Shown one piece after another: positions 1 through 64,000 of a stretch of 64,000 nucleotides of DNA. The stretch comes from Subtercola lobariae (GTDB lineage Bacteria; Actinomycetota; Actinomycetes; Actinomycetales; Microbacteriaceae): NCBI RefSeq assembly GCF_014640255.1, contig NZ_BMGP01000002.1:496001-560000 (forward strand), in the 5' to 3' direction. The position numbers and the translations under genes were made by a program. A model generated the notes under the pieces. It saw nothing but the letters and a program-made list of their open reading frames with translations. It was not told the DNA's origin and ran no database searches. Position 1 is the first letter of the stretch, and the number at the start of each line of letters is the position of its first letter.

Positions 1-1
1 G

Positions 2-439
2 GGTACGCGCGAGGTGCGCAACCTTGTTCGTTCGCTCACCGCCGAGGGCACCACCGTTTTCGTTTCGAGTCATCTGCTGGCCGAAATCGAGCAGATGTGC
101 ACCCATGCGGCGGTCATGCGCGCCGGCAGCCTCGTGGCGCAAGGCAGCCTCGACGACCTGCGACGAGCCGGCCAGACCCGCGTGCGGGTTCTCACCCGTG
201 ACGACCTCGCCGCCGAGAACGTGCTGCGGTCGATCGGCTTGATGCCCGACCACCGTGAGAGCGCGGGCGACGGGGTGGTGGCGTTGACTGCTCCGCTTCC
301 GGATGATCGGCAGCCCGACGCCATTGTTGCGGCACTCGTGGCCGGAGGGGTTCGCGTGCGCGGGTTCTCGGTCGAAGGTTCGACCCTCGAAGACCTCTTC
401 GTGGCGCTCACGGGGGAAGGGTTCGACGTTGTCCAGTGA
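2..439 (+). CDS. ABC transporter ATP-binding protein, C-terminal part
   Basis: This is the 3' end of an ABC-transporter ATPase; the gene starts before the window. The visible part begins just past the Walker B/D-loop region and carries the switch-histidine segment (VSSHLLAEIEQMC), followed by the C-terminal domain typical of ATPases that energise ABC-2 exporters. The Walker A and signature motifs lie outside the window. Its stop codon overlaps or abuts the permease that follows, so the two very likely form one exporter at the cytoplasmic membrane. The substrate cannot be told; relatives move drugs, lantibiotics or lipids. Confidence 0.9.
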   Translation, partial: GTREVRNLVRSLTAEGTTVFVSSHLLAEIEQMCTHAAVMRAGSLVAQGSLDDLRRAGQTRVRVLTRDDLAAENVLRSIGLMPDHRESAGDGVVALTAPLPDDRQPDAIVAALVAGGVRVRGFSVEGSTLEDLFVALTGEGFDVVQ

Positions 440-1355
440 GGTCATGGGCGCCGCGCCAGACGAGGGTGAGAGCACCCCGAGCGCATCGCCCGCCCGCGAA
501 GGCTCCGCGGCCTCGACGGGAACGCGAACCACACCCAGCGCGGGGTGGGCGCTGCTGGGGTCGGAGATCTCTGTGCTCTTTCGGCGACGGCGCACGTGGG
601 TGATGTTGATCGCTCTCGCCGCCATCCCGATTCTCATTGCGGTCGCGGTGCGCATATCGTCAGCCGGGTCGACGCCGGGGCGTGGGCCGGCGTTCTTGGG
701 GCAGATCACCAATAACGGGCTGTTCGTGGGGCTGGTGGCGCTAATCATCTGCGTGCCGCTATTCTTGCCGCTGACCGTGGGGGTTGTCGCGGGCGACACA
801 ATTGCCGGCGAGGCGAGTTCGGGAACGCTGCGCTACCTGCTGGTGGCGCCGGTGGGTCGGGGGCGGCTGCTGCTGGTGAAATTCGTTGCGGCGGCGACGT
901 TCTGTGTGGCGGCGACGCTGGTGATCGTCATCGCGGGGGCTGCGATCGGGGCCGCGCTCTTCCCAGTGGGGCCGGTGACGCTGCTCTCGGGCGACACTGT
1001 GAGCCTCGGCGAGGCCGGCGTGCGGGCGCTGCTGATTGCCGCTTACGTGACCCTGTCGCTGCTCGGGCTCACCGCCATCGGGCTGTTCATCTCGACGCTG
1101 ACCGATATTCCGGTGGGGGCCATGGCGGCGACAGTGGTGTTCGCGATCATCTCGCAGGTGCTCGACTCGCTGCCGCAGCTCGACTGGCTGCACCCCTGGC
1201 TGTTCACGCACTACTGGCTGAACTTCGCCGACCTGTTGCGGCAGCCCATCGACTGGTCGTCGTTCGGTTCGAACGCGCTGCTGCAACTGGCGTACATCGC
1301 CGTCTTCGGCGCGCTGGCCTACGGCCGCTTCAGCACGAAAGACGTTCTGTCGTAA
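429..1355 (+). CDS. ABC-2 family transporter permease
   Basis: Membrane subunit of the exporter whose ATPase precedes it. About 308 residues: a hydrophilic Ser/Thr/Ala-rich N-terminus of some 45 residues, a first membrane segment near residues 55-75, then five more hydrophobic segments, as in the ABC-2 permease family. I prefer the TTG at 429, which has a strong ribosome site (GGGGGAAGGG) about 7 nt upstream and overlaps the ATPase stop; an ATG at 444 is the alternative. The overlap indicates translational coupling. The polar segment at roughly residues 110-125 (VAGDTIAGEASSGTLRYLL) is the conserved coupling motif of this family. Confidence 0.88.
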   Translation: MSSEVMGAAPDEGESTPSASPAREGSAASTGTRTTPSAGWALLGSEISVLFRRRRTWVMLIALAAIPILIAVAVRISSAGSTPGRGPAFLGQITNNGLFVGLVALIICVPLFLPLTVGVVAGDTIAGEASSGTLRYLLVAPVGRGRLLLVKFVAAATFCVAATLVIVIAGAAIGAALFPVGPVTLLSGDTVSLGEAGVRALLIAAYVTLSLLGLTAIGLFISTLTDIPVGAMAATVVFAIISQVLDSLPQLDWLHPWLFTHYWLNFADLLRQPIDWSSFGSNALLQLAYIAVFGALAYGRFSTKDVLS

Positions 1356-1372
1356 CTGCTCGCGTCGTCGGC

Positions 1373-1410
1373 ATCACAGACACGAAGGCTGCCCGATCAC
1401 AGACACGAAG
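1373..1410. repeat. 15-bp direct repeat, 23-bp period
   Basis: ATCACAGACACGAAG occurs at 1373-1387 and again at 1396-1410, and the 8 bases after each copy are partly alike. It lies just after the ABC permease stop. Function unknown; it may be a slippage duplication. Confidence 0.6.
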
Positions 1411-1519
1411 TGTGCCCATGAGGCTGGTGGCACCAGTCTTCGGTTTCAGGTGAGGCGGGCTGATCGGCGCCAGTGGAAGCAGCTGCGGTTAGTTGTTCAG
1501 TTCTCGCGATCGCCGCGTT

Positions 1520-1537
1520 GATCTGACTCGTCAGATC
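1520..1537. terminator. Candidate hairpin between convergent genes
   Basis: GATCTGA (1520-1526) and TCAGATC (1531-1537) form a perfect 7-bp stem with a CTCG loop. It lies between the convergent ABC permease and flavoprotein genes. T-rich sequence follows about 15-25 nt later on the plus strand. A weak intrinsic terminator is the simplest reading. Confidence 0.4.
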
Positions 1538-1600
1538 GTCTCCATTCGGAGTTTCTTCGTTCGATTTCACATCTTCAGTATACTCGATTATTTGTCATAA

Positions 1601-3034
1601 TCAGATCTGGTCGAGGGGCACCGCGGGGTCGGCCAGGCGAGCGAGATCGACCACGTTCGCACGGCGGATGATGCCCTGCACCGCGTCGTTCACATCCCAC
1701 ACGTTCACGTTCATGCCCGCGACCACGCGGCCGCCGTGAACCCAGAAGGCGATGAACTCGCGGGCCGCAACGTCGCCCCGAAACACGACGGTGGCATCGT
1801 GCGTGAGCGGTGCGTAGCCCGAGTACTCCATGCCGAGGTCGAACTGGTCGCTGTAGAAGTACGGAATCTCGTCATACGACACCGTTTTGCCGAGCATCGA
1901 CTTCGCGGCCGCCGGGCCCTGGTTCAGCGCGTTCGCCCAGTGCTCGCTGCGCAGGCGCTGCTTCAGCACCGGGTGGTAAGCGTTCGCCACGTCACCCGCC
2001 GCCCAGATGTTCGGGTCGCTGGTGCGGAGCGCCGCGTTCACCACGATTCCGTTCTCGATCTCCAGCCCGGCAGCTTCGGCGAGTTGGATGTTCGGGAGCG
2101 CCCCCAGCCCCACGACCACCACGTCGGCCGGCACCACCTCGCCGCTCGTCAGCCGCACGCCCGTGACGCCACCCTCGCCGCCGGCCAAGCCACCTTGCGC
2201 CGCCCCCTCCACGCCCGCAGCGCTGCCACAATCACCCGCGCTCGCGCCCGCGCTGGCGCTGCCCGCGCCACCCTCGGCGCCGCCACCCAACACCTCAGCC
2301 ACCTCGACCCCTGTGCGCACAACCACCCCGTGCTCCTGGTGCAACTCGAGAAACACCCGGCCCACCTCGTCGCCCAGCACCGACGCAAGCGGAATTTCAC
2401 CCCGCGACAGCACGGTCACCTCGTTGCCGAGCGTGCGGGCGGTGGCGGCGACCTCCATGCCGATCCACCCCGACCCGATCACGACGACCCGCCGAACACG
2501 AGCGACTCCCCCGCTGGCAGTGTCGGCGCCCGGCGATGCGCCATCGGAGTCGCCTGCGGCATCACCACCACCGGCCGATACTTCGCCACCAGCAGCACTC
2601 CCACCGAGCGCCTCCCGCAGGCCTTGCGAATCGTCGAGCGTGCGAAGCGCGAACACACCCGTGAGGTCAGCGCCCGGCACGTCGAGCGCCCGCGGGCTCG
2701 CACCCGTCGTCAGCAGCAGCTTGTCGTACATCAGCGCCTCACCGCTGGCGAGAAAGACGAATTGCGCCTCGGGGTCTATCGCATCTACTGTCTCGCCCAG
2801 CGAGAGCGTCACATCGTGCGACGCGTACCACCCCTCGGCCTCGACGAAGACCGAGTCGAGCTCGTCGGCGCCGGCGAGAAACCCCTTCGACAACGGCGGG
2901 CGGATGTACGGGCGATGTGTCTCGGCCCCGAGCATCCTGATCTCTCCTGCGAACCCCTCGTCGCGCAACGCTCGGGCAGCCGATGCCCCGGCCAACGCCG
3001 CCCCGATGACGACGATGCTCTGCTGATCAGACAC
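1601..3034 (-). CDS. FAD-dependent oxidoreductase (ferredoxin reductase-like)
   Basis: Flavoprotein of the pyridine-nucleotide disulfide oxidoreductase fold, close to rhodocoxin/putidaredoxin-type ferredoxin reductases that pass electrons from NAD(P)H to a ferredoxin. The N-terminal FAD fingerprint (VVIGAALAG, residues 8-16), the NAD(P)H fingerprint (GSGWIG, 187-192) and the second FAD motif (WAAGDVAN, 344-351) are all present, followed by the C-terminal reductase domain. At 477 residues it is longer than the usual 390-420 because of two Gly/Ala/Ser-rich inserts, at about 144-178 and 250-290. GTG start with GAGG 5 nt upstream. No ferredoxin or P450 gene is adjacent, although the desaturase next door could be an electron consumer. 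Confidence 0.9.
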   Translation of the reverse strand: MSDQQSIVVIGAALAGASAARALRDEGFAGEIRMLGAETHRPYIRPPLSKGFLAGADELDSVFVEAEGWYASHDVTLSLGETVDAIDPEAQFVFLASGEALMYDKLLLTTGASPRALDVPGADLTGVFALRTLDDSQGLREALGGSAAGGEVSAGGGDAAGDSDGASPGADTASGGVARVRRVVVIGSGWIGMEVAATARTLGNEVTVLSRGEIPLASVLGDEVGRVFLELHQEHGVVVRTGVEVAEVLGGGAEGGAGSASAGASAGDCGSAAGVEGAAQGGLAGGEGGVTGVRLTSGEVVPADVVVVGLGALPNIQLAEAAGLEIENGIVVNAALRTSDPNIWAAGDVANAYHPVLKQRLRSEHWANALNQGPAAAKSMLGKTVSYDEIPYFYSDQFDLGMEYSGYAPLTHDATVVFRGDVAAREFIAFWVHGGRVVAGMNVNVWDVNDAVQGIIRRANVVDLARLADPAVPLDQI

Positions 3035-3240
3035 GACTCACCTCTCTGCGCCGTCGACCCTCGAGACGCAGTGCTCGGGCCCACTCTGCCACGTTCTTTT
3101 TCGCCCCGCATCTGCCCACAGAAGGGCCGGCGCGAACCTGCTGATTTGCCGCCAAAAGCCCCATTCTGGGTACGCGCCTGATGTGCCGCAAACACCCGTG
3201 CCGTAGCTTGACTAATGGCTGCCCCAGACCTTGGTTACCA

Positions 3241-3253
3241 GTTATGCGATAAC
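3241..3253. promoter_or_regulatory. GTTAT-GCG-ATAAC palindrome
   Basis: A perfect 5-bp inverted repeat with 3-bp centre lies 62 nt upstream of the desaturase start, in the divergent gap with the flavoprotein. A TTGACT hexamer sits at 3208-3213. It is a candidate operator; the regulator is unknown. Confidence 0.35.
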
Positions 3254-3314
3254 GAGTTGCCTTGGCCGCTCGCCCCTTCGCACCCGAAACCGATCTGCGG
3301 AATGAGGCTCACGA

Positions 3315-4454
3315 ATGAGCAGCCCCTTGGTATCTCCCAGCGCATCTGCGAAATCCAGCGCATCCGCGAAATCGCCGGTCGTGACTTTCACCCGCACCAA
3401 GCCGGGCGGCAACAGGTCGAACCCGACCACCGAATACTCGGCCCTCTTGCGCACGGTTCGCGATGCCGGCCTGCTGCGCCGCGCCACGACCTACTACTAC
3501 CTCATGTTCGCCGGCCTGCTCGTCGCCCTCGGCGGCGTCGTCACCGGAGTGCTGCTGCTCGGCGACAGCTGGTACCAGCTGTTGATGGCTGCCGCGCTCG
3601 GCATCATCCTCACCCAGTTCGCTTTTCTGGCCCACGAGGCCTCGCATCGGCAGGTCTTCGAGTCAGGCAAGGCCAATGACTTGGTGGGGCGGATGCTCGC
3701 GAACCTGTTCGTGGGCATCAGCTACTCCTGGTGGATGACCAAGCACAGCCGCCATCACGCCAACCCGAACATCCTCGGCAAAGACCCCGACATCGACCGC
3801 GATGTGGTTTCGTTCACCGAAGAACAGGCGGCATCCACTCGCGGAATCTACGCTTGGTTCACGAAGCGCCAAGGCAAGTTCTTCTTTCCGATTCTCGTTC
3901 TCGAGGGCCTGAACCTGCACGTGCACGGCTTTCGCACCGTGTTCGGTCGTGGCAAGGTCGACAAGCGCACGGTCGAGATCGTGATGCTCGTGTCGCGCAT
4001 CAGCGTCTATGTGGCAGCGATCTTCTTGCTGCTGCCGCTCGGCATGGCGTTCGCGTTCATCGGCGTGCAGCTCGCGGTGTTCGGTGTCTATATGGGATCG
4101 TCGTTCGCCCCGAACCACATCGGCATGCCGATTCTGCCCCGCGACTCGAAGGTCGACTTCTTGCGTCGCCAGGTTTTGACCTCGCGCAACGTCAGCGGTG
4201 GCTGGTTCATCAACTGGTTCATGGGCGGCCTCAACTTTCAGGTCGAGCACCACCTCTTTCCGAACATGGCACGCCCGCACCTCCGTGCGGCGCAGCAGAT
4301 CGCGCGCGAATACTGCGAGACGCACACGATTCTCTACACCGAGACGACGCTGCCCCAGGCCTACGCCATCGTCGTTCAGTACATGAACAAAGTAGGGCTG
4401 GCGGCCGGGCGCGACGCGTTCGAGTGCCCCGCTGCGGCGGCCTACGGCCGCTAG
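3315..4454 (+). CDS. Fatty acid desaturase (membrane di-iron)
   Basis: Integral membrane desaturase that puts a double bond in fatty acyl chains, adjusting membrane fluidity. All three histidine boxes are visible: HEASH (residues 107-111), HSRHH (144-148) and QVEHH (309-313); the last has the Q-x-x-H-H form of front-end/delta-6-type and related bacterial desaturases. Hydrophobic segments lie near 62-82, 88-105, 228-247 and 248-262. The first 30 residues are a Ser/Ala/Lys low-complexity stretch with a duplicated SASAK. It diverges from the ferredoxin-reductase-like gene, which could supply electrons, although no ferredoxin gene is visible. Cold-inducible expression would fit but cannot be read from the sequence. 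Confidence 0.92.
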   Translation: MSSPLVSPSASAKSSASAKSPVVTFTRTKPGGNRSNPTTEYSALLRTVRDAGLLRRATTYYYLMFAGLLVALGGVVTGVLLLGDSWYQLLMAAALGIILTQFAFLAHEASHRQVFESGKANDLVGRMLANLFVGISYSWWMTKHSRHHANPNILGKDPDIDRDVVSFTEEQAASTRGIYAWFTKRQGKFFFPILVLEGLNLHVHGFRTVFGRGKVDKRTVEIVMLVSRISVYVAAIFLLLPLGMAFAFIGVQLAVFGVYMGSSFAPNHIGMPILPRDSKVDFLRRQVLTSRNVSGGWFINWFMGGLNFQVEHHLFPNMARPHLRAAQQIAREYCETHTILYTETTLPQAYAIVVQYMNKVGLAAGRDAFECPAAAAYGR

Positions 4455-4495
4455 GGTCAATCGCGCCGCGCGTATTCAGGTTGGGTCGTGGGAGT

Positions 4496-5143
4496 ATGGC
4501 TCGCATGCGCGCAACTGACGAGCGATTCACCGGCCGCATCGCCGGGTTCGGTACGGCCTCGGGCGTGCGCATCGTTATCGGAATGTGGAGCGCGTCACCG
4601 TTCGCACGCTTCGCCGATGTGATGGTCGAAGAAGTGGATGGTCGCCGCCTCCTCATCGCGCCCACCCCCGCCGTGGCTGCCTACGTCTCGTCGACGTATT
4701 CGTTCGACGCCGTCGAGCTGGCCGATGTGCACTTGTCGCACTCGCGCGCGCCGGAGGCGGAGCACACCGTGCGAGTGACGGCCGGTTCGCTCGAGGTCAC
4801 CCTCCATGTGGGAGCCATCACGCCGCTTGGCCGACTGCTGCGCGCGGTACCCGCTCGACTCGCGGTGAGCCCCGCGTGGCTTCGCGCCATCGACCCGGTC
4901 GCTGGCATGCTCGTTCCCGGCGTACACACGAGCGGTTCTGCCGGGGGCGGCCGGCGCGAGTACTACGGCGTCACGACGATTCGCGCAGTGACGTCGGTCA
5001 CCGCGGTCTGGGATGGGCGCGACCTCGGCGCGCTGCGGCCGCTCGAACCGCCGGTCACCTTCGGGTTCGGGTCGGCTCCGTCAGCACCGAGCCTCGTCGA
5101 CCTGACGACGGTGATCCGTTCGAGCAGCACAGTGCACGGCTGA
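4496..5143 (+). CDS. Conserved hypothetical protein
   Basis: I do not recognise a characterised family. The 215-residue product is soluble, rich in beta-forming stretches (RIVIGMWSAS near 22-33, EVTLHVGAI near 100) and has no signal peptide. The codon pattern is like its neighbours and the reading frame is clean, so it is a real gene. The start is uncertain: ATG at 4496 has GGGAG too close, while ATG at 4505 puts GGGAG at 10 nt or fits a leaderless TATGGC box. It follows the desaturase in the same direction with a 41-nt gap. Its resemblance to hypothetical proteins common in Microbacteriaceae is an impression, not a search result. Confidence 0.75.
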   Translation: MARMRATDERFTGRIAGFGTASGVRIVIGMWSASPFARFADVMVEEVDGRRLLIAPTPAVAAYVSSTYSFDAVELADVHLSHSRAPEAEHTVRVTAGSLEVTLHVGAITPLGRLLRAVPARLAVSPAWLRAIDPVAGMLVPGVHTSGSAGGGRREYYGVTTIRAVTSVTAVWDGRDLGALRPLEPPVTFGFGSAPSAPSLVDLTTVIRSSSTVHG

Positions 5144-5181
5144 CAAGCGTTCGCACAGCGGGTTCGCGGTAGCGTGAACGC

Positions 5182-5247
5182 ATGGCCCATCTTCTTCAGC
5201 TCGATTCGTCTGCCGACGTGGTGCGATCGAGCTCGTGGGTGAGCTGA
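5182..5247 (+). pseudogene. N-terminal remnant of a flavodoxin-fold NAD(P)H oxidoreductase
   Basis: Only 21 residues remain (MAHLLQLDSSADVVRSS...) before a stop. The pattern hydrophobic-LLQLDSSA-x(3)-RSxS is the start of FMN-dependent NADH-azoreductase/NAD(P)H dehydrogenase proteins, where this strand and Ser-rich loop bind the FMN phosphate. A TAGCGT -10 box sits 6 nt before the ATG (5170-5175), as for other leaderless genes here, so the promoter seems to have survived while the body of the gene was deleted. No continuation is found in any frame before the next gene. It could also be a chance short frame. Confidence 0.4.
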
Positions 5248-5303
5248 TTGCGGCCGACGTGCGGATGCGAGTGGGCCGCCGCCCGGTGAGACCCTCGAGC
5301 GGG

Positions 5304-5309
5304 TAAACT
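5304..5309 (+). promoter_or_regulatory. Leaderless -10 box of the 5316 gene
   Basis: TAAACT followed by 6 nt and then ATG at 5316; no ribosome site is present. This is the spacing expected if transcription starts at the A of the start codon. Confidence 0.5.
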
Positions 5310-5315
5310 CGGTTC

Positions 5316-5879
5316 ATGGGGAGCCCAAACAGCACCACCCTCGTTCTGGTCGGAAACGACTCGCCGAATGCGTTCGGCGCCTTGGCCCGGCATGCCAACG
5401 TGCGCGCCGCATCGCTGGCCGACAGTTCAGACGAAGAGGCGGCGCGCTGGGTCACCCAGGCGAATGCGCCCTACGTCGTGCACGATCGTGACCCGCTCGC
5501 GCATGTCGCCGCGGCCTGGGTCGAGTTTTTCGACGACCTCTCGACGCTCGGCACCCTCGACCTCGAAGTAGAACGTGCCTCGTCGGCCCTCGAGAGCGGA
5601 TCGCTGAGCATGCCCGACTACTACATCGTGGTCGACCCCGAATCACTCGCACCCACCTGGAAGCACTGGTGGCTCGGAGTGCTGCCGCAAGCCGCGCCTA
5701 CTCGGGTCATTCCCTGGGCCGAAGGCTCGACCTCGCTCGTGCGCATGCTGCGGCGTTTGCCCACGGGCCGCTCCTGGCCGACGCCGGGGCCGTGGCTGCA
5801 CGAGGTAGCCCGCTCGGTTCCCGACCAGATCGGCAAGGGTTCGAGCGGTTCCGCAGGCCCCACCCTCACCGCCGGCTGA
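5316..5879 (+). CDS. Conserved hypothetical protein
   Basis: A 187-residue soluble protein of unknown function. It begins with an alternating hydrophobic strand (TTLVLVGND), has an acidic Ala-rich middle, a Trp-rich segment (TWKHWWLGVL, about 118-127) and a basic C-terminal third. No motif for catalysis or DNA binding is clear. The start is fixed by the TAAACT box 6 nt upstream of ATG. It is convergent with the MFS gene that follows, and the two stop regions share an 11-bp inverted repeat. Confidence 0.75.
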   Translation: MGSPNSTTLVLVGNDSPNAFGALARHANVRAASLADSSDEEAARWVTQANAPYVVHDRDPLAHVAAAWVEFFDDLSTLGTLDLEVERASSALESGSLSMPDYYIVVDPESLAPTWKHWWLGVLPQAAPTRVIPWAEGSTSLVRMLRRLPTGRSWPTPGPWLHEVARSVPDQIGKGSSGSAGPTLTAG

Positions 5880-5933
5880 CCGGATGCTCGGCAGCAGCCA
5901 GCTCGCACTCCGGCTGATTGCTGGTCAGCCGGC
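5871..5933. terminator. Inverted repeat over convergent stop codons
   Basis: GCCGGCTGACC (5871-5881) and GGTCAGCCGGC (5923-5933) are perfect complements. Each arm contains the last codons and the stop of one of the two convergent genes. A 41-nt loop is long for an intrinsic terminator, but transcripts from either side could fold here. Confidence 0.4.
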
Positions 5934-7259
5934 TGCCAGCGTAGTAGGCGTCGCAGCCACCGCCGGCTGACGCCGCGCCATGCGCAGCTGCGCGGCCACA
6001 CCTACCGCAGCGGCCACCACGATGGCCGCCGCGAAAGCGATCACCGTCGTCAGTAGCCCGAGCGGCGCGATCAGCTGACCGGCCACGATCACCGGAACCC
6101 CGAACGCCAGGTACGCCACCACGTAGACGCCCGCGAACAGACCGGCCCGCTCGTGCGGCTTCGCCAGCGGCCCCACCGTGCGCAGCGCGCCCGAGAACGA
6201 CGCTCCGAACCCGACTCCGCCGATCAGCCCGCCGACCCACAGCAGCGGCAGCATTCCCGCGGCGATCGCAGCCACGATGGTAACTGCGCCCGCGAATACG
6301 GCGAGCCCACCGATGAGCGTGGTGCGCCGGGCTGCGAACCGCCCGAACACGAACCCGGCGACGGCCGCTGCGCCCGGCTCGAGAAACACGGTGATTCCGT
6401 TGATCAAACCGCTGTCGATGTGAAAGATGTCGCGGATGATCGTGGGCACGAGCCCGAGAAACAGCCCCGCGAGCATCCACGCTGCGATGTGCACAGCGAT
6501 CGACGCCCGAAATTCGCCTCGCGCCGCAACCGGAATGGAGACCCGCGGAATCAGCGAACGTAGAGCGCCGACCCGTCGCGTCACCGTTTCGGCGGAGAAA
6601 ATGGCAACGAAAAGCCCGATCACCATGACGATCGAGAGCGTCGTGAACACGATCACATTGGCATTCGACGTGAACTGCACCGCCACGCCGGTCAGCAGAG
6701 CCCCGAGCCCGAGCCCGCCCGCGGCCGCAGTGCCACCGATGATCGACCCGAGTCGCTTGTACTTGTCGGGCGCTAGTTCGACGACCGACGCGGTGAAAGC
6801 GCTGGTCGCAGCACCCGTGGCCACACCCTGAATCACGCGCGCCACGATCACCCACGTGATGTCGGTGGCGAACACGAACAAAAGCATGGCGGCGAGCTCA
6901 ACCGCGAGCGAGCCGACGAGCACCGGCCGACGCCCGAGGTGGTCAGAGAGCGAACCGGCGACCAGCAGAGTCGCGAGCAGACCGATGGCGTAGGCGGCGA
7001 ATGCGACGGTCAGCACCCACGCGGGGAAGCCCCACTCTTTCTCGAAGAGCACCAAGAGCGAAGTGGGCGCGCCCGCCGCGAGGTACAGGCCCGCGAACAC
7101 GAGGGCGGTGCCGATGAACGCGGCCATCGGCGGCAGCGTGCGCCGGTTACGGCTGGCACGGCTGCCACGACGGGCACGGCTGCTCCGGATGCCCACGTCA
7201 ACCCTCGCGGGCGTGCCCGCCACCTCGACCCGCGGGTTCGACATGTTGTGAGTCGACAT
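5925..7259 (-). CDS. MFS transporter
   Basis: Twelve-helix major facilitator transporter of the cytoplasmic membrane, 444 residues. After a basic 50-residue N-terminus, helices follow with the MFS motif A-like loop SLSDHLGRRPVL between helices 2 and 3. The second half is also intact. The start is set by AGGAG 5 nt before ATG at 7259; a longer open frame upstream lacks a ribosome site. Substrate unknown. It diverges from another MFS gene, and a -35 TTGCAT / 17 nt / -10 TACCCT promoter is overlapped by one GCAA-N6-TTGC site and followed by a second, which suggests repression by a TetR- or MarR-type protein encoded elsewhere. Confidence 0.88.
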   Translation of the reverse strand: MSTHNMSNPRVEVAGTPARVDVGIRSSRARRGSRASRNRRTLPPMAAFIGTALVFAGLYLAAGAPTSLLVLFEKEWGFPAWVLTVAFAAYAIGLLATLLVAGSLSDHLGRRPVLVGSLAVELAAMLLFVFATDITWVIVARVIQGVATGAATSAFTASVVELAPDKYKRLGSIIGGTAAAGGLGLGALLTGVAVQFTSNANVIVFTTLSIVMVIGLFVAIFSAETVTRRVGALRSLIPRVSIPVAARGEFRASIAVHIAAWMLAGLFLGLVPTIIRDIFHIDSGLINGITVFLEPGAAAVAGFVFGRFAARRTTLIGGLAVFAGAVTIVAAIAAGMLPLLWVGGLIGGVGFGASFSGALRTVGPLAKPHERAGLFAGVYVVAYLAFGVPVIVAGQLIAPLGLLTTVIAFAAAIVVAAAVGVAAQLRMARRQPAVAATPTTLAAG

Positions 7260-7272
7260 GATCACTCCTAAA

Positions 7273-7338
7273 GCAAATATCATTGCGTTACGAGTTAGGG
7301 TACTTGTATGACCACGTAAATGCAATTCTTGTTGCATT
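7273..7338. promoter_or_regulatory. Divergent MFS promoter region with twin GCAA-N6-TTGC sites
   Basis: Two copies of GCAA-N6-TTGC occur at 7273-7286 and 7322-7335; the second extends to AATGCAA-N6-TTGCATT (7319-7338). On the minus strand, -35 TTGCAT (7320-7325) and -10 TACCCT (7297-7302) are 17 nt apart. Site two overlaps the -35 and site one lies just downstream of the predicted start, the classical layout for repression. On the plus strand, TTGCGT (7283-7288) with TATGAC (7307-7312) could serve the other gene. Confidence 0.55.
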
Positions 7339-7375
7339 AGTCTATGCGCGCTCAGCCAACTAGTCTTGAACGACG

Positions 7376-8629
7376 ATGCACCTCTCCACCCGCCGCCCCT
7401 TTCCGTGGCGCGTGCTCGTGGCCATTATTCTCATCGGGTTCATCTTGCGCGGGCCCATCATCGCGGTTGCACCCATCAGCGGAATCATGCGATCCGATCT
7501 GGGACTGAACGCCGCACAGTTCGGGCTGGTCACGAGCCTTCCCGTGTTGTGTTTCGCCGTGGTGACGCCGTTTGCTTCGTACTTCGTGGGCAAAGGCGGG
7601 GCGAACTTCGCCACGATGATCGCGATTCTCGGTGTGGGCGTGGGGTCGATCATCCGCTCAGCCGGCGGAGTCGAGGCCGTCTTCGTGGGCACCATCGTGA
7701 TGGGGGCGTTCATCACGGTCGGCAACGTGGTTATTCCGGTGATCATTCGGCGCGATATTTCGCCCGAACGCGTGGCGATCGTCACGGGTTCGTACACCTC
7801 AGCTCTCAATGTGGGTTCGATGATCACCTCGGTGGCTACCGCTCCCCTAGCGCTGGCGTTCGGCTGGCAGATCGCACTGCTCAGCTGGACGGGGTTTGTG
7901 ATCATCGCCGCGATCGGCTGGCTGGTGGCCATCGGGCCGCGGGCGGCGTTTACGGTCGGGCCCCTGAAACCACTCATCGAAACCGGGGCCGGCGATACGG
8001 TGGCCATCGACACGAGCTCGGTTCCGAGCATCCGGGGCACGAGGCCACAGACCTGGCGCAATGCGTCGGCTGTGCTGCTGTCGTTGGCGTTTGCGGGGCA
8101 GGCCTTCACGTACTACGGGCTCACCGCCTGGTTTCCGAGCATTCTCGAAGACGAGGTGGGGTTCTCGGTGACCGCTGCGGGGTCGAGTTCGTCGATTTTT
8201 CAGATCGCTGCGGTGATCGGTGCGCTCGGTGCGCCTCTGCTGTCGCGGCGCATCGGGGTGCCGCGAACGCTCGCCATCGTTGCGGTGTTCTGGCTGAGCT
8301 GCCCCATCGGACTGCTGCTGGCGCCCGGCGCCTGGCTGGCCTGGGGGTTCACCGGCGGCGTCGCCCAGGGCGGCGGAATCACGCTGGTCTTCGTTCTCAT
8401 TGTGCAACTGGCGATGAACGGCACACACGCGCGGCGCCTGTCGGCCATGATTCAGGGGGTCGGCTATGCGCTGGGCGCAACGTCGCCCACGCTCATCGGC
8501 GCGGTGCACGATGCCACGGGCGGCTGGCAGCTGCCCATCGTGGTACTCGGCATCGGCACGCTCACCTTCACGGTGGCCGGCCTGGCGGGCGCCATTCGCG
8601 CCACGCGGGTGCTCGCGCCTGACGTATGA
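7376..8629 (+). CDS. MFS transporter, CynX/NimT-like
   Basis: Twelve-helix MFS protein of 417 residues. The N-terminal pattern (FILRGPIIAVAPISGIM, helix 1) and overall length match the cyanate/2-nitroimidazole transporter-like family (CynX/NimT). Members export or import small organic anions and drugs; the actual substrate is unknown. The central loop between helices 6 and 7 holds a short acidic stretch (about 200-225). It diverges from the MFS gene at 5925-7259 and shares its 116-nt control region with twin inverted repeats. No cyanase or nitroreductase lies nearby. Confidence 0.88.
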   Translation: MHLSTRRPFPWRVLVAIILIGFILRGPIIAVAPISGIMRSDLGLNAAQFGLVTSLPVLCFAVVTPFASYFVGKGGANFATMIAILGVGVGSIIRSAGGVEAVFVGTIVMGAFITVGNVVIPVIIRRDISPERVAIVTGSYTSALNVGSMITSVATAPLALAFGWQIALLSWTGFVIIAAIGWLVAIGPRAAFTVGPLKPLIETGAGDTVAIDTSSVPSIRGTRPQTWRNASAVLLSLAFAGQAFTYYGLTAWFPSILEDEVGFSVTAAGSSSSIFQIAAVIGALGAPLLSRRIGVPRTLAIVAVFWLSCPIGLLLAPGAWLAWGFTGGVAQGGGITLVFVLIVQLAMNGTHARRLSAMIQGVGYALGATSPTLIGAVHDATGGWQLPIVVLGIGTLTFTVAGLAGAIRATRVLAPDV

Positions 8630-8719
8630 CGTATGACCGCGAGTCTCGTGCGCTCGGACACTCGGAGCGTCGATGGCCTGGCGATCAGCGGCCCGTGGTT
8701 GGCCCGGGCGACCGACAGG

Positions 8720-9271
8720 TCAGGCTATCGGCTTGCCGAGGCCCTCGATCACTTCGGCACCCGGCAGTCGAGCGAGGAGGGTGCCCGGCACGATCAGCTT
8801 CGACCGGCGGATGCCCGAACCGATCACCACGAGCGCACTCGCGGCCACGGCGCTGTCGATGAGCACAGGCCACCCCTCGGGCAGGCCGATGGGCGTGATT
8901 CCGCCGAACTCCATGCCGGTCAGCTCGGTCGCGCTCTCGCGCGCCAAGAACGACGCCTTGCGCACGTCGAGCCGGCGGCGCACCACGCCGTTCACGTCGG
9001 CTCGCGTCGCCGCTGACACGAGGCAGGCCGCGATACGCTCGTCGCCGTCTCGCCGCCCGGCCACGATGACGCAGTTCGCGAGCGCCTCAGCCTCGAGGCC
9101 ATACGCCTCTTGGGTGGCAGCGGTGTCGCTGAGCTCAGGATCGATCTCGACCACTCCGACTTGATCGGTGAGATCGAGCATCCGGAGCATGTCGAACACG
9201 CTCGCCGAGACGAGTTCGGGGTGCTCAGAGACGGGGAGAGTGTTCAGTGTGCCGAGCTGAAAGGTGCCCAT
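8720..9271 (-). CDS. YbaK/ProX-type aminoacyl-tRNA deacylase
   Basis: Single-domain protein (183 residues) of the YbaK/EbsC family, which hydrolyses mischarged aminoacyl-tRNAs such as Cys- or Ala-tRNA(Pro) in the cytoplasm. Seen: the conserved strand VIVAGRRDGDERIAACLV, the region RKASFLARESATELTGMEFGGITPIGLP, where family members carry the substrate-binding Lys and the GG-x-x-P-(I/V)-G motif, and the hydrophobic C-terminal strands. ATG 9271 gives a standard N-terminus; an upstream ATG at 9289 is possible. It starts 7 nt after the drug-type MFS gene and is probably in the PadR-MFS operon. Confidence 0.85.
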   Translation of the reverse strand: MGTFQLGTLNTLPVSEHPELVSASVFDMLRMLDLTDQVGVVEIDPELSDTAATQEAYGLEAEALANCVIVAGRRDGDERIAACLVSAATRADVNGVVRRRLDVRKASFLARESATELTGMEFGGITPIGLPEGWPVLIDSAVAASALVVIGSGIRRSKLIVPGTLLARLPGAEVIEGLGKPIA

Positions 9272-9278
9272 GACTCCA

Positions 9279-10994
9279 TCATGGGGCATCGGCCGCGTGC
9301 TTCGCGCCGGCCGCATGCGCACCCGCGCCGCCCGCCGCATGCGCACCCGCGCCACCCGCCGCAGCTGCGCCTGCCGTGCTCGCTGAGCCCGCGTCAGTTA
9401 CGCCTGCTGCGTCACCAGCGGGCGCACCCGCGTGCGCACCCGCGGCAGCCCCGGCACCCGGCTTCTGCTGCGCGTCGCCGCCCCAGGTGTTCACTCGCTT
9501 CGGCAGCATGAACACGAGCAAGAACGCCAGCACGGCGAACGCCGCGCTCACCAGCATGGCCGAGGCCGCCGCGTTGGTGAACCCCGTGGCTACCGCCTGC
9601 GGCGAGTGACCCGTGATGGTCAGCGAACCGAACAACACACTGCCGATGATGGCGATACCCACCGCACTACCGATGCGTTGCACGGCGGAGATGACCGCGC
9701 TGGCCGAACCCGCGTCTTTCCGGTTGACCGTAGCGACGATGAATTGCAGGTTCGGCGCGATGAAGAATCCGTTGCCGAGCCCGGCGATGAACAGCGGCGC
9801 CAGCAGTAGCCAGTTGGTGAGATCGGCCGGGGCCGTGTTCGAGAGCACCAGCCACAGCCAGATCAGCCCGACCGAAACAAGCCCCGTGCCGATGATCAGA
9901 ACGGTTCGGCCGAGTCGCGCCGACAAGCGGTTGCTCTGCGACGAGCTGATAATCGAACCCACCGCGAACGGAATAGAGACCACACCCGACTCGAGCGGCG
10001 TATGAGCCAAACCGGTTTGCCAGAGAATCGAGATCGTAAAGAAGATGCTGGTGAAAGCGGCGAAATAGACCAGCGCCAGCACCACACCTCCGGTGAACGA
10101 TGGGTGCGAGAACAGGCTCGGCGGCACGAGGGGCACACGGTCACGCTTCGTGTACCAAACCTCCCAGAATCCGAAGGCCGCGAGCAGCAGCACACCCAGG
10201 GCGAGAACGAGATAGGTCCAGAGCGGCCAGCCTTCGTCTTGCCCCTGAATCAGCGGCACCAGAAGGGCGACGAAGCCGCCCGACACCAGAATCACGCCGA
10301 TCCAGTCGACGCCTCCCCCACTCTGGGTCTCGGCCGTGCTGCGCTTCGGCAGCCACATCGCGGCCGCGATCAGCGCCGCGACTCCGAACGGCAGGTTCAC
10401 CCAGAACACCAGGCGCCAGCCGTTCTCGTCGCCGAATGCCTGAATCAGCAGACCGCCGACGATGGGGCCGAGAGCCGAGGCCACACCGATCACCGCACCC
10501 ATGATGGCGAACGCGCGGCCACGCGCCTTGCCCTGAAAGAGCAATTGGATGTACGCGGTGACCGACGGAACGAAAATACCGCCCGCAAGCCCCTGAATCA
10601 CCCGCGACACCACCAGCTCAGTGTCGTTCTGCGCCAGCCCACACGTGAAGCTCGCCACCGTGAACAGTGCGATGCCGGTAAAGAACACCCACTTGTGCCC
10701 GATACGGTCGCCAAGCCGGCCGGCCGGTATCAGGGCGAGCCCGAAGGCGAGCGCGTAACCCGAGATGATCCACGAAAGCGTGGCCTCTGACGCATTCAGA
10801 TCGGTGCGGATGGTCGGCAGCGCCACGTTCACGATGGTGGTGTCAAGTAGGGCCATCGCCATGCCCACCAGCAACACAATGTAGGCACGCCAGGCGTTCT
10901 TCGAGACCGCGGGGCTGGGCGCGCCCACTGTCGATGAGCCGGGCGTCGGTGAGCCCGACGCCGGAGCGCCAGACCAGGCAGCAGAGTCAGACAT
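9279..10994 (-). CDS. MFS drug exporter, DHA2 (EmrB/QacA) family
   Basis: Fourteen-helix drug:H+ antiporter, 571 residues. Motifs seen: DTTIVNVALPTI in helix 1 (motif D1 of DHA2), GRLGDRIGHK between helices 2 and 3 (motif A) and the proline/glycine-rich motif C in helix 5. The last 65 residues are Ala/Gly/His low complexity, with GAGAHAAG units from a 24-bp repeat. ATG 10994 overlaps the PadR gene stop by 8 nt and has AAAGG 9 nt upstream; a TTG at 11003 is an alternative. The coupling implies the PadR protein represses its own operon and releases it when it binds an exported compound. Confidence 0.92.
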   Translation of the reverse strand: MSDSAAWSGAPASGSPTPGSSTVGAPSPAVSKNAWRAYIVLLVGMAMALLDTTIVNVALPTIRTDLNASEATLSWIISGYALAFGLALIPAGRLGDRIGHKWVFFTGIALFTVASFTCGLAQNDTELVVSRVIQGLAGGIFVPSVTAYIQLLFQGKARGRAFAIMGAVIGVASALGPIVGGLLIQAFGDENGWRLVFWVNLPFGVAALIAAAMWLPKRSTAETQSGGGVDWIGVILVSGGFVALLVPLIQGQDEGWPLWTYLVLALGVLLLAAFGFWEVWYTKRDRVPLVPPSLFSHPSFTGGVVLALVYFAAFTSIFFTISILWQTGLAHTPLESGVVSIPFAVGSIISSSQSNRLSARLGRTVLIIGTGLVSVGLIWLWLVLSNTAPADLTNWLLLAPLFIAGLGNGFFIAPNLQFIVATVNRKDAGSASAVISAVQRIGSAVGIAIIGSVLFGSLTITGHSPQAVATGFTNAAASAMLVSAAFAVLAFLLVFMLPKRVNTWGGDAQQKPGAGAAAGAHAGAPAGDAAGVTDAGSASTAGAAAAGGAGAHAAGGAGAHAAGAKHAADAP

Positions 10995-11562
10995 GGGCGT
11001 CAACCTTTCGTCGCGCGGCTTCGTCTGCCACTATCGCGGGGATTTCGGATATGAGTTCTTCGTGCCAGGCGATTTCGGCCGCGAGGCGATGCTCACGGTG
11101 ATTCAGGGCGAACTTCTCGGCCACCGAGAGATACGGCAGTGCCCTTGCGTTCAGCCGCGAGACCTCGATGAGCTGAAGCTGCAGCAGCGCGAGCCGATGC
11201 TCCATGACCTCTGGTAGCTCGTCGAGCCGCTCAGGGTCGAGCCGGGTGAGCGCGAGATCGAACGGATCGGGTTTGATCGTGAATTGCGAGAGCCCATCGT
11301 GCCTGATGGTGACGAGCGCCCGGCGCCCGGCCTGGCTGATGGCGTAGACCTGCCGTTCGGGAAAGTTGCCTTCGCGTTCCACCCGAACCACATCGATGAG
11401 CCCCTCGCCGGCCAACCGCTTCATGGCTCCGTAGAGCGAGCCCACCGAGATGTCTGTCCACAACGAGACATGCTCTTCTTCGGCGAGCAGGCGCAGCTGG
11501 TGGCCGTGCATCTCGCCGTGCTGGGCGAAAGTGCCGAGAATGAAGAGCCTAATGGATGACAC
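10987..11562 (-). CDS. PadR-family transcriptional regulator
   Basis: Winged-helix repressor of the PadR family (about 191 residues). The N-terminal domain (SSIRLFILGTFAQHGEMHGH, residues 1-20, then GSLYGAMKRLAGEGLIDVV) is the PadR wHTH, and the C-terminal half is the helical dimerisation domain (Vir family C-terminal type). GTG at 11562 gives the canonical start with GAGAG 7 nt ahead; a TTG at 11580 extends the frame. It is the first gene of an operon with a DHA2 exporter and a YbaK-like protein, an arrangement usual for drug-responsive PadR proteins. Confidence 0.9.
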   Translation of the reverse strand: MSSIRLFILGTFAQHGEMHGHQLRLLAEEEHVSLWTDISVGSLYGAMKRLAGEGLIDVVRVEREGNFPERQVYAISQAGRRALVTIRHDGLSQFTIKPDPFDLALTRLDPERLDELPEVMEHRLALLQLQLIEVSRLNARALPYLSVAEKFALNHREHRLAAEIAWHEELISEIPAIVADEAARRKVDAHV

Positions 11563-11653
11563 CGAAGTACTCTCGCACAACTAGTCGCGTGTCGTCAACG
11601 CCGCACACGGGGTGCTTGACACCAGCGCGGGCTGCGTTCACAGCGCAATCGGG

Positions 11654-11659
11654 TAGGTT
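11654..11659 (+). promoter_or_regulatory. Leaderless -10 box of the SGNH hydrolase
   Basis: TAGGTT followed by 7 nt and GTG at 11667, with no ribosome site. The ideal TTGACA at 11616-11621 is too far (32 nt) to be its -35. Confidence 0.45.
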
Positions 11660-11666
11660 TTCGCTC

Positions 11667-12410
11667 GTGGCTACAGCACGACCATCCCGGCGCACCGCGG
11701 TGTCGATCAGCGTCGCCGTGGCCGTGCTTGCGATCATCGCCGTCGTGGTCACGGTGGCCATACTCCGCGGTCGCGGCACGCCGCACATCGATTCGGGAAC
11801 GGCGTCGCCAACGCCTGCGACCACCGCTACCGGGCAGCCCTCGACGACGCCGCTCGTGGTGTACCTCGGAAACTCGTTTGTGGGTGGGTCGGCCCAAGAC
11901 TCCGGCCCGCAGGATCGCTTTCCGGCGCTGATCTCCTCTGACCTGAACACCAACTGGATCGCCATCACCTCGGGCGGATCGGGCTACGTCGACCCCGGTG
12001 ACGACGGGCTCACCTTCGACGACCTCGCCGGCGAGGTGCCCGAGAACGCTTCGCTCGTGGTCATCATGGGCAGCGACGACGATGCCGGCTACCCTGCCGC
12101 GAAGATCATGGATGCCGCACTCACCACTCTGCAGACCATCCGTCAGCGCGCGCCGCAGGCTCAGGTGCTCGTCATCAGCACTCCCTGGGTGAGCGCCGAC
12201 CCGCCTGCCGGCATTCTCACCTCGCGCGACGCGGTTAGCGACGCGGCGCATTTCGACAACCTGCCCTATATCGACCCCATCGCCGATGGCTGGTGGGTCA
12301 CCGGCCCGCCCGAACAGATCGGCGACGACGGGCTGCACCCCACAGACCTCGGGCACGCCCAAATGGCGGAGAGACTCGAGCCGGTCATCCGGCAGCTGCT
12401 CGGGCAGTAG
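11667..12410 (+). CDS. Membrane-anchored SGNH/GDSL-type hydrolase
   Basis: Predicted extracellular esterase or lipase-like hydrolase, 247 residues, held by an N-terminal membrane segment (about residues 12-34) followed by a Thr/Pro-rich linker. Block I reads VYLGNSFVGG, so the usual GDS is GNS; block V is DGLHPTDLGH, which provides the Asp/His pair; the GGSG segment (about 110) fits the oxyanion Gly block. Substitution of Asp by Asn in GDS occurs in the family. GTG 11667 is chosen because of the leaderless TAGGTT box; longer frames upstream overlap the divergent PadR gene. Confidence 0.82.
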   Translation: MATARPSRRTAVSISVAVAVLAIIAVVVTVAILRGRGTPHIDSGTASPTPATTATGQPSTTPLVVYLGNSFVGGSAQDSGPQDRFPALISSDLNTNWIAITSGGSGYVDPGDDGLTFDDLAGEVPENASLVVIMGSDDDAGYPAAKIMDAALTTLQTIRQRAPQAQVLVISTPWVSADPPAGILTSRDAVSDAAHFDNLPYIDPIADGWWVTGPPEQIGDDGLHPTDLGHAQMAERLEPVIRQLLGQ

Positions 12411-12445
12411 CCAACAGCGCCGTGCTACCCAGCAACGAATCGGTC

Positions 12446-12550
12446 ATGAGCAAACACAGCTGGAGCGAGTGGCAGGAGTTGAACACTGCATCTTCGACCG
12501 GGAAGGCCGACAGTCTGACATTGAAATACACTCGCAAGCGGTGGTGCTGA
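12446..12550 (+). CDS. Possible small protein, 34 residues
   Basis: A short frame from ATG 12446 (MSKHSWSEWQELNTASSTGK...) lies in the 200-nt gap after the SGNH hydrolase. It is polar and basic, ends in Cys, and contains two Trp. The codon third positions are less GC-rich than in neighbouring genes and there is no good ribosome site. It could be chance. Nothing else is visible in this gap. Confidence 0.2.
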   Translation: MSKHSWSEWQELNTASSTGKADSLTLKYTRKRWC

Positions 12551-12612
12551 ACTGAATGTAGCCGAACCAGCTCCGCTGCCGCAACCCACGAGCTGCCAAC
12601 GAACGAGACGCG

Positions 12613-13731
12613 TTACTTTCGCAGCGTCTTCGCGAGCGCGAGGTACTCTTGCGGGGTCGCGTTCGGCAGGTAGGCCGAGCCGATGGCCGCGCCGATCACC
12701 GGCAGCGTCACCGGGTCGAGGTAGGCCATGTAGATCGTCTCGTGCGTCGGGTTGAACTTCGATTTGAATTTGAACAGCGTCGAGAACCCGTAGGCCGGCT
12801 CGAGCGTCTGGGCCAAGAAGGCGAGCAGCCGCGTCATGACGGTGGGCGGCTCGGGTTCTTCACCCGGCACCACGGGCTTCTCGGCCAATGGCGCCGCCGA
12901 CAGGCTGAGCACTTCGATACCGTCTTTCTGCATGTGCAACGCAGCAGACGCGATGATGAACTCCATGATTCCGCCGATGGAGTTGTCGCCCCGGCGCATG
13001 AAGTCGATGGTGTAGCTCACCACCTCGCCGTTTCGGTAGTCGGGCAGCCAGCTCGTGATCGCCTGCATCTGCCCGTCTGGCCCAAGCGCCAAGAACAGCT
13101 TCACCTCGGGGTCTTTAAGCTCGGGCATCGCGCCGAGCGTGAAGCCCATTTCGGGCAGTTCTTTCTCGGCGACCCACTGCTCGCTGATGGCAGTGATCTG
13201 GTTCGAGAGTGACGTCGGCAGGTCATCCCACGTCGTCCAGAGCGTCGTGATGCCCTCTTTGTTGCCTCGATTCAGCGCCTGCCGCACCTTCTGCCAGGGT
13301 TTACCGGCCATGTCGAGCGTCACTGGGCTCATCAGGGTCTCTTCGCCGACCGACATGTACTGCCAATCGAGAGCCTGAAACACCGGCAGGTATCGCTCGT
13401 GAAAGCTGTAGAACACCGGAATGTAGCTGTTCTCGTCGCAGAAGGCGATGAATCCGTTGATCGCTTCGCTACCGCGCTCCGGCGCACAAATGGGGTCTGA
13501 CAAGGTAATGGCGACCCCATTGATGACGCGATACGCCACCGAGGCCTCGCCGTCATCGCTGAACCAGTACACGTTGCCCGCCCAGGTGCCCATAAAGCCC
13601 AGCGTTCCGCCGCCGTACTCCTTCAAAAGCGAACGAAAGTGCGTCTCCTCGGCCGAACTGCGGTGCTGACTGACGGCACTGAAGAGGTGGATGAGCGCCG
13701 CAACGGTCACCGCCCAGAACACCACCCCCAC
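12613..13731 (-). CDS. DUF2156 aminoacyl-PG synthase-like domain (3' part of a frame-broken gene)
   Basis: C-terminal catalytic part of an MprF-type protein (DUF2156, phosphatidylglycerol lysyl/alanyl-transferase C-terminal fold), 372 residues. It begins with one membrane segment (VVFWAVTVAALIHLF) and continues with the GNAT-like tandem domain (GGTLGFMGTW, AYRVINGVAITLSDP, MRRGDNSIGGIMEFII), which in relatives moves an amino acid from aminoacyl-tRNA to phosphatidylglycerol. GTG 13731 has no ribosome site. The frame extends upstream to a stop near 13760 with sensible residues (AFAFGHQWVG). It and the membrane gene at 13553-14935 almost certainly form one coding sequence split by a single-base frameshift. 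Confidence 0.82.
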   Translation of the reverse strand: MGVVFWAVTVAALIHLFSAVSQHRSSAEETHFRSLLKEYGGGTLGFMGTWAGNVYWFSDDGEASVAYRVINGVAITLSDPICAPERGSEAINGFIAFCDENSYIPVFYSFHERYLPVFQALDWQYMSVGEETLMSPVTLDMAGKPWQKVRQALNRGNKEGITTLWTTWDDLPTSLSNQITAISEQWVAEKELPEMGFTLGAMPELKDPEVKLFLALGPDGQMQAITSWLPDYRNGEVVSYTIDFMRRGDNSIGGIMEFIIASAALHMQKDGIEVLSLSAAPLAEKPVVPGEEPEPPTVMTRLLAFLAQTLEPAYGFSTLFKFKSKFNPTHETIYMAYLDPVTLPVIGAAIGSAYLPNATPQEYLALAKTLRK

Positions 13732-14935
13732 CCACTGGTGACCGAATGCGAAAGCGCGTGCGCGTCACGAGGAGAATCACCACCACCGCGAGCGGCGCGA
13801 GTGCCGTCGCCAGAATCCAGATCAGACCCTCGAGGGCCTGCCCGTCATTCTCGGCCGGGAGCAAGGTGATCTCGCCGAGGCCGAGAGTACCGAACGCGAG
13901 CACGGCGAGCGCCACGTTCACCGCGATGGCCAGCACCCAGGCGAAATGGCGCCCCCGGCGCAGTCCGATCGCCGCGATGATCAAGAGCGCCAGCGGCACG
14001 AGCGCCATGAGCACCGATGCGACGCCGCTGGCACTGACCAGCGCGAGGTTTCGGTCACACTCGGCACTGAAATTGTCACTGCACGCAGCGAGGGTGGTGT
14101 CGGCATCCGGAAACGACGCTTCGAAAATGTACTGAACGAACGACAGCGGGCCATTGCCACCAGGCGGAATCAGCGCCACCAGGGGGCCAACTGCGGTGAT
14201 GGCCACGATGAGTGCGACGAGGTTGCGCGCCTCGCCCTGTGAGCTGCGGCCCCGGCGTTTGGCACGATCTTTCGGCCGCCACAGCACACCGAGCCCGAGA
14301 CCCGCCAACCCGGCGAGCAGGCGATAGAAGTTGTCTTGATCGCCGTTGTAGAGCACGAACATCGCCACGACGGCGAAGGTGATGAGGCGAATTCGGCGGC
14401 GCCACAGGGCTTGGGCGAATCCGCTGGCCGTCAGCAGAGCCCCGATGATGCCGATGGTGGGGTCGAGCGTGAAGTCGAACGCCGAACCGACGGCCCAGCT
14501 CTCGCCGAGGCCCACCCCGAGCTGCTGAATCACCACGCCCACGAGAATGCCCACGATGCCGGTCAGCAGAAACGCCGACGCCGTGCGCAACGAACCGATG
14601 AGACGCTCGCAGATCGCCAGTAGCGTGAGCGCCAGCAGAACGCTGATAATCAGGCTGACGACGTCGTTCGGCACGAAAAGTGCGGTCAGCGGGCTCCACC
14701 ACCAGCCGAGGTCGATGGTGGTGGGCACGCCGGCGGCCCAGACCAGTGAGTCGCCGCCTGTCGTGGCGGGTGTGGCAATCGTGCCCGTGATGATGCCGGT
14801 GGCGATGAGGATGATCGACAGCCCCACGCTGACTGGCGCCGCCCTGACATACTTGACTATCGCCCGTGCCATACCGCCGCTCGTGGAGGATGCGACATCC
14901 ACTTTCGGTGCGGCTTTTTCAGTCGACGTCGTCAC
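13553..14935 (-). CDS. Membrane part of DUF2156 protein (5' part of a frame-broken gene)
   Basis: N-terminal membrane half of the same protein. About 420 residues are meaningful: a short polar N-terminus, then some ten hydrophobic segments, rhomboid-like near residues 35-180, with a periplasmic loop bearing three Cys (LAACSDNFSAECDRN, about 282-296). After VILLVTRTRFRIRS (about residue 400) the frame turns into Gly/Arg/His-rich nonsense antisense-like sequence for 60 residues. The proper continuation is in the next frame at 12613-13731. ATG 14935 lies 10 nt after the esterase gene stop, so the two genes are cotranscribed. Confidence 0.8.
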   Translation of the reverse strand: MTTSTEKAAPKVDVASSTSGGMARAIVKYVRAAPVSVGLSIILIATGIITGTIATPATTGGDSLVWAAGVPTTIDLGWWWSPLTALFVPNDVVSLIISVLLALTLLAICERLIGSLRTASAFLLTGIVGILVGVVIQQLGVGLGESWAVGSAFDFTLDPTIGIIGALLTASGFAQALWRRRIRLITFAVVAMFVLYNGDQDNFYRLLAGLAGLGLGVLWRPKDRAKRRGRSSQGEARNLVALIVAITAVGPLVALIPPGGNGPLSFVQYIFEASFPDADTTLAACSDNFSAECDRNLALVSASGVASVLMALVPLALLIIAAIGLRRGRHFAWVLAIAVNVALAVLAFGTLGLGEITLLPAENDGQALEGLIWILATALAPLAVVVILLVTRTRFRIRSPVGGGGVLGGDRCGAHPPLQCRQSAPQFGRGDALSFAFEGVRRRNAGLYGHLGGQRVLVQR

Positions 14936-14945
14936 GAATCCTCGC

Positions 14946-16250
14946 TCACGGTTTGCTCAGCCCCAGTCTCGGGTACAGCGCGGCGTAGCCCGCCGCCAAG
15001 CCGCCGTCGAGCGCTGCGCCGTCGTGCCCGGCGCCCGGAATCTCGGTATAGGTCGCCTTCATTCCCGCCTTCACCGCCGCTTCATACGTGCGTTTCACGC
15101 CAGGCGCGAACGTGTCGTCGAGCGCCCCCGCCGTGAATACGGCCATCGTGTCGGGGTAGGTGCCCTTCGCCATGATGTTCGCCGGCCAGGTAGCCTCGTA
15201 GGCGGCCTTGTCACCGCCGAAGTAGTTCTTCGCCGTGCTCTTGTCTTCGACACCGGGGTACTCGTCGCCCGAAATGTCGACGATATTGCCGAACACTTTC
15301 GGGTATTTCGCGCCGAAGTAGGCCGCGCACTCACCGCCGTTCGAGAAGCCCTCGAAGGTCCAGTCTTTCGGGTCTTGCAGCACGTTGAAGTGCGAGCGCA
15401 CGTACGGCACCACGTCTTTCATGATGTACGTTTCGACCTTGCCGAGCGAGTCAGTGTCGAGACACATCGGGTCGACTGTGGGCGAACCGAGCTGATCGGG
15501 GTTGATGACGATGGGCGCGAGACCCTTGTTCGACGCCGCGAGCTTGTCGAGCATCGCCTTCGGGTCGTCGAGCCCGGGGCTGCCCGGCATGCCATTCAGT
15601 TGGATGATCACCGGCAGTGCCAGCGCATTCGCAACCAGCGCCGCTGGAGGCAGATAGGCGAGCGCCTTGCGGGCCACGAATCCGGAGTTCGTATTCGGAA
15701 TATCGATGGTGCCCACCGTGCCCTCCGCCGGCATGTTCGACGGCGGCGACCAGGTCTCATAGAGCGGCCCGGCCGGCGTCGGGCCGGGGGTGGGTGGATG
15801 CGAGCCGTTGGCATCGGGCACATCGAGCGGCTTCTCGGTACTCACTCCAATGAGGGCGGCGAGCGTCTTGGTGATGCCGATGCTCGCGTTCACCCCCAGG
15901 GTTCCGGTGAGCACAAAGACCACGATGGCGATGCCCGCGATCATCTTGCGCCACCATCGGGTGCCGAACAGACTCGCGATGGCCAGCCCCACGGCCGAGA
16001 AGGTCAGAACGATCCAGGTCGTGGTCTCCGGCAGAAACTGGGTGCCGAACAGATCCCATACCTGATCGGTGAGAAAAACGGTGAGCAACGCGATGCAGGC
16101 ACCACCGAGCAGGCCGACGAGCGCCGAAAGCAGCCAGATGACAGTGGGCCTGCGAAAGAGAAGATAGACCACGGCCGCACTACTCAACAGAACGAACGTG
16201 ATGATGACAGGCCCCTCAACGATGTTCAGGTTGAGGAGAAAATCTGGCAT
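14946..16250 (-). CDS. Membrane-anchored alpha/beta-hydrolase (esterase; possible aminoacyl-PG hydrolase)
   Basis: Four hydrophobic segments occupy about residues 12-32, 38-62, 80-95 and 105-125, followed by a Pro-rich linker and an extracellular putative esterase domain (antigen 85/esterase D type). The nucleophile elbow is GFSNGG (about 294-299), the acid probably in AGALDDTF, the base His in PGAGHDGAALDGGL. It is the first gene of an operon with a DUF2156 aminoacyl-phosphatidylglycerol synthase-like protein. In several bacteria such a synthase is paired with a secreted esterase that removes the amino acid from the lipid, so that role is a reasonable inference here; a mycolyltransferase-like or general esterase role is the alternative. 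Confidence 0.82.
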   Translation of the reverse strand: MPDFLLNLNIVEGPVIITFVLLSSAAVVYLLFRRPTVIWLLSALVGLLGGACIALLTVFLTDQVWDLFGTQFLPETTTWIVLTFSAVGLAIASLFGTRWWRKMIAGIAIVVFVLTGTLGVNASIGITKTLAALIGVSTEKPLDVPDANGSHPPTPGPTPAGPLYETWSPPSNMPAEGTVGTIDIPNTNSGFVARKALAYLPPAALVANALALPVIIQLNGMPGSPGLDDPKAMLDKLAASNKGLAPIVINPDQLGSPTVDPMCLDTDSLGKVETYIMKDVVPYVRSHFNVLQDPKDWTFEGFSNGGECAAYFGAKYPKVFGNIVDISGDEYPGVEDKSTAKNYFGGDKAAYEATWPANIMAKGTYPDTMAVFTAGALDDTFAPGVKRTYEAAVKAGMKATYTEIPGAGHDGAALDGGLAAGYAALYPRLGLSKP

Positions 16251-16319
16251 CGCTGCTCCCGCCGGCCGCGCCCTGCTCGGGCATACTCTGTGCGCTTAAT
16301 CTAGCGCCACCCGGGCCAG

Positions 16320-16351
16320 TAAGATTGCGGAGCCGGTAACGAAACACCGGC
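16320..16351 (+). promoter_or_regulatory. glyS promoter and leader hairpin
   Basis: A TAAGAT -10 box lies at 16320-16325. About 7 nt on, GCCGGT (16332-16337) and ACCGGC (16346-16351) can form a 6-bp stem with an 8-nt loop at the very 5' end of the transcript. No clear -35 is seen. The hairpin may stabilise the mRNA. Confidence 0.4.
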
Positions 16352-16374
16352 AGCACTTCAGATCAGGGAGAACC

Positions 16375-17763
<1,389 letters not shown>

Positions 17764-17776
17764 GTCGCGCCGATCG

Positions 17777-17861
17777 CGCGAGAAGCATTTTTACGAGAGA
17801 AGCTTTTTTAGACGAGAGAAGCTGCGGCAACACCATCTCTCGTCTGAAATCCCTTCTCTCG
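17777..17861. repeat. CGAGAGAAGC repeat cluster with hairpins
   Basis: Between glyS and rraA the decamer CGAGAGAAGC or a one-base variant occurs three times (17778-17787, 17794-17803, 17813-17822), twice followed by a T-run. The complement follows twice, in CTCTCGTCT (17837-17845) and CTTCTCTCG (17853-17861). AGACGAGAG (17810-17818) pairs perfectly with 17837-17845. Several alternative hairpins with T-runs can form, consistent with a bidirectional terminator for two convergent genes. Confidence 0.6.
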
Positions 17862-17895
17862 AGGCCATCGTCGGGGTGGTTCAGGATGCCCGGGG

Positions 17896-18366
17896 TCAGC
17901 GCTCGACGAGAACGCCGTCTTCGTCGCAGTAGATGTGTGCGCCCGGGCGGAAGGTTACTGAGTCGACCACGAGTGTCTCGTCGAGTGCGCCCGCACCGGT
18001 CTTCGTGCTTTTTCGAGGGTTGCTGCCGAGTGCTTTGACGCCCAGGGGCAGAGTGCCGAGTGTGACTCGGTCGCGCACGGCTCCGAAGATGACCACGCCT
18101 TCCCAGCCGTTCTCGATCGCGCTTGCGGCAATGAGGTCGCCGAGAAGCGCGGAACGCAGCGAGAGCCCGCCGTCGACGACGAGCACTTTGCCAGCTCCGG
18201 GTGTTGCGAGCACCTGACGTACGAGCGCGTTGTCTTCGAGGCAGCGCACGGTTCTGATCTCACCCTCGAATTGAGCTTTACCGCCCACCGACTGCAGCTG
18301 CACCGACAACGATTGCAGCTCGGCGCCGCGCTCGTCGTAAAGGTCTGCCGTTGAAAGAGTGGTCAC
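17896..18366 (-). CDS. rraA: RraA-family protein
   Basis: Small (156-residue) protein of the RraA/DlpA family. Members either bind RNase E and inhibit it or act as metal-dependent 4-hydroxy-4-methyl-2-oxoglutarate/oxaloacetate aldolases. Seen: N-terminal STADLYDERG, the conserved GKVLVVDGGLSLRSALLGDLIA (about 58-79) with the Gly-x-x-x-Ala-x-x-Gly-Asp-type substrate/metal loop, and GAVRDRVTL (about 94-102, whose Arg-Asp are active-site residues in the aldolases). GTG start with CGGAG 8 nt upstream. In actinobacteria the aldolase role is at least as likely as RNase regulation. Confidence 0.92.
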   Translation of the reverse strand: MTTLSTADLYDERGAELQSLSVQLQSVGGKAQFEGEIRTVRCLEDNALVRQVLATPGAGKVLVVDGGLSLRSALLGDLIAASAIENGWEGVVIFGAVRDRVTLGTLPLGVKALGSNPRKSTKTGAGALDETLVVDSVTFRPGAHIYCDEDGVLVER

Positions 18367-18500
18367 AAGATGCTCCGATCGTTTTGCTTCCAGCCTGCCA
18401 GGTCGGGCGCTGCATCGACCAAAACCGCGAGCAGAACTTCGGGCATTTTTTCACAACGCGAGATTCATCGAACGCGAGGCACCTGTAAAGGGCAGGTCAT

Positions 18501-18511
18501 GGTTCAGAACC
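18501..18511. promoter_or_regulatory. GGTTC-A-GAACC palindrome upstream of the ABC importer
   Basis: A perfect 5-bp inverted repeat with a one-base centre, about 95 nt before the substrate-binding protein start. A second weak stem (ACCTG/CAGGT, 18481-18497) lies just upstream. It may be an operator; no regulator is known. Confidence 0.3.
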
Positions 18512-18605
18512 GTGATGTAATTGTGTACTGAGTCCAGAAAACCAAGTTCTGCAATCCGCTCGCCCATACCTTCACCCCTTCCGCACACAGCCCCGAAAGT
18601 TCTCC

Positions 18606-20306
18606 TTGTCTCGCCACACAGCACCACACAGCAACCGCAACACCCACAGCCTCCATCGACCAGCTCAACGCCTCGTGGCCCTCGCGGCCACGGCAGCAGC
18701 CACAGCCCTCCTTCTCGCCGCCTGCACAACCGGGCCCTCCGGCACCAGCGCCAGCTCGACGGCCGCGCCCGTCACCGGCGGCACTCTCGTCTACGCCACC
18801 GGCGATGCCGAGCCCACCTGCCTCGACCCCCACGTGGGCGGCAACTACCCACAAGCCCTGGTCGCGACTCAATACCTCGAAGAGCTCGTCTCGCGCGACA
18901 AGTCGGGCGCGATCATCCCCTGGCTCGCCACCGCCTGGAAAGAATCGTCAGACGGCCTGACCTGGGATTTCACGCTCAAACCCGGCGTCACCTTCACCGA
19001 CGGCACCCCCTTCGACGCTGCAGCCGTGGCCGCGAACGTCGCCCACATTCAGAACCCGGCCACCGGCAGCTCAACGGGCTACCTCGCCCTCAGCAAAGTC
19101 ACCAGCGTCGAGGCAGTGGATGCCCTGACTGCCCGTTTCACCCTGAGTACCCCTGACTCCGCACTGCTCGACTCGCTGACGCAGCCGTGGCTCGCCATGG
19201 AATCGCCCACGGCCCTGGCCCGCAGCCAAGCCGACAACTGCGAATCTCCCGTAGGCACCGGCCCCTTCATCGTGAAGCAGTGGAACAAACAGCAGTCCAT
19301 CTCGCTCGTGCGCAACGACAACTACACGTCTCCGCCCGCCGATGCGTCGCACACAGGGCCGGCCTACCTCGACGCCATCGACTGGCGTTTTCTGCCCGAC
19401 TCGGCGTCGCGCTACGCCGCTCTTCAAGCGGGAACCGTCGATGTGATCGACAACGCTCAACCCGACACGATCATCCAGGCCCAGAAGAACCCGGCGCTCA
19501 GCTACCTGAACGCCCCGCGCCCGGGCGCTTCGAACCGCATCGAGTTGAACTCGAGCATCGCGCCCTTCACCGACCCGAACGTGCGTGAAGCCTTCATTCG
19601 CTCAGCAGACGTGAACGATGCTGTCTCCAGCCTCTTCTTCGGCACCGCGACAAGGTCGTATTCGCCGCTCTCGAGCGCCGAGCCGCTGGCGTACTCCGAG
19701 GCCAGCGACTTCACCTACAACCAGGCCGCGGCCGCACAGCTGCTCGACGCGGCGGGGTGGACCAGCCGCACCTCAGATGGCTACCGCGAGAAAGACGGGC
19801 ACGAGCTCGAACTGACCTTCCCAGTGAGCACGAACCAGTCGATTCCGGCCGAACAGTCGCTGTTCGAACAGATTCAGTCGACGGCAAAGCAGGCCGGGTT
19901 CAAAATCGACCTACAACCGATGGATCTCTCGAGCTGGTACGCCGCCCTGGGCACCAACTCGTACAACCTGGTCGACGCGCCCTACACGAAGGTGGGGCCG
20001 GATGTTCTGCGAATCCTCTTCGACTCAGCCGGTACCGTGCCGGCCCCGAGCGGGTATTTCGCGAACCATTCGCAGGTGAAGAGCCCCACCCTCGACGCCT
20101 TGCTCGAGCAGGCGGCCACGGCGTCAGATGAGACGCAGCGCGCCTCGCTCTACCAGCAGGCACAGAAGCTGGTGCTCGACGGGTACTACATTCTGCCGCT
20201 CTACGACCAGCAGAACGGGTACCTCCAGCAGTCGGTGGTGCACGGTCTGCGGGCGATGCCCACCGTCTCGACGCCATCGCTGTATGACGCCTGGGTGCAG
20301 CGCTGA
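18606..20306 (+). CDS. ABC transporter substrate-binding lipoprotein (family 5)
   Basis: Extracytoplasmic solute-binding protein of the oligopeptide/dipeptide/nickel family, 566 residues. A signal peptide ends in the lipobox LLAAC, so Cys40 is the lipidated residue after cleavage. The SBP_bac_5 domain follows (TWDFTLKPGVTFTDGTPFDAAAVA near 118-141 is its hallmark, later VREAFIRSADVNDAV). TTG start with GAAAG 8 nt upstream. It heads an operon with two permeases, a fused ATPase and a LysR-like effector protein. Peptide or other small cationic substrates are typical; the exact one is unknown. Confidence 0.93.
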   Translation: MSRHTAPHSNRNTHSLHRPAQRLVALAATAAATALLLAACTTGPSGTSASSTAAPVTGGTLVYATGDAEPTCLDPHVGGNYPQALVATQYLEELVSRDKSGAIIPWLATAWKESSDGLTWDFTLKPGVTFTDGTPFDAAAVAANVAHIQNPATGSSTGYLALSKVTSVEAVDALTARFTLSTPDSALLDSLTQPWLAMESPTALARSQADNCESPVGTGPFIVKQWNKQQSISLVRNDNYTSPPADASHTGPAYLDAIDWRFLPDSASRYAALQAGTVDVIDNAQPDTIIQAQKNPALSYLNAPRPGASNRIELNSSIAPFTDPNVREAFIRSADVNDAVSSLFFGTATRSYSPLSSAEPLAYSEASDFTYNQAAAAQLLDAAGWTSRTSDGYREKDGHELELTFPVSTNQSIPAEQSLFEQIQSTAKQAGFKIDLQPMDLSSWYAALGTNSYNLVDAPYTKVGPDVLRILFDSAGTVPAPSGYFANHSQVKSPTLDALLEQAATASDETQRASLYQQAQKLVLDGYYILPLYDQQNGYLQQSVVHGLRAMPTVSTPSLYDAWVQR

Positions 20307-20357
20307 CGGTCGGTGAACTGATCACGGCGAGCCGGTGGCGGCGAAGATGGGGCTGGT

Positions 20358-21518
20358 GTGGGTAGCGCGGGCAGCGGGAAGAGCGGCACTGTCAGCGGCA
20401 GCGGCGGTAACGTGAACACCGTGAGCTATGTGAGCGACGCGCTAGACGTGCACGAGCATCCGCAGACCTGGCTCGCGCGCAATGCACCGCTGCTGCGCTG
20501 GCTCGCGCTGAGGCTCCTGGGCGTGGTCTTCGTGCTCTGGGCCGTGTCGACTATCACGTTCTTCGCGATTCGGCTGATTCCGGGCGACCCTGCGGAGGCG
20601 ATTCTCGGCGGGCCCGGCTCGCAGGCGAGCGCGGATTCCCTGGCCGCCGCCCGAGCCGAATACGGGCTCGATCAACCCATCGGAATTCAGTACCTCAGCT
20701 TTCTCGGGCGGCTCGCGGTGGGCAACCTCGGTCAGTCGTACGCGCTGCACCAATCGGTGGCGAGCGTCATCGGCGAGAACCTGATCTCGACGCTGACGCT
20801 CGCTCTAGCGGCGCTTATTCTTGCCGTGGTGATCGCTCTCGGCCTCGCTGCGTGGTCGACGCGGGGTGGCCGGGCGGCGGCGGCGATCGGCTCAACGCTC
20901 GAGGTCGTCGGGGCCGCGGTGCCGCACTTCTGGCTCGCCATTCTCGCGATTCTGCTGTTCAGCACCACGCTCGGCTGGCTCCCTCCGGTGAGCGTCGCGG
21001 GCCCTGCCGGCCTCGTTCTGCCTGCGCTGGTTCTCGCCATCCCTCTCGCCGGGTTTCTCGGCCAGGTCATGCGTGAAGGGCTTCTCGATGCGCTCTCGTC
21101 GCCGTACGCACTCTCTGCCCGTGCTCGCGGCGAAAGCGAAAGCGGCGTGTTCTGGCGGCACGCGCTGAAGGCTGCGGCCATTCCGGCCATCGGACTCACG
21201 GGCTGGGCGTTCGGCTCGCTCATCAGCGGAGCCGTCGTGGTCGAGACGATCTTCGCCCGCCCCGGGCTCGGCCGCAGCCTCCTCGCCGCGGTTCAAGGCC
21301 GCGATGTTCCGCTGGTCGTCGGAATCGTGATCGTCGTGGCGCTGGTGTACATGCTCGTCACCACGGCCACCGATCTCGCCGAGCGCATCATCGACCCGCG
21401 CGTCGGCCGCCGACCGGATGCCCGTGGCTCCGCCCCGCGCCGAAACACTCGCCGCGCGCGCACGCACGCCCACAAAGACGCAAGCCGCAGCCGAACGCAC
21501 ACGGAGATCGAGCCGTGA
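20358..21518 (+). CDS. ABC transporter permease (DppB/OppB type)
   Basis: First membrane subunit of the importer. Six helices with the N-terminal signature RLLGVVFVLWAVSTITFFAIRLIPGDPA (starts about residue 52) that marks DppB/OppB permeases, and the EAA coupling loop around RARGESESGVFWRHALKAAAIPAIG. The first 18 residues are Gly/Ser low complexity, so translation may start at a GTG at 20412 or 20421 instead of 20358; none has a strong ribosome site. The last 30 residues are a basic Arg/His/Thr tail that overlaps the next gene by 4 nt. Confidence 0.92.
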   Translation: MGSAGSGKSGTVSGSGGNVNTVSYVSDALDVHEHPQTWLARNAPLLRWLALRLLGVVFVLWAVSTITFFAIRLIPGDPAEAILGGPGSQASADSLAAARAEYGLDQPIGIQYLSFLGRLAVGNLGQSYALHQSVASVIGENLISTLTLALAALILAVVIALGLAAWSTRGGRAAAAIGSTLEVVGAAVPHFWLAILAILLFSTTLGWLPPVSVAGPAGLVLPALVLAIPLAGFLGQVMREGLLDALSSPYALSARARGESESGVFWRHALKAAAIPAIGLTGWAFGSLISGAVVVETIFARPGLGRSLLAAVQGRDVPLVVGIVIVVALVYMLVTTATDLAERIIDPRVGRRPDARGSAPRRNTRRARTHAHKDASRSRTHTEIEP

Positions 21519-22450
21519 TCGCCACTCCGCTGCTGCCCCCCGACGACGCGGTCAGCGCGTCAGCCGGTGCAGCGCCAAGGGGCTCGAGCGACCACGCCCA
21601 GGGCGCGAGCGGGCGGTATGGGCGCCGCCGGGCATCCGCTCGCCGCCACCGCAGGATGCCCGTGACGGTCGTCATCTCGCTCGCGGTACTCGTGTTTCTG
21701 GTGGTGGCTGCCGTCTGGCCCGACCTGATTGCGCCCGGCGATCCGCTTGCGATTCACCCGCTCGACGCTTTTCAACCTCCCTCTGCACAACACCTGTTCG
21801 GCACCGACGAATCGGGCCGCGACATCTTCACGCGAGTGATTCACGGCACACGGGCTTCGCTGCTCATCGGGGTCACGGCCACGGCTATCGGAATCGGCCT
21901 CGGCCTCATCTTCGGGCTGCTCGCAGGGCTTGGCCCGCGCTGGCTCGACTTCGGCACCACGCGCCTGCTCGAGGTCATGTTCGCGTTTCCCGGGCTGCTG
22001 CTGGCGCTGCTGTTCATCGTCATCTACGGCCCCGGCATCGTCACCTCGACAATCGCAGTGGGGCTGTCGACGGCCCCCGGGTACGCGCGGCTCATTCGCA
22101 GCCAGACCCTTCAGGTTCGGGATGCGCCCTACCTCGAAGCCGCGCTCGTCTTGGGGCGTGGCAGCGTCTTTCGCCTCACCCGGCATCTGCTGCCGAACGT
22201 CGCCGGCACCCTGTTCGTCATCGCGACCCTCGGGGTGGGGCAATCCATCGTCTGGGCGTCGGCCCTCAGCTACCTCGGGCTCGGTGCCGTTCCGCCGTCG
22301 CCGGAGTGGGGCGCGATGCTCTCGGCAGGGCGCACGTACATCACGTCGTTCTGGTGGATGACCTTCTTTCCCGGCCTCTTCATCGTGCTGAGTGCGGCGG
22401 CCGCCACCCTGCTCGGCCGCGGTCTGCAGCAGCGAAAGCGGTCGTCGTGA
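21515..22450 (+). CDS. ABC transporter permease (DppC/OppC type)
   Basis: Second membrane subunit, 311 residues. After a 45-residue basic N-terminus there are six helices. The characteristic DppC elements are HLFGTDESGRDIFTRVIHGTR (about 92-112) and the EAA loop LEAALVLGRGSVFRLTRHLLPNV. The GTG start overlaps the previous stop in GTGA, and its own stop overlaps the ATPase start in the same way, so the three are translationally coupled. It pairs with the DppB-type subunit to form the membrane channel of the importer. Confidence 0.94.
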   Translation: MIATPLLPPDDAVSASAGAAPRGSSDHAQGASGRYGRRRASARRHRRMPVTVVISLAVLVFLVVAAVWPDLIAPGDPLAIHPLDAFQPPSAQHLFGTDESGRDIFTRVIHGTRASLLIGVTATAIGIGLGLIFGLLAGLGPRWLDFGTTRLLEVMFAFPGLLLALLFIVIYGPGIVTSTIAVGLSTAPGYARLIRSQTLQVRDAPYLEAALVLGRGSVFRLTRHLLPNVAGTLFVIATLGVGQSIVWASALSYLGLGAVPPSPEWGAMLSAGRTYITSFWWMTFFPGLFIVLSAAAATLLGRGLQQRKRSS

Positions 22451-24369
22451 GCGGCACCGAGGGCACTAAGGGTGCTCACGAGCTCGTGCCCATATCGCCC
22501 GGCTCCCCCTCAGCCGCCGGCCCTCAGCACGCCACGCCGCTGCTCGACGTTCGCAACCTCATGGTGCGTTTCGGGCGAGGGATGCCGGTGGTCAACGACA
22601 TCTCGTTCACCATCGCCCCCGGCGAGACGTTCGGCCTGGTGGGCGAGTCAGGGTCAGGCAAAAGCGTCACCTCGCGCGCCTTGCTCGGTCTCACCGGCTC
22701 TAACGCTCACGTGGCAGCTACCCGGCTCACCCTCGCCGCCGCGGCGGCCGACGGCGTACTCGACCTGCGGCAGTTGAGCGCCCGCGCCTGGCGCGGCGTA
22801 CGCGGGGCGCGCGTCGGGTACGTTCCCCAGGCCGCCCTCGTCGGGCTCGACCCGCTGCGGCCGGTGGGGCGCGAGATAGGCGACGCCCTGCGGCTGCACA
22901 CGAAGCTGTCACCCGTCGAACGCCGGGCCGAGGTCTCCGAGCTCCTGGCGGCGGCCGGAGTTCCCGAGCCCGAGCTTCGCGCCGTTCAGCGACCATACGA
23001 GCTCTCTGGCGGTTTACGTCAGCGCGTGCTGATCGCCGCCGCCATCGCCCTGCGCCCGAGCCTGCTCATCGCCGACGAACCCACAACAGCGTTAGACGCC
23101 TCCGTGCAGGCGGGCATCCTGAACCTGCTCGAACGCCTGCGCCAGAACGGAACAGCCATTCTGCTCATCAGCCACGATCTCTCGGTAGTGAGCCGACTCG
23201 CCTCACGCGTCGCTGTGATGCAACACGGAGCCATCGTCGAAACGGGCCCCACTGCCCGGGTACTGGATGCTCCGCAGCACCCCTACACCCGGCAACTCGT
23301 TGCGGCAGTGCCCACCAACCGCCCTCGCGGAACCTCTCTGGCTCCGCAGAGCATCGCGGCCGCTCCCGCCGAATCGCCCACCCCCGCGCCATCGCCATCG
23401 CCATCGCCCGCCACGGCTGCCGCACCCGGCGAGTCCGCTGCGGACGCCGAGCTGTCGGGGCCGACCCCCGCCGAACCGCCATCACCCGCCGCCACTGCCG
23501 CACCCGGCGAGTCCGCCGGGCCGGCAGAGGCCGTCGCCCCCGCCGCATCGCCCACCCCCGCAGCCGCAGGCAGCGCAGCAGGCGCAGGCAGCGCAGCAGG
23601 CGCAGCCGTCGTGCTCCGCGCGCACGGCCTCAGCAGATGGTTCGGCGACCGCGCAGCCGTCGACGACGTGAGTTTCACCCTCGAACGCGGCCGCACCCTG
23701 GGGCTGGTGGGCGAATCGGGTTCGGGTAAGACCACCGTGGCGCGCCTGGTGCTTGCGCTCACCGCCCCCGACAAGGGCGACGTCGAACTGCTCGGCCAGC
23801 CGTGGAGCGCCCTCCCCGAACGCGAACGCCGCCCCAATCGCCGTCGCATCGGGGCGATCTACCAAGACGCGCTCAGCTCGTTCGATCCGCGGCTCACCGT
23901 AGGCCAAATACTCTCTGATGCGGCGAGCGGCGGCCGATCATCCCGCACCGACGTCAGCGCACTGCTGCACCAGGTGGGGCTCTCGGCAGACGTGGCAGCC
24001 CAGCGACCGCGGTTTCTTTCGGGCGGGCAGCAACAACGAGTCGCCATCGCCCGAGCACTCGCCCCCCGCCCCGACGTACTCATTTGCGACGAACCCGTCT
24101 CGAGTCTCGATGTCTCGGTTCAAGCACGCATTCTCGACCTGCTGGATGCCCTGCAGCGCGAACTCGGTGTCGCCTACCTCTTCATCACCCACGACCTCGG
24201 CGTGGCGAGGCACATGAGCGACGACCTGCTGGTGATGCGCGCGGGACGCATAGTGGAATCGGGGCCGACCGAATCCGTTTTCGCCGACCCTCGCGAGCCC
24301 TACACGCGCGAACTGCTTGCGGCCGCCCCGCAGTTGTCGCGACTCGCGGAGCCAGCTCGCAGCCGATAG
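22447..24369 (+). CDS. ABC importer ATPase, both nucleotide-binding domains fused
   Basis: DppD and DppF functions in one 640-residue chain. Domain 1: Walker A GESGSGKS (about 65-72), signature LSGGLRQR, Walker B LLIADEPTTALD, H-loop ISHDLS. Domain 2: Walker A GESGSGKT (about 424-431), signature LSGGQQQR, Walker B VLICDEPVSSLD, H-loop ITHDLG. Between them lies a linker of about 100 Pro/Ala/Ser-rich residues with two copies of an AAPGESA motif. Both sites look catalytic. The signature in domain 1 has GLRQR, normal for this subfamily. The GTG start overlaps the permease stop. Fused ATPases of this type are known in actinobacterial peptide importers. Confidence 0.93.
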   Translation: MSGTEGTKGAHELVPISPGSPSAAGPQHATPLLDVRNLMVRFGRGMPVVNDISFTIAPGETFGLVGESGSGKSVTSRALLGLTGSNAHVAATRLTLAAAAADGVLDLRQLSARAWRGVRGARVGYVPQAALVGLDPLRPVGREIGDALRLHTKLSPVERRAEVSELLAAAGVPEPELRAVQRPYELSGGLRQRVLIAAAIALRPSLLIADEPTTALDASVQAGILNLLERLRQNGTAILLISHDLSVVSRLASRVAVMQHGAIVETGPTARVLDAPQHPYTRQLVAAVPTNRPRGTSLAPQSIAAAPAESPTPAPSPSPSPATAAAPGESAADAELSGPTPAEPPSPAATAAPGESAGPAEAVAPAASPTPAAAGSAAGAGSAAGAAVVLRAHGLSRWFGDRAAVDDVSFTLERGRTLGLVGESGSGKTTVARLVLALTAPDKGDVELLGQPWSALPERERRPNRRRIGAIYQDALSSFDPRLTVGQILSDAASGGRSSRTDVSALLHQVGLSADVAAQRPRFLSGGQQQRVAIARALAPRPDVLICDEPVSSLDVSVQARILDLLDALQRELGVAYLFITHDLGVARHMSDDLLVMRAGRIVESGPTESVFADPREPYTRELLAAAPQLSRLAEPARSR

Positions 24370-24399
24370 CGCTAGTCTCGACGAGTCGTCAGGAGCCAG

Positions 24400-25197
24400 A
24401 TGAATGCAGACCACCAGTTCGAGCCGCACGATCTCGATCGCCTGGCAGACCTCGCCACCACGTTCTCAGGCTCGCTCGAGGGTGACGCGGTCGTCACCGC
24501 TGTCAAGGCGCTGCGACGGATGCTCGGCCACCCCACCGCCGCACCGATGCCGCCGGCACACACGAGCATCCCCTTCACCATTCACGCTCCGGCAGGCATA
24601 CCCGCGGCAGCCATCGCCGAACGATTTGCGGCTGAACACCCTCACCTCGACGTGACGGTGGTCGAGTCTGAGCATGCCGCGCAAGCGGTGCGGCGCGGCG
24701 CGGCGTCTGCCGGCTTCGTTCGGCTGCCCGCACAGACGCGCGGTCTCGCGCTGATGCCGGCGCTGACCGAACCGTTCGTCGTTGCCGTAGCCCAAACCGA
24801 TGCTCTGGCCGGTCGCTCGAGTGTCGCGATCGACGAGCTGGCCGAGCGCCATCTGCTGCACAACCCCGACGAGGTGCCCGAATGGCGCGACGTGTCGACG
24901 GAGCTTCTCGGGCCGACCGTTCGCACCTCGAAGAGCTTCGCGCTGGGGCCTCTCACCATGCTCGACGAGCAACTCGATCACGTTGCCGCCGGAAACGGCA
25001 TCATCATCGTGCCGCTCTCGCGTGCCACCTCGAGTGGGCGAAACGACGTGAACTTCATCACGGTCGACGGTGTGAGCGCCGACTGGGTCATCGTTTCGCC
25101 TCAACCGAACGACACGGCGTCGCCCGAGGCCCCGACGTCGCCTCAAGGCACTGCAGACGAGTTCGCGCGCCTCGCTGCGGCGCTTCTCGCCTCCTAA
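24400..25197 (+). CDS. LysR-type effector-binding domain protein without HTH
   Basis: 265-residue protein resembling the substrate-binding half of LysR regulators (periplasmic-binding-protein fold): strand FTIHAPAGIPAAAIAERFAAEHPHLDVTVVE (starts about 58), then repeated hydrophobic strands (LMPALTEPFVVAV about 118-130) and VAAGNGIIIVPLSR (about 202-215). The first 50 residues (DLDRLADLATTFSGSLEGDAV) do not form a winged helix. AGGAG stands 4 nt before ATG. It follows the importer operon by 30 nt, so it may sense the imported compound or sequester it, or act with a separate DNA-binding partner. I know of no role for such stand-alone domains here. Confidence 0.75.
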   Translation: MNADHQFEPHDLDRLADLATTFSGSLEGDAVVTAVKALRRMLGHPTAAPMPPAHTSIPFTIHAPAGIPAAAIAERFAAEHPHLDVTVVESEHAAQAVRRGAASAGFVRLPAQTRGLALMPALTEPFVVAVAQTDALAGRSSVAIDELAERHLLHNPDEVPEWRDVSTELLGPTVRTSKSFALGPLTMLDEQLDHVAAGNGIIIVPLSRATSSGRNDVNFITVDGVSADWVIVSPQPNDTASPEAPTSPQGTADEFARLAAALLAS

Positions 25198-25307
25198 GCC
25201 GGCTCGCGCCGCCTCTCAAGCCGGCTCGCGTTGCCTCCTAAGCTGGCTCGCGCCACCTCCGAGCCAGCCCCGCGCCGCCTCCGGAGCCGGCTCGCGCCGC
25301 TCTCCGG
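25196..25307. repeat. Tandem repeat, five units of 22-23 bp
   Basis: Consensus AGCCGGCTCGCGCCGCCTCC. Units begin at 25196, 25218, 25240, 25262 and 25285, each with one to four changes. The array fills the gap between the stop of the LysR-like gene and that of rhaM. Each unit contains the palindrome GCCGGC or a variant. It may act as a transcription stop or be a variable minisatellite. Confidence 0.75.
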
Positions 25308-25326
25308 ACTCCTGACTCAGCCGCAG

Positions 25327-25665
25327 CTATGACCCGATCGCCGCGAGCTGCTGCTCGAGGTCGAATACCTCGGTCAACCGTTTCATCGACTGATCGGCGC
25401 GCCCTTCGGGTGTGACGAAGAACTCGCTCATCTCCGCCTCCCACCGCGCCGTCACCGGGTCGGCCGCAAGAATCGCCTGCGAATCGTCGAGCGATTCCAC
25501 CTCGAAGTAGCCGATGATGGTGCCGTCTTCGCGCAGAAAGAGCGAATAGTTGTGCCGCCCCGACCGTTCGATGGCCTTCAGCATCTCAGGCCACACCGCC
25601 GCGTGCCGATGCCGATATTCGGCGAGACGCTCGGGCTTCACCCGTATCTCGAAACAGACCTTCAC
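25327..25665 (-). CDS. rhaM: L-rhamnose mutarotase
   Basis: Small dimeric cytoplasmic enzyme (112 residues) that interconverts the alpha and beta anomers of L-rhamnose. The family pattern is complete: N-terminal MKVCFEIRVKPERLAEYRHRH with the catalytic His region, HNYSLFLREDGTIIGYFE (about 38-55) and the Trp/Met-rich C-terminal part (RWEAEMSEFF). GTG start. No rhamnose isomerase, kinase or aldolase lies nearby, so this gene is away from the usual catabolic operon. It starts 7 nt after the small gene at 25673-25990 and is cotranscribed with it. Confidence 0.93.
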   Translation of the reverse strand: MKVCFEIRVKPERLAEYRHRHAAVWPEMLKAIERSGRHNYSLFLREDGTIIGYFEVESLDDSQAILAADPVTARWEAEMSEFFVTPEGRADQSMKRLTEVFDLEQQLAAIGS

Positions 25666-25672
25666 GTGACGC

Positions 25673-25990
25673 CTACGATTCGCCGCCGACGGCCGGTTCG
25701 CCCACGAATTCGTGGGCCTCGCGCGCCAACTCCGGCCAGAGCTGCAGGTCGCTGACCCGCACCCAGTCGCGCGACGTGTGGCCGTCGACCGAGAACTTCG
25801 ACGCTACCCCGCGTGCTTTGAGGTCGGATGCCCGTGCCGCCGGCACCTCGACAACAATGTCGTCACCCTCGCGAAACGCGAACACCGTGCCGTGAACCAG
25901 CAGTTCGCTCTCGGTGCTCGTCACACCCTCTTCGCCGCTCATGATCAACAACAGGTCTTGCCAGGCTTCGCCCGCAGATTCGTATGCCAT
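25673..25990 (-). CDS. Small conserved hypothetical protein
   Basis: 105 residues, acidic, with alternating strands (LLVHGTVFAFREGDDIVVEVPAAR, about 30-53) and a helical end (SDLQLWPELAREAHEFVGE). It looks like a small two-layer domain of the TfoX/YjbR-like or luciferase-associated kind, but I cannot assign it. ATG at 25990 is preceded by TAGGCT and 6 nt, so the message is probably leaderless. It forms a two-gene operon with rhaM. Confidence 0.7.
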   Translation of the reverse strand: MAYESAGEAWQDLLLIMSGEEGVTSTESELLVHGTVFAFREGDDIVVEVPAARASDLKARGVASKFSVDGHTSRDWVRVSDLQLWPELAREAHEFVGEPAVGGES

Positions 25991-25996
25991 ACCTGC

Positions 25997-26002
25997 AGCC
26001 TA
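25997..26002 (-). promoter_or_regulatory. Leaderless -10 box, rhaM operon
   Basis: TAGGCT on the minus strand, 6 nt before ATG 25990; no ribosome site is seen. Confidence 0.5.
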
Positions 26003-26033
26003 ACGTTTTCGAAATACTGCTCTGCGATAAGAC

Positions 26034-26771
26034 TCAGTGGTCGCCGATGTTCGACACCGTCACGGTTTTACTCGCGGTCGAACCGTCTGAACCCACCACC
26101 GTCAGGGTGTAGGTGTGCGAGTCGTAGCACTGGTAGTCGATATCTTGGTTGCTACCCGAATCTGGATTCACCGACTCGAAGGGTTCCGCCTGAGCGTCGG
26201 TGGTGTCGACCCCGAGGTAGGCCTTCGTTCCGCCGGTGCTCGTCCAGCTGATCGTCAGCGGCGTGCTGGTGAAGGCGGGCACGGCAGGTGCGCCGGTGGA
26301 GCAGGTGACGGAGGTCGGCGTGACCGAATACGAGGTGATGACCGGCTTGGTGACCGTCGTAGTCGGCTGGGTTGTGGGCTGCGCCGGCTGCGACGTGGGG
26401 CTCGCCGTAGTCGTCGGCTTGGCCGTTGCGGTCGGAGTGGCCGTCGGCGTCGGCGTCGCGCTTGTCGGAGTCACCGTTGCACTGGCGGTGGAGTTCTTCG
26501 AGTTCGACTGAGCGAATAGCACGATCAACACTACGAGCAGAATCACGATCACAGCCGCGAGCGCGATGAGCACCCACATGAGAGCGCGCCTTTTCTTGGG
26601 TTCGCCCGCCCCGCCCGAACCCGCAATGTCGCCAGGCCCTTCTGGCGCGCCTGGCCCACCCGGAGGCGGCACGGCAGGCCCACCGCCCGGCGGCACTGCG
26701 GGCGCACCCGGCGGCACGCTGCCTGCGGGCCCGGCGGTGGGAATGAACTCCGTGGGGTCTTGGTCGCTCAT
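26034..26771 (-). CDS. Single-pass membrane protein with Pro/Thr-rich regions
   Basis: 245 residues. A Pro/Gly-rich cytoplasmic N-terminus (about 1-58), a KKRR stop-transfer cluster, one membrane helix (about 63-87), a long Thr/Pro/Ala-rich extracellular stalk (about 90-145) and a C-terminal domain of some 95 residues with two Cys and Thr/Ser-rich strands (CSTGAPAV, YQCYDSHTYTLTVVG) that looks Ig-like. The stalk could be glycosylated. No enzyme motif is present; a cell-surface or adhesion role is a guess. AGGAG lies 5 nt before ATG. Confidence 0.72.
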   Translation of the reverse strand: MSDQDPTEFIPTAGPAGSVPPGAPAVPPGGGPAVPPPGGPGAPEGPGDIAGSGGAGEPKKRRALMWVLIALAAVIVILLVVLIVLFAQSNSKNSTASATVTPTSATPTPTATPTATAKPTTTASPTSQPAQPTTQPTTTVTKPVITSYSVTPTSVTCSTGAPAVPAFTSTPLTISWTSTGGTKAYLGVDTTDAQAEPFESVNPDSGSNQDIDYQCYDSHTYTLTVVGSDGSTASKTVTVSNIGDH

Positions 26772-26890
26772 GACTGCTCCTCAGTTCTCTGCCCCACTGT
26801 GCCACAATCGGCACCCAAAATAAACGTGCCGCTGCCTTCAGTCATCGACACCCCCTGTCGCATCGCCGCCGCGCGATGCGAAGATGAACC

Positions 26891-27826
26891 ATGTCGCTCT
26901 CGATGACCCTCACCCGCGGCCTGCTCCGGCTGACCCCCATCAGAACGGCGACACCAGAGGCGATGCGTGAGGCCGTGGCCCACCGCCAACCCCCGGCCCC
27001 TGTGACGCGCGGCCTGCTGAAGGTCGCCCACGTCGAAGAGCTCACCGTCGAGGGCCGGCCGGTCATCCGTCTCACCCCGAAGCACGCGCCCACACGAACA
27101 GGCACGGGCTCAGCCACAAGCACAGGCACAACCGCCGGCACCCACCTCATCTACACCCACGGCGGAGCCTTCGTCTTCTCGATTCTGGCCACGCACTGGC
27201 AGCTTCTCGCGTCGATCATCGAGAAGACGGGCGTGAGCATCACCGTTCCGCTCTACGGCCTCGCCCCCGAGCATCAGTTCGGCGAGGCCTACCACGTACT
27301 CGATGCGATCTATGACGAGGCCATCGCCCGTTACGGCGACCGCGTGTTTCTGAGCGGCGACTCGGCCGGCGGTGCTCTGGCGCTCGGTCAGGCCATTCGT
27401 GCTCGTGACGCGGGTAAGCCTCGAGCAGCCGGCATCATTCTGTTCTCCCCGTGGGTCGACGCCACCATGAGCAACCCGCAAGTGGCGCGCCTCGCACCGC
27501 TCGACACGATGCTGGGGGCTGCGGGACTTGCCGAAGCGGGCCGGTGGTGGGCGGGTGCTGCGGGCCCGAAAGATTCGCTGGTGAGCCCGATCTTTGCTGA
27601 GCTCAACGATCTGCCGCCGGTTTACACCTATCAAGGCGACCGCGACGTGCTGCTGGCCGACGCGAAACTGTTGACGAAGCGCATCCGTGCGGCCGGCGGC
27701 CAGACCGAGCTGCGAATCTATCGAGGCGGAATTCACGTTTTCGTCGGCGCCCCGTGGACCCCCGAGGCCCGCCGCGCCTTACGCCACGTCACATCGGTCT
27801 TGACCGCCCCCGCGCTGAGCGACTGA
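26891..27826 (+). CDS. Alpha/beta-hydrolase, HSL-type esterase
   Basis: Carboxylesterase of the hormone-sensitive-lipase family, 311 residues. HGGAF (about 91-95) is the oxyanion-hole HGG motif, GDSAGG (about 155-160) holds the nucleophile Ser, YQGDRDVLLADA (about 243-254) the Asp, and GGIHVF (about 279-284) the His. No signal peptide, so it is cytoplasmic. A Thr/Ser/Gly insert (about 64-82) interrupts the usual start of the core. Substrates are normally short-chain esters. It is not clearly in an operon. Such an esterase could cleave the esters made by Baeyer-Villiger enzymes nearby, but that is inference. Confidence 0.9.
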   Translation: MSLSMTLTRGLLRLTPIRTATPEAMREAVAHRQPPAPVTRGLLKVAHVEELTVEGRPVIRLTPKHAPTRTGTGSATSTGTTAGTHLIYTHGGAFVFSILATHWQLLASIIEKTGVSITVPLYGLAPEHQFGEAYHVLDAIYDEAIARYGDRVFLSGDSAGGALALGQAIRARDAGKPRAAGIILFSPWVDATMSNPQVARLAPLDTMLGAAGLAEAGRWWAGAAGPKDSLVSPIFAELNDLPPVYTYQGDRDVLLADAKLLTKRIRAAGGQTELRIYRGGIHVFVGAPWTPEARRALRHVTSVLTAPALSD

Positions 27827-27832
27827 GGGTGG

Positions 27833-28159
27833 TCAGCTTCGAGCTGCCGGCGCCCAACCGTGCTCGCCGAGCATCCGCCACACCGTCTGCGTGAGATCGG
27901 GGTAGCTGAGAGCGATCTGCCGCAACACGCGATACTCTCGGGCAGCGGATGCCCGTTGGCGCCCATTGGCCTCGATGGCCTCAGCGCGCAGCAGGTACAC
28001 CACTAGCTCGTCGACGGTGGGTAGCTCTTCCATGAACTCCCACGGATCTTCGCCGAGCAACAGCCGTTCGTGCACGACCGTGTCGAGTTCTTGGCGAGCT
28101 TCGGCGCGCAGACCTTCGAGGCTCGCCCGGGTACGAGGCCTGCTCTCCTTTTCGCTCAC
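27833..28159 (-). CDS. Small conserved hypothetical protein
   Basis: 108 residues, helical and charged (RASLEGLRAEARQELDTVVHERLL), no membrane segment or known motif. It ends 6 nt from the stop of the convergent esterase gene. GTG at 28159 is preceded by TAGGCT and 6 nt, so it is probably translated from a leaderless message. Function unknown. Confidence 0.65.
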   Translation of the reverse strand: MSEKESRPRTRASLEGLRAEARQELDTVVHERLLLGEDPWEFMEELPTVDELVVYLLRAEAIEANGRQRASAAREYRVLRQIALSYPDLTQTVWRMLGEHGWAPAARS

Positions 28160-28165
28160 CCATTC

Positions 28166-28171
28166 AGCCTA
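28166..28171 (-). promoter_or_regulatory. Leaderless -10 box of the 27833-28159 gene
   Basis: TAGGCT on the minus strand with 6 nt to the GTG start. Confidence 0.45.
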
Positions 28172-28237
28172 GGCACTCGAGTGGGCCGTGAGGTGCACGT
28201 GGTGGCCCTGCGAGGCAAACCACACCGCGCGCCCAGG

Positions 28238-28243
28238 TAGCGT
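28238..28243 (+). promoter_or_regulatory. Leaderless -10 box of the GNAT gene
   Basis: TAGCGT followed by 6 nt and ATG at 28250; no ribosome site. Confidence 0.45.
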
Positions 28244-28249
28244 TGAGTC

Positions 28250-28762
28250 ATGCCCGAACGAATCGCCGATTTCACTCTCGAGTCTGTCGCCTGGAGCGAC
28301 CCGCGCGCTGTGGCCATGCGTGCGCTGATGGATGTCGAGATGAGCGCACGGTACGCACGCCGCGTGCCAGGCTTCGGCGACGCGGCCGCCGATGACACAA
28401 TCACAGCGGCCCTGGCAGTCGACCCCGCTGACGTGGTCGCCACCGTGCTCGCACTCGATACCGATGGCGCTGCACTCGGCCACGCCTCGCTTCGAATGCT
28501 GCGCGGCGATTGGGAGGTGAAGCGCGTCATCGTGGCAAGCGAAGCGCGCGGGCGGGGAGTGGCCCTCGCCATCATGGCCGAACTCGCTCGCATCGCCTCC
28601 GCCGCTGGCGCGAGCCGCCTCATTCTGCAGACCGGCGATCGCCAGCCTGAAGCCGTAGCGCTGTACGAGAAGCTCGGCTATACGCCCATCGCCATCTACG
28701 AGCCCTACGTCGAGGCCATTCCGTTCTCGCTCTGCTTCGAAAAGCTCCTGCCGATTCGCTGA
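28250..28762 (+). CDS. GNAT-family N-acetyltransferase
   Basis: 170-residue single GNAT domain that moves an acetyl group from acetyl-CoA to an amine. Motif A is VKRVIVASEARGRGVALAIMAEL (about 88-110), where the R-G-R-G-V loop binds the CoA pyrophosphate. The later strand LILQTGDRQPEAVALYEKLGYTPI (about 124-147) is the usual motif B. Substrate unknown. It stands alone and is probably transcribed without a leader. Confidence 0.88.
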   Translation: MPERIADFTLESVAWSDPRAVAMRALMDVEMSARYARRVPGFGDAAADDTITAALAVDPADVVATVLALDTDGAALGHASLRMLRGDWEVKRVIVASEARGRGVALAIMAELARIASAAGASRLILQTGDRQPEAVALYEKLGYTPIAIYEPYVEAIPFSLCFEKLLPIR

Positions 28763-28950
28763 CTCGGTTTACCGCCGCCGTACCGCTGCATCGCCGACAT
28801 ACCGCTGCACCGCTGACAGCCTCTGTGGCCGACATCGCCAGGAAAGTGCGCCCGCACTCTTGTGCCGAGACCGTGGCAGTCGCACACTGATCTGCACAGG
28901 CGCACTGGCGGCGCGCCCGTGCAATGTCGTGCGGCGAAGGGAGGCCCGCC

Positions 28951-30402
28951 ATGACGAGACACGTGCGCGTCGCCATCATCGGCGCCGGCTTCGCGGGAAT
29001 CGGCATGGCCTGCCAGCTCGTGATGCGCGGCATCGACGACTTTCTCATTCTCGAACGCGCTCACGAGGTCGGTGGAACCTGGCGCGACAACACCTACCCC
29101 GGCGCCGCCTGCGACATTCGCAGCGACCTCTACTCCTTCTCGTTCGCACCGAACCCCGACTGGGAGCACACCTACGGCCGCCAGCCCGAAATACTCGACT
29201 ACCTGCGCCGAGTCGCAACCGCCTATGAGCTCTACGACCGCTTGTCGTTCGGTACCCAGCTGATGCGCGCCGAATGGATCGATGCCGAAGCGCACTGGCT
29301 CATCGAAACCAACCACGAAACCTTCACCGCGAACGTGCTGATTTCGGGCGCCGGCCCGCTGATCGACCCGGTGTGGCCGCGCATCGCTGGCCTGTCGACC
29401 TTCGGCGGCCCCGCCTTTCATTCGGCGCACTGGAACCACCACATCGAGCTCGCCGGTAAGCGCATCGGCGTCATCGGCACCGGCGCCTCGGCGATTCAAT
29501 TCGTGCCCGAACTGCAGAAGGTCGCCGCCCAGGTCACCGTGTTTCAGCGCTCGGCGCCCTGGATCGTGCCGCGCGCCGACCACCCCACCTCGGCGGTTAG
29601 ACGGCAGCTGTATCGCCGCGTGCCCGCGCTGCAGCAGGCCTCCCGCCGCGTGCTGTTCGCCCGCGCCGAATCACGGTTCGCCGGTTTTCGCAGCCGCCCA
29701 GTCGGGGCCGCGTTTCAGGCGTTCGCCGCGCGCTACCTGCGCTCGCAGGTGACTGACCCGCACCTGCGAGCCGCTCTGATGCCCGACTTTCATATCGGCT
29801 GCAAGCGCATCCTCATCTCGTCGGAGTACTACCACGCCCTCACCGAGCCGAACGTCGAGCTCGCCACCTCGGCCATCGACCGGGTCGACGGCAACGACGT
29901 CATCACGGCAGACGGCACCCGGCGAACGTTCGACGTTCTCATTGCGGCCACCGGATTCAACGCGACGCATCCGCCCGTGTCGAGCCTCTTGGTGGGTCGG
30001 TACGGCGACACTCTCGCCGAGGCCTGGCAGCCGCACATGAGCGCACTGCGCGGCACCACCGTGGTCGACTTTCCGAACCTCTTTCTGCTGCTCGGCCCCA
30101 ACACCGTGCTCGGTCACAACAGCATGATCTACATCATCGAGTCGCAGATCGACTACGTGCTGCAGGCCCTCGCGGGCCTCTCGAGTCTCGGCGCCCGTTC
30201 TCTCGAGCCGACTCCGGATGCCCAGGCGAGCTACAACCGCACGGTTCAGTCATCGCTGAAGCGCTCCGTCTGGTCAACGGGCTGCACCAGTTACTACCTC
30301 GACGACGACGGCCGCAACACCACTATCTGGCCGCACCGAGCCTCTGCATTCCGCCGTGCGCTGCACTCTTTCGACCCCACCGAGTACGATTTCGTGCGCT
30401 GA
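28951..30402 (+). CDS. Flavin-containing/Baeyer-Villiger-type monooxygenase
   Basis: Class B FAD/NADPH monooxygenase of 483 residues that inserts oxygen into ketones or oxidises heteroatoms. Seen: N-terminal FAD fingerprint IGAGFAGIG (about 11-18), GGTWRDNTYPGAACD (the Trp-rich FAD segment), the type I BVMO fingerprint FGGPAFHSAHW (about 151-161, F-x-G-x(3)-H-x(3)-W) and the second Rossmann motif GVIGTGASA (about 171-179). GGGAG stands before ATG at 28951. It is a single gene; the terminator hairpin at 30401-30436 follows directly. A second BVMO-type enzyme lies at 41221-42891, about 13 kb away. Confidence 0.93.
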   Translation: MTRHVRVAIIGAGFAGIGMACQLVMRGIDDFLILERAHEVGGTWRDNTYPGAACDIRSDLYSFSFAPNPDWEHTYGRQPEILDYLRRVATAYELYDRLSFGTQLMRAEWIDAEAHWLIETNHETFTANVLISGAGPLIDPVWPRIAGLSTFGGPAFHSAHWNHHIELAGKRIGVIGTGASAIQFVPELQKVAAQVTVFQRSAPWIVPRADHPTSAVRRQLYRRVPALQQASRRVLFARAESRFAGFRSRPVGAAFQAFAARYLRSQVTDPHLRAALMPDFHIGCKRILISSEYYHALTEPNVELATSAIDRVDGNDVITADGTRRTFDVLIAATGFNATHPPVSSLLVGRYGDTLAEAWQPHMSALRGTTVVDFPNLFLLLGPNTVLGHNSMIYIIESQIDYVLQALAGLSSLGARSLEPTPDAQASYNRTVQSSLKRSVWSTGCTSYYLDDDGRNTTIWPHRASAFRRALHSFDPTEYDFVR

Positions 30403-30436
30403 CGGGCGCAGAGAACGAGTTTTCTCTGCGCCCGTC
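30401..30436. terminator. Strong bidirectional terminator
   Basis: GACGGGCGCAGAGAA (30401-30415) and TTCTCTGCGCCCGTC (30422-30436) form a perfect 15-bp stem with a 6-nt loop, starting at the BVMO stop. The convergent gene ends at 30460, so it can serve both transcripts, although no long T-run follows. Confidence 0.8.
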
Positions 30437-30459
30437 GGGCCCTGAAGCCGATTGTCGCG

Positions 30460-31197
30460 TTAGCCCAGTTCCACGGCTTTGACGTTGCCGTCATTGCAAT
30501 CGATGATCTTGCCGGGCAACACGTTGCACTGGCTGAAGTGCAGTCCGAACACGAGCGCATCGATCGCATAGTTGACGGTGACCTTCGTGCCCGCAACGAA
30601 ATACGAGTGGCCATTGCCGTCGGTTCCTTTGACCGAGATCGGTACGGCGACGACAGTGGCGCCGTCGTGGTCGAGCACATTTCCGGTCACCGGGTCGCGA
30701 ACGATGACATTGTTCGGCGAGCCGGGAGCGTCGGGGGGCGTCGTCGGCGCAGGCGAACTCGACGGATCGTTCGGGACGTTGGGGTCGGACGGCGCTGACG
30801 GGTCGGACGGAGTCCCGGGGTCGTCGGGCGTCGACGGATCAGACGGCGTTCCCGGGTCATCCGGAGTCGGGTCGGCAGGAGCTCCAGGAATATCAGGCGA
30901 CGAAGGGTCTGGCGGCGTGCCGGGATCGTCGGGCGTGCCAGACCCATCGGGAGTCGTAGCGGGCCCCTGGTCGCTGCCGCCGGAACCTCCGCCGGAACCG
31001 CCGGGCCCTCCGCCCGAGCCACCGTAACCGCCGCCGTCGTACCCGCCACCACCGCCGTCGTCGCCAAAGCCACAGCCCGCGCACTCATCTGCATGAGCGG
31101 CCGACAGAGACCCGAACGAAAGCGCCCCCATCATCACGACCATGCTTAGGGCAGCGCCAACCTTGCGTCGACGCGACGAACCCTGTTTAACTTGCAC
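30460..31197 (-). CDS. Secreted protein with Gly-rich and Pro/Asp/Ser repeats
   Basis: 245 residues, exported. A basic N-terminus, hydrophobic core and AHA-type cleavage site (about residue 36) make a clear signal peptide. Then come a CAGC pair, a Gly-rich run (about 42-70), a repeat region built on DDPGTPSDPS-like units (about 75-155) and a C-terminal domain of some 90 residues with two Cys (FSQCNVLPGKIIDCNDG). Such layouts are typical of wall- or surface-exposed proteins. GTG start with an excellent GGAGG site. The family of the C-terminal domain is unknown to me. Confidence 0.78.
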   Translation of the reverse strand: MQVKQGSSRRRKVGAALSMVVMMGALSFGSLSAAHADECAGCGFGDDGGGGGYDGGGYGGSGGGPGGSGGGSGGSDQGPATTPDGSGTPDDPGTPPDPSSPDIPGAPADPTPDDPGTPSDPSTPDDPGTPSDPSAPSDPNVPNDPSSSPAPTTPPDAPGSPNNVIVRDPVTGNVLDHDGATVVAVPISVKGTDGNGHSYFVAGTKVTVNYAIDALVFGLHFSQCNVLPGKIIDCNDGNVKAVELG

Positions 31198-31362
31198 AAT
31201 TCCTCCAGAGTCTTCAGACTCGCTCTGAAGCGCCCACCAGTCGCACGACTCGCTTCATAAAGCAGGAGTACAAGGACTCCGTTTCATTACGCCGATTCAC
31301 GAATTCGCGTGCAGGGAATGTGAAATGCGCGCCAAACCCTTCGCGTTCGCTCAGAGTCAGAT

Positions 31363-31384
31363 ATAGTTGCTATACAACAACTAT
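31363..31384. promoter_or_regulatory. ATAGTTG-N8-CAACTAT operator at the MFS promoter
   Basis: A perfect 7-bp inverted repeat with 8-bp spacer lies 41 nt upstream of the MFS start. It contains TATA-like -10 sequences (TATAGT, TATACA), so a bound protein would cover the promoter. The half-site resembles MarR- and TetR-type operators. Confidence 0.5.
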
Positions 31385-31424
31385 TTTCTTGGCGCTCAAT
31401 GGCGAGGCCTGTGACGGAGGAATC

Positions 31425-33194
31425 GTGGCTGAGAAGGCTACTCGCGAACGCGGCGCAATGTTCAGTAAAGACCACCCCAAATACAAGTGGGTGGCACTCA
31501 GTAACACCACGCTCGGCATGCTGATGGTGACCATCAACAGCTCGATCGTGCTCATCTCGCTACCTGCCATCTTCAAGGGCATTCAGCTGAACCCCCTCGA
31601 GCCCGGCAACGTGAGTTACCTGCTCTGGATGCTCATGGGCTTCATTCTCGTCACCGCCGTTCTGACGATGACGTTCGGCCGGCTCGGCGACATCTACGGT
31701 CGCGTGAAGATCTACAACATGGGCTTCGTGATCTTCACGCTCGCAGCTATTGCCCTGGTCTTCGACCCGTTCCTCGCGGGGCAGGGCGCGCTGTGGCTGA
31801 TCGGCTGGCGCGTGGTTCAGGCCGTGGGTGGCGCGATGATCTTCGCCAACTCCACTGCGATTCTGACCGATGCGTTCCCCGCGAACAAGCGCGGCATGGC
31901 CATCGGCATCAACCAGATCGCCGCCATCGCGGGTTCGTTCCTCGGCCTGCTCATCGGCGGTGTGCTCGCGACCATCGACTGGCACCTGATCTTCTTGGTG
32001 AGCGTGCCGTTCGGCATTCTCGGCACCATCTGGTCGTTCAAGTCGCTTCACGAAGTAGGCCAACGCAACCCGGGCAAGGTCGACATTCCGGGCAACGTGC
32101 TCTTCGCGGTAGGCCTCATCTCGCTGCTCACCGGCATCACGTACGGCATTCAGCCCTACGGCGACAGTTCGATGGGCTGGACGAACCCGTGGGTTCTCGG
32201 CGCCATCATCGGCGGCATCGCACTGCTGGTGATCTTCGTCTTCGTCGAACTGCACCACAAAGACCCGCTGTTCAACGTTCGGCTCTTCGCCATCAAGGCG
32301 TTCGCATTCGGCAACGTGGCGGGCCTTTTGGCAGCCATCAGCCGAGGCGGCATGCAGTTCATGCTGATCATCTGGCTGCAGGGCATCTGGCTTCCGCTGC
32401 ACGGGTTCTCGTACGAGAGCACACCGTTGTGGGCCGGCATCTATCTGCTTCCGCTCACCGTCGGCTTCCTCATCTCCGGCCCTCTCTCGGGAACCCTCAG
32501 CGACAAGTTCGGTGCACGAACCTTCGCCGTCGGCGGCCTGCTGCTCGTGGCAGCGACCTTCGTCGCGCTGCTGCTCATTCCAGTGAACTTCAACTACGGC
32601 ATCTTCGCCGTGCTGACCTTCCTGAACGGAGTCGGCTCGGGCATGTTCGCCGCCCCGAACCGCACCGCCATCATGAACAGCGTGCCGGCCAACCAGCGTG
32701 GTGCCGCTTCGGGTATGACCGGTACGTTCCAGAACGCCGGTAACTCGCTCTCGATCGGCATCTTCTTCTCGCTGATGATCGTCGGACTCGCTGCCACCCT
32801 GCCGAGCGCCATGTACGACGGCCTGACGGCCCACGGCATCACGACCGAGATCGCCAATCAGGTTGCCGCGACGCCCCCGGTGGGCAGCCTCTTCGCCGCG
32901 TTCCTCGGCTACAACCCCATCGAGTCGATACTCGGCCCGACAGGCGTGCTGAACTCGCTCTCGCCGGCCAATGCGGCGGCGCTCACCGGTCAGACGTTCT
33001 TCCCCCAGCTGATCTCCGACGCCTTCCACTCGGGTCTGGTCATCGTGTTCACCGCCGCCGCCGTTCTGTCAGTGCTGGGCGCCATCGCCTCGTTCTTCGC
33101 CGGTGGCAAGTACATGAACACCGACACGGGATCCGTGAAGACGGCAAAGCGTGCCGAGCCCTCCGACCTGGCCGCAGAACTCAGCGACGTCTGA
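31425..33194 (+). CDS. MFS transporter, drug:H+ antiporter type (DHA2)
   Basis: Large MFS protein, 589 residues with about 14 helices. Seen: helix 1 LMVTINSSIVLISLPAIFKGI, motif A-like loop GRLGDIYGRVKIYN, helix 5 GSFLGLLIGGVLA. A long C-terminal region includes an extracytoplasmic loop (about 480-535) between the last helices. GTG 31425 has GGAGG 5 nt upstream; a longer frame to 31320 has none. Codon use here is strongly biased to GGC, CTG and ATC, so the gene is probably well expressed. Its upstream inverted repeat suggests repression by an unlinked regulator. Confidence 0.9.
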   Translation: MAEKATRERGAMFSKDHPKYKWVALSNTTLGMLMVTINSSIVLISLPAIFKGIQLNPLEPGNVSYLLWMLMGFILVTAVLTMTFGRLGDIYGRVKIYNMGFVIFTLAAIALVFDPFLAGQGALWLIGWRVVQAVGGAMIFANSTAILTDAFPANKRGMAIGINQIAAIAGSFLGLLIGGVLATIDWHLIFLVSVPFGILGTIWSFKSLHEVGQRNPGKVDIPGNVLFAVGLISLLTGITYGIQPYGDSSMGWTNPWVLGAIIGGIALLVIFVFVELHHKDPLFNVRLFAIKAFAFGNVAGLLAAISRGGMQFMLIIWLQGIWLPLHGFSYESTPLWAGIYLLPLTVGFLISGPLSGTLSDKFGARTFAVGGLLLVAATFVALLLIPVNFNYGIFAVLTFLNGVGSGMFAAPNRTAIMNSVPANQRGAASGMTGTFQNAGNSLSIGIFFSLMIVGLAATLPSAMYDGLTAHGITTEIANQVAATPPVGSLFAAFLGYNPIESILGPTGVLNSLSPANAAALTGQTFFPQLISDAFHSGLVIVFTAAAVLSVLGAIASFFAGGKYMNTDTGSVKTAKRAEPSDLAAELSDV

Positions 33195-33234
33195 TCGCGT
33201 CGTTCCGATCGGTCGGAGCGCAATTTGACGCAAG

Positions 33235-33265
33235 AGCCCCCTAAAAGCTTGTTTAGGGCGCTTTT
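33235..33265. terminator. Intrinsic terminator after the MFS gene
   Basis: AGCCCCCTAAA (33235-33245) and TTTAGGGCGCT (33252-33262) pair with one mismatch around an AGCTTG loop, followed by TTTTG. Flanking TTGACGCAA and TTGTGTCAA extend the stem, so it can also stop the LysR transcript coming from the other side. Confidence 0.8.
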
Positions 33266-33304
33266 GTGTCAATCGGGCGCGAAGAACTCAGCGACGCAAG
33301 CCGG

Positions 33305-34180
33305 CTAGCCACGAGCAAGCGCGAGAAAGGCCCGAACGGCGCCGTTACTGTCGTTCGGGCGGCTTACCAATACGAGGTCGGCTGCCATCGGTTCTTCGCG
33401 CGTCGGGCGATAGGTGACGTTCGGAATGCTCACCTGCGTCGTGGGCTGCGGTACCAGCGCGAGCCCGAGCCCTGCCGCCGCGAGCGCCAGCACGCTCAGT
33501 GTGCTCGAAACACGGTGAGCCACATGCGGCTCGCTTCCCGTTCGCTGCCGCAGCGCTGTCAGCGTGCTGTCGTCGGCCTGCCCGCTCGCGTACACGATCA
33601 GCGGTTCGTCGGCCAGGTCTGACAATGAGATGCTTCGCCCACGGGCGAGCGGATGATCGGCAGCCAGCGCCACGACCAGAGGCCAATCGCCTATTCGGGC
33701 TCTCTCGAGTTCTGGGTCGAAATCGAACCCGTAACTGGGGCTGTAACCCACGTCGAGTTCGCCCGCAAGTAGTGCGCTGCCCTGTTCGCTCGGCGCCATT
33801 TCGTAGAGCTCGAGCACGGCGTCGGGGTGGGCGACGTGAAAGGCTCGCAGATCATCCGTAAGTTTGCCGATGAGAACGGCAACCCCGGCGAAACCGACAC
33901 GCACGATTCCCGTCTCGCCCCGCAGTGAGCTTTCGACCGCCGCCTGAGCATGCGCGGCTTGGGCCAAGGTTCGGCGGGCTTCGACGAGCAACACTTCGCC
34001 GGCCTCTGTGAGCTCGACGCTGCGGCTGGTGCGAACGAATAGCGGGCCGCCGAGTTCACGCTCGAGGTCGCGAATCTGCATGCTGAGCGTGGGCTGCACG
34101 ATGTGCAACCGCTCGGCCGCCCGGCCGAAATGGCCCTCTTCGGCGAGGGTGACGAAGTAGCGCAGGTGGCGAAGTTCCAT
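33305..34180 (-). CDS. LysR-family transcriptional regulator
   Basis: 291 residues. N-terminal winged helix (MELRHLRYFVTLAEEGHFGRAAERLHIVQPTLSMQIRDLERELG, only described here: residues 1-45 carry the LysR HTH) and a C-terminal effector-binding domain (GFAGVAVLIGKLTDDLRAF; AAGLGLALVPQP near 250-261). ATG 34180 gives the canonical start; ATG 34186 is two codons earlier. It is divergent from the SnoaL-like and SDR genes, which are its probable targets, and the gap holds a candidate LysR box. Confidence 0.93.
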   Translation of the reverse strand: MELRHLRYFVTLAEEGHFGRAAERLHIVQPTLSMQIRDLERELGGPLFVRTSRSVELTEAGEVLLVEARRTLAQAAHAQAAVESSLRGETGIVRVGFAGVAVLIGKLTDDLRAFHVAHPDAVLELYEMAPSEQGSALLAGELDVGYSPSYGFDFDPELERARIGDWPLVVALAADHPLARGRSISLSDLADEPLIVYASGQADDSTLTALRQRTGSEPHVAHRVSSTLSVLALAAAGLGLALVPQPTTQVSIPNVTYRPTREEPMAADLVLVSRPNDSNGAVRAFLALARG

Positions 34181-34200
34181 AACCATCAGTATGACTGATC

Positions 34201-34221
34201 AATAGAAAGAATCAATCTATT
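34201..34221. promoter_or_regulatory. Candidate LysR box
   Basis: AATAG-N11-CTATT lies in the 75-nt gap between the LysR gene and the SnoaL-like gene. An inverted repeat with an 11-bp spacer in a divergent gap is the usual form of a LysR recognition site. Confidence 0.55.
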
Positions 34222-34255
34222 AGACTTATAGCCGGCCCGAGAGCACCATTAAAAC

Positions 34256-34891
34256 ATGACCGATTACATTGAAGACAGACTTGCCATCAACGACCTTCTC
34301 ACCGGCTGGATGCACCGCGACCAGAGCGAGTGGACTGAACTCCGTGAGCTCTTTCACCCCGACGGAACCATCGAAATCACCTGGTTCACCGGCCTCTTCA
34401 GCGACTTCGTCGACGCCTCGATTCGCATGGGCGCCTCGAACGTGCGCACGAAGCACCTCATCGCCTCGCCGCTCGTCACCTTCAATGGTGACCGTGCCAT
34501 CGCCGAGACGAACGCCATGATCGTCGCCGAGAACCGTGAGCTGGGTGTCGGCTGCGCAACGCACAACCGCTTCTACGATCAGATCGAACGGCGCGACGGC
34601 GTGTGGCGCATCGTGAACCGCGGCAGCATCTACGACATGGGCAGCTTCACCTTTCCCACCGGGGTCGTCGAGCTCGACCAGGAGACGGTGTCGAAGTACC
34701 CCGCCGAATACGCCGCTCTGGCCTACGTGCTTGAGAAGAGCGGTTTTCCGGTGACGAAGACCTTCCCCACCAAAGGCAGCGAACTCGAAAGCGACATGAA
34801 AGCAGCTGGCGCGGCCTGGCTCGCGGCAGCCGAACCAGTGTCGGCTAACCTGGAATCGGGCCTGCGGCCGGCGCTTTACAACGCGGCGTAG
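34256..34891 (+). CDS. SnoaL-like (NTF2-fold) protein
   Basis: 211-residue protein of the SnoaL/NTF2-like superfamily. The N-terminal helices (EDRLAINDLLTGWMHRDQSEWTELRELFHPDG start at residue 5) with the conserved Asp and His, and the strands VRTKHLIASPLVTFNGDRAIAETNAMIV, form the cone-shaped pocket. Family members are lyases, isomerases, dehydratases or ring hydroxylase subunits. It is followed after 28 nt by an SDR gene, so the pair probably acts on one substrate. A C-terminal extension of about 60 residues is specific to this subgroup. Confidence 0.8.
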   Translation: MTDYIEDRLAINDLLTGWMHRDQSEWTELRELFHPDGTIEITWFTGLFSDFVDASIRMGASNVRTKHLIASPLVTFNGDRAIAETNAMIVAENRELGVGCATHNRFYDQIERRDGVWRIVNRGSIYDMGSFTFPTGVVELDQETVSKYPAEYAALAYVLEKSGFPVTKTFPTKGSELESDMKAAGAAWLAAAEPVSANLESGLRPALYNAA

Positions 34892-34919
34892 GTCGTCTTT
34901 TTCAGGAAGAGGGCAGAAC

Positions 34920-35660
34920 GTGCAGAGGTTCGAGGGCAGAGTCGCTCTGATCACCGGCGGCAGCCGCGGCATCGGTTTCGCCATTGCGAAACGACTCGTT
35001 GACGAAGGCTGCCAGGTGGTCATCACGGGGCGCAAGCACGAAAGCCTCGACGCGGCCGTCGCCGAACTGGGTGCAGCTGTCGCCGTGGGCGTTGCGGGCA
35101 AGGCCGACGACGCCGAGCACCGCGCCCAGGTCTTCGAACTGATCGACGAGCGCTTCGGCCACCTCGATCATCTCGTCAACAACGCCGGAATCAACCCGGC
35201 CTACGGCGCCCTTCTCGAGGTCGACGAGTCGGCCTTTCGCAAAATGCTCGACGTGAACATCATCGCAACCCTCGGCTGGATACGAGGCGCCGTCGCGGCC
35301 GGGTTCACCGGCTCGATCGTCAACCTCTCGTCGGTGGCCGGCACCACGGCGAGCCCCGGCATCGCCGCCTACGGAATCTCGAAGGCGGGCATCATCAACC
35401 TCACCGTGCAGCTGGCCCAAGAACTGGCGCCGGGCATCCGGGTCAATGCCGTGGCGCCTGCCGTCGTGAAGACCGACTTCGCCCGCGCGCTCTACGAGGG
35501 GCACGAAGAGCAGGCTGCAGCCGAATATCCGCTCGGCCGGCTCGGCCTGCCCGAAGACATCGCGGGCCCGGTAGCGTTTCTGCTCTCAGACGATGCGGCG
35601 TGGATGACCGGGCAGACGCTGCACATCGACGGCGGCATTGCGATCCGCCCGGTCTGGTAG
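34920..35660 (+). CDS. SDR-family oxidoreductase
   Basis: Classical short-chain dehydrogenase/reductase, 246 residues. TGGSRGIG (about 12-19) binds the NAD(P) pyrophosphate; NNAG (about 90-93), Ser (SSVAG, about 139) and YGISK (about 151-155) complete the active site. GTG start with GGAAGAGG upstream. Acts on an alcohol or ketone. Cotranscribed with the SnoaL-like gene. In the levulinate pathway an SDR reduces a 4-oxoacyl-CoA to the 4-hydroxyacyl-CoA; since a kinase/ACAD pair lies 3 kb away, such a role deserves testing, but general 3-oxoacyl reduction is equally possible. Confidence 0.93.
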   Translation: MQRFEGRVALITGGSRGIGFAIAKRLVDEGCQVVITGRKHESLDAAVAELGAAVAVGVAGKADDAEHRAQVFELIDERFGHLDHLVNNAGINPAYGALLEVDESAFRKMLDVNIIATLGWIRGAVAAGFTGSIVNLSSVAGTTASPGIAAYGISKAGIINLTVQLAQELAPGIRVNAVAPAVVKTDFARALYEGHEEQAAAEYPLGRLGLPEDIAGPVAFLLSDDAAWMTGQTLHIDGGIAIRPVW

Positions 35661-35776
35661 CGCGGGTCGCCCGCGGCGGCCGGCAGCGGATCACCGCGTG
35701 CGCGGCACCCACCGCGGGGTCACGCCGCACATGCCCGGCGTCGCCCGGTGTCACCGCGCTTCGGCCCCGCCCGCCG

Positions 35777-37486
35777 TCAGACCGCCGCGGCGAACCGCTC
35801 GGTCAACACGCGCTTCAGCACCTTGCCACTCGGCCCGAGTGGAAGCTCGGTGACGAAGTGCACCACCCGCGGAAACTTATAGGCCGCCATGCGCTCGCAC
35901 GCGAACGCGATGAGGTCGTTCGGCTCGACGGTTTCACCCACCCGCGTCACCACCGCCGCATGCACCTCTTGCCCGTGCACGTCGTCGGGCACTCCGAACA
36001 CGGCCACCATGCTCACCGCCGCATGCCGCGCCAGCACCGCCTCGACCTCGGTGGGGTACACGTTGTAGCCGTTTCGCACGATGAGGTCTTTCTTGCGGTC
36101 GACGATGGTGATGAATCCATCGGCGCTGAGCGTGCCGAGGTCGCCCGTGCGCAGCCAGCCGTCAACGACCGCGTCGGCCGAGGCGTCAGGCCTGCCGAGA
36201 TACCCGTTGAACACGTTGTAGCCGCGAACCACGATTTCACCCACGGCGCCGGCATCGGGCAGCAGCTCGATGCGGCCCTCGACCTCCGGCTCGGCAACGG
36301 CCACTTCGACTCCCCAGAGCGGCCTGCCGACGGTTCCCGGGCGCGTCTTCTCGTAGCGCGAGTTCACGGAGACGGTCGATGACGTTTCGGTGAGCCCGTA
36401 CCCCTCGTGTACCTCGGCACCGAACGTCTCCGCGAACTTCTCGAGCACAGCCACGGGCAGGGCTGCACCGCCCGATACGGCGAACCGCAGCGGCGGCCGA
36501 GCCTCTACCCGTGCCGCCGCCGCTTCGATGAGCGCGATATACATGGTGGGCACACCCTCGAACACGGTCGCGCGATGCAACACCATGAGCTCGATGGCCT
36601 CGGCCGCATCGAACTTCGGCAGCAGAATGATGGCGGCGCCCCGCCGAAAGCCCGTGTTCAGCACCGCGGTCTGACCAAAGGTGTGAAAGAGCGGAAGTCC
36701 GCCGAAAATCACGTCGTCAGGCAGAATGTCGAGCGAATCGATCAGGCTGTTGTGCACCTGCTCGACGATCGCCAAGTGCGAGCCCACCGAACCCTTCGGC
36801 GTGCCGGTGGTGCCACTGGTGTAGAGAATGGTGGCGGCATCCATCGGCCTGACGGGCTCGTGGCGTGCAATCGGCACGGCGGCGCCAGCGAGGTCTTCGA
36901 GCCGCCGGATGCTCGGCGGTTCGGTGCCGAGCGCGGCCGCAACCGGCGGGGTGGCGCCCGACCCGGCCGCGTTCGTCGCGATCGTTGCGGGAGTCGCGGG
37001 CGACGCGTTCGCCGCAGTCTTCGCGGCTGGCACGTAGACAACCGGCGGCGGGGCGAGAACGGTCACGAGATCGACCGCCGCATCCCGAGCCGCGGGCAGC
37101 GCCTCGGCCAGCGATGACGAGGCCGCCACAACGAGATCGGCCCCGCTGTCACGCAGCACGTACTCGATCTCGTTCGCCTTGAACAGCAGATGAATGGGCA
37201 CCACGATCGCTCCGAGCGCGAGCACCGCGTAGTACACCCGGGCGAAATCGGGCACGTTCGGAATCAGCACCGCCACCCGGTCGCCCCGCCCGATGCCGAG
37301 CTCGCGCAGTGCCCCCGCATACGCGCGCGTCTGCGACCAGAGTTCGCCGTAACTGAGCGCCTCGCCCCTGAAGTACAGCGCGACCCGGTCGGGCGCGCGC
37401 GTCGCCGACTCCGCCAGAATGCTCGCCACCGAGAGCATGCCGTAGCCGGTGCCGTCGATGGCCGGGTCTGCTGCGTGCCGTGTCAC
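35777..37486 (-). CDS. AMP-forming acyl-CoA synthetase (FadD-like)
   Basis: 569-residue adenylate-forming ligase that activates a carboxylic acid to its CoA thioester with ATP. Seen: YTSGTTGTPKGS (about 222-233, P-loop), GYGLTETSS (about 355-363), GWLRTGDLG (adenine/ribose site) and the C-terminal PSGKVLKR with the catalytic Lys. An Ala/Thr/Pro-rich insert (about 150-190) lies ahead of the P-loop. GTG 37486 is used; ATG 37438 (MLSVASILAES) is a plausible alternative. It follows the acyl-CoA dehydrogenase by 138 nt, so it may share its transcript or have its own promoter. Confidence 0.93.
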   Translation of the reverse strand: MTRHAADPAIDGTGYGMLSVASILAESATRAPDRVALYFRGEALSYGELWSQTRAYAGALRELGIGRGDRVAVLIPNVPDFARVYYAVLALGAIVVPIHLLFKANEIEYVLRDSGADLVVAASSSLAEALPAARDAAVDLVTVLAPPPVVYVPAAKTAANASPATPATIATNAAGSGATPPVAAALGTEPPSIRRLEDLAGAAVPIARHEPVRPMDAATILYTSGTTGTPKGSVGSHLAIVEQVHNSLIDSLDILPDDVIFGGLPLFHTFGQTAVLNTGFRRGAAIILLPKFDAAEAIELMVLHRATVFEGVPTMYIALIEAAAARVEARPPLRFAVSGGAALPVAVLEKFAETFGAEVHEGYGLTETSSTVSVNSRYEKTRPGTVGRPLWGVEVAVAEPEVEGRIELLPDAGAVGEIVVRGYNVFNGYLGRPDASADAVVDGWLRTGDLGTLSADGFITIVDRKKDLIVRNGYNVYPTEVEAVLARHAAVSMVAVFGVPDDVHGQEVHAAVVTRVGETVEPNDLIAFACERMAAYKFPRVVHFVTELPLGPSGKVLKRVLTERFAAAV

Positions 37487-37500
37487 TCGTTCACCACTTT

Positions 37501-37624
37501 CTCGCTGCCGATTCGCGCCGCACTCGTTCTGCCGAGCTCAGCGGGGCACTTCGCGTGATCCGTCATTTCGGCCTCACAATCTCGTCGCCGATTCGCGCCG
37601 CTGAGGCTTTTCTGCCGCGCTCAG
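37501..37624. repeat. Imperfect direct repeat at the ACAD/ligase junction
   Basis: CTCG-2nt-GCCGATTCGCGCCGC occurs at 37501-37521 and 37581-37601, and TTCTGCC(G)(A/C)GCTCAG at 37527-37541 and 37610-37624. The two blocks are about 42 nt long, offset by 80-83 nt. The second ends exactly at the last base before the acyl-CoA dehydrogenase stop codon. This looks like a local duplication. Confidence 0.6.
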
Positions 37625-38833
37625 TCACTTCTTGCCCTTCAGCTCGGCCTTGCCGAGCGCCGCGAGGTGCACCTCGTCGGGCCCGTCGGCGAGCCGCAGG
37701 GCGCGGGCGCCGGCGAGCAGCGAGGCGAGTGGATGATCGGGCCCGAGCCCCGCCGCCCCGAATACCTGCACCGCGTGGTCGAGAATCTGTTGCACGGCCC
37801 GCGGCACCGCGATCTTGATGGCCTGAATCTCGGTCATCGCCTGGCGGTTGCCCACCGTATCCATCAGCCACGCCGTCTTCAGCACGAGCAGCCGCAGCGA
37901 CTCGATCTGAATCCGGGCCTCGGCCGCCCATTCACGAATCACGCCCTGATCGGCCAATCGCACGCCGAACGTCTCTCGCCCGAGCGCCCGCCCACGAACG
38001 AGCGCGAGCGCGTGCTCGGCCATTCCGAGCGCCCGCATGCAGTGGTGGATGCGCCCTGGCCCCAGCCGCGCCTGCGCCATTGCGAAGCCCTCGCCCTCGC
38101 CGCCGAGCAGGTTCGACGCCGGCACCCGCGCGTCGTCGAACAGAATCTCGGCGTGACCGCCGTGATCGCGGTCGTCGTAGCCGAAGACGGTGAGCGGCCG
38201 CACGATGGTGACCCCAGGGGTGTCTCGCCCGACGAGCACCATCGACTGCTGGCGGTGCCGCGGAGCATCCACATCGCTCTTGCCCATCACAATGAAGAGC
38301 TCGGCTTCGGGGTTCATGGCGCCGGTGGCCCACCATTTGCGGCCCGAGATGACGTATTCGTCGCCTTCGCGTCTGATGCGCGTGGCGATCTGGGTGGCGT
38401 CAGACGACGCGACGTCGGGCTCGGTCATGCAGAACGACGAACGGATGCTCGCGTCAAGCAATGGCGCCAGCCACCGCCACTTCTGCTCTTCGGTGGCGTA
38501 GGCCTGCAGCAGGTCGATGTTGCCGCTGTCGGGCGCCATGCAGTTCGTGGCCGCGGGTGCGAGCCGCATGCTCCAGCCGGTGAGTTCGGCGAGCGGGGCG
38601 TACTGCAGGTTCGTCAGGCCGGCGCCCCCTTCACCGGTCAGAAAGAGGTTCCAGAGGCCGCGCTCGCGGGCTGTGGTCTGCAAGTCGCGAACGATGGGGC
38701 GGGTGCCCCACTCGTCTGGGGTCGCTGCAAGCTGCTCGTCGAGAATATGCTCGGCGGGGAATATGTCGTCGTCGAGAAACGATTGCAGCGAATTCTTCAT
38801 CGCGAGGGTGCGGTCGTCGTACGAAAAGTCCAT
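37625..38833 (-). CDS. Acyl-CoA dehydrogenase, ACAD11-like
   Basis: FAD enzyme of 402 residues. The N-terminus MDFSYDDRTLAMKNSLQSFL and the C-terminal DGPDEVHLAALGKAEL are typical of the ACAD10/ACAD11 branch. Middle strands (CMTEPDVASSDATQIATRI; YVISGRKWWATGAMNPEAE) carry the FAD/substrate contacts. In that branch the enzyme works with an APH-type kinase, and for levulinate catabolism the pair turns 4-hydroxyacyl-CoA into enoyl-CoA through a phosphate ester. Here it starts 1 nt after the kinase gene stop, so the two are coupled. The substrate chain length is unknown. Confidence 0.92.
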   Translation of the reverse strand: MDFSYDDRTLAMKNSLQSFLDDDIFPAEHILDEQLAATPDEWGTRPIVRDLQTTARERGLWNLFLTGEGGAGLTNLQYAPLAELTGWSMRLAPAATNCMAPDSGNIDLLQAYATEEQKWRWLAPLLDASIRSSFCMTEPDVASSDATQIATRIRREGDEYVISGRKWWATGAMNPEAELFIVMGKSDVDAPRHRQQSMVLVGRDTPGVTIVRPLTVFGYDDRDHGGHAEILFDDARVPASNLLGGEGEGFAMAQARLGPGRIHHCMRALGMAEHALALVRGRALGRETFGVRLADQGVIREWAAEARIQIESLRLLVLKTAWLMDTVGNRQAMTEIQAIKIAVPRAVQQILDHAVQVFGAAGLGPDHPLASLLAGARALRLADGPDEVHLAALGKAELKGKK

Positions 38834-38834
38834 C

Positions 38835-40058
38835 TCAGTCTTTCTCGTCGGGTGTGCGGTGAGGCGCCGTGTCGGCCAGCGCAGCGGTGGCCTCGCCGTC
38901 GGCGTGCGCAGCGGCGGCCTCCGCATCGGCGGCGCCGTGAGTGGGAGCCGAGACTCGGCCGGAAAGCACGCGGCGAAGGCCCTCTTCGGCGAGCGGCGCG
39001 ACGAGGTCGCCCACCCGTTCGAAGCCGTCGCCCACGGTGCCGCCAGAGGCGTAACGAAAGTGGATGCCCTCAGCGATGACCGCGAGCTTGTAGGCCGCGA
39101 AGGCGCGATACCACGACAGGTCTGGGGTGCGAATGCCCGCTCGAACCGCATACGCATCGATGATTTCGGGAAACGACGCATACCCCGCAGAGACATCGAC
39201 CGCGCTCGGCATGACGGTCTTCGCGCCGGGCAGCTCTGAGATGCCCCAGTACAGCCCGAGCATGCCGAGGTCGACAAGCGCATCACCGAGCGTCGACATC
39301 TCCCAGTCGAGAATCGCCGCTATACGTGGGTGAGAGTGGGGTAGCGGGGTCGGGCGTGTCACGAGGGCGTTGTCGAGGCGGTAGTCGCCATGAACGAGGG
39401 AGGTTCGAGGGGCGGAGGGGTCGGGCATCCGCTCGGCGAGCAGGTCGTGCAGACGTTCGAGGGCAGGCTGCTCGCGTGAGCGTGAGGCGTCGTGCTGCCG
39501 GCGCCAGGTGGCGAGTTGGCGGGTGAGGTATCCGGTCGGGCGACCGAAGTCTTCGAGACCGACGGATTCAGGGTCGACTGCGTGCAGCTCGGCGAGCACT
39601 TCAGCGAGTTCGAGACTGATGCGGTGAAGCTCAGCGGCCTCGAAGGGAGCGTTGTCATGGCGCGTTGCCAGCACGACTCCATCGACGAACCCCATCAGGT
39701 AGAACGGGGTTGCGGTGATCTCCCCGGCTTCGGTGTCGTCGACCAGGTCGATCATCGGCGGAACCGCAACAGCGGTGCTCGCCAGCGCGGCCATCACGCG
39801 GTACTCCCTGCGCATGTCGTGTGCGCTCGCCAGCACATGCGCGAGCGGTGGGCGACGCAGCACCAGCGGCCGCGCGGCCCCCTCGATGCGGTAGGTGAGG
39901 TTGCTGCGCCCGCCCTCGATAAGCGTCGCGGTGATGGTGTCGGGAGGGTCTGCGAGCAGCTCGGGATGCTCGCGGTGCAGCCACCGCGAAAGACCCAGAA
40001 CATCGAGCCCCGCGACCCGCACGCGCGAGTCGGGAGTCGACGGGTGTGAAACGCTCAC
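38835..40058 (-). CDS. APH-type phosphotransferase (ACAD-associated kinase)
   Basis: 407-residue kinase of the aminoglycoside/choline phosphotransferase fold. Seen: N-lobe IEGGRSNLTYRIEG with the Gly-rich nucleotide loop, LVLRRPP (Lys replaced by Arg in the beta-3 position), catalytic loop LVHGDYRLDNALV (about 241-253; Brenner motif H-x-D-x(4)-N) and the metal site AILDWEMSTLGD (about 268-279). The 50-residue tail is Ala/His/Asp low complexity. GTG 40058 overlaps the dehydrogenase stop in GTGA. Relatives phosphorylate the 4-OH of hydroxyacyl-CoA; in mycobacteria the same proteins are often labelled FadE36. Confidence 0.9.
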   Translation of the reverse strand: MSVSHPSTPDSRVRVAGLDVLGLSRWLHREHPELLADPPDTITATLIEGGRSNLTYRIEGAARPLVLRRPPLAHVLASAHDMRREYRVMAALASTAVAVPPMIDLVDDTEAGEITATPFYLMGFVDGVVLATRHDNAPFEAAELHRISLELAEVLAELHAVDPESVGLEDFGRPTGYLTRQLATWRRQHDASRSREQPALERLHDLLAERMPDPSAPRTSLVHGDYRLDNALVTRPTPLPHSHPRIAAILDWEMSTLGDALVDLGMLGLYWGISELPGAKTVMPSAVDVSAGYASFPEIIDAYAVRAGIRTPDLSWYRAFAAYKLAVIAEGIHFRYASGGTVGDGFERVGDLVAPLAEEGLRRVLSGRVSAPTHGAADAEAAAAHADGEATAALADTAPHRTPDEKD

Positions 40059-41224
40059 AGCCGCACGACCTCTTCGCCCGCGAGTGACGGATCGATCACG
40101 ATCTTCGCGTGCGTCTCGGGGTCGCCGAGCGCCGTGAACGCGTTCGCCACGCCTGGCAGTCCCACCCGGCCCGTCACGATGTGCGACGCATCGAGCTTGC
40201 CGTCGGCGAGCGCGTGCAGAGTGTCGCGAAACTCCAGCGGCGTGTAGCCGACCACAAAGCGCAGTTCGATCTCTTTGTTGATGGCCAGCGACGGGCGAAT
40301 CGCGTCGGCTCCCATGGTCACGCCCACCACCACCACACGGGTATGAAGAGGGGCGTCTGCCAGAATGCCGTCGATCATGCCGGGCACGCCGACGCATTCG
40401 AACACCACTGGACGCTTCGGATGCGTCGCTCCCACCGTGTCGAGTGCCCGCCAGGTCGACCACCACGGCACGGGCAGCTTCGAACTCGACTCGATGAGAT
40501 CGATGCCGGCGTTGTACTCGTCGGGCATCGTCTGGTTGAAGCCGTGGCCACCGAGCCGCTGCCACACCGACTCGGTTGCCGGGTTGACGATCTCGGTCGC
40601 CCCGCTTCGCCTGGCCAGAGCTCGGCGAGTGGGCGAGTAATCGCTTGCCACGATCGTCTCGACGCCGCGCGCCTTGAGCACGGCGATCACCGCGAGCCCC
40701 ACGGGACCGCAACCGATCACCACGGCGACTTCTTTCTTACGAATCTCGCTGCGGGCCACCGCGTGCCAGGCGACCGCCATCGGCTCCGTCAACGCCGCCG
40801 TGTCGGCGTCGAGACCGTTAGGCACGGCGAGCGTCAACGACTCCTGCACGGTCACCTGCTCGGCATAGGCCCCTGGGGCATCGGCCGAGAGACCGATTCC
40901 ATCGACCTTCTTGCCATGCCGAACGAGCGGAACGGTCACCACGGGGGTGCCGACCGCCAGCGTTCCGCGGGTCCACGGGCCGAGCTCGGCCACCACGCCG
41001 TAGAGCTCGTGCCCCATGATCACATGCTCGCCCGAGCGCATGAACCGGGTGTAGCCGCAGAGCGTCAGCACGTCGGCGAGGTCGTCGCCGTGCTTCAGCG
41101 AGTGCAAGTCTGAGCCGCAGATTCCGCAGCGTTTCACGTCGAGCAGCAACTGACCCGCGCCAGGCGCCGGCACCTCGACATCGACGTACTCGAGCGCGCC
41201 GCCACTGGCCGAAACGGCCTTCAT
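40055..41224 (-). CDS. Zinc-dependent alcohol dehydrogenase
   Basis: 389-residue medium-chain dehydrogenase. N-terminal GroES-like domain with CGICGSDLH (Cys33, Cys36) and GHE (71-73) for the catalytic zinc; the usual four-Cys structural zinc loop is not seen. The Rossmann fold starts at VVIGCGPVGLAVIAVL (about 170-185). It probably oxidises a secondary alcohol to a ketone for the BVMO gene it overlaps (ATGA). The insert at about 215-250 (GHGFNQTMPDEYNAGIDL) is long for the family. Confidence 0.92.
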   Translation of the reverse strand: MKAVSASGGALEYVDVEVPAPGAGQLLLDVKRCGICGSDLHSLKHGDDLADVLTLCGYTRFMRSGEHVIMGHELYGVVAELGPWTRGTLAVGTPVVTVPLVRHGKKVDGIGLSADAPGAYAEQVTVQESLTLAVPNGLDADTAALTEPMAVAWHAVARSEIRKKEVAVVIGCGPVGLAVIAVLKARGVETIVASDYSPTRRALARRSGATEIVNPATESVWQRLGGHGFNQTMPDEYNAGIDLIESSSKLPVPWWSTWRALDTVGATHPKRPVVFECVGVPGMIDGILADAPLHTRVVVVGVTMGADAIRPSLAINKEIELRFVVGYTPLEFRDTLHALADGKLDASHIVTGRVGLPGVANAFTALGDPETHAKIVIDPSLAGEEVVRL

Positions 41225-42891
41225 CGCGCAGACCGCTCGACGGCCGACAACCGCCGCCCCGCGCCCGCGCCGGCCGCTGCTGCATCTGCGCCGGCCGCGC
41301 TGCCCCGCGCATCCACTCGCCCACGGTCGGTGCTGCCCACGCCAGCGCCCACACCGGCCGCTACCGGCACTGTCGCCAGGTGGTACGCGTCTTTTCGCCA
41401 CTTCTTCGCCTCGCGCCGAAACCGAAAGGTCCAGTCGGGGTAGATCGTGGCGTTGCGGCCGGTGGCGTCTTGGTAGAACGTGGTGCAGCCGCCCACCTCC
41501 CACACCGTGGTGGCCATCTTGCGGTCGATGTCGCGGTTGTACGCGTCGTGCACCGCGGAATCCACTTCTATCGAGGTCGACCCGGTGGTGTCGAGCGCAC
41601 GAATCGCGTTGGTGATGTGCGTCACCTGCGACTCGATCATGTAGATCATCGAGCTGTGCCCGAGGCCCGTGTTCGGCCCCAAGAACATGAAGAAGTTGGG
41701 AAAGCCGGGTACGGATGCTCCCAAGTACGCCCGCGGAGACCCCTGCCACACCTCGTTCATCAGCACCCCGTCGCGCCCGTACACCCGGTCGGCGAACGGA
41801 ATGTCGGTCACGTGAAAGCCCGTGCCGAAGATGATCGTGTCGACCTCGTGCTCGGTTCCGTCGGCATCCACCACCGAATGCGCCCGAATCTCGCGCAGGG
41901 CCTTCGGCACCAGCGTGACGTTCGGCTTCTGCAGCGCCGGGTACCACTCGTTCGACGGAACGATGCGCTTGCACCCGATGGTGAAGTCGGGCGTGAGCGC
42001 CTGACGCAGCACGGGGTCTGACACCTGACTGGCCAGGTGCTTGCTCGAGAGACCCTCGACGAACCGCATCAGTTTGGGCCGTTTCGCGAAGCCGAGCAAC
42101 AGCACCTCTTTGCTGACGTAGACCTTCGCACGGTCGATCTTCTGGGTCATCGGTCGGCTGCGAAACTTCTCGCGCTCCTCAGGCGTGGTGGGCCGCTTGT
42201 CGTGCGGCATGATCCACGGGGCGCTGCGCTGAAACACGAGCAACTCCCCCACCTGGTCGGCGATGCGGGGCACGTATTGAATCGCCGAGGCTCCGGTGCC
42301 GATGGATGCCACGCGCTTACCCGTGAGGTCGTAGTCGTTATCCCAGCGAGCCGAGTGCATCAGTTTGCCCTCGAACAGCTCGATGCCGGGCACGTCGGGC
42401 AGCTTCGGTTCGGTGAGCGGGCCGACGGCACTGACCAGCACCTGCGCGGTGTAAGAACCTTCGCTGGTCTGCAGCTGCCACAGCTGGGCGCCCTCATCCC
42501 AGCGCGCCTCAGTGACGTCGACCCCGGTGTGGAGCCGCGAGCGCAGCCCGAACCGGTCGATGGTGTTCTGGAGGTACGCCCTGATCTCGGGCTGCGGCGA
42601 GTACGTCGACGACCAGTCGGGGTTGGGTGCGAACGAGAGGGAGTACAGGTTCGAGGGCACGTCGCACGTGCATCCGGGGTACGTGTTCAACTGCCACACC
42701 CCGCCCACGTCGGTCGACCGCTCGAGAATCACGAAGTCGGTGAACTTGTTCTTCAGCAGGCTGTGGGCGAGCCCGATGCCCGAGAACCCGCCGCCGACAA
42801 TGACGACCTTGGCGTGCTTCGTGGTGGATTCGGCGGCAGACTCGGCGGCCGTCGCGCCAGCCACGGTCGGCCCCGCCGTGTCGGCGCTCAT
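41221..42891 (-). CDS. Baeyer-Villiger-type flavin monooxygenase
   Basis: 556-residue class B monooxygenase. Seen: VIVGGGFSGIG (about 30-40, FAD), GGVWQLNTYPGCTCDVPS, the BVMO fingerprint FEGKLMHSARWD (about 174-185, F-x-G-x(3)-H-x(3)-W-D) and the NADPH motif SIGTGASA (about 196-203). It should turn a ketone into an ester or lactone. The last 45 residues are Ala/Gly/Arg low complexity, outside the fold. ATG overlaps the MFS stop and its stop overlaps the ADH start, so alcohol dehydrogenase and BVMO are made together. Confidence 0.95.
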   Translation of the reverse strand: MSADTAGPTVAGATAAESAAESTTKHAKVVIVGGGFSGIGLAHSLLKNKFTDFVILERSTDVGGVWQLNTYPGCTCDVPSNLYSLSFAPNPDWSSTYSPQPEIRAYLQNTIDRFGLRSRLHTGVDVTEARWDEGAQLWQLQTSEGSYTAQVLVSAVGPLTEPKLPDVPGIELFEGKLMHSARWDNDYDLTGKRVASIGTGASAIQYVPRIADQVGELLVFQRSAPWIMPHDKRPTTPEEREKFRSRPMTQKIDRAKVYVSKEVLLLGFAKRPKLMRFVEGLSSKHLASQVSDPVLRQALTPDFTIGCKRIVPSNEWYPALQKPNVTLVPKALREIRAHSVVDADGTEHEVDTIIFGTGFHVTDIPFADRVYGRDGVLMNEVWQGSPRAYLGASVPGFPNFFMFLGPNTGLGHSSMIYMIESQVTHITNAIRALDTTGSTSIEVDSAVHDAYNRDIDRKMATTVWEVGGCTTFYQDATGRNATIYPDWTFRFRREAKKWRKDAYHLATVPVAAGVGAGVGSTDRGRVDARGSAAGADAAAAGAGAGRRLSAVERSAR

Positions 42892-44306
42892 GCCACGGCC
42901 TCGGCGGCGAGCATCCGTTCGCGATCGCTCTTCACCGTGCGCGATGTCACGAACATGCCGATGGCGGCCACAATGAACGCAATTGGTACGGCGATCATCA
43001 TTGCGGTCTGCAAACCGTACGCCGAGGCGGCCGAGTCAGACAGGTTCGTGGCACCCTTGGCGAACGAGTCAGACAGCGCACCCACCACAACGGGGCCTCC
43101 GGCGCCCCCGATGACGTAGCCGATGGCGAATACCACGCCGAGAGCGGATGACCGCTGCTTGGCCCCCACCACGTCGCTGACCACCGGCACCGCAGCCGCA
43201 AGGTAGAACATACCGAGCAGGTAGCTCAGCGCGAGAAAGAGCACCAGCTGCCCGAGCACCGACGACGACGCGCTCAGCCCGATGTACGCCAGCGGTGCAG
43301 CCACGAGCAGGCACACCGCGGCGACCATCACGCGCCGTGCGATCGAGGTCTTGGCCACGCGGTCGGTCACCCAGCCACCGAGCAGCAGACCGATCAGGCC
43401 GCCGATGCCGATGACCACACCGCTGACGGCGGCCGCGCTCACCAGATCGAGCCCGTAGTAGCGCTGCAGAACGGGAGTGAGGAAGGTGCCGATGGCGTAG
43501 GCCGCGAAGTTGTAACCGGCGAACGCGATGATGAGTCCGTACATCGAGCGGATGCGCAGCACAGACCAGATGGAGGCGCGCTTGGCGGCGACCGTCGGTC
43601 GGGCGGTTGCGCCTGCGCCGACGGCCGAGTCGGTTGTCGCAGAAGTCGGCCCCGCGCCGGTCAGCGGTTCAGCAGCGGCGATGGCCACGGCATCCGTCGC
43701 CCCACGCTTGGGCTCGCGAATGCGAAACACCAGAATGGCGATGATGATGCCCGGCACGGCCGCAATGAGAAAGGGTGCACGCCAGGAGCCGAATGCCACG
43801 GCGACAGCGCCGACCGTGAAGTACGCGAGCATGGTGCCGATGGGAAAGCCGAGCTGAAACCAGGAGTTCGCCCTGGCCCGCTTCTCGGTGGGGTACAGGT
43901 CTGCCATCAGCGATCCGGCGGCCGGGTCGTAGGCCGCCTCGCCCACGCCGACGCCCACGCGTGAACCGAAGAACACCCAGAAGCTCGAGAAGACGCCGCC
44001 GACAGCGGTGAAGACGCTCCAGATGAGCAGCCCCCAACCCACGACGGTTTTACGCGCGATGCGGTCGGCCAGGTAGCCGAGCGGTATGACCGTGAGCGCG
44101 GCCACGATCACGAACGCGGAGGCGAGCAGGCCCGCCTGGGCGTCGTTGATGCCGAAGGCCTGCTCGATCTGGTCGAGAAGCACCGCCGGAATCGCGCGGT
44201 CGTAGAAGTTGAGCAGGTTGGCCGCGAAGAGCAGCCCGATGATCCAGCCGGCGCGGGAGTGCGGCCGCGTGGTTTTCTCTGGTTTGTCGACCACTTGTTT
44301 CGACAT
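42888..44306 (-). CDS. MFS transporter (spinster-like)
   Basis: 472-residue, twelve-helix MFS protein. Helix 1 reads LLFAANLLNFYDRAIPAVLL, and the loop GYLADRIARKTVVG is motif A; both fit the spinster-like/4-hydroxybenzoate-type carriers of organic acids. The central loop (about 205-245) is Ala/Thr rich. ATG 44306 has GAAGGGA at 8 nt; the frame extends further but without a ribosome site. It is the first gene of the catabolic operon and probably imports its substrate. Confidence 0.9.
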   Translation of the reverse strand: MSKQVVDKPEKTTRPHSRAGWIIGLLFAANLLNFYDRAIPAVLLDQIEQAFGINDAQAGLLASAFVIVAALTVIPLGYLADRIARKTVVGWGLLIWSVFTAVGGVFSSFWVFFGSRVGVGVGEAAYDPAAGSLMADLYPTEKRARANSWFQLGFPIGTMLAYFTVGAVAVAFGSWRAPFLIAAVPGIIIAILVFRIREPKRGATDAVAIAAAEPLTGAGPTSATTDSAVGAGATARPTVAAKRASIWSVLRIRSMYGLIIAFAGYNFAAYAIGTFLTPVLQRYYGLDLVSAAAVSGVVIGIGGLIGLLLGGWVTDRVAKTSIARRVMVAAVCLLVAAPLAYIGLSASSSVLGQLVLFLALSYLLGMFYLAAAVPVVSDVVGAKQRSSALGVVFAIGYVIGGAGGPVVVGALSDSFAKGATNLSDSAASAYGLQTAMMIAVPIAFIVAAIGMFVTSRTVKSDRERMLAAEAVA

Positions 44307-44442
44307 CTGACAGATCCCTTCGTCGTTGAAGAACGTCACAATTTTTGGCGAGCCGAACAACGTCGGGTGGCTGCCTAGGCACAGTATGGGCCGCAGTCGC
44401 AGCGCACTCCATGGCTGCGGCACCAAGAGATTTCGCGCGCTC

Positions 44443-44479
44443 TTGTTCTGGCGAACAACTGACGCGTAGGGTGGGGCGC
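44443..44479 (+). promoter_or_regulatory. Leaderless promoter with a 16-bp palindromic operator
   Basis: TTGTTC (44443-44448), 18 nt, then TAGGGT (44467-44472) and 7 nt to the ATG of the PucR gene. TTGTTC-TGGC-GAACAA (44443-44458) is a perfect inverted repeat that covers the -35. A GAACAA half-site recurs at 44355-44360 on the MFS side. This suggests autorepression and control of the divergent operon. Confidence 0.6.
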
Positions 44480-45862
44480 ATGCATGACGACACTGAAGTC
44501 GACAGCGCCGAACTCTGGCCGCGGCGTCGACGGATGCCCGAGCTCACCACTCTCGACGAACCCAGCCTCGCGGCGCTGATGGCCGCCGTGGGCCGGTTGC
44601 GCGAGTCGGTCGACAGCTGGAGCGAGCGGTTTCTCGCACTCGCCCGGCAGTTCATTCCGGGGTACGAGTTGCTCACCGACGACGAGATCAGAGCCTCGGC
44701 GCGATCGTTTCTCGAGGGCGAGATCAACGAGTTGGCGTCGTTCCGCATTCCCGACGCTGCCCTGCGCGAGCAGCTGCAGGTGCTGGCGCTGCGCCGAGTC
44801 GCGCAGGGGGTCTCGATCGATACGCTCTCACTGAGCTACCGGCTCGGTTCGCGCGAGATGCTCGCGCTCGTCGACGAGATCGCGGTCGAAGTGAACATGC
44901 CGAAAGACCTGCTCCTCGCCATTCACGACAGTTCGTGGGAGTTCGCGAACGAGGCGTCGACGGTTTTCGCGCGGGTGCAGCGCGAGATCACGGTCGAGCG
45001 CGCCCGATTCGACGCCGAGCGGCGCGCGGCGTTCGGCAGGGGCATCCTGAGCGGAACGCTGCCCGTCGACGACATCATTCGTGACGCGGGGTTGTTCGGG
45101 CTGGATGCGCGCCGTGACTACGTGGTGCTGGTGGCACGAGCGACCTCGACCGCCTCGACCGAGGCGGTACGACGCGCCATGACCGCCGCGACCCGCACCG
45201 CGCCAGACCGGCTGCTGTTCGTGAAGATCGGCGACCAGCTCGGGTGCATTGCGCCGACTGCCCCGGTGGCGGCGGGGGTGGCTGTGCTCGCGGTGGGCAC
45301 GGCGGGGCCGCTGGAGTCGCTGCACACCGCGTTCGAGGAGGCAGTGCTCGCCCTCGAGACCGCAGAGCGATTCGAACTGCACGGAACTGTTCGGCTCGAC
45401 GATCTGGGGGCACGGCCCCTGGTGCTCGCGGAGTCGCGAGCCGCCGGCTTGCTCGAGACGCGACACTTCGGGGTTCTCGACGCCGACGAACGCGGCGGGC
45501 CGGAGCATGGCGGTTCGGAACTCGAAGAGACCACTCGGGTGTACCTCGAGTGCGACCAGCAGGCGCATGAGGCGGCGCGGCGGCTCACCGTGCATCCGAA
45601 CACCGTGCGCTATCGAGTGAACCGCTTTCGCGAGGTTACCGGGCTCGACGTTCGCCGAACCGAAGACCTCGTGGCTGCGTGGTGGCTTCTGAACCGCCGG
45701 CGCGGGCTGCGGCGAGGAGGCGCGGGCGCGGAATCGAGGGTGGACGACGGCCTTGTGGTTCACAGCCCTGACACTGGCGGCGCTGGCGCTGCGGACCGTG
45801 GTGACACCGGCACTTCGAGCGAACCCGTCGTTCACGGTGCCGGCCTCGAATATGTGTCGTGA
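44480..45862 (+). CDS. PucR-family transcriptional regulator
   Basis: 460-residue regulator. It has an N-terminal helical domain (about 20-170), a central GGDEF-like/CdaR domain (about 175-300) and the C-terminal PucR HTH (ECDQQAHEAARRLTVHPNTVRYRVNRF, about 345-371). A Gly/Asp/Ser tail of about 50 residues follows. The start at 44480 is fixed by the TAGGGT box. It is divergent from the MFS-BVMO-ADH-kinase-ACAD operon and is its likely regulator, responding to the substrate or an intermediate. Confidence 0.92.
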   Translation: MHDDTEVDSAELWPRRRRMPELTTLDEPSLAALMAAVGRLRESVDSWSERFLALARQFIPGYELLTDDEIRASARSFLEGEINELASFRIPDAALREQLQVLALRRVAQGVSIDTLSLSYRLGSREMLALVDEIAVEVNMPKDLLLAIHDSSWEFANEASTVFARVQREITVERARFDAERRAAFGRGILSGTLPVDDIIRDAGLFGLDARRDYVVLVARATSTASTEAVRRAMTAATRTAPDRLLFVKIGDQLGCIAPTAPVAAGVAVLAVGTAGPLESLHTAFEEAVLALETAERFELHGTVRLDDLGARPLVLAESRAAGLLETRHFGVLDADERGGPEHGGSELEETTRVYLECDQQAHEAARRLTVHPNTVRYRVNRFREVTGLDVRRTEDLVAAWWLLNRRRGLRRGGAGAESRVDDGLVVHSPDTGGAGAADRGDTGTSSEPVVHGAGLEYVS

Positions 45863-45875
45863 AGTGGAGTCGACG

Positions 45876-46577
45876 ATGAACGAACCCGGCCGGGCGAGCC
45901 GGCCCGTCGTGGTGGCGGCCAGGCTCGTCGCGGGCGTCGGGCTTACCGCCACGATCGTGATTCAGGTGGCCGACCGGGTGACGCATCACGCGTTCGACCC
46001 GTCTGAGTACTTCAGTTACTTCACCATCGAGACGAGCCTCATCAACATCGTGGTGCTGCTTGTGGGTGGGGTGATGGCCCTGAAACTGCCTCGTGACACG
46101 GAGGTGTTCACGATCATCCGACTCAGTGCCGTCTGCTACGCCGTCGTCACCGCGGGCGTCTACAACGTGCTGCTGCGCAACGAGCCGTACGTCGGGCCAT
46201 ACGCGGGGCTGAGCTGGCCGAACGAGGTGATTCACGTCTGGGTTCCGCTGGTCATGGTGCTCGATTGGATGCTCGCACCGGGCCGCCCCGCGCTGCGCTA
46301 CACAGCGTTGGGCGCGCTGATGATCTTTCCGCTCTCCTGGCTGGCGTACACGCTGATTCGCGGGGCCGTAGGCCGCGCAAAAGTGTACCCGTACCCGTTT
46401 CTCAACCCAGCAACGGGCGGTGGGCGCAGCGTGATCGCCTACATCGGCGCGCTCGCCGGCGGCCTCCTTGCGCTCGGCGCGACCACGGTGGCCTACGGAA
46501 ACGCCCGCGCGGTCCGTCGCCCGAGCGTTTCCTCTCGCTGGCGTCCAGTCTGGGCTCGATCCCGAGCCGCGGGCTAG
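45876..46577 (+). CDS. Pr6Pr/FAR-17a-like membrane protein
   Basis: 233-residue integral membrane protein with six hydrophobic segments (about 14-32, 52-72, 82-102, 118-136, 145-165, 195-215). The pattern TIETSLINIVVLLVG with FSYFTIETS, and SWPNEVIHVWVPLVMVLDW with conserved His, matches the Pr6Pr family of bacterial six-helix proteins related to FAR-17a/AIG1 fatty-acid-ester hydrolases. ATG 45876 has GGAG 6 nt upstream, 13 nt after the PucR stop, so it is cotranscribed with the regulator. Role unknown. Confidence 0.82.
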   Translation: MNEPGRASRPVVVAARLVAGVGLTATIVIQVADRVTHHAFDPSEYFSYFTIETSLINIVVLLVGGVMALKLPRDTEVFTIIRLSAVCYAVVTAGVYNVLLRNEPYVGPYAGLSWPNEVIHVWVPLVMVLDWMLAPGRPALRYTALGALMIFPLSWLAYTLIRGAVGRAKVYPYPFLNPATGGGRSVIAYIGALAGGLLALGATTVAYGNARAVRRPSVSSRWRPVWARSRAAG

Positions 46578-46608
46578 CTGAGCGCTAGCTGCGAAGGCTA
46601 GCTGAGCG
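46573..46608. repeat. 12-bp direct repeat between convergent genes
   Basis: GCTAGCTGAGCG occurs at 46573-46584 and 46597-46608 and contains the palindrome GCTAGC. It fills the gap between the Pr6Pr stop and the ilvB stop. Perhaps a duplication or a weak stop signal. Confidence 0.5.
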
Positions 46609-48597
46609 TTACTCGTCGCCCCACACCGGGGCGGCAGCCGGCGCGTACTGAATCTCACTGTTACCCACACCCTGAGGAACCATGGGCCACACCATCGCCT
46701 CGGGGCTCACCACGAAGTCGATCACCACGCTGCGGTCGTTCGTGGCGAGGGCGAGTTCGATAGCGGCATCCACTTCGCCTGCCGTGCGAACCCGCAACGC
46801 GAGGGCGCCGTATGATTCGCCGAGCTTCACGAAGTCGGGCACCATTTGGCTGCCGTGGCCGGTGTCGAGGTCGGTGAACGAGTGCCGGTTGTCGTAGAAC
46901 AGGGTCTGCCACTGCCGCACCATGCCCAGCGACGAGTTGTTGATGATCGCGACCTTGATGGGAATGCTGTTCACGGCGCACGTAGCGAGTTCTTGGTTCG
47001 TCATCTGAAAGCAGCCGTCGCCGTCGATGGCCCACACGGTGCGGTGGGGCTCAGCGACCTTCGCGCCCATGGCGGCGGGAACACTGTAGCCCATGGTGCC
47101 CGCGCCGCCCGAGTTGAGCCAGGCGTGCGGGCGCTCGTATCCGATGAATTGGGCAGCCCACATCTGGTGCTGTCCGACGCCCGAGGCGTACACGGCGTCG
47201 GGCCCGCTGAGCGCGCCGAGCCGTTCGATCACGTATTGAGGTGAGAGCAGGCCGTCGAGCGGCTCGTCGTAGCCGAGCGGAAACTGCTCGCGCAGCCCGT
47301 CGAGCCGCTGCCACCACGTGGCGATGCCCGGGTTTCGGGGCTGGCTGGCGGCTCGGGCCGTGGGCGTGGCGCTGGCCGCGCGGGTCGGGGCGGCTGCAGC
47401 TCCGGATGCCCATGCCGCCCACTCGGCGGCGAGCTGCGTCATGACAGCGGCGGCGTCACCCACGATCGGTACCTCGGCGTGGCGGATCTTCGAGATCTCG
47501 GCCGGGTCTACATCGGCGTGGATGACGCGGGCCAGCGGCGCGAAGTGCGCGGGATCACCGGTGACCCGTTCGTCGAAACGAGCGCCGATTGCGACGATGA
47601 GGTCGGCCTCCTGCAGCGCCAGAACGGCGGGTACGGTGCCGTGCATTCCGGGCATCCCGAGCTGATGCCTGTCAGAGTCGGGAATGACTCCGCGGGCCAT
47701 CAGGGTGGTGACCGTCGGAAAGTCGGTGAGTTCGACGAGGGCCGCGAGTTCGGCCGAGGCGCCGGAACGCACGATGCCGCCGCCGGCGTAGATGACGGGG
47801 CGTTCGGCCGAACGCATGAGCGTCACGGCCGCCGCGATCTGGGCGTGGCTAACGCGCGTGTAGGCGCGGTAGCCGGGCAGCGCGGGCTCCGGCGTGAAGC
47901 GAAAAGGCGCCGACGCCTGCTGGGCGTCTTTCGCGATGTCGACCACGACGGGGCCGGGGCGCCCGGTGCTCGCCAGGTGGTAAGCGCTGGCCAGGGCATC
48001 CGGAATCTCGTCGACCGTCGTCACGAGCAGCGAGTGCTTCGTGATGGGCATGGTGATGCCCACGATGTCGGCCTCTTGAAACGCATCGGTGCCGCGCAGG
48101 CCCGAGAACACTTGGCCGGTGACGATGAGCAGCGGAACGGAGTCGAGGTACGCGTCGGCGATGGGGGTGACGAGGTTGGTGGCGCCAGGGCCGCTGGTGG
48201 CGATGGCGACGCCGACCCGCCCGGTGGATGCCGCGTACCCTTCGGCCGCGTGACCGGCGCCCTGCTCGTGACGGGTGAGAATGTGACGCAGCCCGGTGGC
48301 GCTCATCAGAGCGTCGTAGAGCGGAATCACGTTGCCGCCCGGAATGCCGAACACGTCGGTCACTCCAAGGGCTTCGAGGCTCCACACGATGGCCTGGGCG
48401 CCGGTGACGACCTGGCCCTGGCGTTCGGCGAGCAGGCGCTCGCGCGCGGTGGTGCCGTCAGCGGTGGTGGCTGAGGCGGCGGCGGCTGAGCGCCCGGTCG
48501 GGTCGCCGGGGGCAACCGGGCGCGCGCCGACCGTGCGAACCGTCGCGACGCCGCCCGAGCGACCGGCGGCGGGTGTGGCCGTCGGTTTCGGGGTCAC
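46609..48597 (-). CDS. ilvB: Acetolactate synthase large subunit (ThDP enzyme)
   Basis: 662 residues. It condenses two pyruvates (or pyruvate and 2-oxobutyrate) to acetolactate for branched-chain amino acids. Seen: [15 protein letters not shown] (about 83-97), the catalytic Glu in [16 protein letters not shown] (Glu111), the FAD/middle domain ([11 protein letters not shown]) and the ThDP-Mg site IDGDGCFQM...[13 protein letters not shown] (about 520-550). The first 60 residues are Ala/Thr/Gly low complexity. GTG overlaps the E2 stop. No regulatory subunit gene (ilvN) or ilvC follows, which is unusual for the biosynthetic enzyme; a dedicated catabolic or second copy is possible. Confidence 0.93.
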
Positions 48598-49832
48598 CGG
48601 GCGGCTCCGGCTGCCGGATGCTCGGGCAGCTCGAACCCGGCGAAACCGCCCTCGATGCCCTTCTTGACCGCGCTGAGGTAGCGCGCGGCATCCGCCCCGT
48701 CGACCACGCGGTGGTCGTAGGTGAGAGCGAAGTAGCAGAACGAGCGCACCCCGATGGTCAGCTCGGGGCCGGGCAGCGGAACCACGCGCTCAGTCACGAT
48801 GCCGGTGCCGAGAATCGCGGTCTGCGGGTAGTTCAGTATGGGGGTGTCGAACAGCGCACCGCGGCTGCCCGTGTTGGTGAGCGTGAAGGTTCCACCCTCG
48901 AAGTCGGCCGGGCTGATGCCACCCGAGCGCACCTTTTCGGCGGCACCCTCGATGCCGGCTGCAAGCTCGAACACGCTGAGCGAGCCGGCGGCGCGGATGA
49001 CTGGAACCATCAACCCCTTCGGCGAATCCACCGCGATACCGAGGTTCACCGCTCGGTGATAGGTCACCTCGGTGCCCGATTCGCTGCTCGTGGAGTTCAT
49101 GGCGGGTGAGTCGGCAAGGGCATCCACCGCCGCCTTGGCGAAGAACGGCAGGTACGAGATCTTCGCGCCCGACTCGGCGAATTTCGCCTTGAAGGCCGCG
49201 CGGATCTTCGCGATCTCGGTCACGTCGACCTCGATGAACGACGTGAGCTGTGCCGTGTGCTGCAGCGAGTACATCATGCGATCGGCGATAACGCGGCGCA
49301 CCGACGAGAGCTTCTCGCGGCGGTCGCCCTCCGCGAGTGGTACCTGCGGGCCGGGAGCGGTTGCCGGTGCGGCAGCGGGCGCGGGCGGAGCGACCGGGGG
49401 TACGGGCGCTGGCGGCGGTGCGGGATCTTCCGCTACCGCCGCCGCTCCCGAGCCCAGTAAGCCCACCGAATCAGTCGCATTTACCGCATTTACCGCGTTG
49501 ACCGTGCTGCCACCGCCGCCGCCGGGCGCGACACTCGCGCCCGCAATGGCGATCAGCGCCAGGTCGTCGCCCACCGCCACCACGTCGTCTTCGGCCGCGA
49601 TCAGCCGCACGATCACTCCCGACACCGGCGACGGCACCTCGGTGTCGACCTTGTCGGTGGCCACCTCGAGCAGCGGCTCACCCTCTTCGACGGTGTCGCC
49701 TTCGTTCTTCAGCCAGCGGGTCAGCGTTCCCTCGGTCACACTCTCGCCGAGCGCGGGCATGCTGACGAGCGTGGTCTGCTGGGCATCCACCGCGCTATCG
49801 ATACCGGCCAGGTCCGTCTCAGCCCCGCTCAC
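48594..49832 (-). CDS. 2-oxoacid dehydrogenase E2 (dihydrolipoyl acyltransferase)
   Basis: 412 residues. One N-terminal lipoyl domain with ATDKVDTEV (Lys61 is lipoylated), a Gly/Ala/Pro-rich linker (about 98-160) with repeated VNAVNA, and the catalytic domain from about 165 ([27 protein letters not shown] near 374-387 with catalytic His and Asp). I cannot find the peripheral E3/E1-subunit-binding domain that normally sits between lipoyl and catalytic domains. GTG overlaps the E1 stop. It receives an acyl group from the AceE-like E1 of the same operon. Confidence 0.93.
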
Positions 49833-52318
49833 GCGATCACATCGAGCGTCGCGCGAATGATGCTGTCGACGTCGATGCTGTGGTACCTATACACGTCGGT
49901 CACGTCGCCGGCCTGGCCGAAGTGGCTCACTCCGAGGTTGCGCATCGGCACCCGGTTGATGCCGCCCAAGAAAGCCAGGGTGTGCGGATGCCCGTCGAGC
50001 ACGGTCACCATGGGCGCCGCCTTCGCCGCGGGCAAGATCTGGTCGAGAATCCAGGTCTCGGCGTGGTCGTCTTGGCCGTTGCGGCCCTGCAGCGCCTCGT
50101 ACAGCAGCCCGGGGCTCGTGACGCAGATCACTTCGGCGCGGGTGCCCTGTGCGAGCAACCGATCGGCCGCTTCGAGCGCCTCGGGCACCATCACGCCCAT
50201 TGTCACAATCGTGGCATCAGGATGCTCGGCGGCGCGCAACACGTACCCACCCGCGATCACCTGCCGACGCCGACGCTCGCGAGCCGCTGGGTCTTCGGGA
50301 ATCGACGCCAGCTGCTGGTCGAGCGGCTTGGTCGAGAGACGCAGGTAGGCCGAGGTTCCGTCGGGCCGGCCGAGTCTGCCGAGGCTCGCCAGCAGCACCC
50401 ACTCGGTGTCGAGCGCGAAGGCGGGCTCGTAGCTGATGCAGCCGGGCTGCTCGAGACCGATGGAGGGCGTCTTGATCGACTGGTGGGCGCCGCCTTCGGG
50501 GGCGAGCGTCACACCAGACGGGGTGCCGACCAGAATCGACTGGCCTCCGGCGTAGATGCCGTACGACCAGGGCTCGAGCGCGCGCTCGACGAAGGGGTCG
50601 TAGAGCACGCCAATCGGGAACAGCGGCTGGCTCCAGCGACTCCAGGTCGCGCCGAGCTCACCGAGCAGGCTCACCAGGTTGACCTCGGCGATGCCGAGCT
50701 CGATGTGCTGGCCGGTGGGCTTCTCACGCCAGTGCATGATCGTCTCGGCGTCGTCACTGAACCAGTCTTGACGCTCGTTCACGCTCCACACGCCGACCTT
50801 GTTCAGCCAGCCGGCGAGGTTCGTGCTCGACGAGACGTCGGGGCTCACCGTCACGACTGCAGCCGCCGCGGCCGGGGCCGCGCGGGTCAGGTCGAGCAGC
50901 GCACGACCGAGCGCGGCCTGCGTCGTGGCGGTGCCCGACGGGGTGCGGCCGAAGTCGGCCGGCACGGCCGGAGGCTCGACGATGGGATACGGCTCGCGCT
51001 CGAGGCGCGCGGCTGTTTCGGCGCAGAGGCGACCCGCTGCGCTGTCGGAGGCGAATTTCGAGAAGGGCGCATCCGGATTCTCACCGAGCTGAGCACCGAG
51101 GGTGTTGAACTGCTCGAGCGTCAGCAGCGACGAGTGGTTCTGCGGGTGACCCTCGGTGGGCAGACGGTTGCCTTTCACCGTGTACGCAATGATCACTGTG
51201 GGGCGAGTGTCGTCGATCTGCGCATACGCCTCGCGCAGCGACTCGAGGTCGTGGCCGCCGAGGTTGCGGATGGCGCGCAGCAGCGTGTCGTCGTCGATGG
51301 TCTGAATCAGAGCCGTGATGGTGGCGGCGTCATCTCCCGCGCCGGGCAGGCGGTCGCGCACCTGCTCGGCAGTGCAGCGCAGCAGGCGCTGGTACTCGGG
51401 ATTCGACATGTCGACGATGCGGCGGCGCAGCGCGTCTCCCCCAGGCCGGTTCATGATGCTCTCGAGCAGGTGCCCGAACCTCACCGTGATGACCTGCCAG
51501 CCGGCGGCGTCGAACATGCGCTCGATCTTGCCGGCTGCGATGTTCGGCACGACGCGGTCGAGCGACTGCCGGTTGAGGTCGACGATCCACACGATCTCGC
51601 CGAGTTCTGAGGTACCCGAGTCGAGCACGGCCTCCCAGACGGCGCCCTCGTCGAGTTCGGCGTCGCCGACGAGCGAGTACTGGCGGCCCATGCTCGGCTT
51701 GCCGCTCACCTTGCCGGCGTAGCGGCGCGAAACCGCACCCCAGATGGGAGCCGTGGCGCCGATACCCACCGAACCCGTGGAGTAGTCGACTGGGTCGGGG
51801 TCTTTCGCCCTGCTCGGGTAGCTCTGCAGTCCGCCGAACTCGCGCAGCGTGGTCAGGTACTTTTCATCGAGGCTGCCCAGCAGGTAGTTGATGCCGTGCA
51901 GAATCGGCGACGCGTGCGGCTTCACCGAAACGCGGTCTTCGGCGCGCAGCTGGCCGAACCAGAGCGAGGTCATGATGGTGGCGATCGAGGCGCTCGAGGC
52001 CTGGTGGCCGCCCACCTTGATGCCCGAGGCGTTCACGCGCACCCGGTTGGCGTGATGGATGATCGCGGTCGACAACCAGAGCACCCGCTGCTCCACCTCG
52101 GCGAGCACCTGCAAGCTCGGGTCTGAGTACTGCGGAGCGAAGGCCGCCGACGGGTCTTGCCCGAATGCGTCGACACCGCTGTTGCCGCCGGCAGCGCCGC
52201 CGCCCGTGCCCTGCGCAGCCCCGACACCGACGGTAGAGATCGCACCGGTCGTGGGCTGATCGGCCGTCACTGGCTGATCACTCGTGTCGTGCTGCTCGGC
52301 GAGCGTGATCTGGTTCAT
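49829..52318 (-). CDS. Homodimeric 2-oxoacid dehydrogenase E1 (AceE-like)
   Basis: 829-residue ThDP enzyme of the transketolase superfamily, close to homodimeric pyruvate dehydrogenase E1. Seen: HQASSASIATIMTSLWFG (about 102-119), VKPHASPILHGINYLLG, the ThDP motif LVGDAELDEGAVWEAVLDS...VWIVDLNRQSLDRV (GDA instead of GDG, about 214-250), ELGIAEVNLVSLLGELGA in the pyrimidine domain and the C-terminal domain. The first 60 residues are a Gly/Thr/Gln-rich tail. GAGGA is 7 nt before ATG. The substrate, pyruvate or a branched oxoacid, cannot be told from sequence. Confidence 0.9.
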   Translation of the reverse strand: MNQITLAEQHDTSDQPVTADQPTTGAISTVGVGAAQGTGGGAAGGNSGVDAFGQDPSAAFAPQYSDPSLQVLAEVEQRVLWLSTAIIHHANRVRVNASGIKVGGHQASSASIATIMTSLWFGQLRAEDRVSVKPHASPILHGINYLLGSLDEKYLTTLREFGGLQSYPSRAKDPDPVDYSTGSVGIGATAPIWGAVSRRYAGKVSGKPSMGRQYSLVGDAELDEGAVWEAVLDSGTSELGEIVWIVDLNRQSLDRVVPNIAAGKIERMFDAAGWQVITVRFGHLLESIMNRPGGDALRRRIVDMSNPEYQRLLRCTAEQVRDRLPGAGDDAATITALIQTIDDDTLLRAIRNLGGHDLESLREAYAQIDDTRPTVIIAYTVKGNRLPTEGHPQNHSSLLTLEQFNTLGAQLGENPDAPFSKFASDSAAGRLCAETAARLEREPYPIVEPPAVPADFGRTPSGTATTQAALGRALLDLTRAAPAAAAAVVTVSPDVSSSTNLAGWLNKVGVWSVNERQDWFSDDAETIMHWREKPTGQHIELGIAEVNLVSLLGELGATWSRWSQPLFPIGVLYDPFVERALEPWSYGIYAGGQSILVGTPSGVTLAPEGGAHQSIKTPSIGLEQPGCISYEPAFALDTEWVLLASLGRLGRPDGTSAYLRLSTKPLDQQLASIPEDPAARERRRRQVIAGGYVLRAAEHPDATIVTMGVMVPEALEAADRLLAQGTRAEVICVTSPGLLYEALQGRNGQDDHAETWILDQILPAAKAAPMVTVLDGHPHTLAFLGGINRVPMRNLGVSHFGQAGDVTDVYRYHSIDVDSIIRATLDVIA

Positions 52319-52423
52319 CGATTACATCCTCGTATACATGCGCGTGCGCAATTCGTTCTCCAATTCGATCATCGGAGCGTAGCCTGCGCAAGTGATGCAT
52401 GAGAAGATGATCATTATGGTCAT

Positions 52424-52439
52424 CCGGTACCCCTACCGG
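52424..52439. promoter_or_regulatory. CCGGTA-CCCC-TACCGG inverted repeat
   Basis: A perfect 6-bp inverted repeat with a CCCC centre lies 4 nt upstream of the ribosome site of the Lrp gene, in the 140-nt divergent gap with the E1 gene. It could be an operator or an mRNA hairpin next to the ribosome site. Confidence 0.45.
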
Positions 52440-52458
52440 CCGCCGAGGAGTAAACATT

Positions 52459-52947
52459 ATGAACACCCGACACCAGGCCGATCAGGTCGACGCCGCGTTG
52501 CTGCTCGCGCTCACTGCTGCTCCGGATGCCACGACCGTCGCTCTGGCCGATAAAACCGGCCTGGCGCGCAATACCGTGCGTGCCCGCCAGACCCGCTACG
52601 AAGAAGAAAAGTCACTGCGTTCGTTCGACCGCCGAATCGACCCCGCCTTTCTCGGCTACCCCCTGACGGCCTTCGTCGTGACGACCGTGAAGCAGCGCAA
52701 ACTCGCCGCCGTGGGCGTAGCTCTGAGCCAGATTCCCGAGGTTCTCGAGGTGCAGGGACTCTCAGGCGTAGCCGACCTGCTCATTCAGGTAGCCGCGCGC
52801 GACGCAGACGACCTCTACCGCATCGCCGGCGCCATCCTGAACATCGACGGCGTCAAGCGCACCAACACGGGCCTCGTGATGCGCGACCTCGTGTCGTACC
52901 GCATCACGCCGCTGGTCGAGCGCGTGGCGACCCCCACCCCGCGCTGA
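52459..52947 (+). CDS. Lrp/AsnC-family transcriptional regulator
   Basis: 162 residues. N-terminal HTH (VDAALLLALTAAPDATTVALADKTGLARNTVRARQTRYEEE starts about residue 10) and a C-terminal RAM domain with the amino-acid-binding fold (FVVTTVKQRKLAAVGVAL, LSGVADLLIQVAARDADDL). AGGAG stands 8 nt before ATG. It diverges from the E1-E2-ilvB operon and most likely controls it in response to a branched-chain amino acid or oxoacid, as BkdR-type Lrp proteins do for branched-chain oxoacid dehydrogenases. Confidence 0.93.
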   Translation: MNTRHQADQVDAALLLALTAAPDATTVALADKTGLARNTVRARQTRYEEEKSLRSFDRRIDPAFLGYPLTAFVVTTVKQRKLAAVGVALSQIPEVLEVQGLSGVADLLIQVAARDADDLYRIAGAILNIDGVKRTNTGLVMRDLVSYRITPLVERVATPTPR

Positions 52948-52990
52948 CTCTGCGAGGCAGGCGCGAGGCGATGGCGAACGCCTTAACGGG

Positions 52991-53057
52991 AGAACGGTCG
53001 GAGCTCAGCCGACATGTCCCCGTATTGCGGGGATACGTGCTCTGCTCCGACCGTTCT
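52991..53057. ncRNA. Nested hairpin element, possible structured RNA or mobile-element relic
   Basis: AGAACGGTCGGAGC (52991-53004) pairs perfectly with GCTCCGACCGTTCT (53044-53057). Inside, CCCCG (53018-53022) pairs with CGGGG (53028-53032), extended by several further pairs. The result is a 67-nt long stem with an inner stem-loop. It lies 43 nt after the Lrp gene stop in a 241-nt gap with no gene. There is no T-run, so a simple intrinsic terminator is unlikely. Confidence 0.5.
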
Positions 53058-53110
53058 ACCGCCGACAAGCGAGGCCGCCGACGCGGCGGCTGGCGCGGCG
53101 CGAGAATTCC

Positions 53111-53157
53111 GCGCTGCGCGGTAGTCGCACCAGCCGTGCGCGCTGCGCAGTAGTCGC
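53111..53157. repeat. 18-bp direct repeat
   Basis: GCGCTGCGC(G/A)GTAGTCGC occurs at 53111-53128 and 53140-53157, offset by 29 nt, one mismatch, between the nested hairpin and the citrate-synthase-side hairpin. Confidence 0.6.
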
Positions 53158-53183
53158 GCTCGCCCGGGCGCGCCGGGCGAGCG
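53157..53183. terminator. GC-rich hairpin after prpC
   Basis: CGCTCGCCCGG (53157-53167) and CCGGGCGAGCG (53173-53183) form a perfect 11-bp stem with a GCGCG loop, 5 nt after the prpC stop. It is placed as a terminator of the prp operon, though without a T-run. Confidence 0.6.
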
Positions 53184-53188
53184 GCGGG

Positions 53189-54346
53189 TTAGGCGCGCTC
53201 GGCGAGCGCGGCCGGGTGCCGCTCGTCGACGCCGTTGTAGACGCTCAAGGGGCGAATGAGGGCGTTCGAGGCGAGCTGCTCCATGATGTGCGCGGTCCAC
53301 CCCGTGATGCGCGACGCCACGAAGAGCGGCGTGAACAGCTCGGTGTCGTAGCCGATCAGGTGGTAAGCCGGGCCCGACGGGTAGTCGAGGTTCGGCTGAA
53401 TCGCCTTACGCGACTGCATGGCGTCGTCGAGAGCGACGTACAGGTCGAGCAGCTCTTGTGCGTCATATTCCTCGATCAGGGTGTCGAGCGCCTTCTTCAT
53501 GGTGGGCACGCGCGAGTCGCCGTTCTTGTATACGCGGTGACCGAAGCCCATGATCTTGCGCTTCTCGGCGAGAGCCTGCTCGAGCCACGCCTCGGCCTTG
53601 TCGGCGGTACCGATCTCGTCGAAGATATGCATGACAGCCTCGTTGGCGCCACCGTGCAGCGGGCCCTTCAGGGCGCCGATGCCGGCCACGACCGCCGAGT
53701 ACAGGTCAGACAGCGTGCTCGTGACGACGCGGGTGGTGAACGTCGACGCGTTGAACGAGTGCTCTGCGTAGAGGATCATCGACACGTCGAACGCGTCGAC
53801 CACCACGTCAGAGGGCACTTCGCCGAACGTCATGTACAAGAAGTTCGCCGAGTAGCCGAGGTCTTCGCGCGGCTCCACGACGTCTTGTCCGCGGCGACGA
53901 CGCTGGTCGTACGACACGATGGCCGGCAGCTTGGCGAGCAACGTGATCGACTTCGCCAGGTTCGACGAGGTAGACGAGTCGGCCGTGGTGGGGTCGAGGG
54001 CGCCGATGACGCTGACGGCCGTTCGAACCACGTCCATCGGATGCGCGGTGAGGGGCAGATCGTCGATGACGCGCTTGACCGGGGCATCCAGAGTTCTCTG
54101 CGAACGCTCGGCGGCCGTGAACTCCGCCAGCTGAGCCGCATCGGGCAGCTCGCTGTGCCAGAGCAGGTACGCGACCTCTTCGAACGAACAGGTGGCGGCC
54201 AGCTCTTGAACCGGGTAGCCCCGGTACAGCAGCGAGTTGGTCTCAGGGTTGACCTTCGAAACGGCCGTGTAGTCGACGACCACGCCGGCCAGGCCCTTGT
54301 AGATCTTGACTTCTTCAACAGGTGCAGCAGTAGTTTCAGTGCTCAT
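53189..54346 (-). CDS. prpC: 2-Methylcitrate synthase (citrate synthase family)
   Basis: 385-residue enzyme that joins propionyl-CoA and oxaloacetate into 2-methylcitrate. The citrate-synthase triad is seen: HGGANEAVM (His about 233), GFGHRVYKNGDSR (His about 268) and the Asp in the later LDYPSGPAYHLIGYD stretch. Length and the GLAGVVVDYTAVSKV N-terminus fit the short methylcitrate/citrate synthase group. It closes the prpD-prpB-prpC operon, so methylcitrate synthase is the proper call; it may also have citrate synthase activity. Confidence 0.95.
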   Translation of the reverse strand: MSTETTAAPVEEVKIYKGLAGVVVDYTAVSKVNPETNSLLYRGYPVQELAATCSFEEVAYLLWHSELPDAAQLAEFTAAERSQRTLDAPVKRVIDDLPLTAHPMDVVRTAVSVIGALDPTTADSSTSSNLAKSITLLAKLPAIVSYDQRRRRGQDVVEPREDLGYSANFLYMTFGEVPSDVVVDAFDVSMILYAEHSFNASTFTTRVVTSTLSDLYSAVVAGIGALKGPLHGGANEAVMHIFDEIGTADKAEAWLEQALAEKRKIMGFGHRVYKNGDSRVPTMKKALDTLIEEYDAQELLDLYVALDDAMQSRKAIQPNLDYPSGPAYHLIGYDTELFTPLFVASRITGWTAHIMEQLASNALIRPLSVYNGVDERHPAALAERA

Positions 54347-54385
54347 TTTTCACTCCCTCGTGAGGTGTCTTTCAGTATGCGCGGG

Positions 54386-55291
54386 TCAGCGCGCGATGGG
54401 TACGTCGAAGTTGAACACCGACGTGTCGAAGGCGTTGTACGCCGAGTAGTCGAGCAGTTCGTACAGGCGCTTACGAGTCTGCATGTTCGCCACCTCGTTC
54501 ACCAGCGAACCTTCGCGCACGATCGTGTCGAGCCCGCGCTCGGCGGCGCCCATGGCGAGGCGCAGCAGTGAGACCGGGTAGATCACGATGTTGATGCCCA
54601 CATCGGCGAGCTGCTGGTTGCTGAACAGCTCGCTCTGACCGAACTCGGTCATGTTCGCGAGAATCGGCACATCCACGGCCTTGCGCACGGCTTCGAACTC
54701 GGCGAGGTCACGCATGGCCTCGGGGAAGATCGCGTCGGCGCCCGCATCGACGAGCGCCTTCGCGCGGTCGATTGCCGCGTCGAGCCCGTCGATGGCGCGA
54801 ATGTCGGTACGGGCCATGATCAGCAGGTTGGGGTCGCGACGCGCATCCGCAGCCGCCCGAATACGCTGAGTCGCGGTGCCGGTGTCGACCACCTGCTTGC
54901 CATCGAGGTGGCCACAGCGCTTGGGGTTGACCTGGTCTTCGATGTGGAGACCCGCAACACCGGCGTCTTCGAGGGTCTGGATGGTGCGAGCCACGTTCAT
55001 CGGCTCACCGAATCCGGTGTCGGCATCGACGAGCGCCGGCAGGTTGGTCATGCGTGCGATCTGCTGCGAACGGTTCGCCACCTCGGTGAGCGTGGTGAGG
55101 CCGATGTCGGGCAACCCGAGGTCGGCAGCGATGACCGCACCTGAAATGTAGAGGCCCTCGAAGCCCTTGTCTTCGATGAGCTTGGCGCTCAGCGGATTGA
55201 AGGCGCCCGGGAAGCGCAGCAGTTCGCCGGTGGCGAGCGCGGCCCGAAGGTTCGCGCGCTTTTCGGCGGGAGTGACAGACGAGTACAGCAT
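54386..55291 (-). CDS. prpB: Methylisocitrate lyase
   Basis: 301-residue isocitrate-lyase superfamily enzyme that splits 2-methylisocitrate into pyruvate and succinate. Seen: YISGAVIAADLGLPDIG (about 50-66), DADTGFG (about 88-94, Mg site) and the catalytic loop KRCGH (about 124-128, Cys nucleophile), then IFPEAM. The ATG overlaps the prpD stop in TAATG, so translation is coupled. Confidence 0.97.
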   Translation of the reverse strand: MLYSSVTPAEKRANLRAALATGELLRFPGAFNPLSAKLIEDKGFEGLYISGAVIAADLGLPDIGLTTLTEVANRSQQIARMTNLPALVDADTGFGEPMNVARTIQTLEDAGVAGLHIEDQVNPKRCGHLDGKQVVDTGTATQRIRAAADARRDPNLLIMARTDIRAIDGLDAAIDRAKALVDAGADAIFPEAMRDLAEFEAVRKAVDVPILANMTEFGQSELFSNQQLADVGINIVIYPVSLLRLAMGAAERGLDTIVREGSLVNEVANMQTRKRLYELLDYSAYNAFDTSVFNFDVPIAR

Positions 55292-56796
55292 TAGAACAGA
55301 CCCTTCGGGTTGGCGGCGAGGTTGATGAGCCCAGGCTTCGCGGTGACGGTCAGACCGTACAGTTCGGCCGCATCGAGCTGGGGCAGCCGCTGCACCAGCT
55401 CGAGAAAACGGGTGATTTCGGCCGGCTCGAGAACGCCCTCAGCGAGCGTCTTGAACTTGCCGATGTACTGCTCGCGGGCGAACGGCCGTGCGCCGAGTGG
55501 ATGCGCGTCAGCGACGGCGATCTCGTCGACGATGCGGGTTCCGTCGGTCAGCGTGATCTCCACGCGGCCGCCGAACGCCTTCTCGGCGGGGTCGTTGGAG
55601 TGGTACCGGCGAGTCCACTCGGCGTCTTCTTCGGTGGTGATCTTGTGCCAGAGCTTCACCGTGTCGGGGCGACCTGCACGCTCGGGCGAGTACGAACGCT
55701 CGTGGTGCCATTCGCCGTCTTGCAGCGCAACAGTGAAGATGAACGGAACCGAGTGGTCGAGCGTTTCGCGGCTCGCGGTGGGGTCGTACTTCTGCGGGTC
55801 GTTCGCGCCCGAGCCGATGACGTAGTGCGTGTGGTGGCTCGTGTAGATGACGATCTTCTCTACGCTGTCGGCGGTGACCTCAGGATGCTCGTTGTGCAGC
55901 TTGCGGGCCAGGTCGATCCATGCCTGAGCCTGGTACTCGGCCGAGTGCTCTTTCGTGTAGGAGTCGAGAATGGCGCGCTTGGCCTCACCGGCTTCAGGAA
56001 GAGGTACTTCGTACCGAGCATCCGGGCCGTCGAGCAGCCACGCGATGACGCCGTCTTCGCCTTCGTAGATGGGGGTGGGGCTGGTCTGGCCGCGCATGGC
56101 ACGGTCGACGGCCTCGACGGCCATCTTGCCGGCGAAGGCGGGGGCGTGCGCCTTCCAGGTGGAGATCTCGCCCTTACGCGACTGGCGGGTGGCCGTGGTG
56201 GTGTGCAGCGCCTGGCCGACGGCCTGGAAGATGGTTTCGACGTCGAGGCCGAGCAGGGTGCCGATGCCGGCGGCCGCTGACGGGCCGAGGTGCGCCACGT
56301 GGTCGATCTTGTGCGCGTGCAGGCTGATGGCCTTCACCAGGTCGACCTGAATCTCGTAGCCGGTCGCGATTCCGCGCACCAGGTCGGTTCCGGTGCGGCC
56401 GGCCTGCTGTGCGACAGCCAGGATGGGCGGAATGTTGTCACCCGGGTGCGAGTACTCTGCGGCCAAGAACGTGTCGTGGTAGTCGAGCTCACGAACGGCA
56501 ACGCCGTTCGCCCAGGCAGCCCACTCGGGGCTGTACCGGCCGTCGACACCGAAAACCGTCGAGCCGGGTGCATGCGGGTGGTCGAGCGCCTGAGCGCGGG
56601 CCGCGACAGCGGGGCCGCGGGTGAGTGATGCGGTGGCAACGGCAGCGTTGTCGATGATGCGGTTGATCACCATCTCGCTCACCTCGTCGGTGACGGCTAC
56701 GGGGTCGGCAGCGACCTCGGCGATCTTGTAAGCCAGCTGGTCTTCGCGGGCGAGGTTCTCTTCACTCTTGTAGACACGTACTTCGTGGAGCTTCAT
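55291..56796 (-). CDS. prpD: 2-Methylcitrate dehydratase
   Basis: 501-residue MmgE/PrpD-family dehydratase that converts 2-methylcitrate to 2-methyl-cis-aconitate. Conserved N-terminal pattern [21 protein letters not shown] (starts about 104) carries the active-site Asp/His region, followed by [15 protein letters not shown]. It starts inside the GntR regulator stop (ATGA). The hydratase for the next step (aconitase or AcnD) is not in the window. Confidence 0.96.
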
Positions 56797-57608
56797 CGGG
56801 CAGGCACATCTTTCTGTTCAGCGGATTCGGTGATGGATTGAGCAGTAGCGGGTTCGGCAGTAGCGGGTTCGGCAGTAGCGGGTTCGGCAGCAGCGGGCTG
56901 GGCAGCAGCGGGCTGGGCAGCGGCAGGTTCGTCGACGCTCGACTGCGCAGCAGGCGTCAACGTGGTCTCTGACCGAAGCGACCCGAGCGTCGACTGCAGG
57001 CTGCGGTACAGATGCACTCGGGTGGCGTCGGCTGCCAGCCGCACGTCGCCGTCGACGATGGCGTCGACGATCAGCAGATGTTCGCGCGCGGCTTCGAGCA
57101 GGCGAGCGGGGTTGTCGTGCGAGAGCCGGCGCATGCGCGCCAGATGTATGCGCACGCCATTCAGAGCACCGACGAGAAACGGGTTCTGGACGGCGGCGTC
57201 GACAGCGTCATCGAACCGCGCAACGAGGTCGTAGTAGGCCTGCTTCGACGGGTCTGCAGTCGCCAGCAGGGCTGGCACCTCGCGCAGTTCGTCTTGCAGG
57301 GCGCGAAACACAGCAACGTCACGGCGGCTCGCGGCGAGCGCGGCGGCCTGCTGTTCGAGCGCCTGGCGCAGTTCGAAGAGTTCGGTCACGTTCTCGACGG
57401 AGACGGCTGTGACCACCAGCCCGCGACCGCCCTGCGGTTCGGCGAGGCCGTCGGCCACGAGGCGTGCGAGAGCCTCGCGAACCGGGGTGCGCGAGATGCC
57501 GAGGCGACTCGAAAGTTCTACCTCGGCGAGCACCGTTCCGGGCTCGAGATGCCAGCTCAGAATCTCGGAGCGTAACCGGGCATACGCGCTGTCACTAGCG
57601 CGTGCCAC
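56793..57608 (-). CDS. GntR-family regulator of the methylcitrate operon
   Basis: FadR-subfamily GntR regulator, about 271 residues. The wHTH is [20 protein letters not shown]...[19 protein letters not shown] (about 8-53) and the FCD effector domain follows to about 215. The last 40 residues are six pentapeptide repeats of EPATA/QPAAA type, encoded by 15-bp tandem repeats. GTG 57608 is preferred; TTG 57623 lies too near the operator. First gene of the prp operon and probably its repressor, releasing DNA with methylcitrate or a relative. Confidence 0.9.
56841..56930. repeat. 15-bp tandem repeat in the GntR C-terminus
   Basis: Six units of GGCAGTAGCGGGTTC or variants (starts 56841, 56856, 56871, 56886, 56901, 56916), encoding a tail of E/Q-P-A-x-A pentapeptides. 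Copy number is likely to vary between strains. Confidence 0.8.
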
Positions 57609-57624
57609 GGTGCACCGATTCAAT

Positions 57625-57700
57625 CTGTGTATACATTGATTGAACTATAACCCTCGCGGGTGACACATTCAAGTGCCATAGCAACTCTATGTATACACAG
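57625..57700 (-). promoter_or_regulatory. prpD: prp operon promoter with paired ATGTATACACAG operators
   Basis: -35 TTGAAT (57667-57672), 17 nt, -10 TATAGT (57644-57649), read leftward. ATGTATACACAG occurs at 57625-57636 on the minus strand, right at the predicted transcription start, and at 57689-57700 on the plus strand, upstream of the -35. Each holds the 8-bp palindrome TGTATACA. This is a textbook layout for autorepression by the GntR protein, possibly with looping. Confidence 0.7.
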
Positions 57701-57703
57701 GCA

Positions 57704-58381
57704 CTACTTCAGGTCAGTCGCCAGAATCTGGTCGGCGACCGCCGTGAGGTCTGCGCCCACAATGTCGGGCTGCGAGCCGATGGGGCTCAGCACTGCGCCG
57801 GGCCGAGCGACGAACGCCGCCTGAAGCGAAGCGGCGAGCGCCCCCGAAACGTCCCACGAGTGAGCTGCGACAAGCCGCACCTCGTCGGGCGAAACGCCAT
57901 AGCGCTCGGCAACCGCGAGGTAGGGGGCAGCGGCCGGCTTGAGTGCTCGCACCGAGTCGGCAGAGATCACGGCATCGAAGTGCTGCCGGATGCCCGCGAA
58001 GGTCAATTGCGCCTCGCCCACCTCTTCGAGCGAATTCACCAACGCAACAACCGTGAGCGGGCTAGCCGCGAGACGTTCGAGCGCCTCGGGCACTTCGGGG
58101 TGCGACGGCAGCTCGGTCATCCGGTCGACCATCGTCGCCGCCTGTTCGTCAGAGAGCGTCACGCCGATGCGAGCAGCGACCATTTTGAGAGCCGCTCGCT
58201 GAGCCGTACGAAAGTCGACGTATTCGCCCGTGAGACCACCGACGAACGAGAGCTGCAGCATCTGCGCGAACCACAGCGGGCGGTATTTCGCGTCACCGAG
58301 CAGCGCGACGAAGTGCTCGTCGAGGGCTTTCAGGTCGAGCAGGGTCTCGTTGACGTCGAACGCGATGACTTTGACACTCAT
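57704..58381 (-). CDS. HAD-family hydrolase, haloacid dehalogenase type II
   Basis: 225-residue HAD enzyme. Nucleophile motif FDVNETLLDL (about 7-16), motif II VVALVNSLEEVG (about 109-120), Lys in RALKPAAAPY and the acidic motif VAAHSWDVSGA. The N-E-T after the nucleophile and AAH-x-W-D are typical of L-2-haloacid dehalogenases, but phosphatases share them. ATG 58381 has GAAAGAG upstream. It is the last gene of the operon that starts with the FAH-fold gene, separated from the alpha/beta-hydrolase by a hairpin. Confidence 0.88.
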   Translation of the reverse strand: MSVKVIAFDVNETLLDLKALDEHFVALLGDAKYRPLWFAQMLQLSFVGGLTGEYVDFRTAQRAALKMVAARIGVTLSDEQAATMVDRMTELPSHPEVPEALERLAASPLTVVALVNSLEEVGEAQLTFAGIRQHFDAVISADSVRALKPAAAPYLAVAERYGVSPDEVRLVAAHSWDVSGALAASLQAAFVARPGAVLSPIGSQPDIVGADLTAVADQILATDLK

Positions 58382-58449
58382 GGGATTCTCTTTCAGTCGG
58401 TTGTGCAATCGGGTGTTCGCAAAAAACGTCGAGCGGTGGTGACGCAGAC

Positions 58450-58482
58450 GTGCCCGCCGCAGAACGCCTCTGCGGCGGGCAC
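58450..58482. terminator. Strong hairpin between hydrolase and HAD genes
   Basis: GTGCCCGCCGCAGA (58450-58463) and TCTGCGGCGGGCAC (58469-58482) form a perfect 14-bp stem with a 5-nt loop just past the alpha/beta-hydrolase stop. It may end most transcripts, so the HAD gene could be less expressed. Confidence 0.75.
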
Positions 58483-58492
58483 GGTTCTTCGA

Positions 58493-59395
58493 TCAGGCCG
58501 AGACGAGCACGCTGCAGCGCAGCGCGAACGCCAGCTCTTCGAGCTGGAACGCGGTGCCGAGGCGGTGAAAGTCGATGCAGTGACCGGTCTGCTTGAACAG
58601 CTTCGCGTCGACCACGGGCGACGATGTGAAGATCTCACCGAACTGCTTGACCTGGTCTTCGTCGGTGATCCAGAGGGCATCGAACTCGGCCTGGCGGCTC
58701 ATCACGGGCACCGTGATCTTGGCGGCGAGTTCGCGCAGGCCCGCGATCCAGGTCGTGGTGATGTCGATCAGCTCGGCACGCGGCACCGGAGCGTTCGAGG
58801 GGTAGCTAGCGGCCGGCATGGCGTCGTCGACAGAATCTGCCGGGCCGAACATGACCTGGTCTTTCATGGGCGTGGGCAGGTCGATGAACGGAATGTCGGG
58901 CAGCGCCTCCCATGCCGCTGCCGACTCCTTCGGCACGTCGAGCAAGCAGCCCGAGACGGCTAGGCCCAGCAGCGGCCACGACGGCTGGCGTGCGGCAATG
59001 GCGGTGGCGATCGCCCCGCCGATGGAGTGGCCGATCAGCACGATGCCGGTGGTGCCGGCGCCGTACTTCTGCCACAGCTCACCGATGGCTCCGTCGAGCA
59101 CCTCGGCGTTCTTCAGAATCGTGGAGTCTTCGGGCGCGAGCGCCGTGCTGCCGGCATAACCGGGCCGGTCGAGGGCGATGATGGGAATGCCCGCGTCGCC
59201 AGCGAGCGTGAGCAGCGAGTGCCCGGGAATGTCGAAGTACTCAGACGTGTAGGTACCGCCGTGCAGGGCGATGATGAGTGGCACGTCTGCTGGATGCTCG
59301 GCGGGCAGAATTGCGCGGCCAGTCAGGTTCAGGCCGCTGAACTCGCCTTCTGACGCGATGGTGTGGCTGATGGGTTCTGACTTCGTTGCGGTCAT
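58493..59395 (-). CDS. Alpha/beta-hydrolase
   Basis: 300-residue hydrolase. Oxyanion segment IIALHGGTYTSEYFD (about 40-54), nucleophile elbow GHSIGG (about 121-126), acid Asp in the later MSRQAEFDALW stretch and His in TGHCIDFHRLG (about 270-280). No signal peptide, so it is cytoplasmic. GAGGAG stands 5 nt before ATG. It lies between the HIT-like and HAD genes in a GntR-controlled operon and probably opens an ester or C-C bond of the same substrate as the FAH-fold enzyme. Confidence 0.9.
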   Translation of the reverse strand: MTATKSEPISHTIASEGEFSGLNLTGRAILPAEHPADVPLIIALHGGTYTSEYFDIPGHSLLTLAGDAGIPIIALDRPGYAGSTALAPEDSTILKNAEVLDGAIGELWQKYGAGTTGIVLIGHSIGGAIATAIAARQPSWPLLGLAVSGCLLDVPKESAAAWEALPDIPFIDLPTPMKDQVMFGPADSVDDAMPAASYPSNAPVPRAELIDITTTWIAGLRELAAKITVPVMSRQAEFDALWITDEDQVKQFGEIFTSSPVVDAKLFKQTGHCIDFHRLGTAFQLEELAFALRCSVLVSA

Positions 59396-59444
59396 GATTT
59401 ACTCCTCATTGAGTGGTTATCCGGGTATTACGGGTGACACAGCA

Positions 59445-59927
59445 CTAATGCCGGGCGACAGCTTCGCGGTACGCGGCCCGCACCTTGGGCACCAGTTTCA
59501 GGGCCTCGGCACGGTCGAGTCGCTCGGCCTTCAGGTTGACGATGTTGCCGCCCCGACGCTCGGGCGCAACATCTTCTCCGCGCGCCGTGACGAGCACATG
59601 AAAGTGCGCGTACGACTCGCCGAAGTTCATGGTGTAGACCGCGAGCGCTCCGGTGGCCTCGGCCACGGCGCCCGTGATGTCTTTCAGGTGCTGGCCGAGC
59701 GAGTCGAGTTCGGCCTGGGTGAGGTCTTGCCAGCCGAGAGCATGCCGACGCACGCGCAGAAAGTACCAACCCGGTACTTCGTAGCCGGTCGGAGCCTCGC
59801 ACGACCAGAGCTCGTCACGAAACACAATGGCCTCTTCGTCGACATTCTCGAGTTTGCAGATCAGGCAATCCGCAGCATCGACGACGGTGTTGGCCGGAAA
59901 TCGGCGGGTGGCCGTGGTGTCGGTCAT
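59445..59927 (-). CDS. HIT-like (histidine triad) protein
   Basis: 160-residue HIT-fold protein. N-terminal CLIC (Cys21, Cys24) fits the zinc pair of the family, RRHALGW (about 61-67) the conserved His, and YAHFHVLV (about 109-116) the HIT motif, where only two of the usual three histidines remain in line. HIT proteins hydrolyse nucleotidyl phosphoramidates or Ap4A. Its place within a catabolic operon, overlapping the FAH-fold gene by 4 nt, is odd; it may clear adenylylated intermediates. Confidence 0.8.
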   Translation of the reverse strand: MTDTTATRRFPANTVVDAADCLICKLENVDEEAIVFRDELWSCEAPTGYEVPGWYFLRVRRHALGWQDLTQAELDSLGQHLKDITGAVAEATGALAVYTMNFGESYAHFHVLVTARGEDVAPERRGGNIVNLKAERLDRAEALKLVPKVRAAYREAVARH

Positions 59928-60772
59928 CGGGCTGCGACGATCGTGCGCAGGGTGCCGATGCCCTCGATGGTCGTTTCGAGCACATCACCGGGCGAGAGGT
60001 GTTCTTTCGGCGTTCTGCCCCAGCCGATACCCGCAGCAGTGCCAGTGTAGATAACGTCGCCTGCTTTCAGGTCGACGCGCTTGGAGAGAAACGACACCAG
60101 CGTCGGCACATCGAAAATAAGGTGTTCGACGTTCGACGACTGCTTCGTGACACCGTTCTGAGTGAACGAGATGTCGAGCTTCAGCGCCGATGTGTCGAAC
60201 TCGTCGATCGACACCAGCCACGGCCCGATGGGCCCGAAGCCGGGCCCCGATTTGCCGAGGCCCATTTGCGGGTTCGCTCCGCCTTCGAACTGAATGACCC
60301 GATCGCTGAAGTCTTGACCCACGGTGAGCGCCGCGACCACAGACCAGGCGTCTTCGACTGACACGTCGAAACAGTCGACGCCGATCACCACAACGAGCTC
60401 CGCCTCCCAGTCGACCGATTCTGACGCAATGCGCAGCACGGCGTCGGGGCCGACGATGCAACTCGAGAACTTCGGAAACACCATCGGGGCGGCCGGCAGG
60501 TCGAGGCCCGACTCCTCGGCGTGGTCAAGATAGTTCAAGCCGATACCGAACCCTTGCACAGGCAGCGGCGTCGGCCTTTGCAGCGCATCAGCGTCGAGTT
60601 CAGGATGCCCGGCAGCACTCACACCGCTCTCCGCGAAGGCCAAGAGCGCGCCCCACTGAGCCCACAACGTTTCGGGGTCTGACGAGAGCGCGCCATCGCT
60701 TGCCCGTTCCACGTCGACCACGTGATTGTCGATGATCAAGCTGATTCGGGAATTGACGACGGCGACCTTCAT
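59924..60772 (-). CDS. Fumarylacetoacetate hydrolase-fold protein
   Basis: 282-residue FAH-family enzyme, metal dependent, that cleaves or decarboxylates acylpyruvate-type compounds. Seen: GIGLNYLDHAEE (about 76-87), SESVDWEAELVVVIG with the metal-binding Glu pair (about 115-130), VGQDFSDRVIQ and the C-terminal GDVIYTGTAAGIGWG (about 236-250). It is the first gene of the operon, preceded by a copy of the GntR-associated site TACGCTATAT. The substrate is probably an oxoacid from ring or chain cleavage. Confidence 0.92.
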   Translation of the reverse strand: MKVAVVNSRISLIIDNHVVDVERASDGALSSDPETLWAQWGALLAFAESGVSAAGHPELDADALQRPTPLPVQGFGIGLNYLDHAEESGLDLPAAPMVFPKFSSCIVGPDAVLRIASESVDWEAELVVVIGVDCFDVSVEDAWSVVAALTVGQDFSDRVIQFEGGANPQMGLGKSGPGFGPIGPWLVSIDEFDTSALKLDISFTQNGVTKQSSNVEHLIFDVPTLVSFLSKRVDLKAGDVIYTGTAAGIGWGRTPKEHLSPGDVLETTIEGIGTLRTIVAAR

Positions 60773-60798
60773 TGGTGCTCCAGTTTCTCGCTACTCGC

Positions 60799-60808
60799 TA
60801 CGCTATAT
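60799..60808. promoter_or_regulatory. TACGCTATAT operator copy 1
   Basis: This decamer lies 27 nt upstream of the FAH-fold gene start. Its exact complement occurs at 61602-61611 ahead of the GntR gene, so one regulator may bind both. Confidence 0.5.
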
Positions 60809-60864
60809 CGGCCATCGTGGCACACATTTCTGGGAGTAACAACTTGCCGCATTTCCCCTCAGCT

Positions 60865-61572
60865 TCACGCTGTGGGGCGCTCGAGTTTGATGCGTTCGAG
60901 GTAGGCAATGCGCTCGCGAATATCGTCTTCGTTGCTCTTCAGGTGCTCGCGTAATTCGCGCTGCAGCCCGGGGCCGTCACCGGCCACGACTCGAGAGAGC
61001 AGCAGCTCGTGGCGGTCGTAGCGATGCTGGCGTTCTTCGGGCGTGATTGTGGTGGGGTCGAAGACGAGATGCGAGTAGCGCTCGGTCGCCACCCACAGCG
61101 TTTCGAGCACGCGAAGATCCCACTCCGACGCAATCGGCTCGACGAGAGCGGCGTGAAAATCGTGGTGCGCCTCCCACGCGATTTCTGGGTCGATAGCGCG
61201 GCTTCGTTCGAGAAGCTCGTGCAGTCGCTCGAGCTGATCGGTCGTGTGCTTCGACACCGATTCTTCGGCGATGTGCGGCTCGATGCGCAGACGCAGAGCG
61301 TAGATCGACTCCATGTCTGCGGTCGTCAGCGACGCAACCGCAGCGCTTCTGGCCTGCTTCAGCACGACCAGGCCCTGATTCTCGAGGCGGCGCAGGGCTT
61401 CGCGAATGGGAATGTGGCTCACGCCGAGCTGCCGCGCGAGGTCGCGAATAGAGAATTGCTCCCCCGCGGGCAGCGCACCAGTGAGAATAGAACGACGAAT
61501 CTCTGCAGTAACCAGATCGACGGCAGAGTTGTTCTGTTGAGCGATCGACCTGACGGCTGGCTCAAAGGTCAT
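60865..61572 (-). CDS. GntR-family transcriptional regulator (FCD type)
   Basis: 235-residue FadR-subfamily regulator. wHTH: EIRRSILTGALPAGEQFSIRDLARQLGVSHIPIREALRRLENQGLV (begins about 24), then the helical FCD domain with EPHIAEES, HHDFHAALVE and HELLLSRV, which supply the metal/ligand His and Asp residues. It lies directly upstream of the FAH-HIT-hydrolase-HAD operon in the same direction and likely represses it through the shared ATATAGCGTA site. Confidence 0.92.
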   Translation of the reverse strand: MTFEPAVRSIAQQNNSAVDLVTAEIRRSILTGALPAGEQFSIRDLARQLGVSHIPIREALRRLENQGLVVLKQARSAAVASLTTADMESIYALRLRIEPHIAEESVSKHTTDQLERLHELLERSRAIDPEIAWEAHHDFHAALVEPIASEWDLRVLETLWVATERYSHLVFDPTTITPEERQHRYDRHELLLSRVVAGDGPGLQRELREHLKSNEDDIRERIAYLERIKLERPTA

Positions 61573-61601
61573 GGCGAAAGCTCCCTAGTCGAGATACCCA
61601 A

Positions 61602-61613
61602 ATATAGCGTATA
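61602..61613. promoter_or_regulatory. ATATAGCGTATA operator copy 2
   Basis: TATA-GCG-TATA palindrome 30 nt upstream of the GntR start, containing ATATAGCGTA, the complement of 60799-60808. Supports autoregulation. Confidence 0.5.
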
Positions 61614-61693
61614 TAGTCTGTTCGAGGCCGTGGCCTTGGCCGGCGGTGTGGCCGGGTCTGACCCACCTCGTTCACACGGCGAGAAAGTCAACG

Positions 61694-63082
61694 ATGACGA
61701 ACACCAACGAATTTCATTTCACCCACGCTCGTGACTCTGGGCTGCCGTGGCTCTCTCAGCTCGAACCTCAGGCACGGGCATCCATCGTCTCGGCGAGCGG
61801 TCGCGCCCATTTCAATAACGCGGTGCGAGCCGTGGGCCGCGGTCCGGTGGATTGGGCCGTCGAGCTGGGCTACCGCGTGGCCCAGCGGATTGTGCAAGAC
61901 GTGCCCTCGTTCGACGAGGGTGACGATTCGTTCGAAGTGCTTCGAATGGCCACCGAATCGACCACCATTCAGCTCTTACTCGCGCTGGCCGGCGTCGACA
62001 TCGGCGAGGCGAGCACCTCAGAGGCGATCGACTGCGTGAACGACTTCGTTCGGCGCGGCATCAGCCTCGACGACACCCTGCGCGGCATTCACCTCGGGCA
62101 TTCGGTGATGGCCAGCGCGTTTCTCGCCGCTTGTGAGGAGTTCGGCGACCCTGCTGTTCGACTGACCCAGATTCAGGCCGTCTCTGAACGCATGTTCGAG
62201 TTTTTCGACGTGTTCTCGGCTCAAATGGCCGATGTCTACCTGCGCGAGACCACCCGGCGCTCGTCGAGCGATGATGCGGTGACATTCGAGCTGGTGAGCG
62301 AGGTGCTGCGAAGCACCGTGCCCGACAACGCGCAGTTCGCGAAGCGAGTGGGCTACAGCCTGGCGAAACAGCATCTCGCCGTGATCGTCTGGTCGTCGTC
62401 GCTCGCGCGAGACGCTGACCAGCTCGAGTTGCAGAACGCCGCGACAGACCTGCTGCGCCGACTGCATCCCACTCAGAAGCTCGTTCTGCCCGTTGGGGTC
62501 GGGCGGGTCTGGGGTTGGGCGAGCCCGGCGGGGCCGGTCGACGAACTCGTCGGAGCGATGATGGCCGTGCCGCTGAAGAACGGCATTCGAGCCGCGGTGG
62601 GGTACCCGGCATCCGGAATCGACGGGTTCAGACGCTCGCACCGCGAAGCCGAGGCAGCCTTCACCCTGCTGCAGACGGTGGATGCCCCCGCCCATGTGGT
62701 GCCGTATGCCGACGTCGATCTGCTGTCGTTGATCGTGGCCGACCGCGAGCGCGCTCTCGAATTCGCTCGCCGCGAGCTCGGCGCTTTGGGCGACGACAAT
62801 CAGTACGCCCGCGAACTTCGCGCCACGGTTGCGGCGTTCATCGACGCCCAGGGCAGCCCGCACGCGGCAGCAACCCGGTTGAACGTCTCGCGTAACACGG
62901 TTTCGTACCGCATTCGGCGGGCCGAAGAACTGCTCGGCCGAGACATCAGTGAGCGCCGCGCGCAATTGCACGCGGCGCTCATGGTGGTGGCGGCGACGAA
63001 CGAGCCCAGGTCGGCAGAGGCCAAGTCAGCAGAGCCCAGGTCAGCGGAGCCCAGGTCAGGCGAGCCTAGATCAGTGGCGTGA
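61694..63082 (+). CDS. PucR-family transcriptional regulator
   Basis: 462-residue regulator with an N-terminal helical domain, a central CdaR/GGDEF-like domain and a C-terminal PucR HTH (FIDAQGSPHAAATRLNVSRNTVSYRIRRA, about 395-423). ATG 61694 has GAGAAAG upstream. The tail holds five EPRSA pentapeptides encoded by 15-bp repeats. It diverges from the GntR gene and its 3' end overlaps the convergent monooxygenase gene by 17 nt. Target unknown, possibly the flavin monooxygenase at the window end. Confidence 0.92.
   Translation: MTNTNEFHFTHARDSGLPWLSQLEPQARASIVSASGRAHFNNAVRAVGRGPVDWAVELGYRVAQRIVQDVPSFDEGDDSFEVLRMATESTTIQLLLALAGVDIGEASTSEAIDCVNDFVRRGISLDDTLRGIHLGHSVMASAFLAACEEFGDPAVRLTQIQAVSERMFEFFDVFSAQMADVYLRETTRRSSSDDAVTFELVSEVLRSTVPDNAQFAKRVGYSLAKQHLAVIVWSSSLARDADQLELQNAATDLLRRLHPTQKLVLPVGVGRVWGWASPAGPVDELVGAMMAVPLKNGIRAAVGYPASGIDGFRRSHREAEAAFTLLQTVDAPAHVVPYADVDLLSLIVADRERALEFARRELGALGDDNQYARELRATVAAFIDAQGSPHAAATRLNVSRNTVSYRIRRAEELLGRDISERRAQLHAALMVVAATNEPRSAEAKSAEPRSAEPRSGEPRSVA
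63002..63076. repeat. 15-bp tandem repeat in the PucR C-terminus
   Basis: Five units (63002, 63017, 63032, 63047, 63062) of GAGCCCAGGTCAGCA or variants, encoding EPRSA-EAKSA-EPRSA-EPRSG-EPRSV. The last units also contain the end of the convergent gene. Confidence 0.8.
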
Positions 63083-64000
63083 TCTGCTCTTTCACTCCGA
63101 GCAGCACTCGGCCGTAGGTCTCGCTCGAGATGCCGGGGCTGACCACCGCGTGACGCGATGCCGTGTTCAGGTCGCGCCAGTAGCGCTGCAGCGGGCTCAC
63201 TTCGGCGAAGCCGCCGGCACCCTGCACCGACATCAGCAGATCGACCGCTTCGCGGGTCTTGCGTGCGATATAGCCCGTGTCCATGCGGGCACGACCGCGT
63301 TCGATCAGCGTCAGATACACACCATCGCGGGCAGCCTGGTCGATGTTGTCGGCGCAGCGGGCCATGTGCAGCATCGCTGTGTCGACGAGTTCGGCAGCCT
63401 CGGCCATGTTTATCTGCGTCGAACCCGAGTTCACCGAGTTGTCGTAGAACGTGTAGGCGATTCCCTTGCCTTTCGCGAGCGAGCCGAGCACGTACTCGAG
63501 CGCGCCGCGGGCCATGCCCGTCATCGCGCCGGCGAGAACGATCGAGAGCGTCGAAACGAACGCCGAACGGTAGAGCACCTCGTCGGTGTGCTCGGTGCCA
63601 TACTCACCCTCGATGGCTTTGCTGATGGAGATGATGCGGTAGTCGGGAATGAAGACGTCGGTCGCGACCAGAGTGTTGCTGCCCGTGCCGCGCATGCCGG
63701 CGACGTACCAGGTGTCGTCGATGGTGAGGTCTGACATGGGAACGAGCGCCAGGCCCTGATCGATTTGAGCGCCCTGGTCGTTCACGATCGGCAGGCCGAG
63801 CAGCGCCCACTGCGAGTGCAGGCTGCCCGAGGCGAATCCCCACGCACCCGTGATGCGCAAGCCACCCTCTTCGTACGTCGCTGTGGCGGTCGGAGTGAGA
63901 ACACCGCAGACGCGGGCGTCGGGGTTGTCTCCCCAGACATCGTTCTGGGCGCGCTCGGGGAAGGTGCCGGTCATCCACCCGCACACATTGATGAGCGTGG
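63066..64000 (-). CDS. Acyl-CoA dehydrogenase-like flavin monooxygenase (C-terminal part)
   Basis: The gene runs off the right end; about 310 C-terminal residues are visible. The middle domain (GGLRITGAWGFASGSLHSQWALLGLP) and the pattern DTWYVAGMRGTGSNTLVATDVFIPDYR match the group D flavin monooxygenase branch of the acyl-CoA dehydrogenase fold (HsaA, HpaH/DszC-like), which hydroxylates phenols or similar compounds using reduced flavin from a separate reductase. GAGGFAEVSPLQRYWRDLNTASRHAVVS near the end is the usual C-terminal helix. The reductase gene is not visible. Confidence 0.88.
   Translation of the reverse strand, partial: TLINVCGWMTGTFPERAQNDVWGDNPDARVCGVLTPTATATYEEGGLRITGAWGFASGSLHSQWALLGLPIVNDQGAQIDQGLALVPMSDLTIDDTWYVAGMRGTGSNTLVATDVFIPDYRIISISKAIEGEYGTEHTDEVLYRSAFVSTLSIVLAGAMTGMARGALEYVLGSLAKGKGIAYTFYDNSVNSGSTQINMAEAAELVDTAMLHMARCADNIDQAARDGVYLTLIERGRARMDTGYIARKTREAVDLLMSVQGAGGFAEVSPLQRYWRDLNTASRHAVVSPGISSETYGRVLLGVKEQITPLI

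Follow-up and report, generated by a model that had tools for sequence, protein, structure and literature searches.

A Baeyer-Villiger monooxygenase operon of Subtercola lobariae joined to an ACAD11-type kinase-dehydrogenase pair

Do a Baeyer-Villiger monooxygenase (BVMO) and an alcohol dehydrogenase serve the same pathway as the kinase and the ACAD11-type acyl-CoA dehydrogenase (ACAD) with which they share an operon? This question is raised by a stretch of 64,000 nt from Subtercola lobariae (genome G000), which is named the window and whose positions are used as coordinates.

The operon and its enzymes

All six genes of the original prediction were located on the minus strand at the expected places. 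They encode an MFS transporter (42888-44306; PF07690, 2.1e-53), a type I BVMO (41221-42891), the zinc-type medium-chain alcohol dehydrogenase ADH1 (40055-41224; PF00107/PF08240), an APH-family kinase of the LvaA/ACAD11 kinase-domain type (38835-40058; PF01636, 1.3e-46), an ACAD11/LvaC-type ACAD (37625-38833; human ACAD11 2wbi, 1.6e-123), and an AMP-forming acyl-CoA ligase (35777-37438, alternative start 37486; PF00501, 3.3e-88). Thus, a type I BVMO and an ADH stand in one operon with an ACAD11/LvaAC-type pair, as had been proposed. The close packing ascribed to the first five genes consists of three 4-nt overlaps (MFS/BVMO, BVMO/ADH1, and ADH1/kinase, the kinase starting with a GTG at 40058) and a gap of 1 nt between kinase and ACAD. 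The ligase gene follows after 186 nt, or 138 nt if the longer start is used. Scanning for promoters and terminators gave 0 and 2 hits; 0.5 and 3.8 were expected.

Divergent from the operon lies the gene of a PucR-type regulator (44480-45862, plus strand), for which a Pfam run on 44405-45862 gave PF13556 HTH_30 (1.5e-17) and GGDEF_2. Its reading frame is open from 44345, and comparison with Glaciibacter flavus makes the ATG at 44480 the likely start. Relatives occupy the same divergent position beside the BVMO orthologues of Cellulomonas sp. PhB143 (56% identity) and G. flavus (64%), and the protein is a probable regulator of the BVMO module. An SDR dehydrogenase (34920-35660, plus strand; PF13561, 4.8e-57) is convergent with the ligase gene. 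It has relatives in locus L140 near a kinase-ACAD pair (73%), in locus L144 (68%), and next to a second kinase-ACAD pair on contig C10 of G000 (53%), and is a probable associate of the pathway. For the adjoining SnoaL-like protein (34256-34891, plus strand; PF13577, 1.4e-19), no tblastn relative was found at 1e-8 in any fetched locus. The regulator and the SDR are additions to the original prediction, and so is a second BVMO-like gene at 28924-30402.

Type I BVMOs are recognized by the fingerprint FxGxxxHxxxW(P/D), a second fingerprint (A/G)GxWxxxx(F/Y)P(G/M)xxxD, and two Rossmann motifs. In the window these read FEGKLMHSARWD, GGVWQLNTYPGCTCD, and GGGFSG plus GTGASA, respectively. The first fingerprint is FRGTIMHSARWD in Cellulomonas and FRGKVMHSARWD in Glaciibacter, and all three orthologues contain both fingerprints. 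The best PDB matches of the BVMO are a steroid monooxygenase and a cyclohexanone monooxygenase (7e-69 to 5e-68). ADH1 is 71-73% identical to its counterparts in the two other loci and keeps the CGICGSDLH and GHE motifs; a structural-zinc Cys cluster was not seen on reading the sequence. Its best PDB match is (R,R)-butanediol dehydrogenase (6.8e-32). The BVMO is predicted to be, and probably is, an enzyme converting a ketone to an ester or lactone. The family assignment is based on fingerprints and homology, and no NCBIfam match of BVMO or ADH1 reaches the respective cut-off; the protein might thus oxidize sulfur, nitrogen, or an aldehyde, with ADH1 acting reductively on another class of compound. 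We consider this very unlikely, given the fingerprints in all orthologues and the nature of the closest structures.

The kinase matches ACAD11 (8v3v) at 2e-46. Asp and Asn of its HGDYRLDN motif align with D220 and N225, and the Arg of RQ..W aligns with the CoA-side R176; these ACAD11 residue numbers are offset by one from the PDB sequence. R86 of ACAD11 has no exact match; by the offset, the Arg next to the Glu of helix C has position 84, and the window kinase has an Arg there as well. In the ACAD, RLGPGRIHHCMR and LRLADGPDEVH keep R626, R631, H634, R637, and D753, the catalytic Asp that stands in place of Glu in the ACAD11-type dehydrogenase. Kinase and ACAD retain the catalytic and phosphate-binding residues of the two ACAD11 domains. 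NCMAPDSGN, the ACAD10/11 proline motif, aligns with NCQAPDTGN of 2wbi, and we tentatively read its Pro as the counterpart of P463, which the accessible text on human ACAD11 describes as a conserved proline widening the pocket. Judged by these residues, the kinase would be expected to act on 4-hydroxyacyl-CoA, and the ACAD on the resulting 4-phosphoacyl-CoA.

The original prediction had allowed for 4- or 5-hydroxyacyl-CoA. According to the accessible part of Paquay et al. (2024), a cell assay of ACAD10 yielded phospho-hydroxyacyl-CoA from 4-hydroxyhexanoate, and none from 5- or 6-hydroxyhexanoate (PMC11342911), so that only the 4-hydroxy substrate finds support. The original prediction had also listed LvaB as absent. 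Indeed, the kinase gene is followed by the ACAD gene after 1 nt, with none in between. This need not be a gap, because recombinant ACAD10/11 perform both phosphorylation and elimination and the ACAD10 parts could be exchanged for LvaA and LvaC orthologues of Burkholderia, as far as the accessible texts report; LvaB is not named in the main text of either ACAD10/11 paper.

Recurrence of the linkage and the conserved core

Close BVMO orthologues were found at two loci only, those of Cellulomonas sp. PhB143 (L009, 77%) and G. flavus (L010, 74%). Both keep the order MFS-BVMO-ADH1-...-kinase-ACAD at 57-77% protein identity (MFS: 57% and 59%, respectively), and both keep the PucR-type regulator. Conservation of the block, the check named in the original prediction, is thus seen in two further genera, where genes for a thioesterase, a MaoC hydratase, an SDR, and another ADH stand between ADH1 and kinase. 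Of the 80 BVMO loci, the remaining 78 gave no kinase relative at 1e-8, and ten further genomes drawn from the same genus gave no match to the window BVMO at 1e-155. As the BVMO module is rare (three genomes found), the linkage is based on few cases. In 394 genomes of the class (kinase matches to 2e-70 and BVMO matches to 1.5e-132; at most four and three candidates per genome), the closest kinase-BVMO pairs among the matches listed, besides that of G000, were separated by about 28 and 37 kb. Within the limits set, relatives of the BVMO occurred in 111 records of a plasmid collection and relatives of the kinase in 165, all below 60% identity.

Relatives of ADH1 (51-61%) occur in 11 genomes of the class. 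Their neighborhoods contain neither a kinase relative nor a close ACAD11-type relative; one has an ACAD stretch of 30% identity and another two BVMO-like matches of 30-34%. A more distant ADH1 relative (L137) likewise lacks both. In locus L138, an ADH relative (41%) lies between an ACAD (38%) and a kinase (37%, HGDYKLDN). This ACAD contains NCQAPDEGN; the patterns RxGPGRxHHxMR and DGPDEVH were not found in it. L138 is possibly a distant echo of the operon arrangement.

The kinase and its neighbors belong to a larger gene set in relatives lacking this BVMO: ADH2-SDR-MaoC, thiolase-ACAD2, a QsdR-like TetR regulator, and thioesterase-kinase-ACAD11-ligase. Seven loci around the closest kinases, from six genomes of the family of G000 and one of its order, were searched for nine genes of this set. 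All nine were present in four loci, eight in one, six in one that ends at a contig edge, and three in one; this BVMO, ADH1, and the MFS transporter occur in none of the seven. The TetR regulator is present in all seven, in L010, and in G000, and was not found in L009. Each of two TetR proteins searched had a single PDB match, QsdR (4ZA6; 8.7e-18 and 2e-12). In the accessible parts of the literature, QsdR is reported as a lactone sensor (PMC6262395), and in one calorimetric study it bound none of four lactones (PMC4640858). In L009 and five of the seven loci, the ACAD is followed by a relative of the ligase (62-67%). The ligase tree (seven rows, L010 not included) groups the window with Cellulomonas (99/98), the ACAD tree places it with Glaciibacter at a support (93/90) that stays below the starred level, and the kinase tree does not resolve the surroundings of the window. 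By plain identity, G079, a genome without the BVMO module, has the closest relatives of the window's kinase, ACAD, and ligase (68, 76, and 72%).

In G000 this core is split. About 70 kb from the operon, at 607.9-612.7 kb of contig C2, lie MaoC, SDR, ADH2, ACAD2, the TetR regulator, and a thioesterase, without kinase, ACAD, and ligase; this set is the complement of the window operon. The ACAD2 relative there has 64% identity, and one on contig C1 is nearly as close (60%). No thiolase was found in the window or at 600-620 kb of C2; the candidates seen are located at about 563.8-564.9 kb of C2 (a 33-35% relative) and on C10, the latter with 71% identity to the L010 thiolase. Because genes that are linked to kinase and ACAD in relatives lie so far away, the operon probably does not encode the whole pathway.

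The split indicates that a rearrangement did happen, and together with the missing BVMO matches in the ten same-genus genomes it could mean that the genes became neighbors by chance and share no function. Yet the genes overlap, and the same joining recurs in two orthologous loci with further genes between, which leads us to reject this explanation; we leave it hardly any probability. A different objection is harder to dismiss. Since relatives have the core but not this BVMO, which makes the front end an add-on, its substrate need not come from the BVMO: BVMO and ADH1 may act on a ring or side-chain ketone, and kinase and ACAD on a hydroxyl of the same substrate that pre-exists or is derived otherwise. 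The overlapping order BVMO-ADH1-kinase-ACAD suggests tight sharing, but is compatible with such a division of labor, which we regard as unlikely without discounting it.

A putative pathway

Our preferred reading, to which we give even odds, is that the operon combines a front end for ketones and alcohols (PucR regulator, MFS transporter, ADH1, and BVMO) with the final part of a conserved pathway for 4-hydroxyacyl-CoA catabolism (kinase, ACAD11-type dehydrogenase, and ligase). The substrate, the order of the steps, the chain-shortening round, and the type of esterase that we infer are as follows. ADH1 would oxidize a secondary alcohol to a ketone, which the BVMO would convert to a lactone or ester by inserting oxygen. 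The hydroxy acid would be released by an esterase or lactonase whose gene is not linked, and the ligase would form its CoA ester. With a six-ring ketone, the hydroxyl would be at C6, and one round of beta-oxidation by ACAD2, MaoC, SDR, and a thiolase would lead to 4-hydroxyacyl-CoA. The kinase would then phosphorylate the 4-hydroxyl, and the ACAD would eliminate the phosphate to give 2-enoyl-CoA.

A round of chain shortening before the kinase step is suggested by the beta-oxidation genes of the core, and the 4-hydroxy specificity in the accessible ACAD10 data argues for it. In G000 these genes are outside the operon, a placement that would also fit a pathway needing no chain shortening. Such a direct route, in which the BVMO lactone opens straight to the kinase substrate, was the one originally envisaged, and it is the route spelled by the operon itself, as only ligase, kinase, and ACAD come after BVMO and ADH1. 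It requires a gamma-lactone or an ester yielding a 4-hydroxy acid. Ketones of the cyclopentanone or cyclohexanone type would give 5- or 6-hydroxy acids instead, and since no phospho-acyl-CoA was observed from the corresponding hexanoates in the ACAD10 assay, as far as its accessible text goes (PMC11342911), lactones of such ketones would not feed the kinase directly; moreover, hydratase and SDR belong to the same cluster in L009 and L010. The direct route is therefore doubtful and, in our opinion, improbable.

As originally stated, a dedicated esterase or lactonase is missing from the six genes, and none is linked in the three clusters that contain the BVMO. The nearest esterase found is of the HSL type and lies as described at 26891-27826, about 8 kb from the operon. 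We do not assign it the gap-filling role suggested, because eight fetched loci gave matches of 28-33% and none a relative above 34%, and because it is also close to the second BVMO-like gene (28924-30402). A beta-lactamase-fold esterase lies beside the core in three of five BVMO-less loci whose ADH2 flank was examined; it has no match at 1e-10 in G000 or the Cellulomonas genome.

These observations can be combined into a broader reading, which we offer tentatively and which, taken as a whole, we would sooner expect to fail than to hold. A QsdR-like-regulated core, consisting of ADH2, SDR, MaoC, thiolase, ACAD2, thioesterase, kinase, ACAD11-type dehydrogenase, and ligase, might form a modular lactone island that accepts interchangeable front ends, either the beta-lactamase-fold esterase for ready-made lactones or BVMO and ADH for lactones made from ketones. 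G000 would be a re-wired case with kinase, ACAD, and ligase directly behind BVMO and ADH1. Removal of the Baeyer-Villiger hydroxyl by phosphorylation and elimination would then be a second general ending of BVMO pathways, next to the dicarboxylate.

Comparison with known systems

The original prediction knew of no described operon joining the two chemistries, and among the open-access literature, as judged from its listings, we likewise found no description of BVMO/ADH combined with a kinase-ACAD pair. The chn (cyclohexanol) and cpn (cyclopentanol) clusters resemble the operon in containing an ADH and a type I BVMO. There, a lactonase follows and the hydroxy acid is oxidized to a dicarboxylate; the window has no linked lactonase, and the kinase-ACAD pair instead. 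To our knowledge, the known BVMO pathways end by oxidizing the hydroxy acid. If the proposed pathway is correct, some bacteria feed a BVMO product into beta-oxidation via the phosphate chemistry of ACAD10/11. This would show how 4-hydroxyacyl-CoAs arise physiologically in such bacteria, and would suggest a class of substrates to be tested for the conserved cluster that exists without BVMO in relatives.

The lva operon of Pseudomonas putida (lvaEDABC) shares the types of kinase (LvaA), ACAD (LvaC), and ligase (LvaE), and the 4-hydroxyacyl-CoA chemistry expected here. It has, as far as we know, no BVMO or ADH front end. Conversely, no gene resembling LvaB separates kinase from ACAD here, and the set found in relatives adds a hydratase, ACAD2, thiolase, thioesterase, a second ADH, and the QsdR-like regulator. 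In human and mouse ACAD10 and ACAD11, whose phosphate chemistry was assigned in papers of 2024 and 2025, both domains have matching catalytic and phosphate-binding residues; these proteins are fusions, whereas the window has two genes 1 nt apart and no HAD domain. If the proposed pathway is correct, the bacterial genes would offer a ready set of enzymes for studying the ACAD10/11 mechanism. Finally, the word phosphotransferase does not occur in three main texts on qsd and QsdR, nor does acyl-CoA dehydrogenase in two or acyl-CoA in one. The qsd operon of Rhodococcus erythropolis (QsdR, the lactonase QsdA, and the acyl-CoA ligase QsdC), which according to the accessible text handles gamma-lactones (PMC6262395), resembles the core, whose TetR regulator is QsdR-like, and both include an acyl-CoA ligase.

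The six-gene operon and its enzymes

ORF listing and start-site inspection confirmed the six-gene operon of the original prediction, including its coordinates and tight junctions. On the minus strand, it encodes an MFS transporter (42888-44306; Pfam MFS_1), a type I Baeyer-Villiger monooxygenase (BVMO, 41221-42891; FMO-like/Pyr_redox), an alcohol dehydrogenase (ADH1, 40055-41224; ADH_N/ADH_zinc_N), an APH-family kinase (38835-40058; APH), an ACAD11-type dehydrogenase (ACAD, 37625-38833; acyl-CoA dehydrogenase) and an acyl-CoA ligase (35777-37438, or to 37486; AMP-binding). The successive junctions are -4, -4, -4, +1 and 186 nt; the last is 138 nt if the longer ligase start is used. None of the NCBIfam models listed for the six proteins reached its cut-off (best 25 rows for the MFS transporter and the ligase).

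The BVMO contains both type I fingerprint motifs; in the PDB, it is closest to steroid and cyclohexanone monooxygenases. The kinase gives E-values of 1e-50 to 3e-45 with 9o56, 3dxp and ACAD11. For the ACAD, the E-values are 1.6e-123 with human ACAD11 and 1e-114 with the putative ACAD 4hr3, but only about 1e-36 with a medium-chain ACAD. Reference residues of ACAD11 were taken from Rashan et al. 2025 (section 7; PMC12440821). In the printed PDB alignments, the kinase agrees with ACAD11 at D220, N225 and R176, and the ACAD does so at R626, R631, H634, R637 and D753; for kinase residue R86 of that section, no exact match with the PDB numbering was possible. An NCxAPD motif is likewise retained in the ACAD and, in our own reading, would contain the proline noted by Paquay et al. 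(PMC11342911).

A second BVMO-like gene (28924-30402, plus strand) encodes a protein 43% identical to the first; its fingerprint is FGGPAFHSAHWN, with an Asn replacing P/D. Together with the nearby HSL-type esterase (26891-27826, plus strand) and MFS gene (31320-33194), it possibly forms a second ketone module. Near the PucR regulator gene, which is divergent from the operon, lie three consecutive minus-strand genes (46609-52318), possibly coding for a thiamine-diphosphate enzyme of the acetolactate synthase type and parts of a 2-oxoacid dehydrogenase.

Recurrence of the joined modules

The joining of a BVMO to a kinase-ACAD pair is rare but recurrent, because it is kept in two of 80 BVMO loci and, at the thresholds and among the matches listed below, draws from the family and the class yielded the S. 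lobariae genome only. The 80 loci, 11 of them shorter than 10 kb, are the best of 137 confirmed in a scan of a genome collection (84,980 species according to its description). Among them, only the loci of Cellulomonas sp. PhB143 (L009, 77%) and Glaciibacter flavus (L010, 74%) exceed 60% identity to the window BVMO, the next reaching 55%; these two are also the only ones with a kinase relative (1e-8) or an ACAD relative of at least 45% identity within the fetched flanks. In the 398 family genomes drawn, where up to three candidates were scored in each, a BVMO match at 1e-155 occurred in S. lobariae only, and the ten other listed genomes of the genus gave none at this threshold. An earlier draw of 249 family genomes contained matches at 1e-120 in 38, the best outside S. 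lobariae having 47% identity. The kinase was found at 1e-40 in 275 of 394 class-level genomes, and the BVMO at 1e-90 in 188; among the matches listed, which were read by eye, the only pair less than 25 kb apart is that of S. lobariae.

The linkage of BVMO and ADH1 to kinase and ACAD was found again in both loci, with extra genes in between. Their order is PucR, then MFS-BVMO-ADH1-ADH2-SDR-MaoC and, further on, thioesterase-kinase-ACAD, where ADH2 is a second alcohol dehydrogenase; the ligase follows in L009, and L010 stops inside the ACAD gene. Overlaps of 4 nt occur in L009 at MFS/BVMO, BVMO/ADH1, ADH2/SDR, SDR/MaoC, MaoC/thioesterase and thioesterase/kinase. L010 additionally contains a thiolase and a second acyl-CoA dehydrogenase (ACAD2) on the opposite strand, and a TetR regulator, which was searched for and not found in L009. 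The ADH1 frame of L009 (11473-14571) lacks a stop at the expected place and is open into the frame of the SDR gene, which is a real extension, a frameshift or a high-GC artefact.

Trees were calculated for the kinase (11 sequences), the ACAD (11) and the ligase (7, without L010). The window ligase groups with Cellulomonas (support 99/98) and the window ACAD with Glaciibacter (93/90); branching around the window kinase is without resolution. By plain identity, the nearest kinase, ACAD and ligase (68, 76 and 72%) are those of G079, a genome without the BVMO module. These sequences hint at most at a shared history of the BVMO-bearing clusters.

Two further families of the class contain relatives of ADH1 with 51-61% identity (L113-L123 and L126-L136), and seven of the 11 belong to a single genus, whose genomes measure 5-6 Mb; no kinase relatives lie beside them. 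In L138 (7993-13517), from a genome of the same phylum, an ADH1 relative (41%) is flanked by an ACAD and a kinase, 38% and 37% identical to those on contig C10 of S. lobariae; this is a possible distant form of the arrangement.

The core in relatives and its split in S. lobariae

The seven closest kinases (60-65% identity) stem from six genomes of the same family (G079, G964, G240, G215, G194, G926) and one of the order (G846). Around them, nine core genes were sought: ADH2, SDR, MaoC, thiolase, ACAD2, thioesterase, kinase, ACAD11 and ligase. Four loci contain all nine, G846 eight (without the ligase), G194, whose locus starts at a contig end, six, and G964 three; the ligase is present in five of the seven. 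None of the seven contains a BVMO, ADH1 or MFS gene of the window type. All possess a TetR regulator with 71-84% identity to that of L010. A PDB search with the L010 and S. lobariae TetR proteins gave a single match at 0.01, 4ZA6, which is QsdR (PMC4640858). QsdR is described as a lactone-sensing repressor (PMC6262395); in the calorimetry reported in PMC4640858, it bound none of four lactones. Divergent beside ADH2, three of the five loci with this flank read (G079, G215, G926) contain a beta-lactamase-fold esterase, a candidate lactonase of the core; the copies (L147 3436-4614; L148 13043-14266; L150 ~15948-17009) share 67-73% identity.

In S. lobariae, MaoC-SDR-ADH2-ACAD2 and TetR (TetR_C_36)-thioesterase are located at 607.9-612.7 kb of contig C2 (7919-12735 of L164, which covers 600000-619999), arranged as in the core of relatives; this TetR shares 59% identity with the L010 protein. 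No kinase, ACAD11, ligase or thiolase was found in the 20 kb read around this half. Kinase, ACAD and ligase lie in the window, directly behind BVMO and ADH1, and the pathway had looked incomplete because most of the other core genes are about 70 kb away. The predicted pathway genes are real, but their list is incomplete; MaoC, SDR, ADH2, ACAD2, TetR and thioesterase probably belong to it. The core half on C2 adjoins genes for an FAD monooxygenase, an amidohydrolase, an aldehyde dehydrogenase and an enoyl-CoA hydratase.

A second kinase-ACAD11 pair lies on contig C10 (30.9 kb; L089 6618-18352), accompanied by MaoC, a thiolase sharing 71% identity with the L010 enzyme, several SDRs (one of them 75% identical to the SDR of L009), a luciferase-like monooxygenase, an MFS transporter and an alpha/beta hydrolase whose top NCBIfam rows, below cut-off, are 3-oxoadipate enol-lactonases. 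This cluster possibly represents a parallel oxygenase-plus-kinase pathway. At L089 5833-6483, there is a weak rve match below cut-off.

Proposed order of the pathway and known systems

BVMO oxidation of a five- or six-membered ring ketone, followed by ring opening, leads to a 5- or 6-hydroxy acid. A single round of beta-oxidation converts 6-hydroxyacyl-CoA to 4-hydroxyacyl-CoA, and the core has the kinds of enzymes required for one such round. Paquay et al. (PMC11342911) report that, in cells, 4-hydroxyhexanoate gave rise to phospho-hydroxyacyl-CoA, but 5- and 6-hydroxyhexanoate did not; their result concerns ACAD10 and not the window kinase. We therefore prefer an order with chain shortening: the ketone would be converted to a lactone and this to 6-hydroxyacyl-CoA, one round of beta-oxidation would give 4-hydroxyacyl-CoA, and a phosphate intermediate would lead to 2-enoyl-CoA. 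The same ACAD10 data make the direct route of the original prediction doubtful, in which the opened lactone is the kinase substrate without such a round; the core idea of that prediction stands. Alternatively, BVMO/ADH and kinase-ACAD may act at separate places of the substrate. Plausibly, BVMO and ADH1 form one pathway with kinase, ACAD and ligase.

Among the titles and abstract openings listed from an open-access library, none describes the combination of a BVMO with kinase-ACAD. A BVMO and ACAD11 are named together once among these entries, in a study of mouse FMO5.
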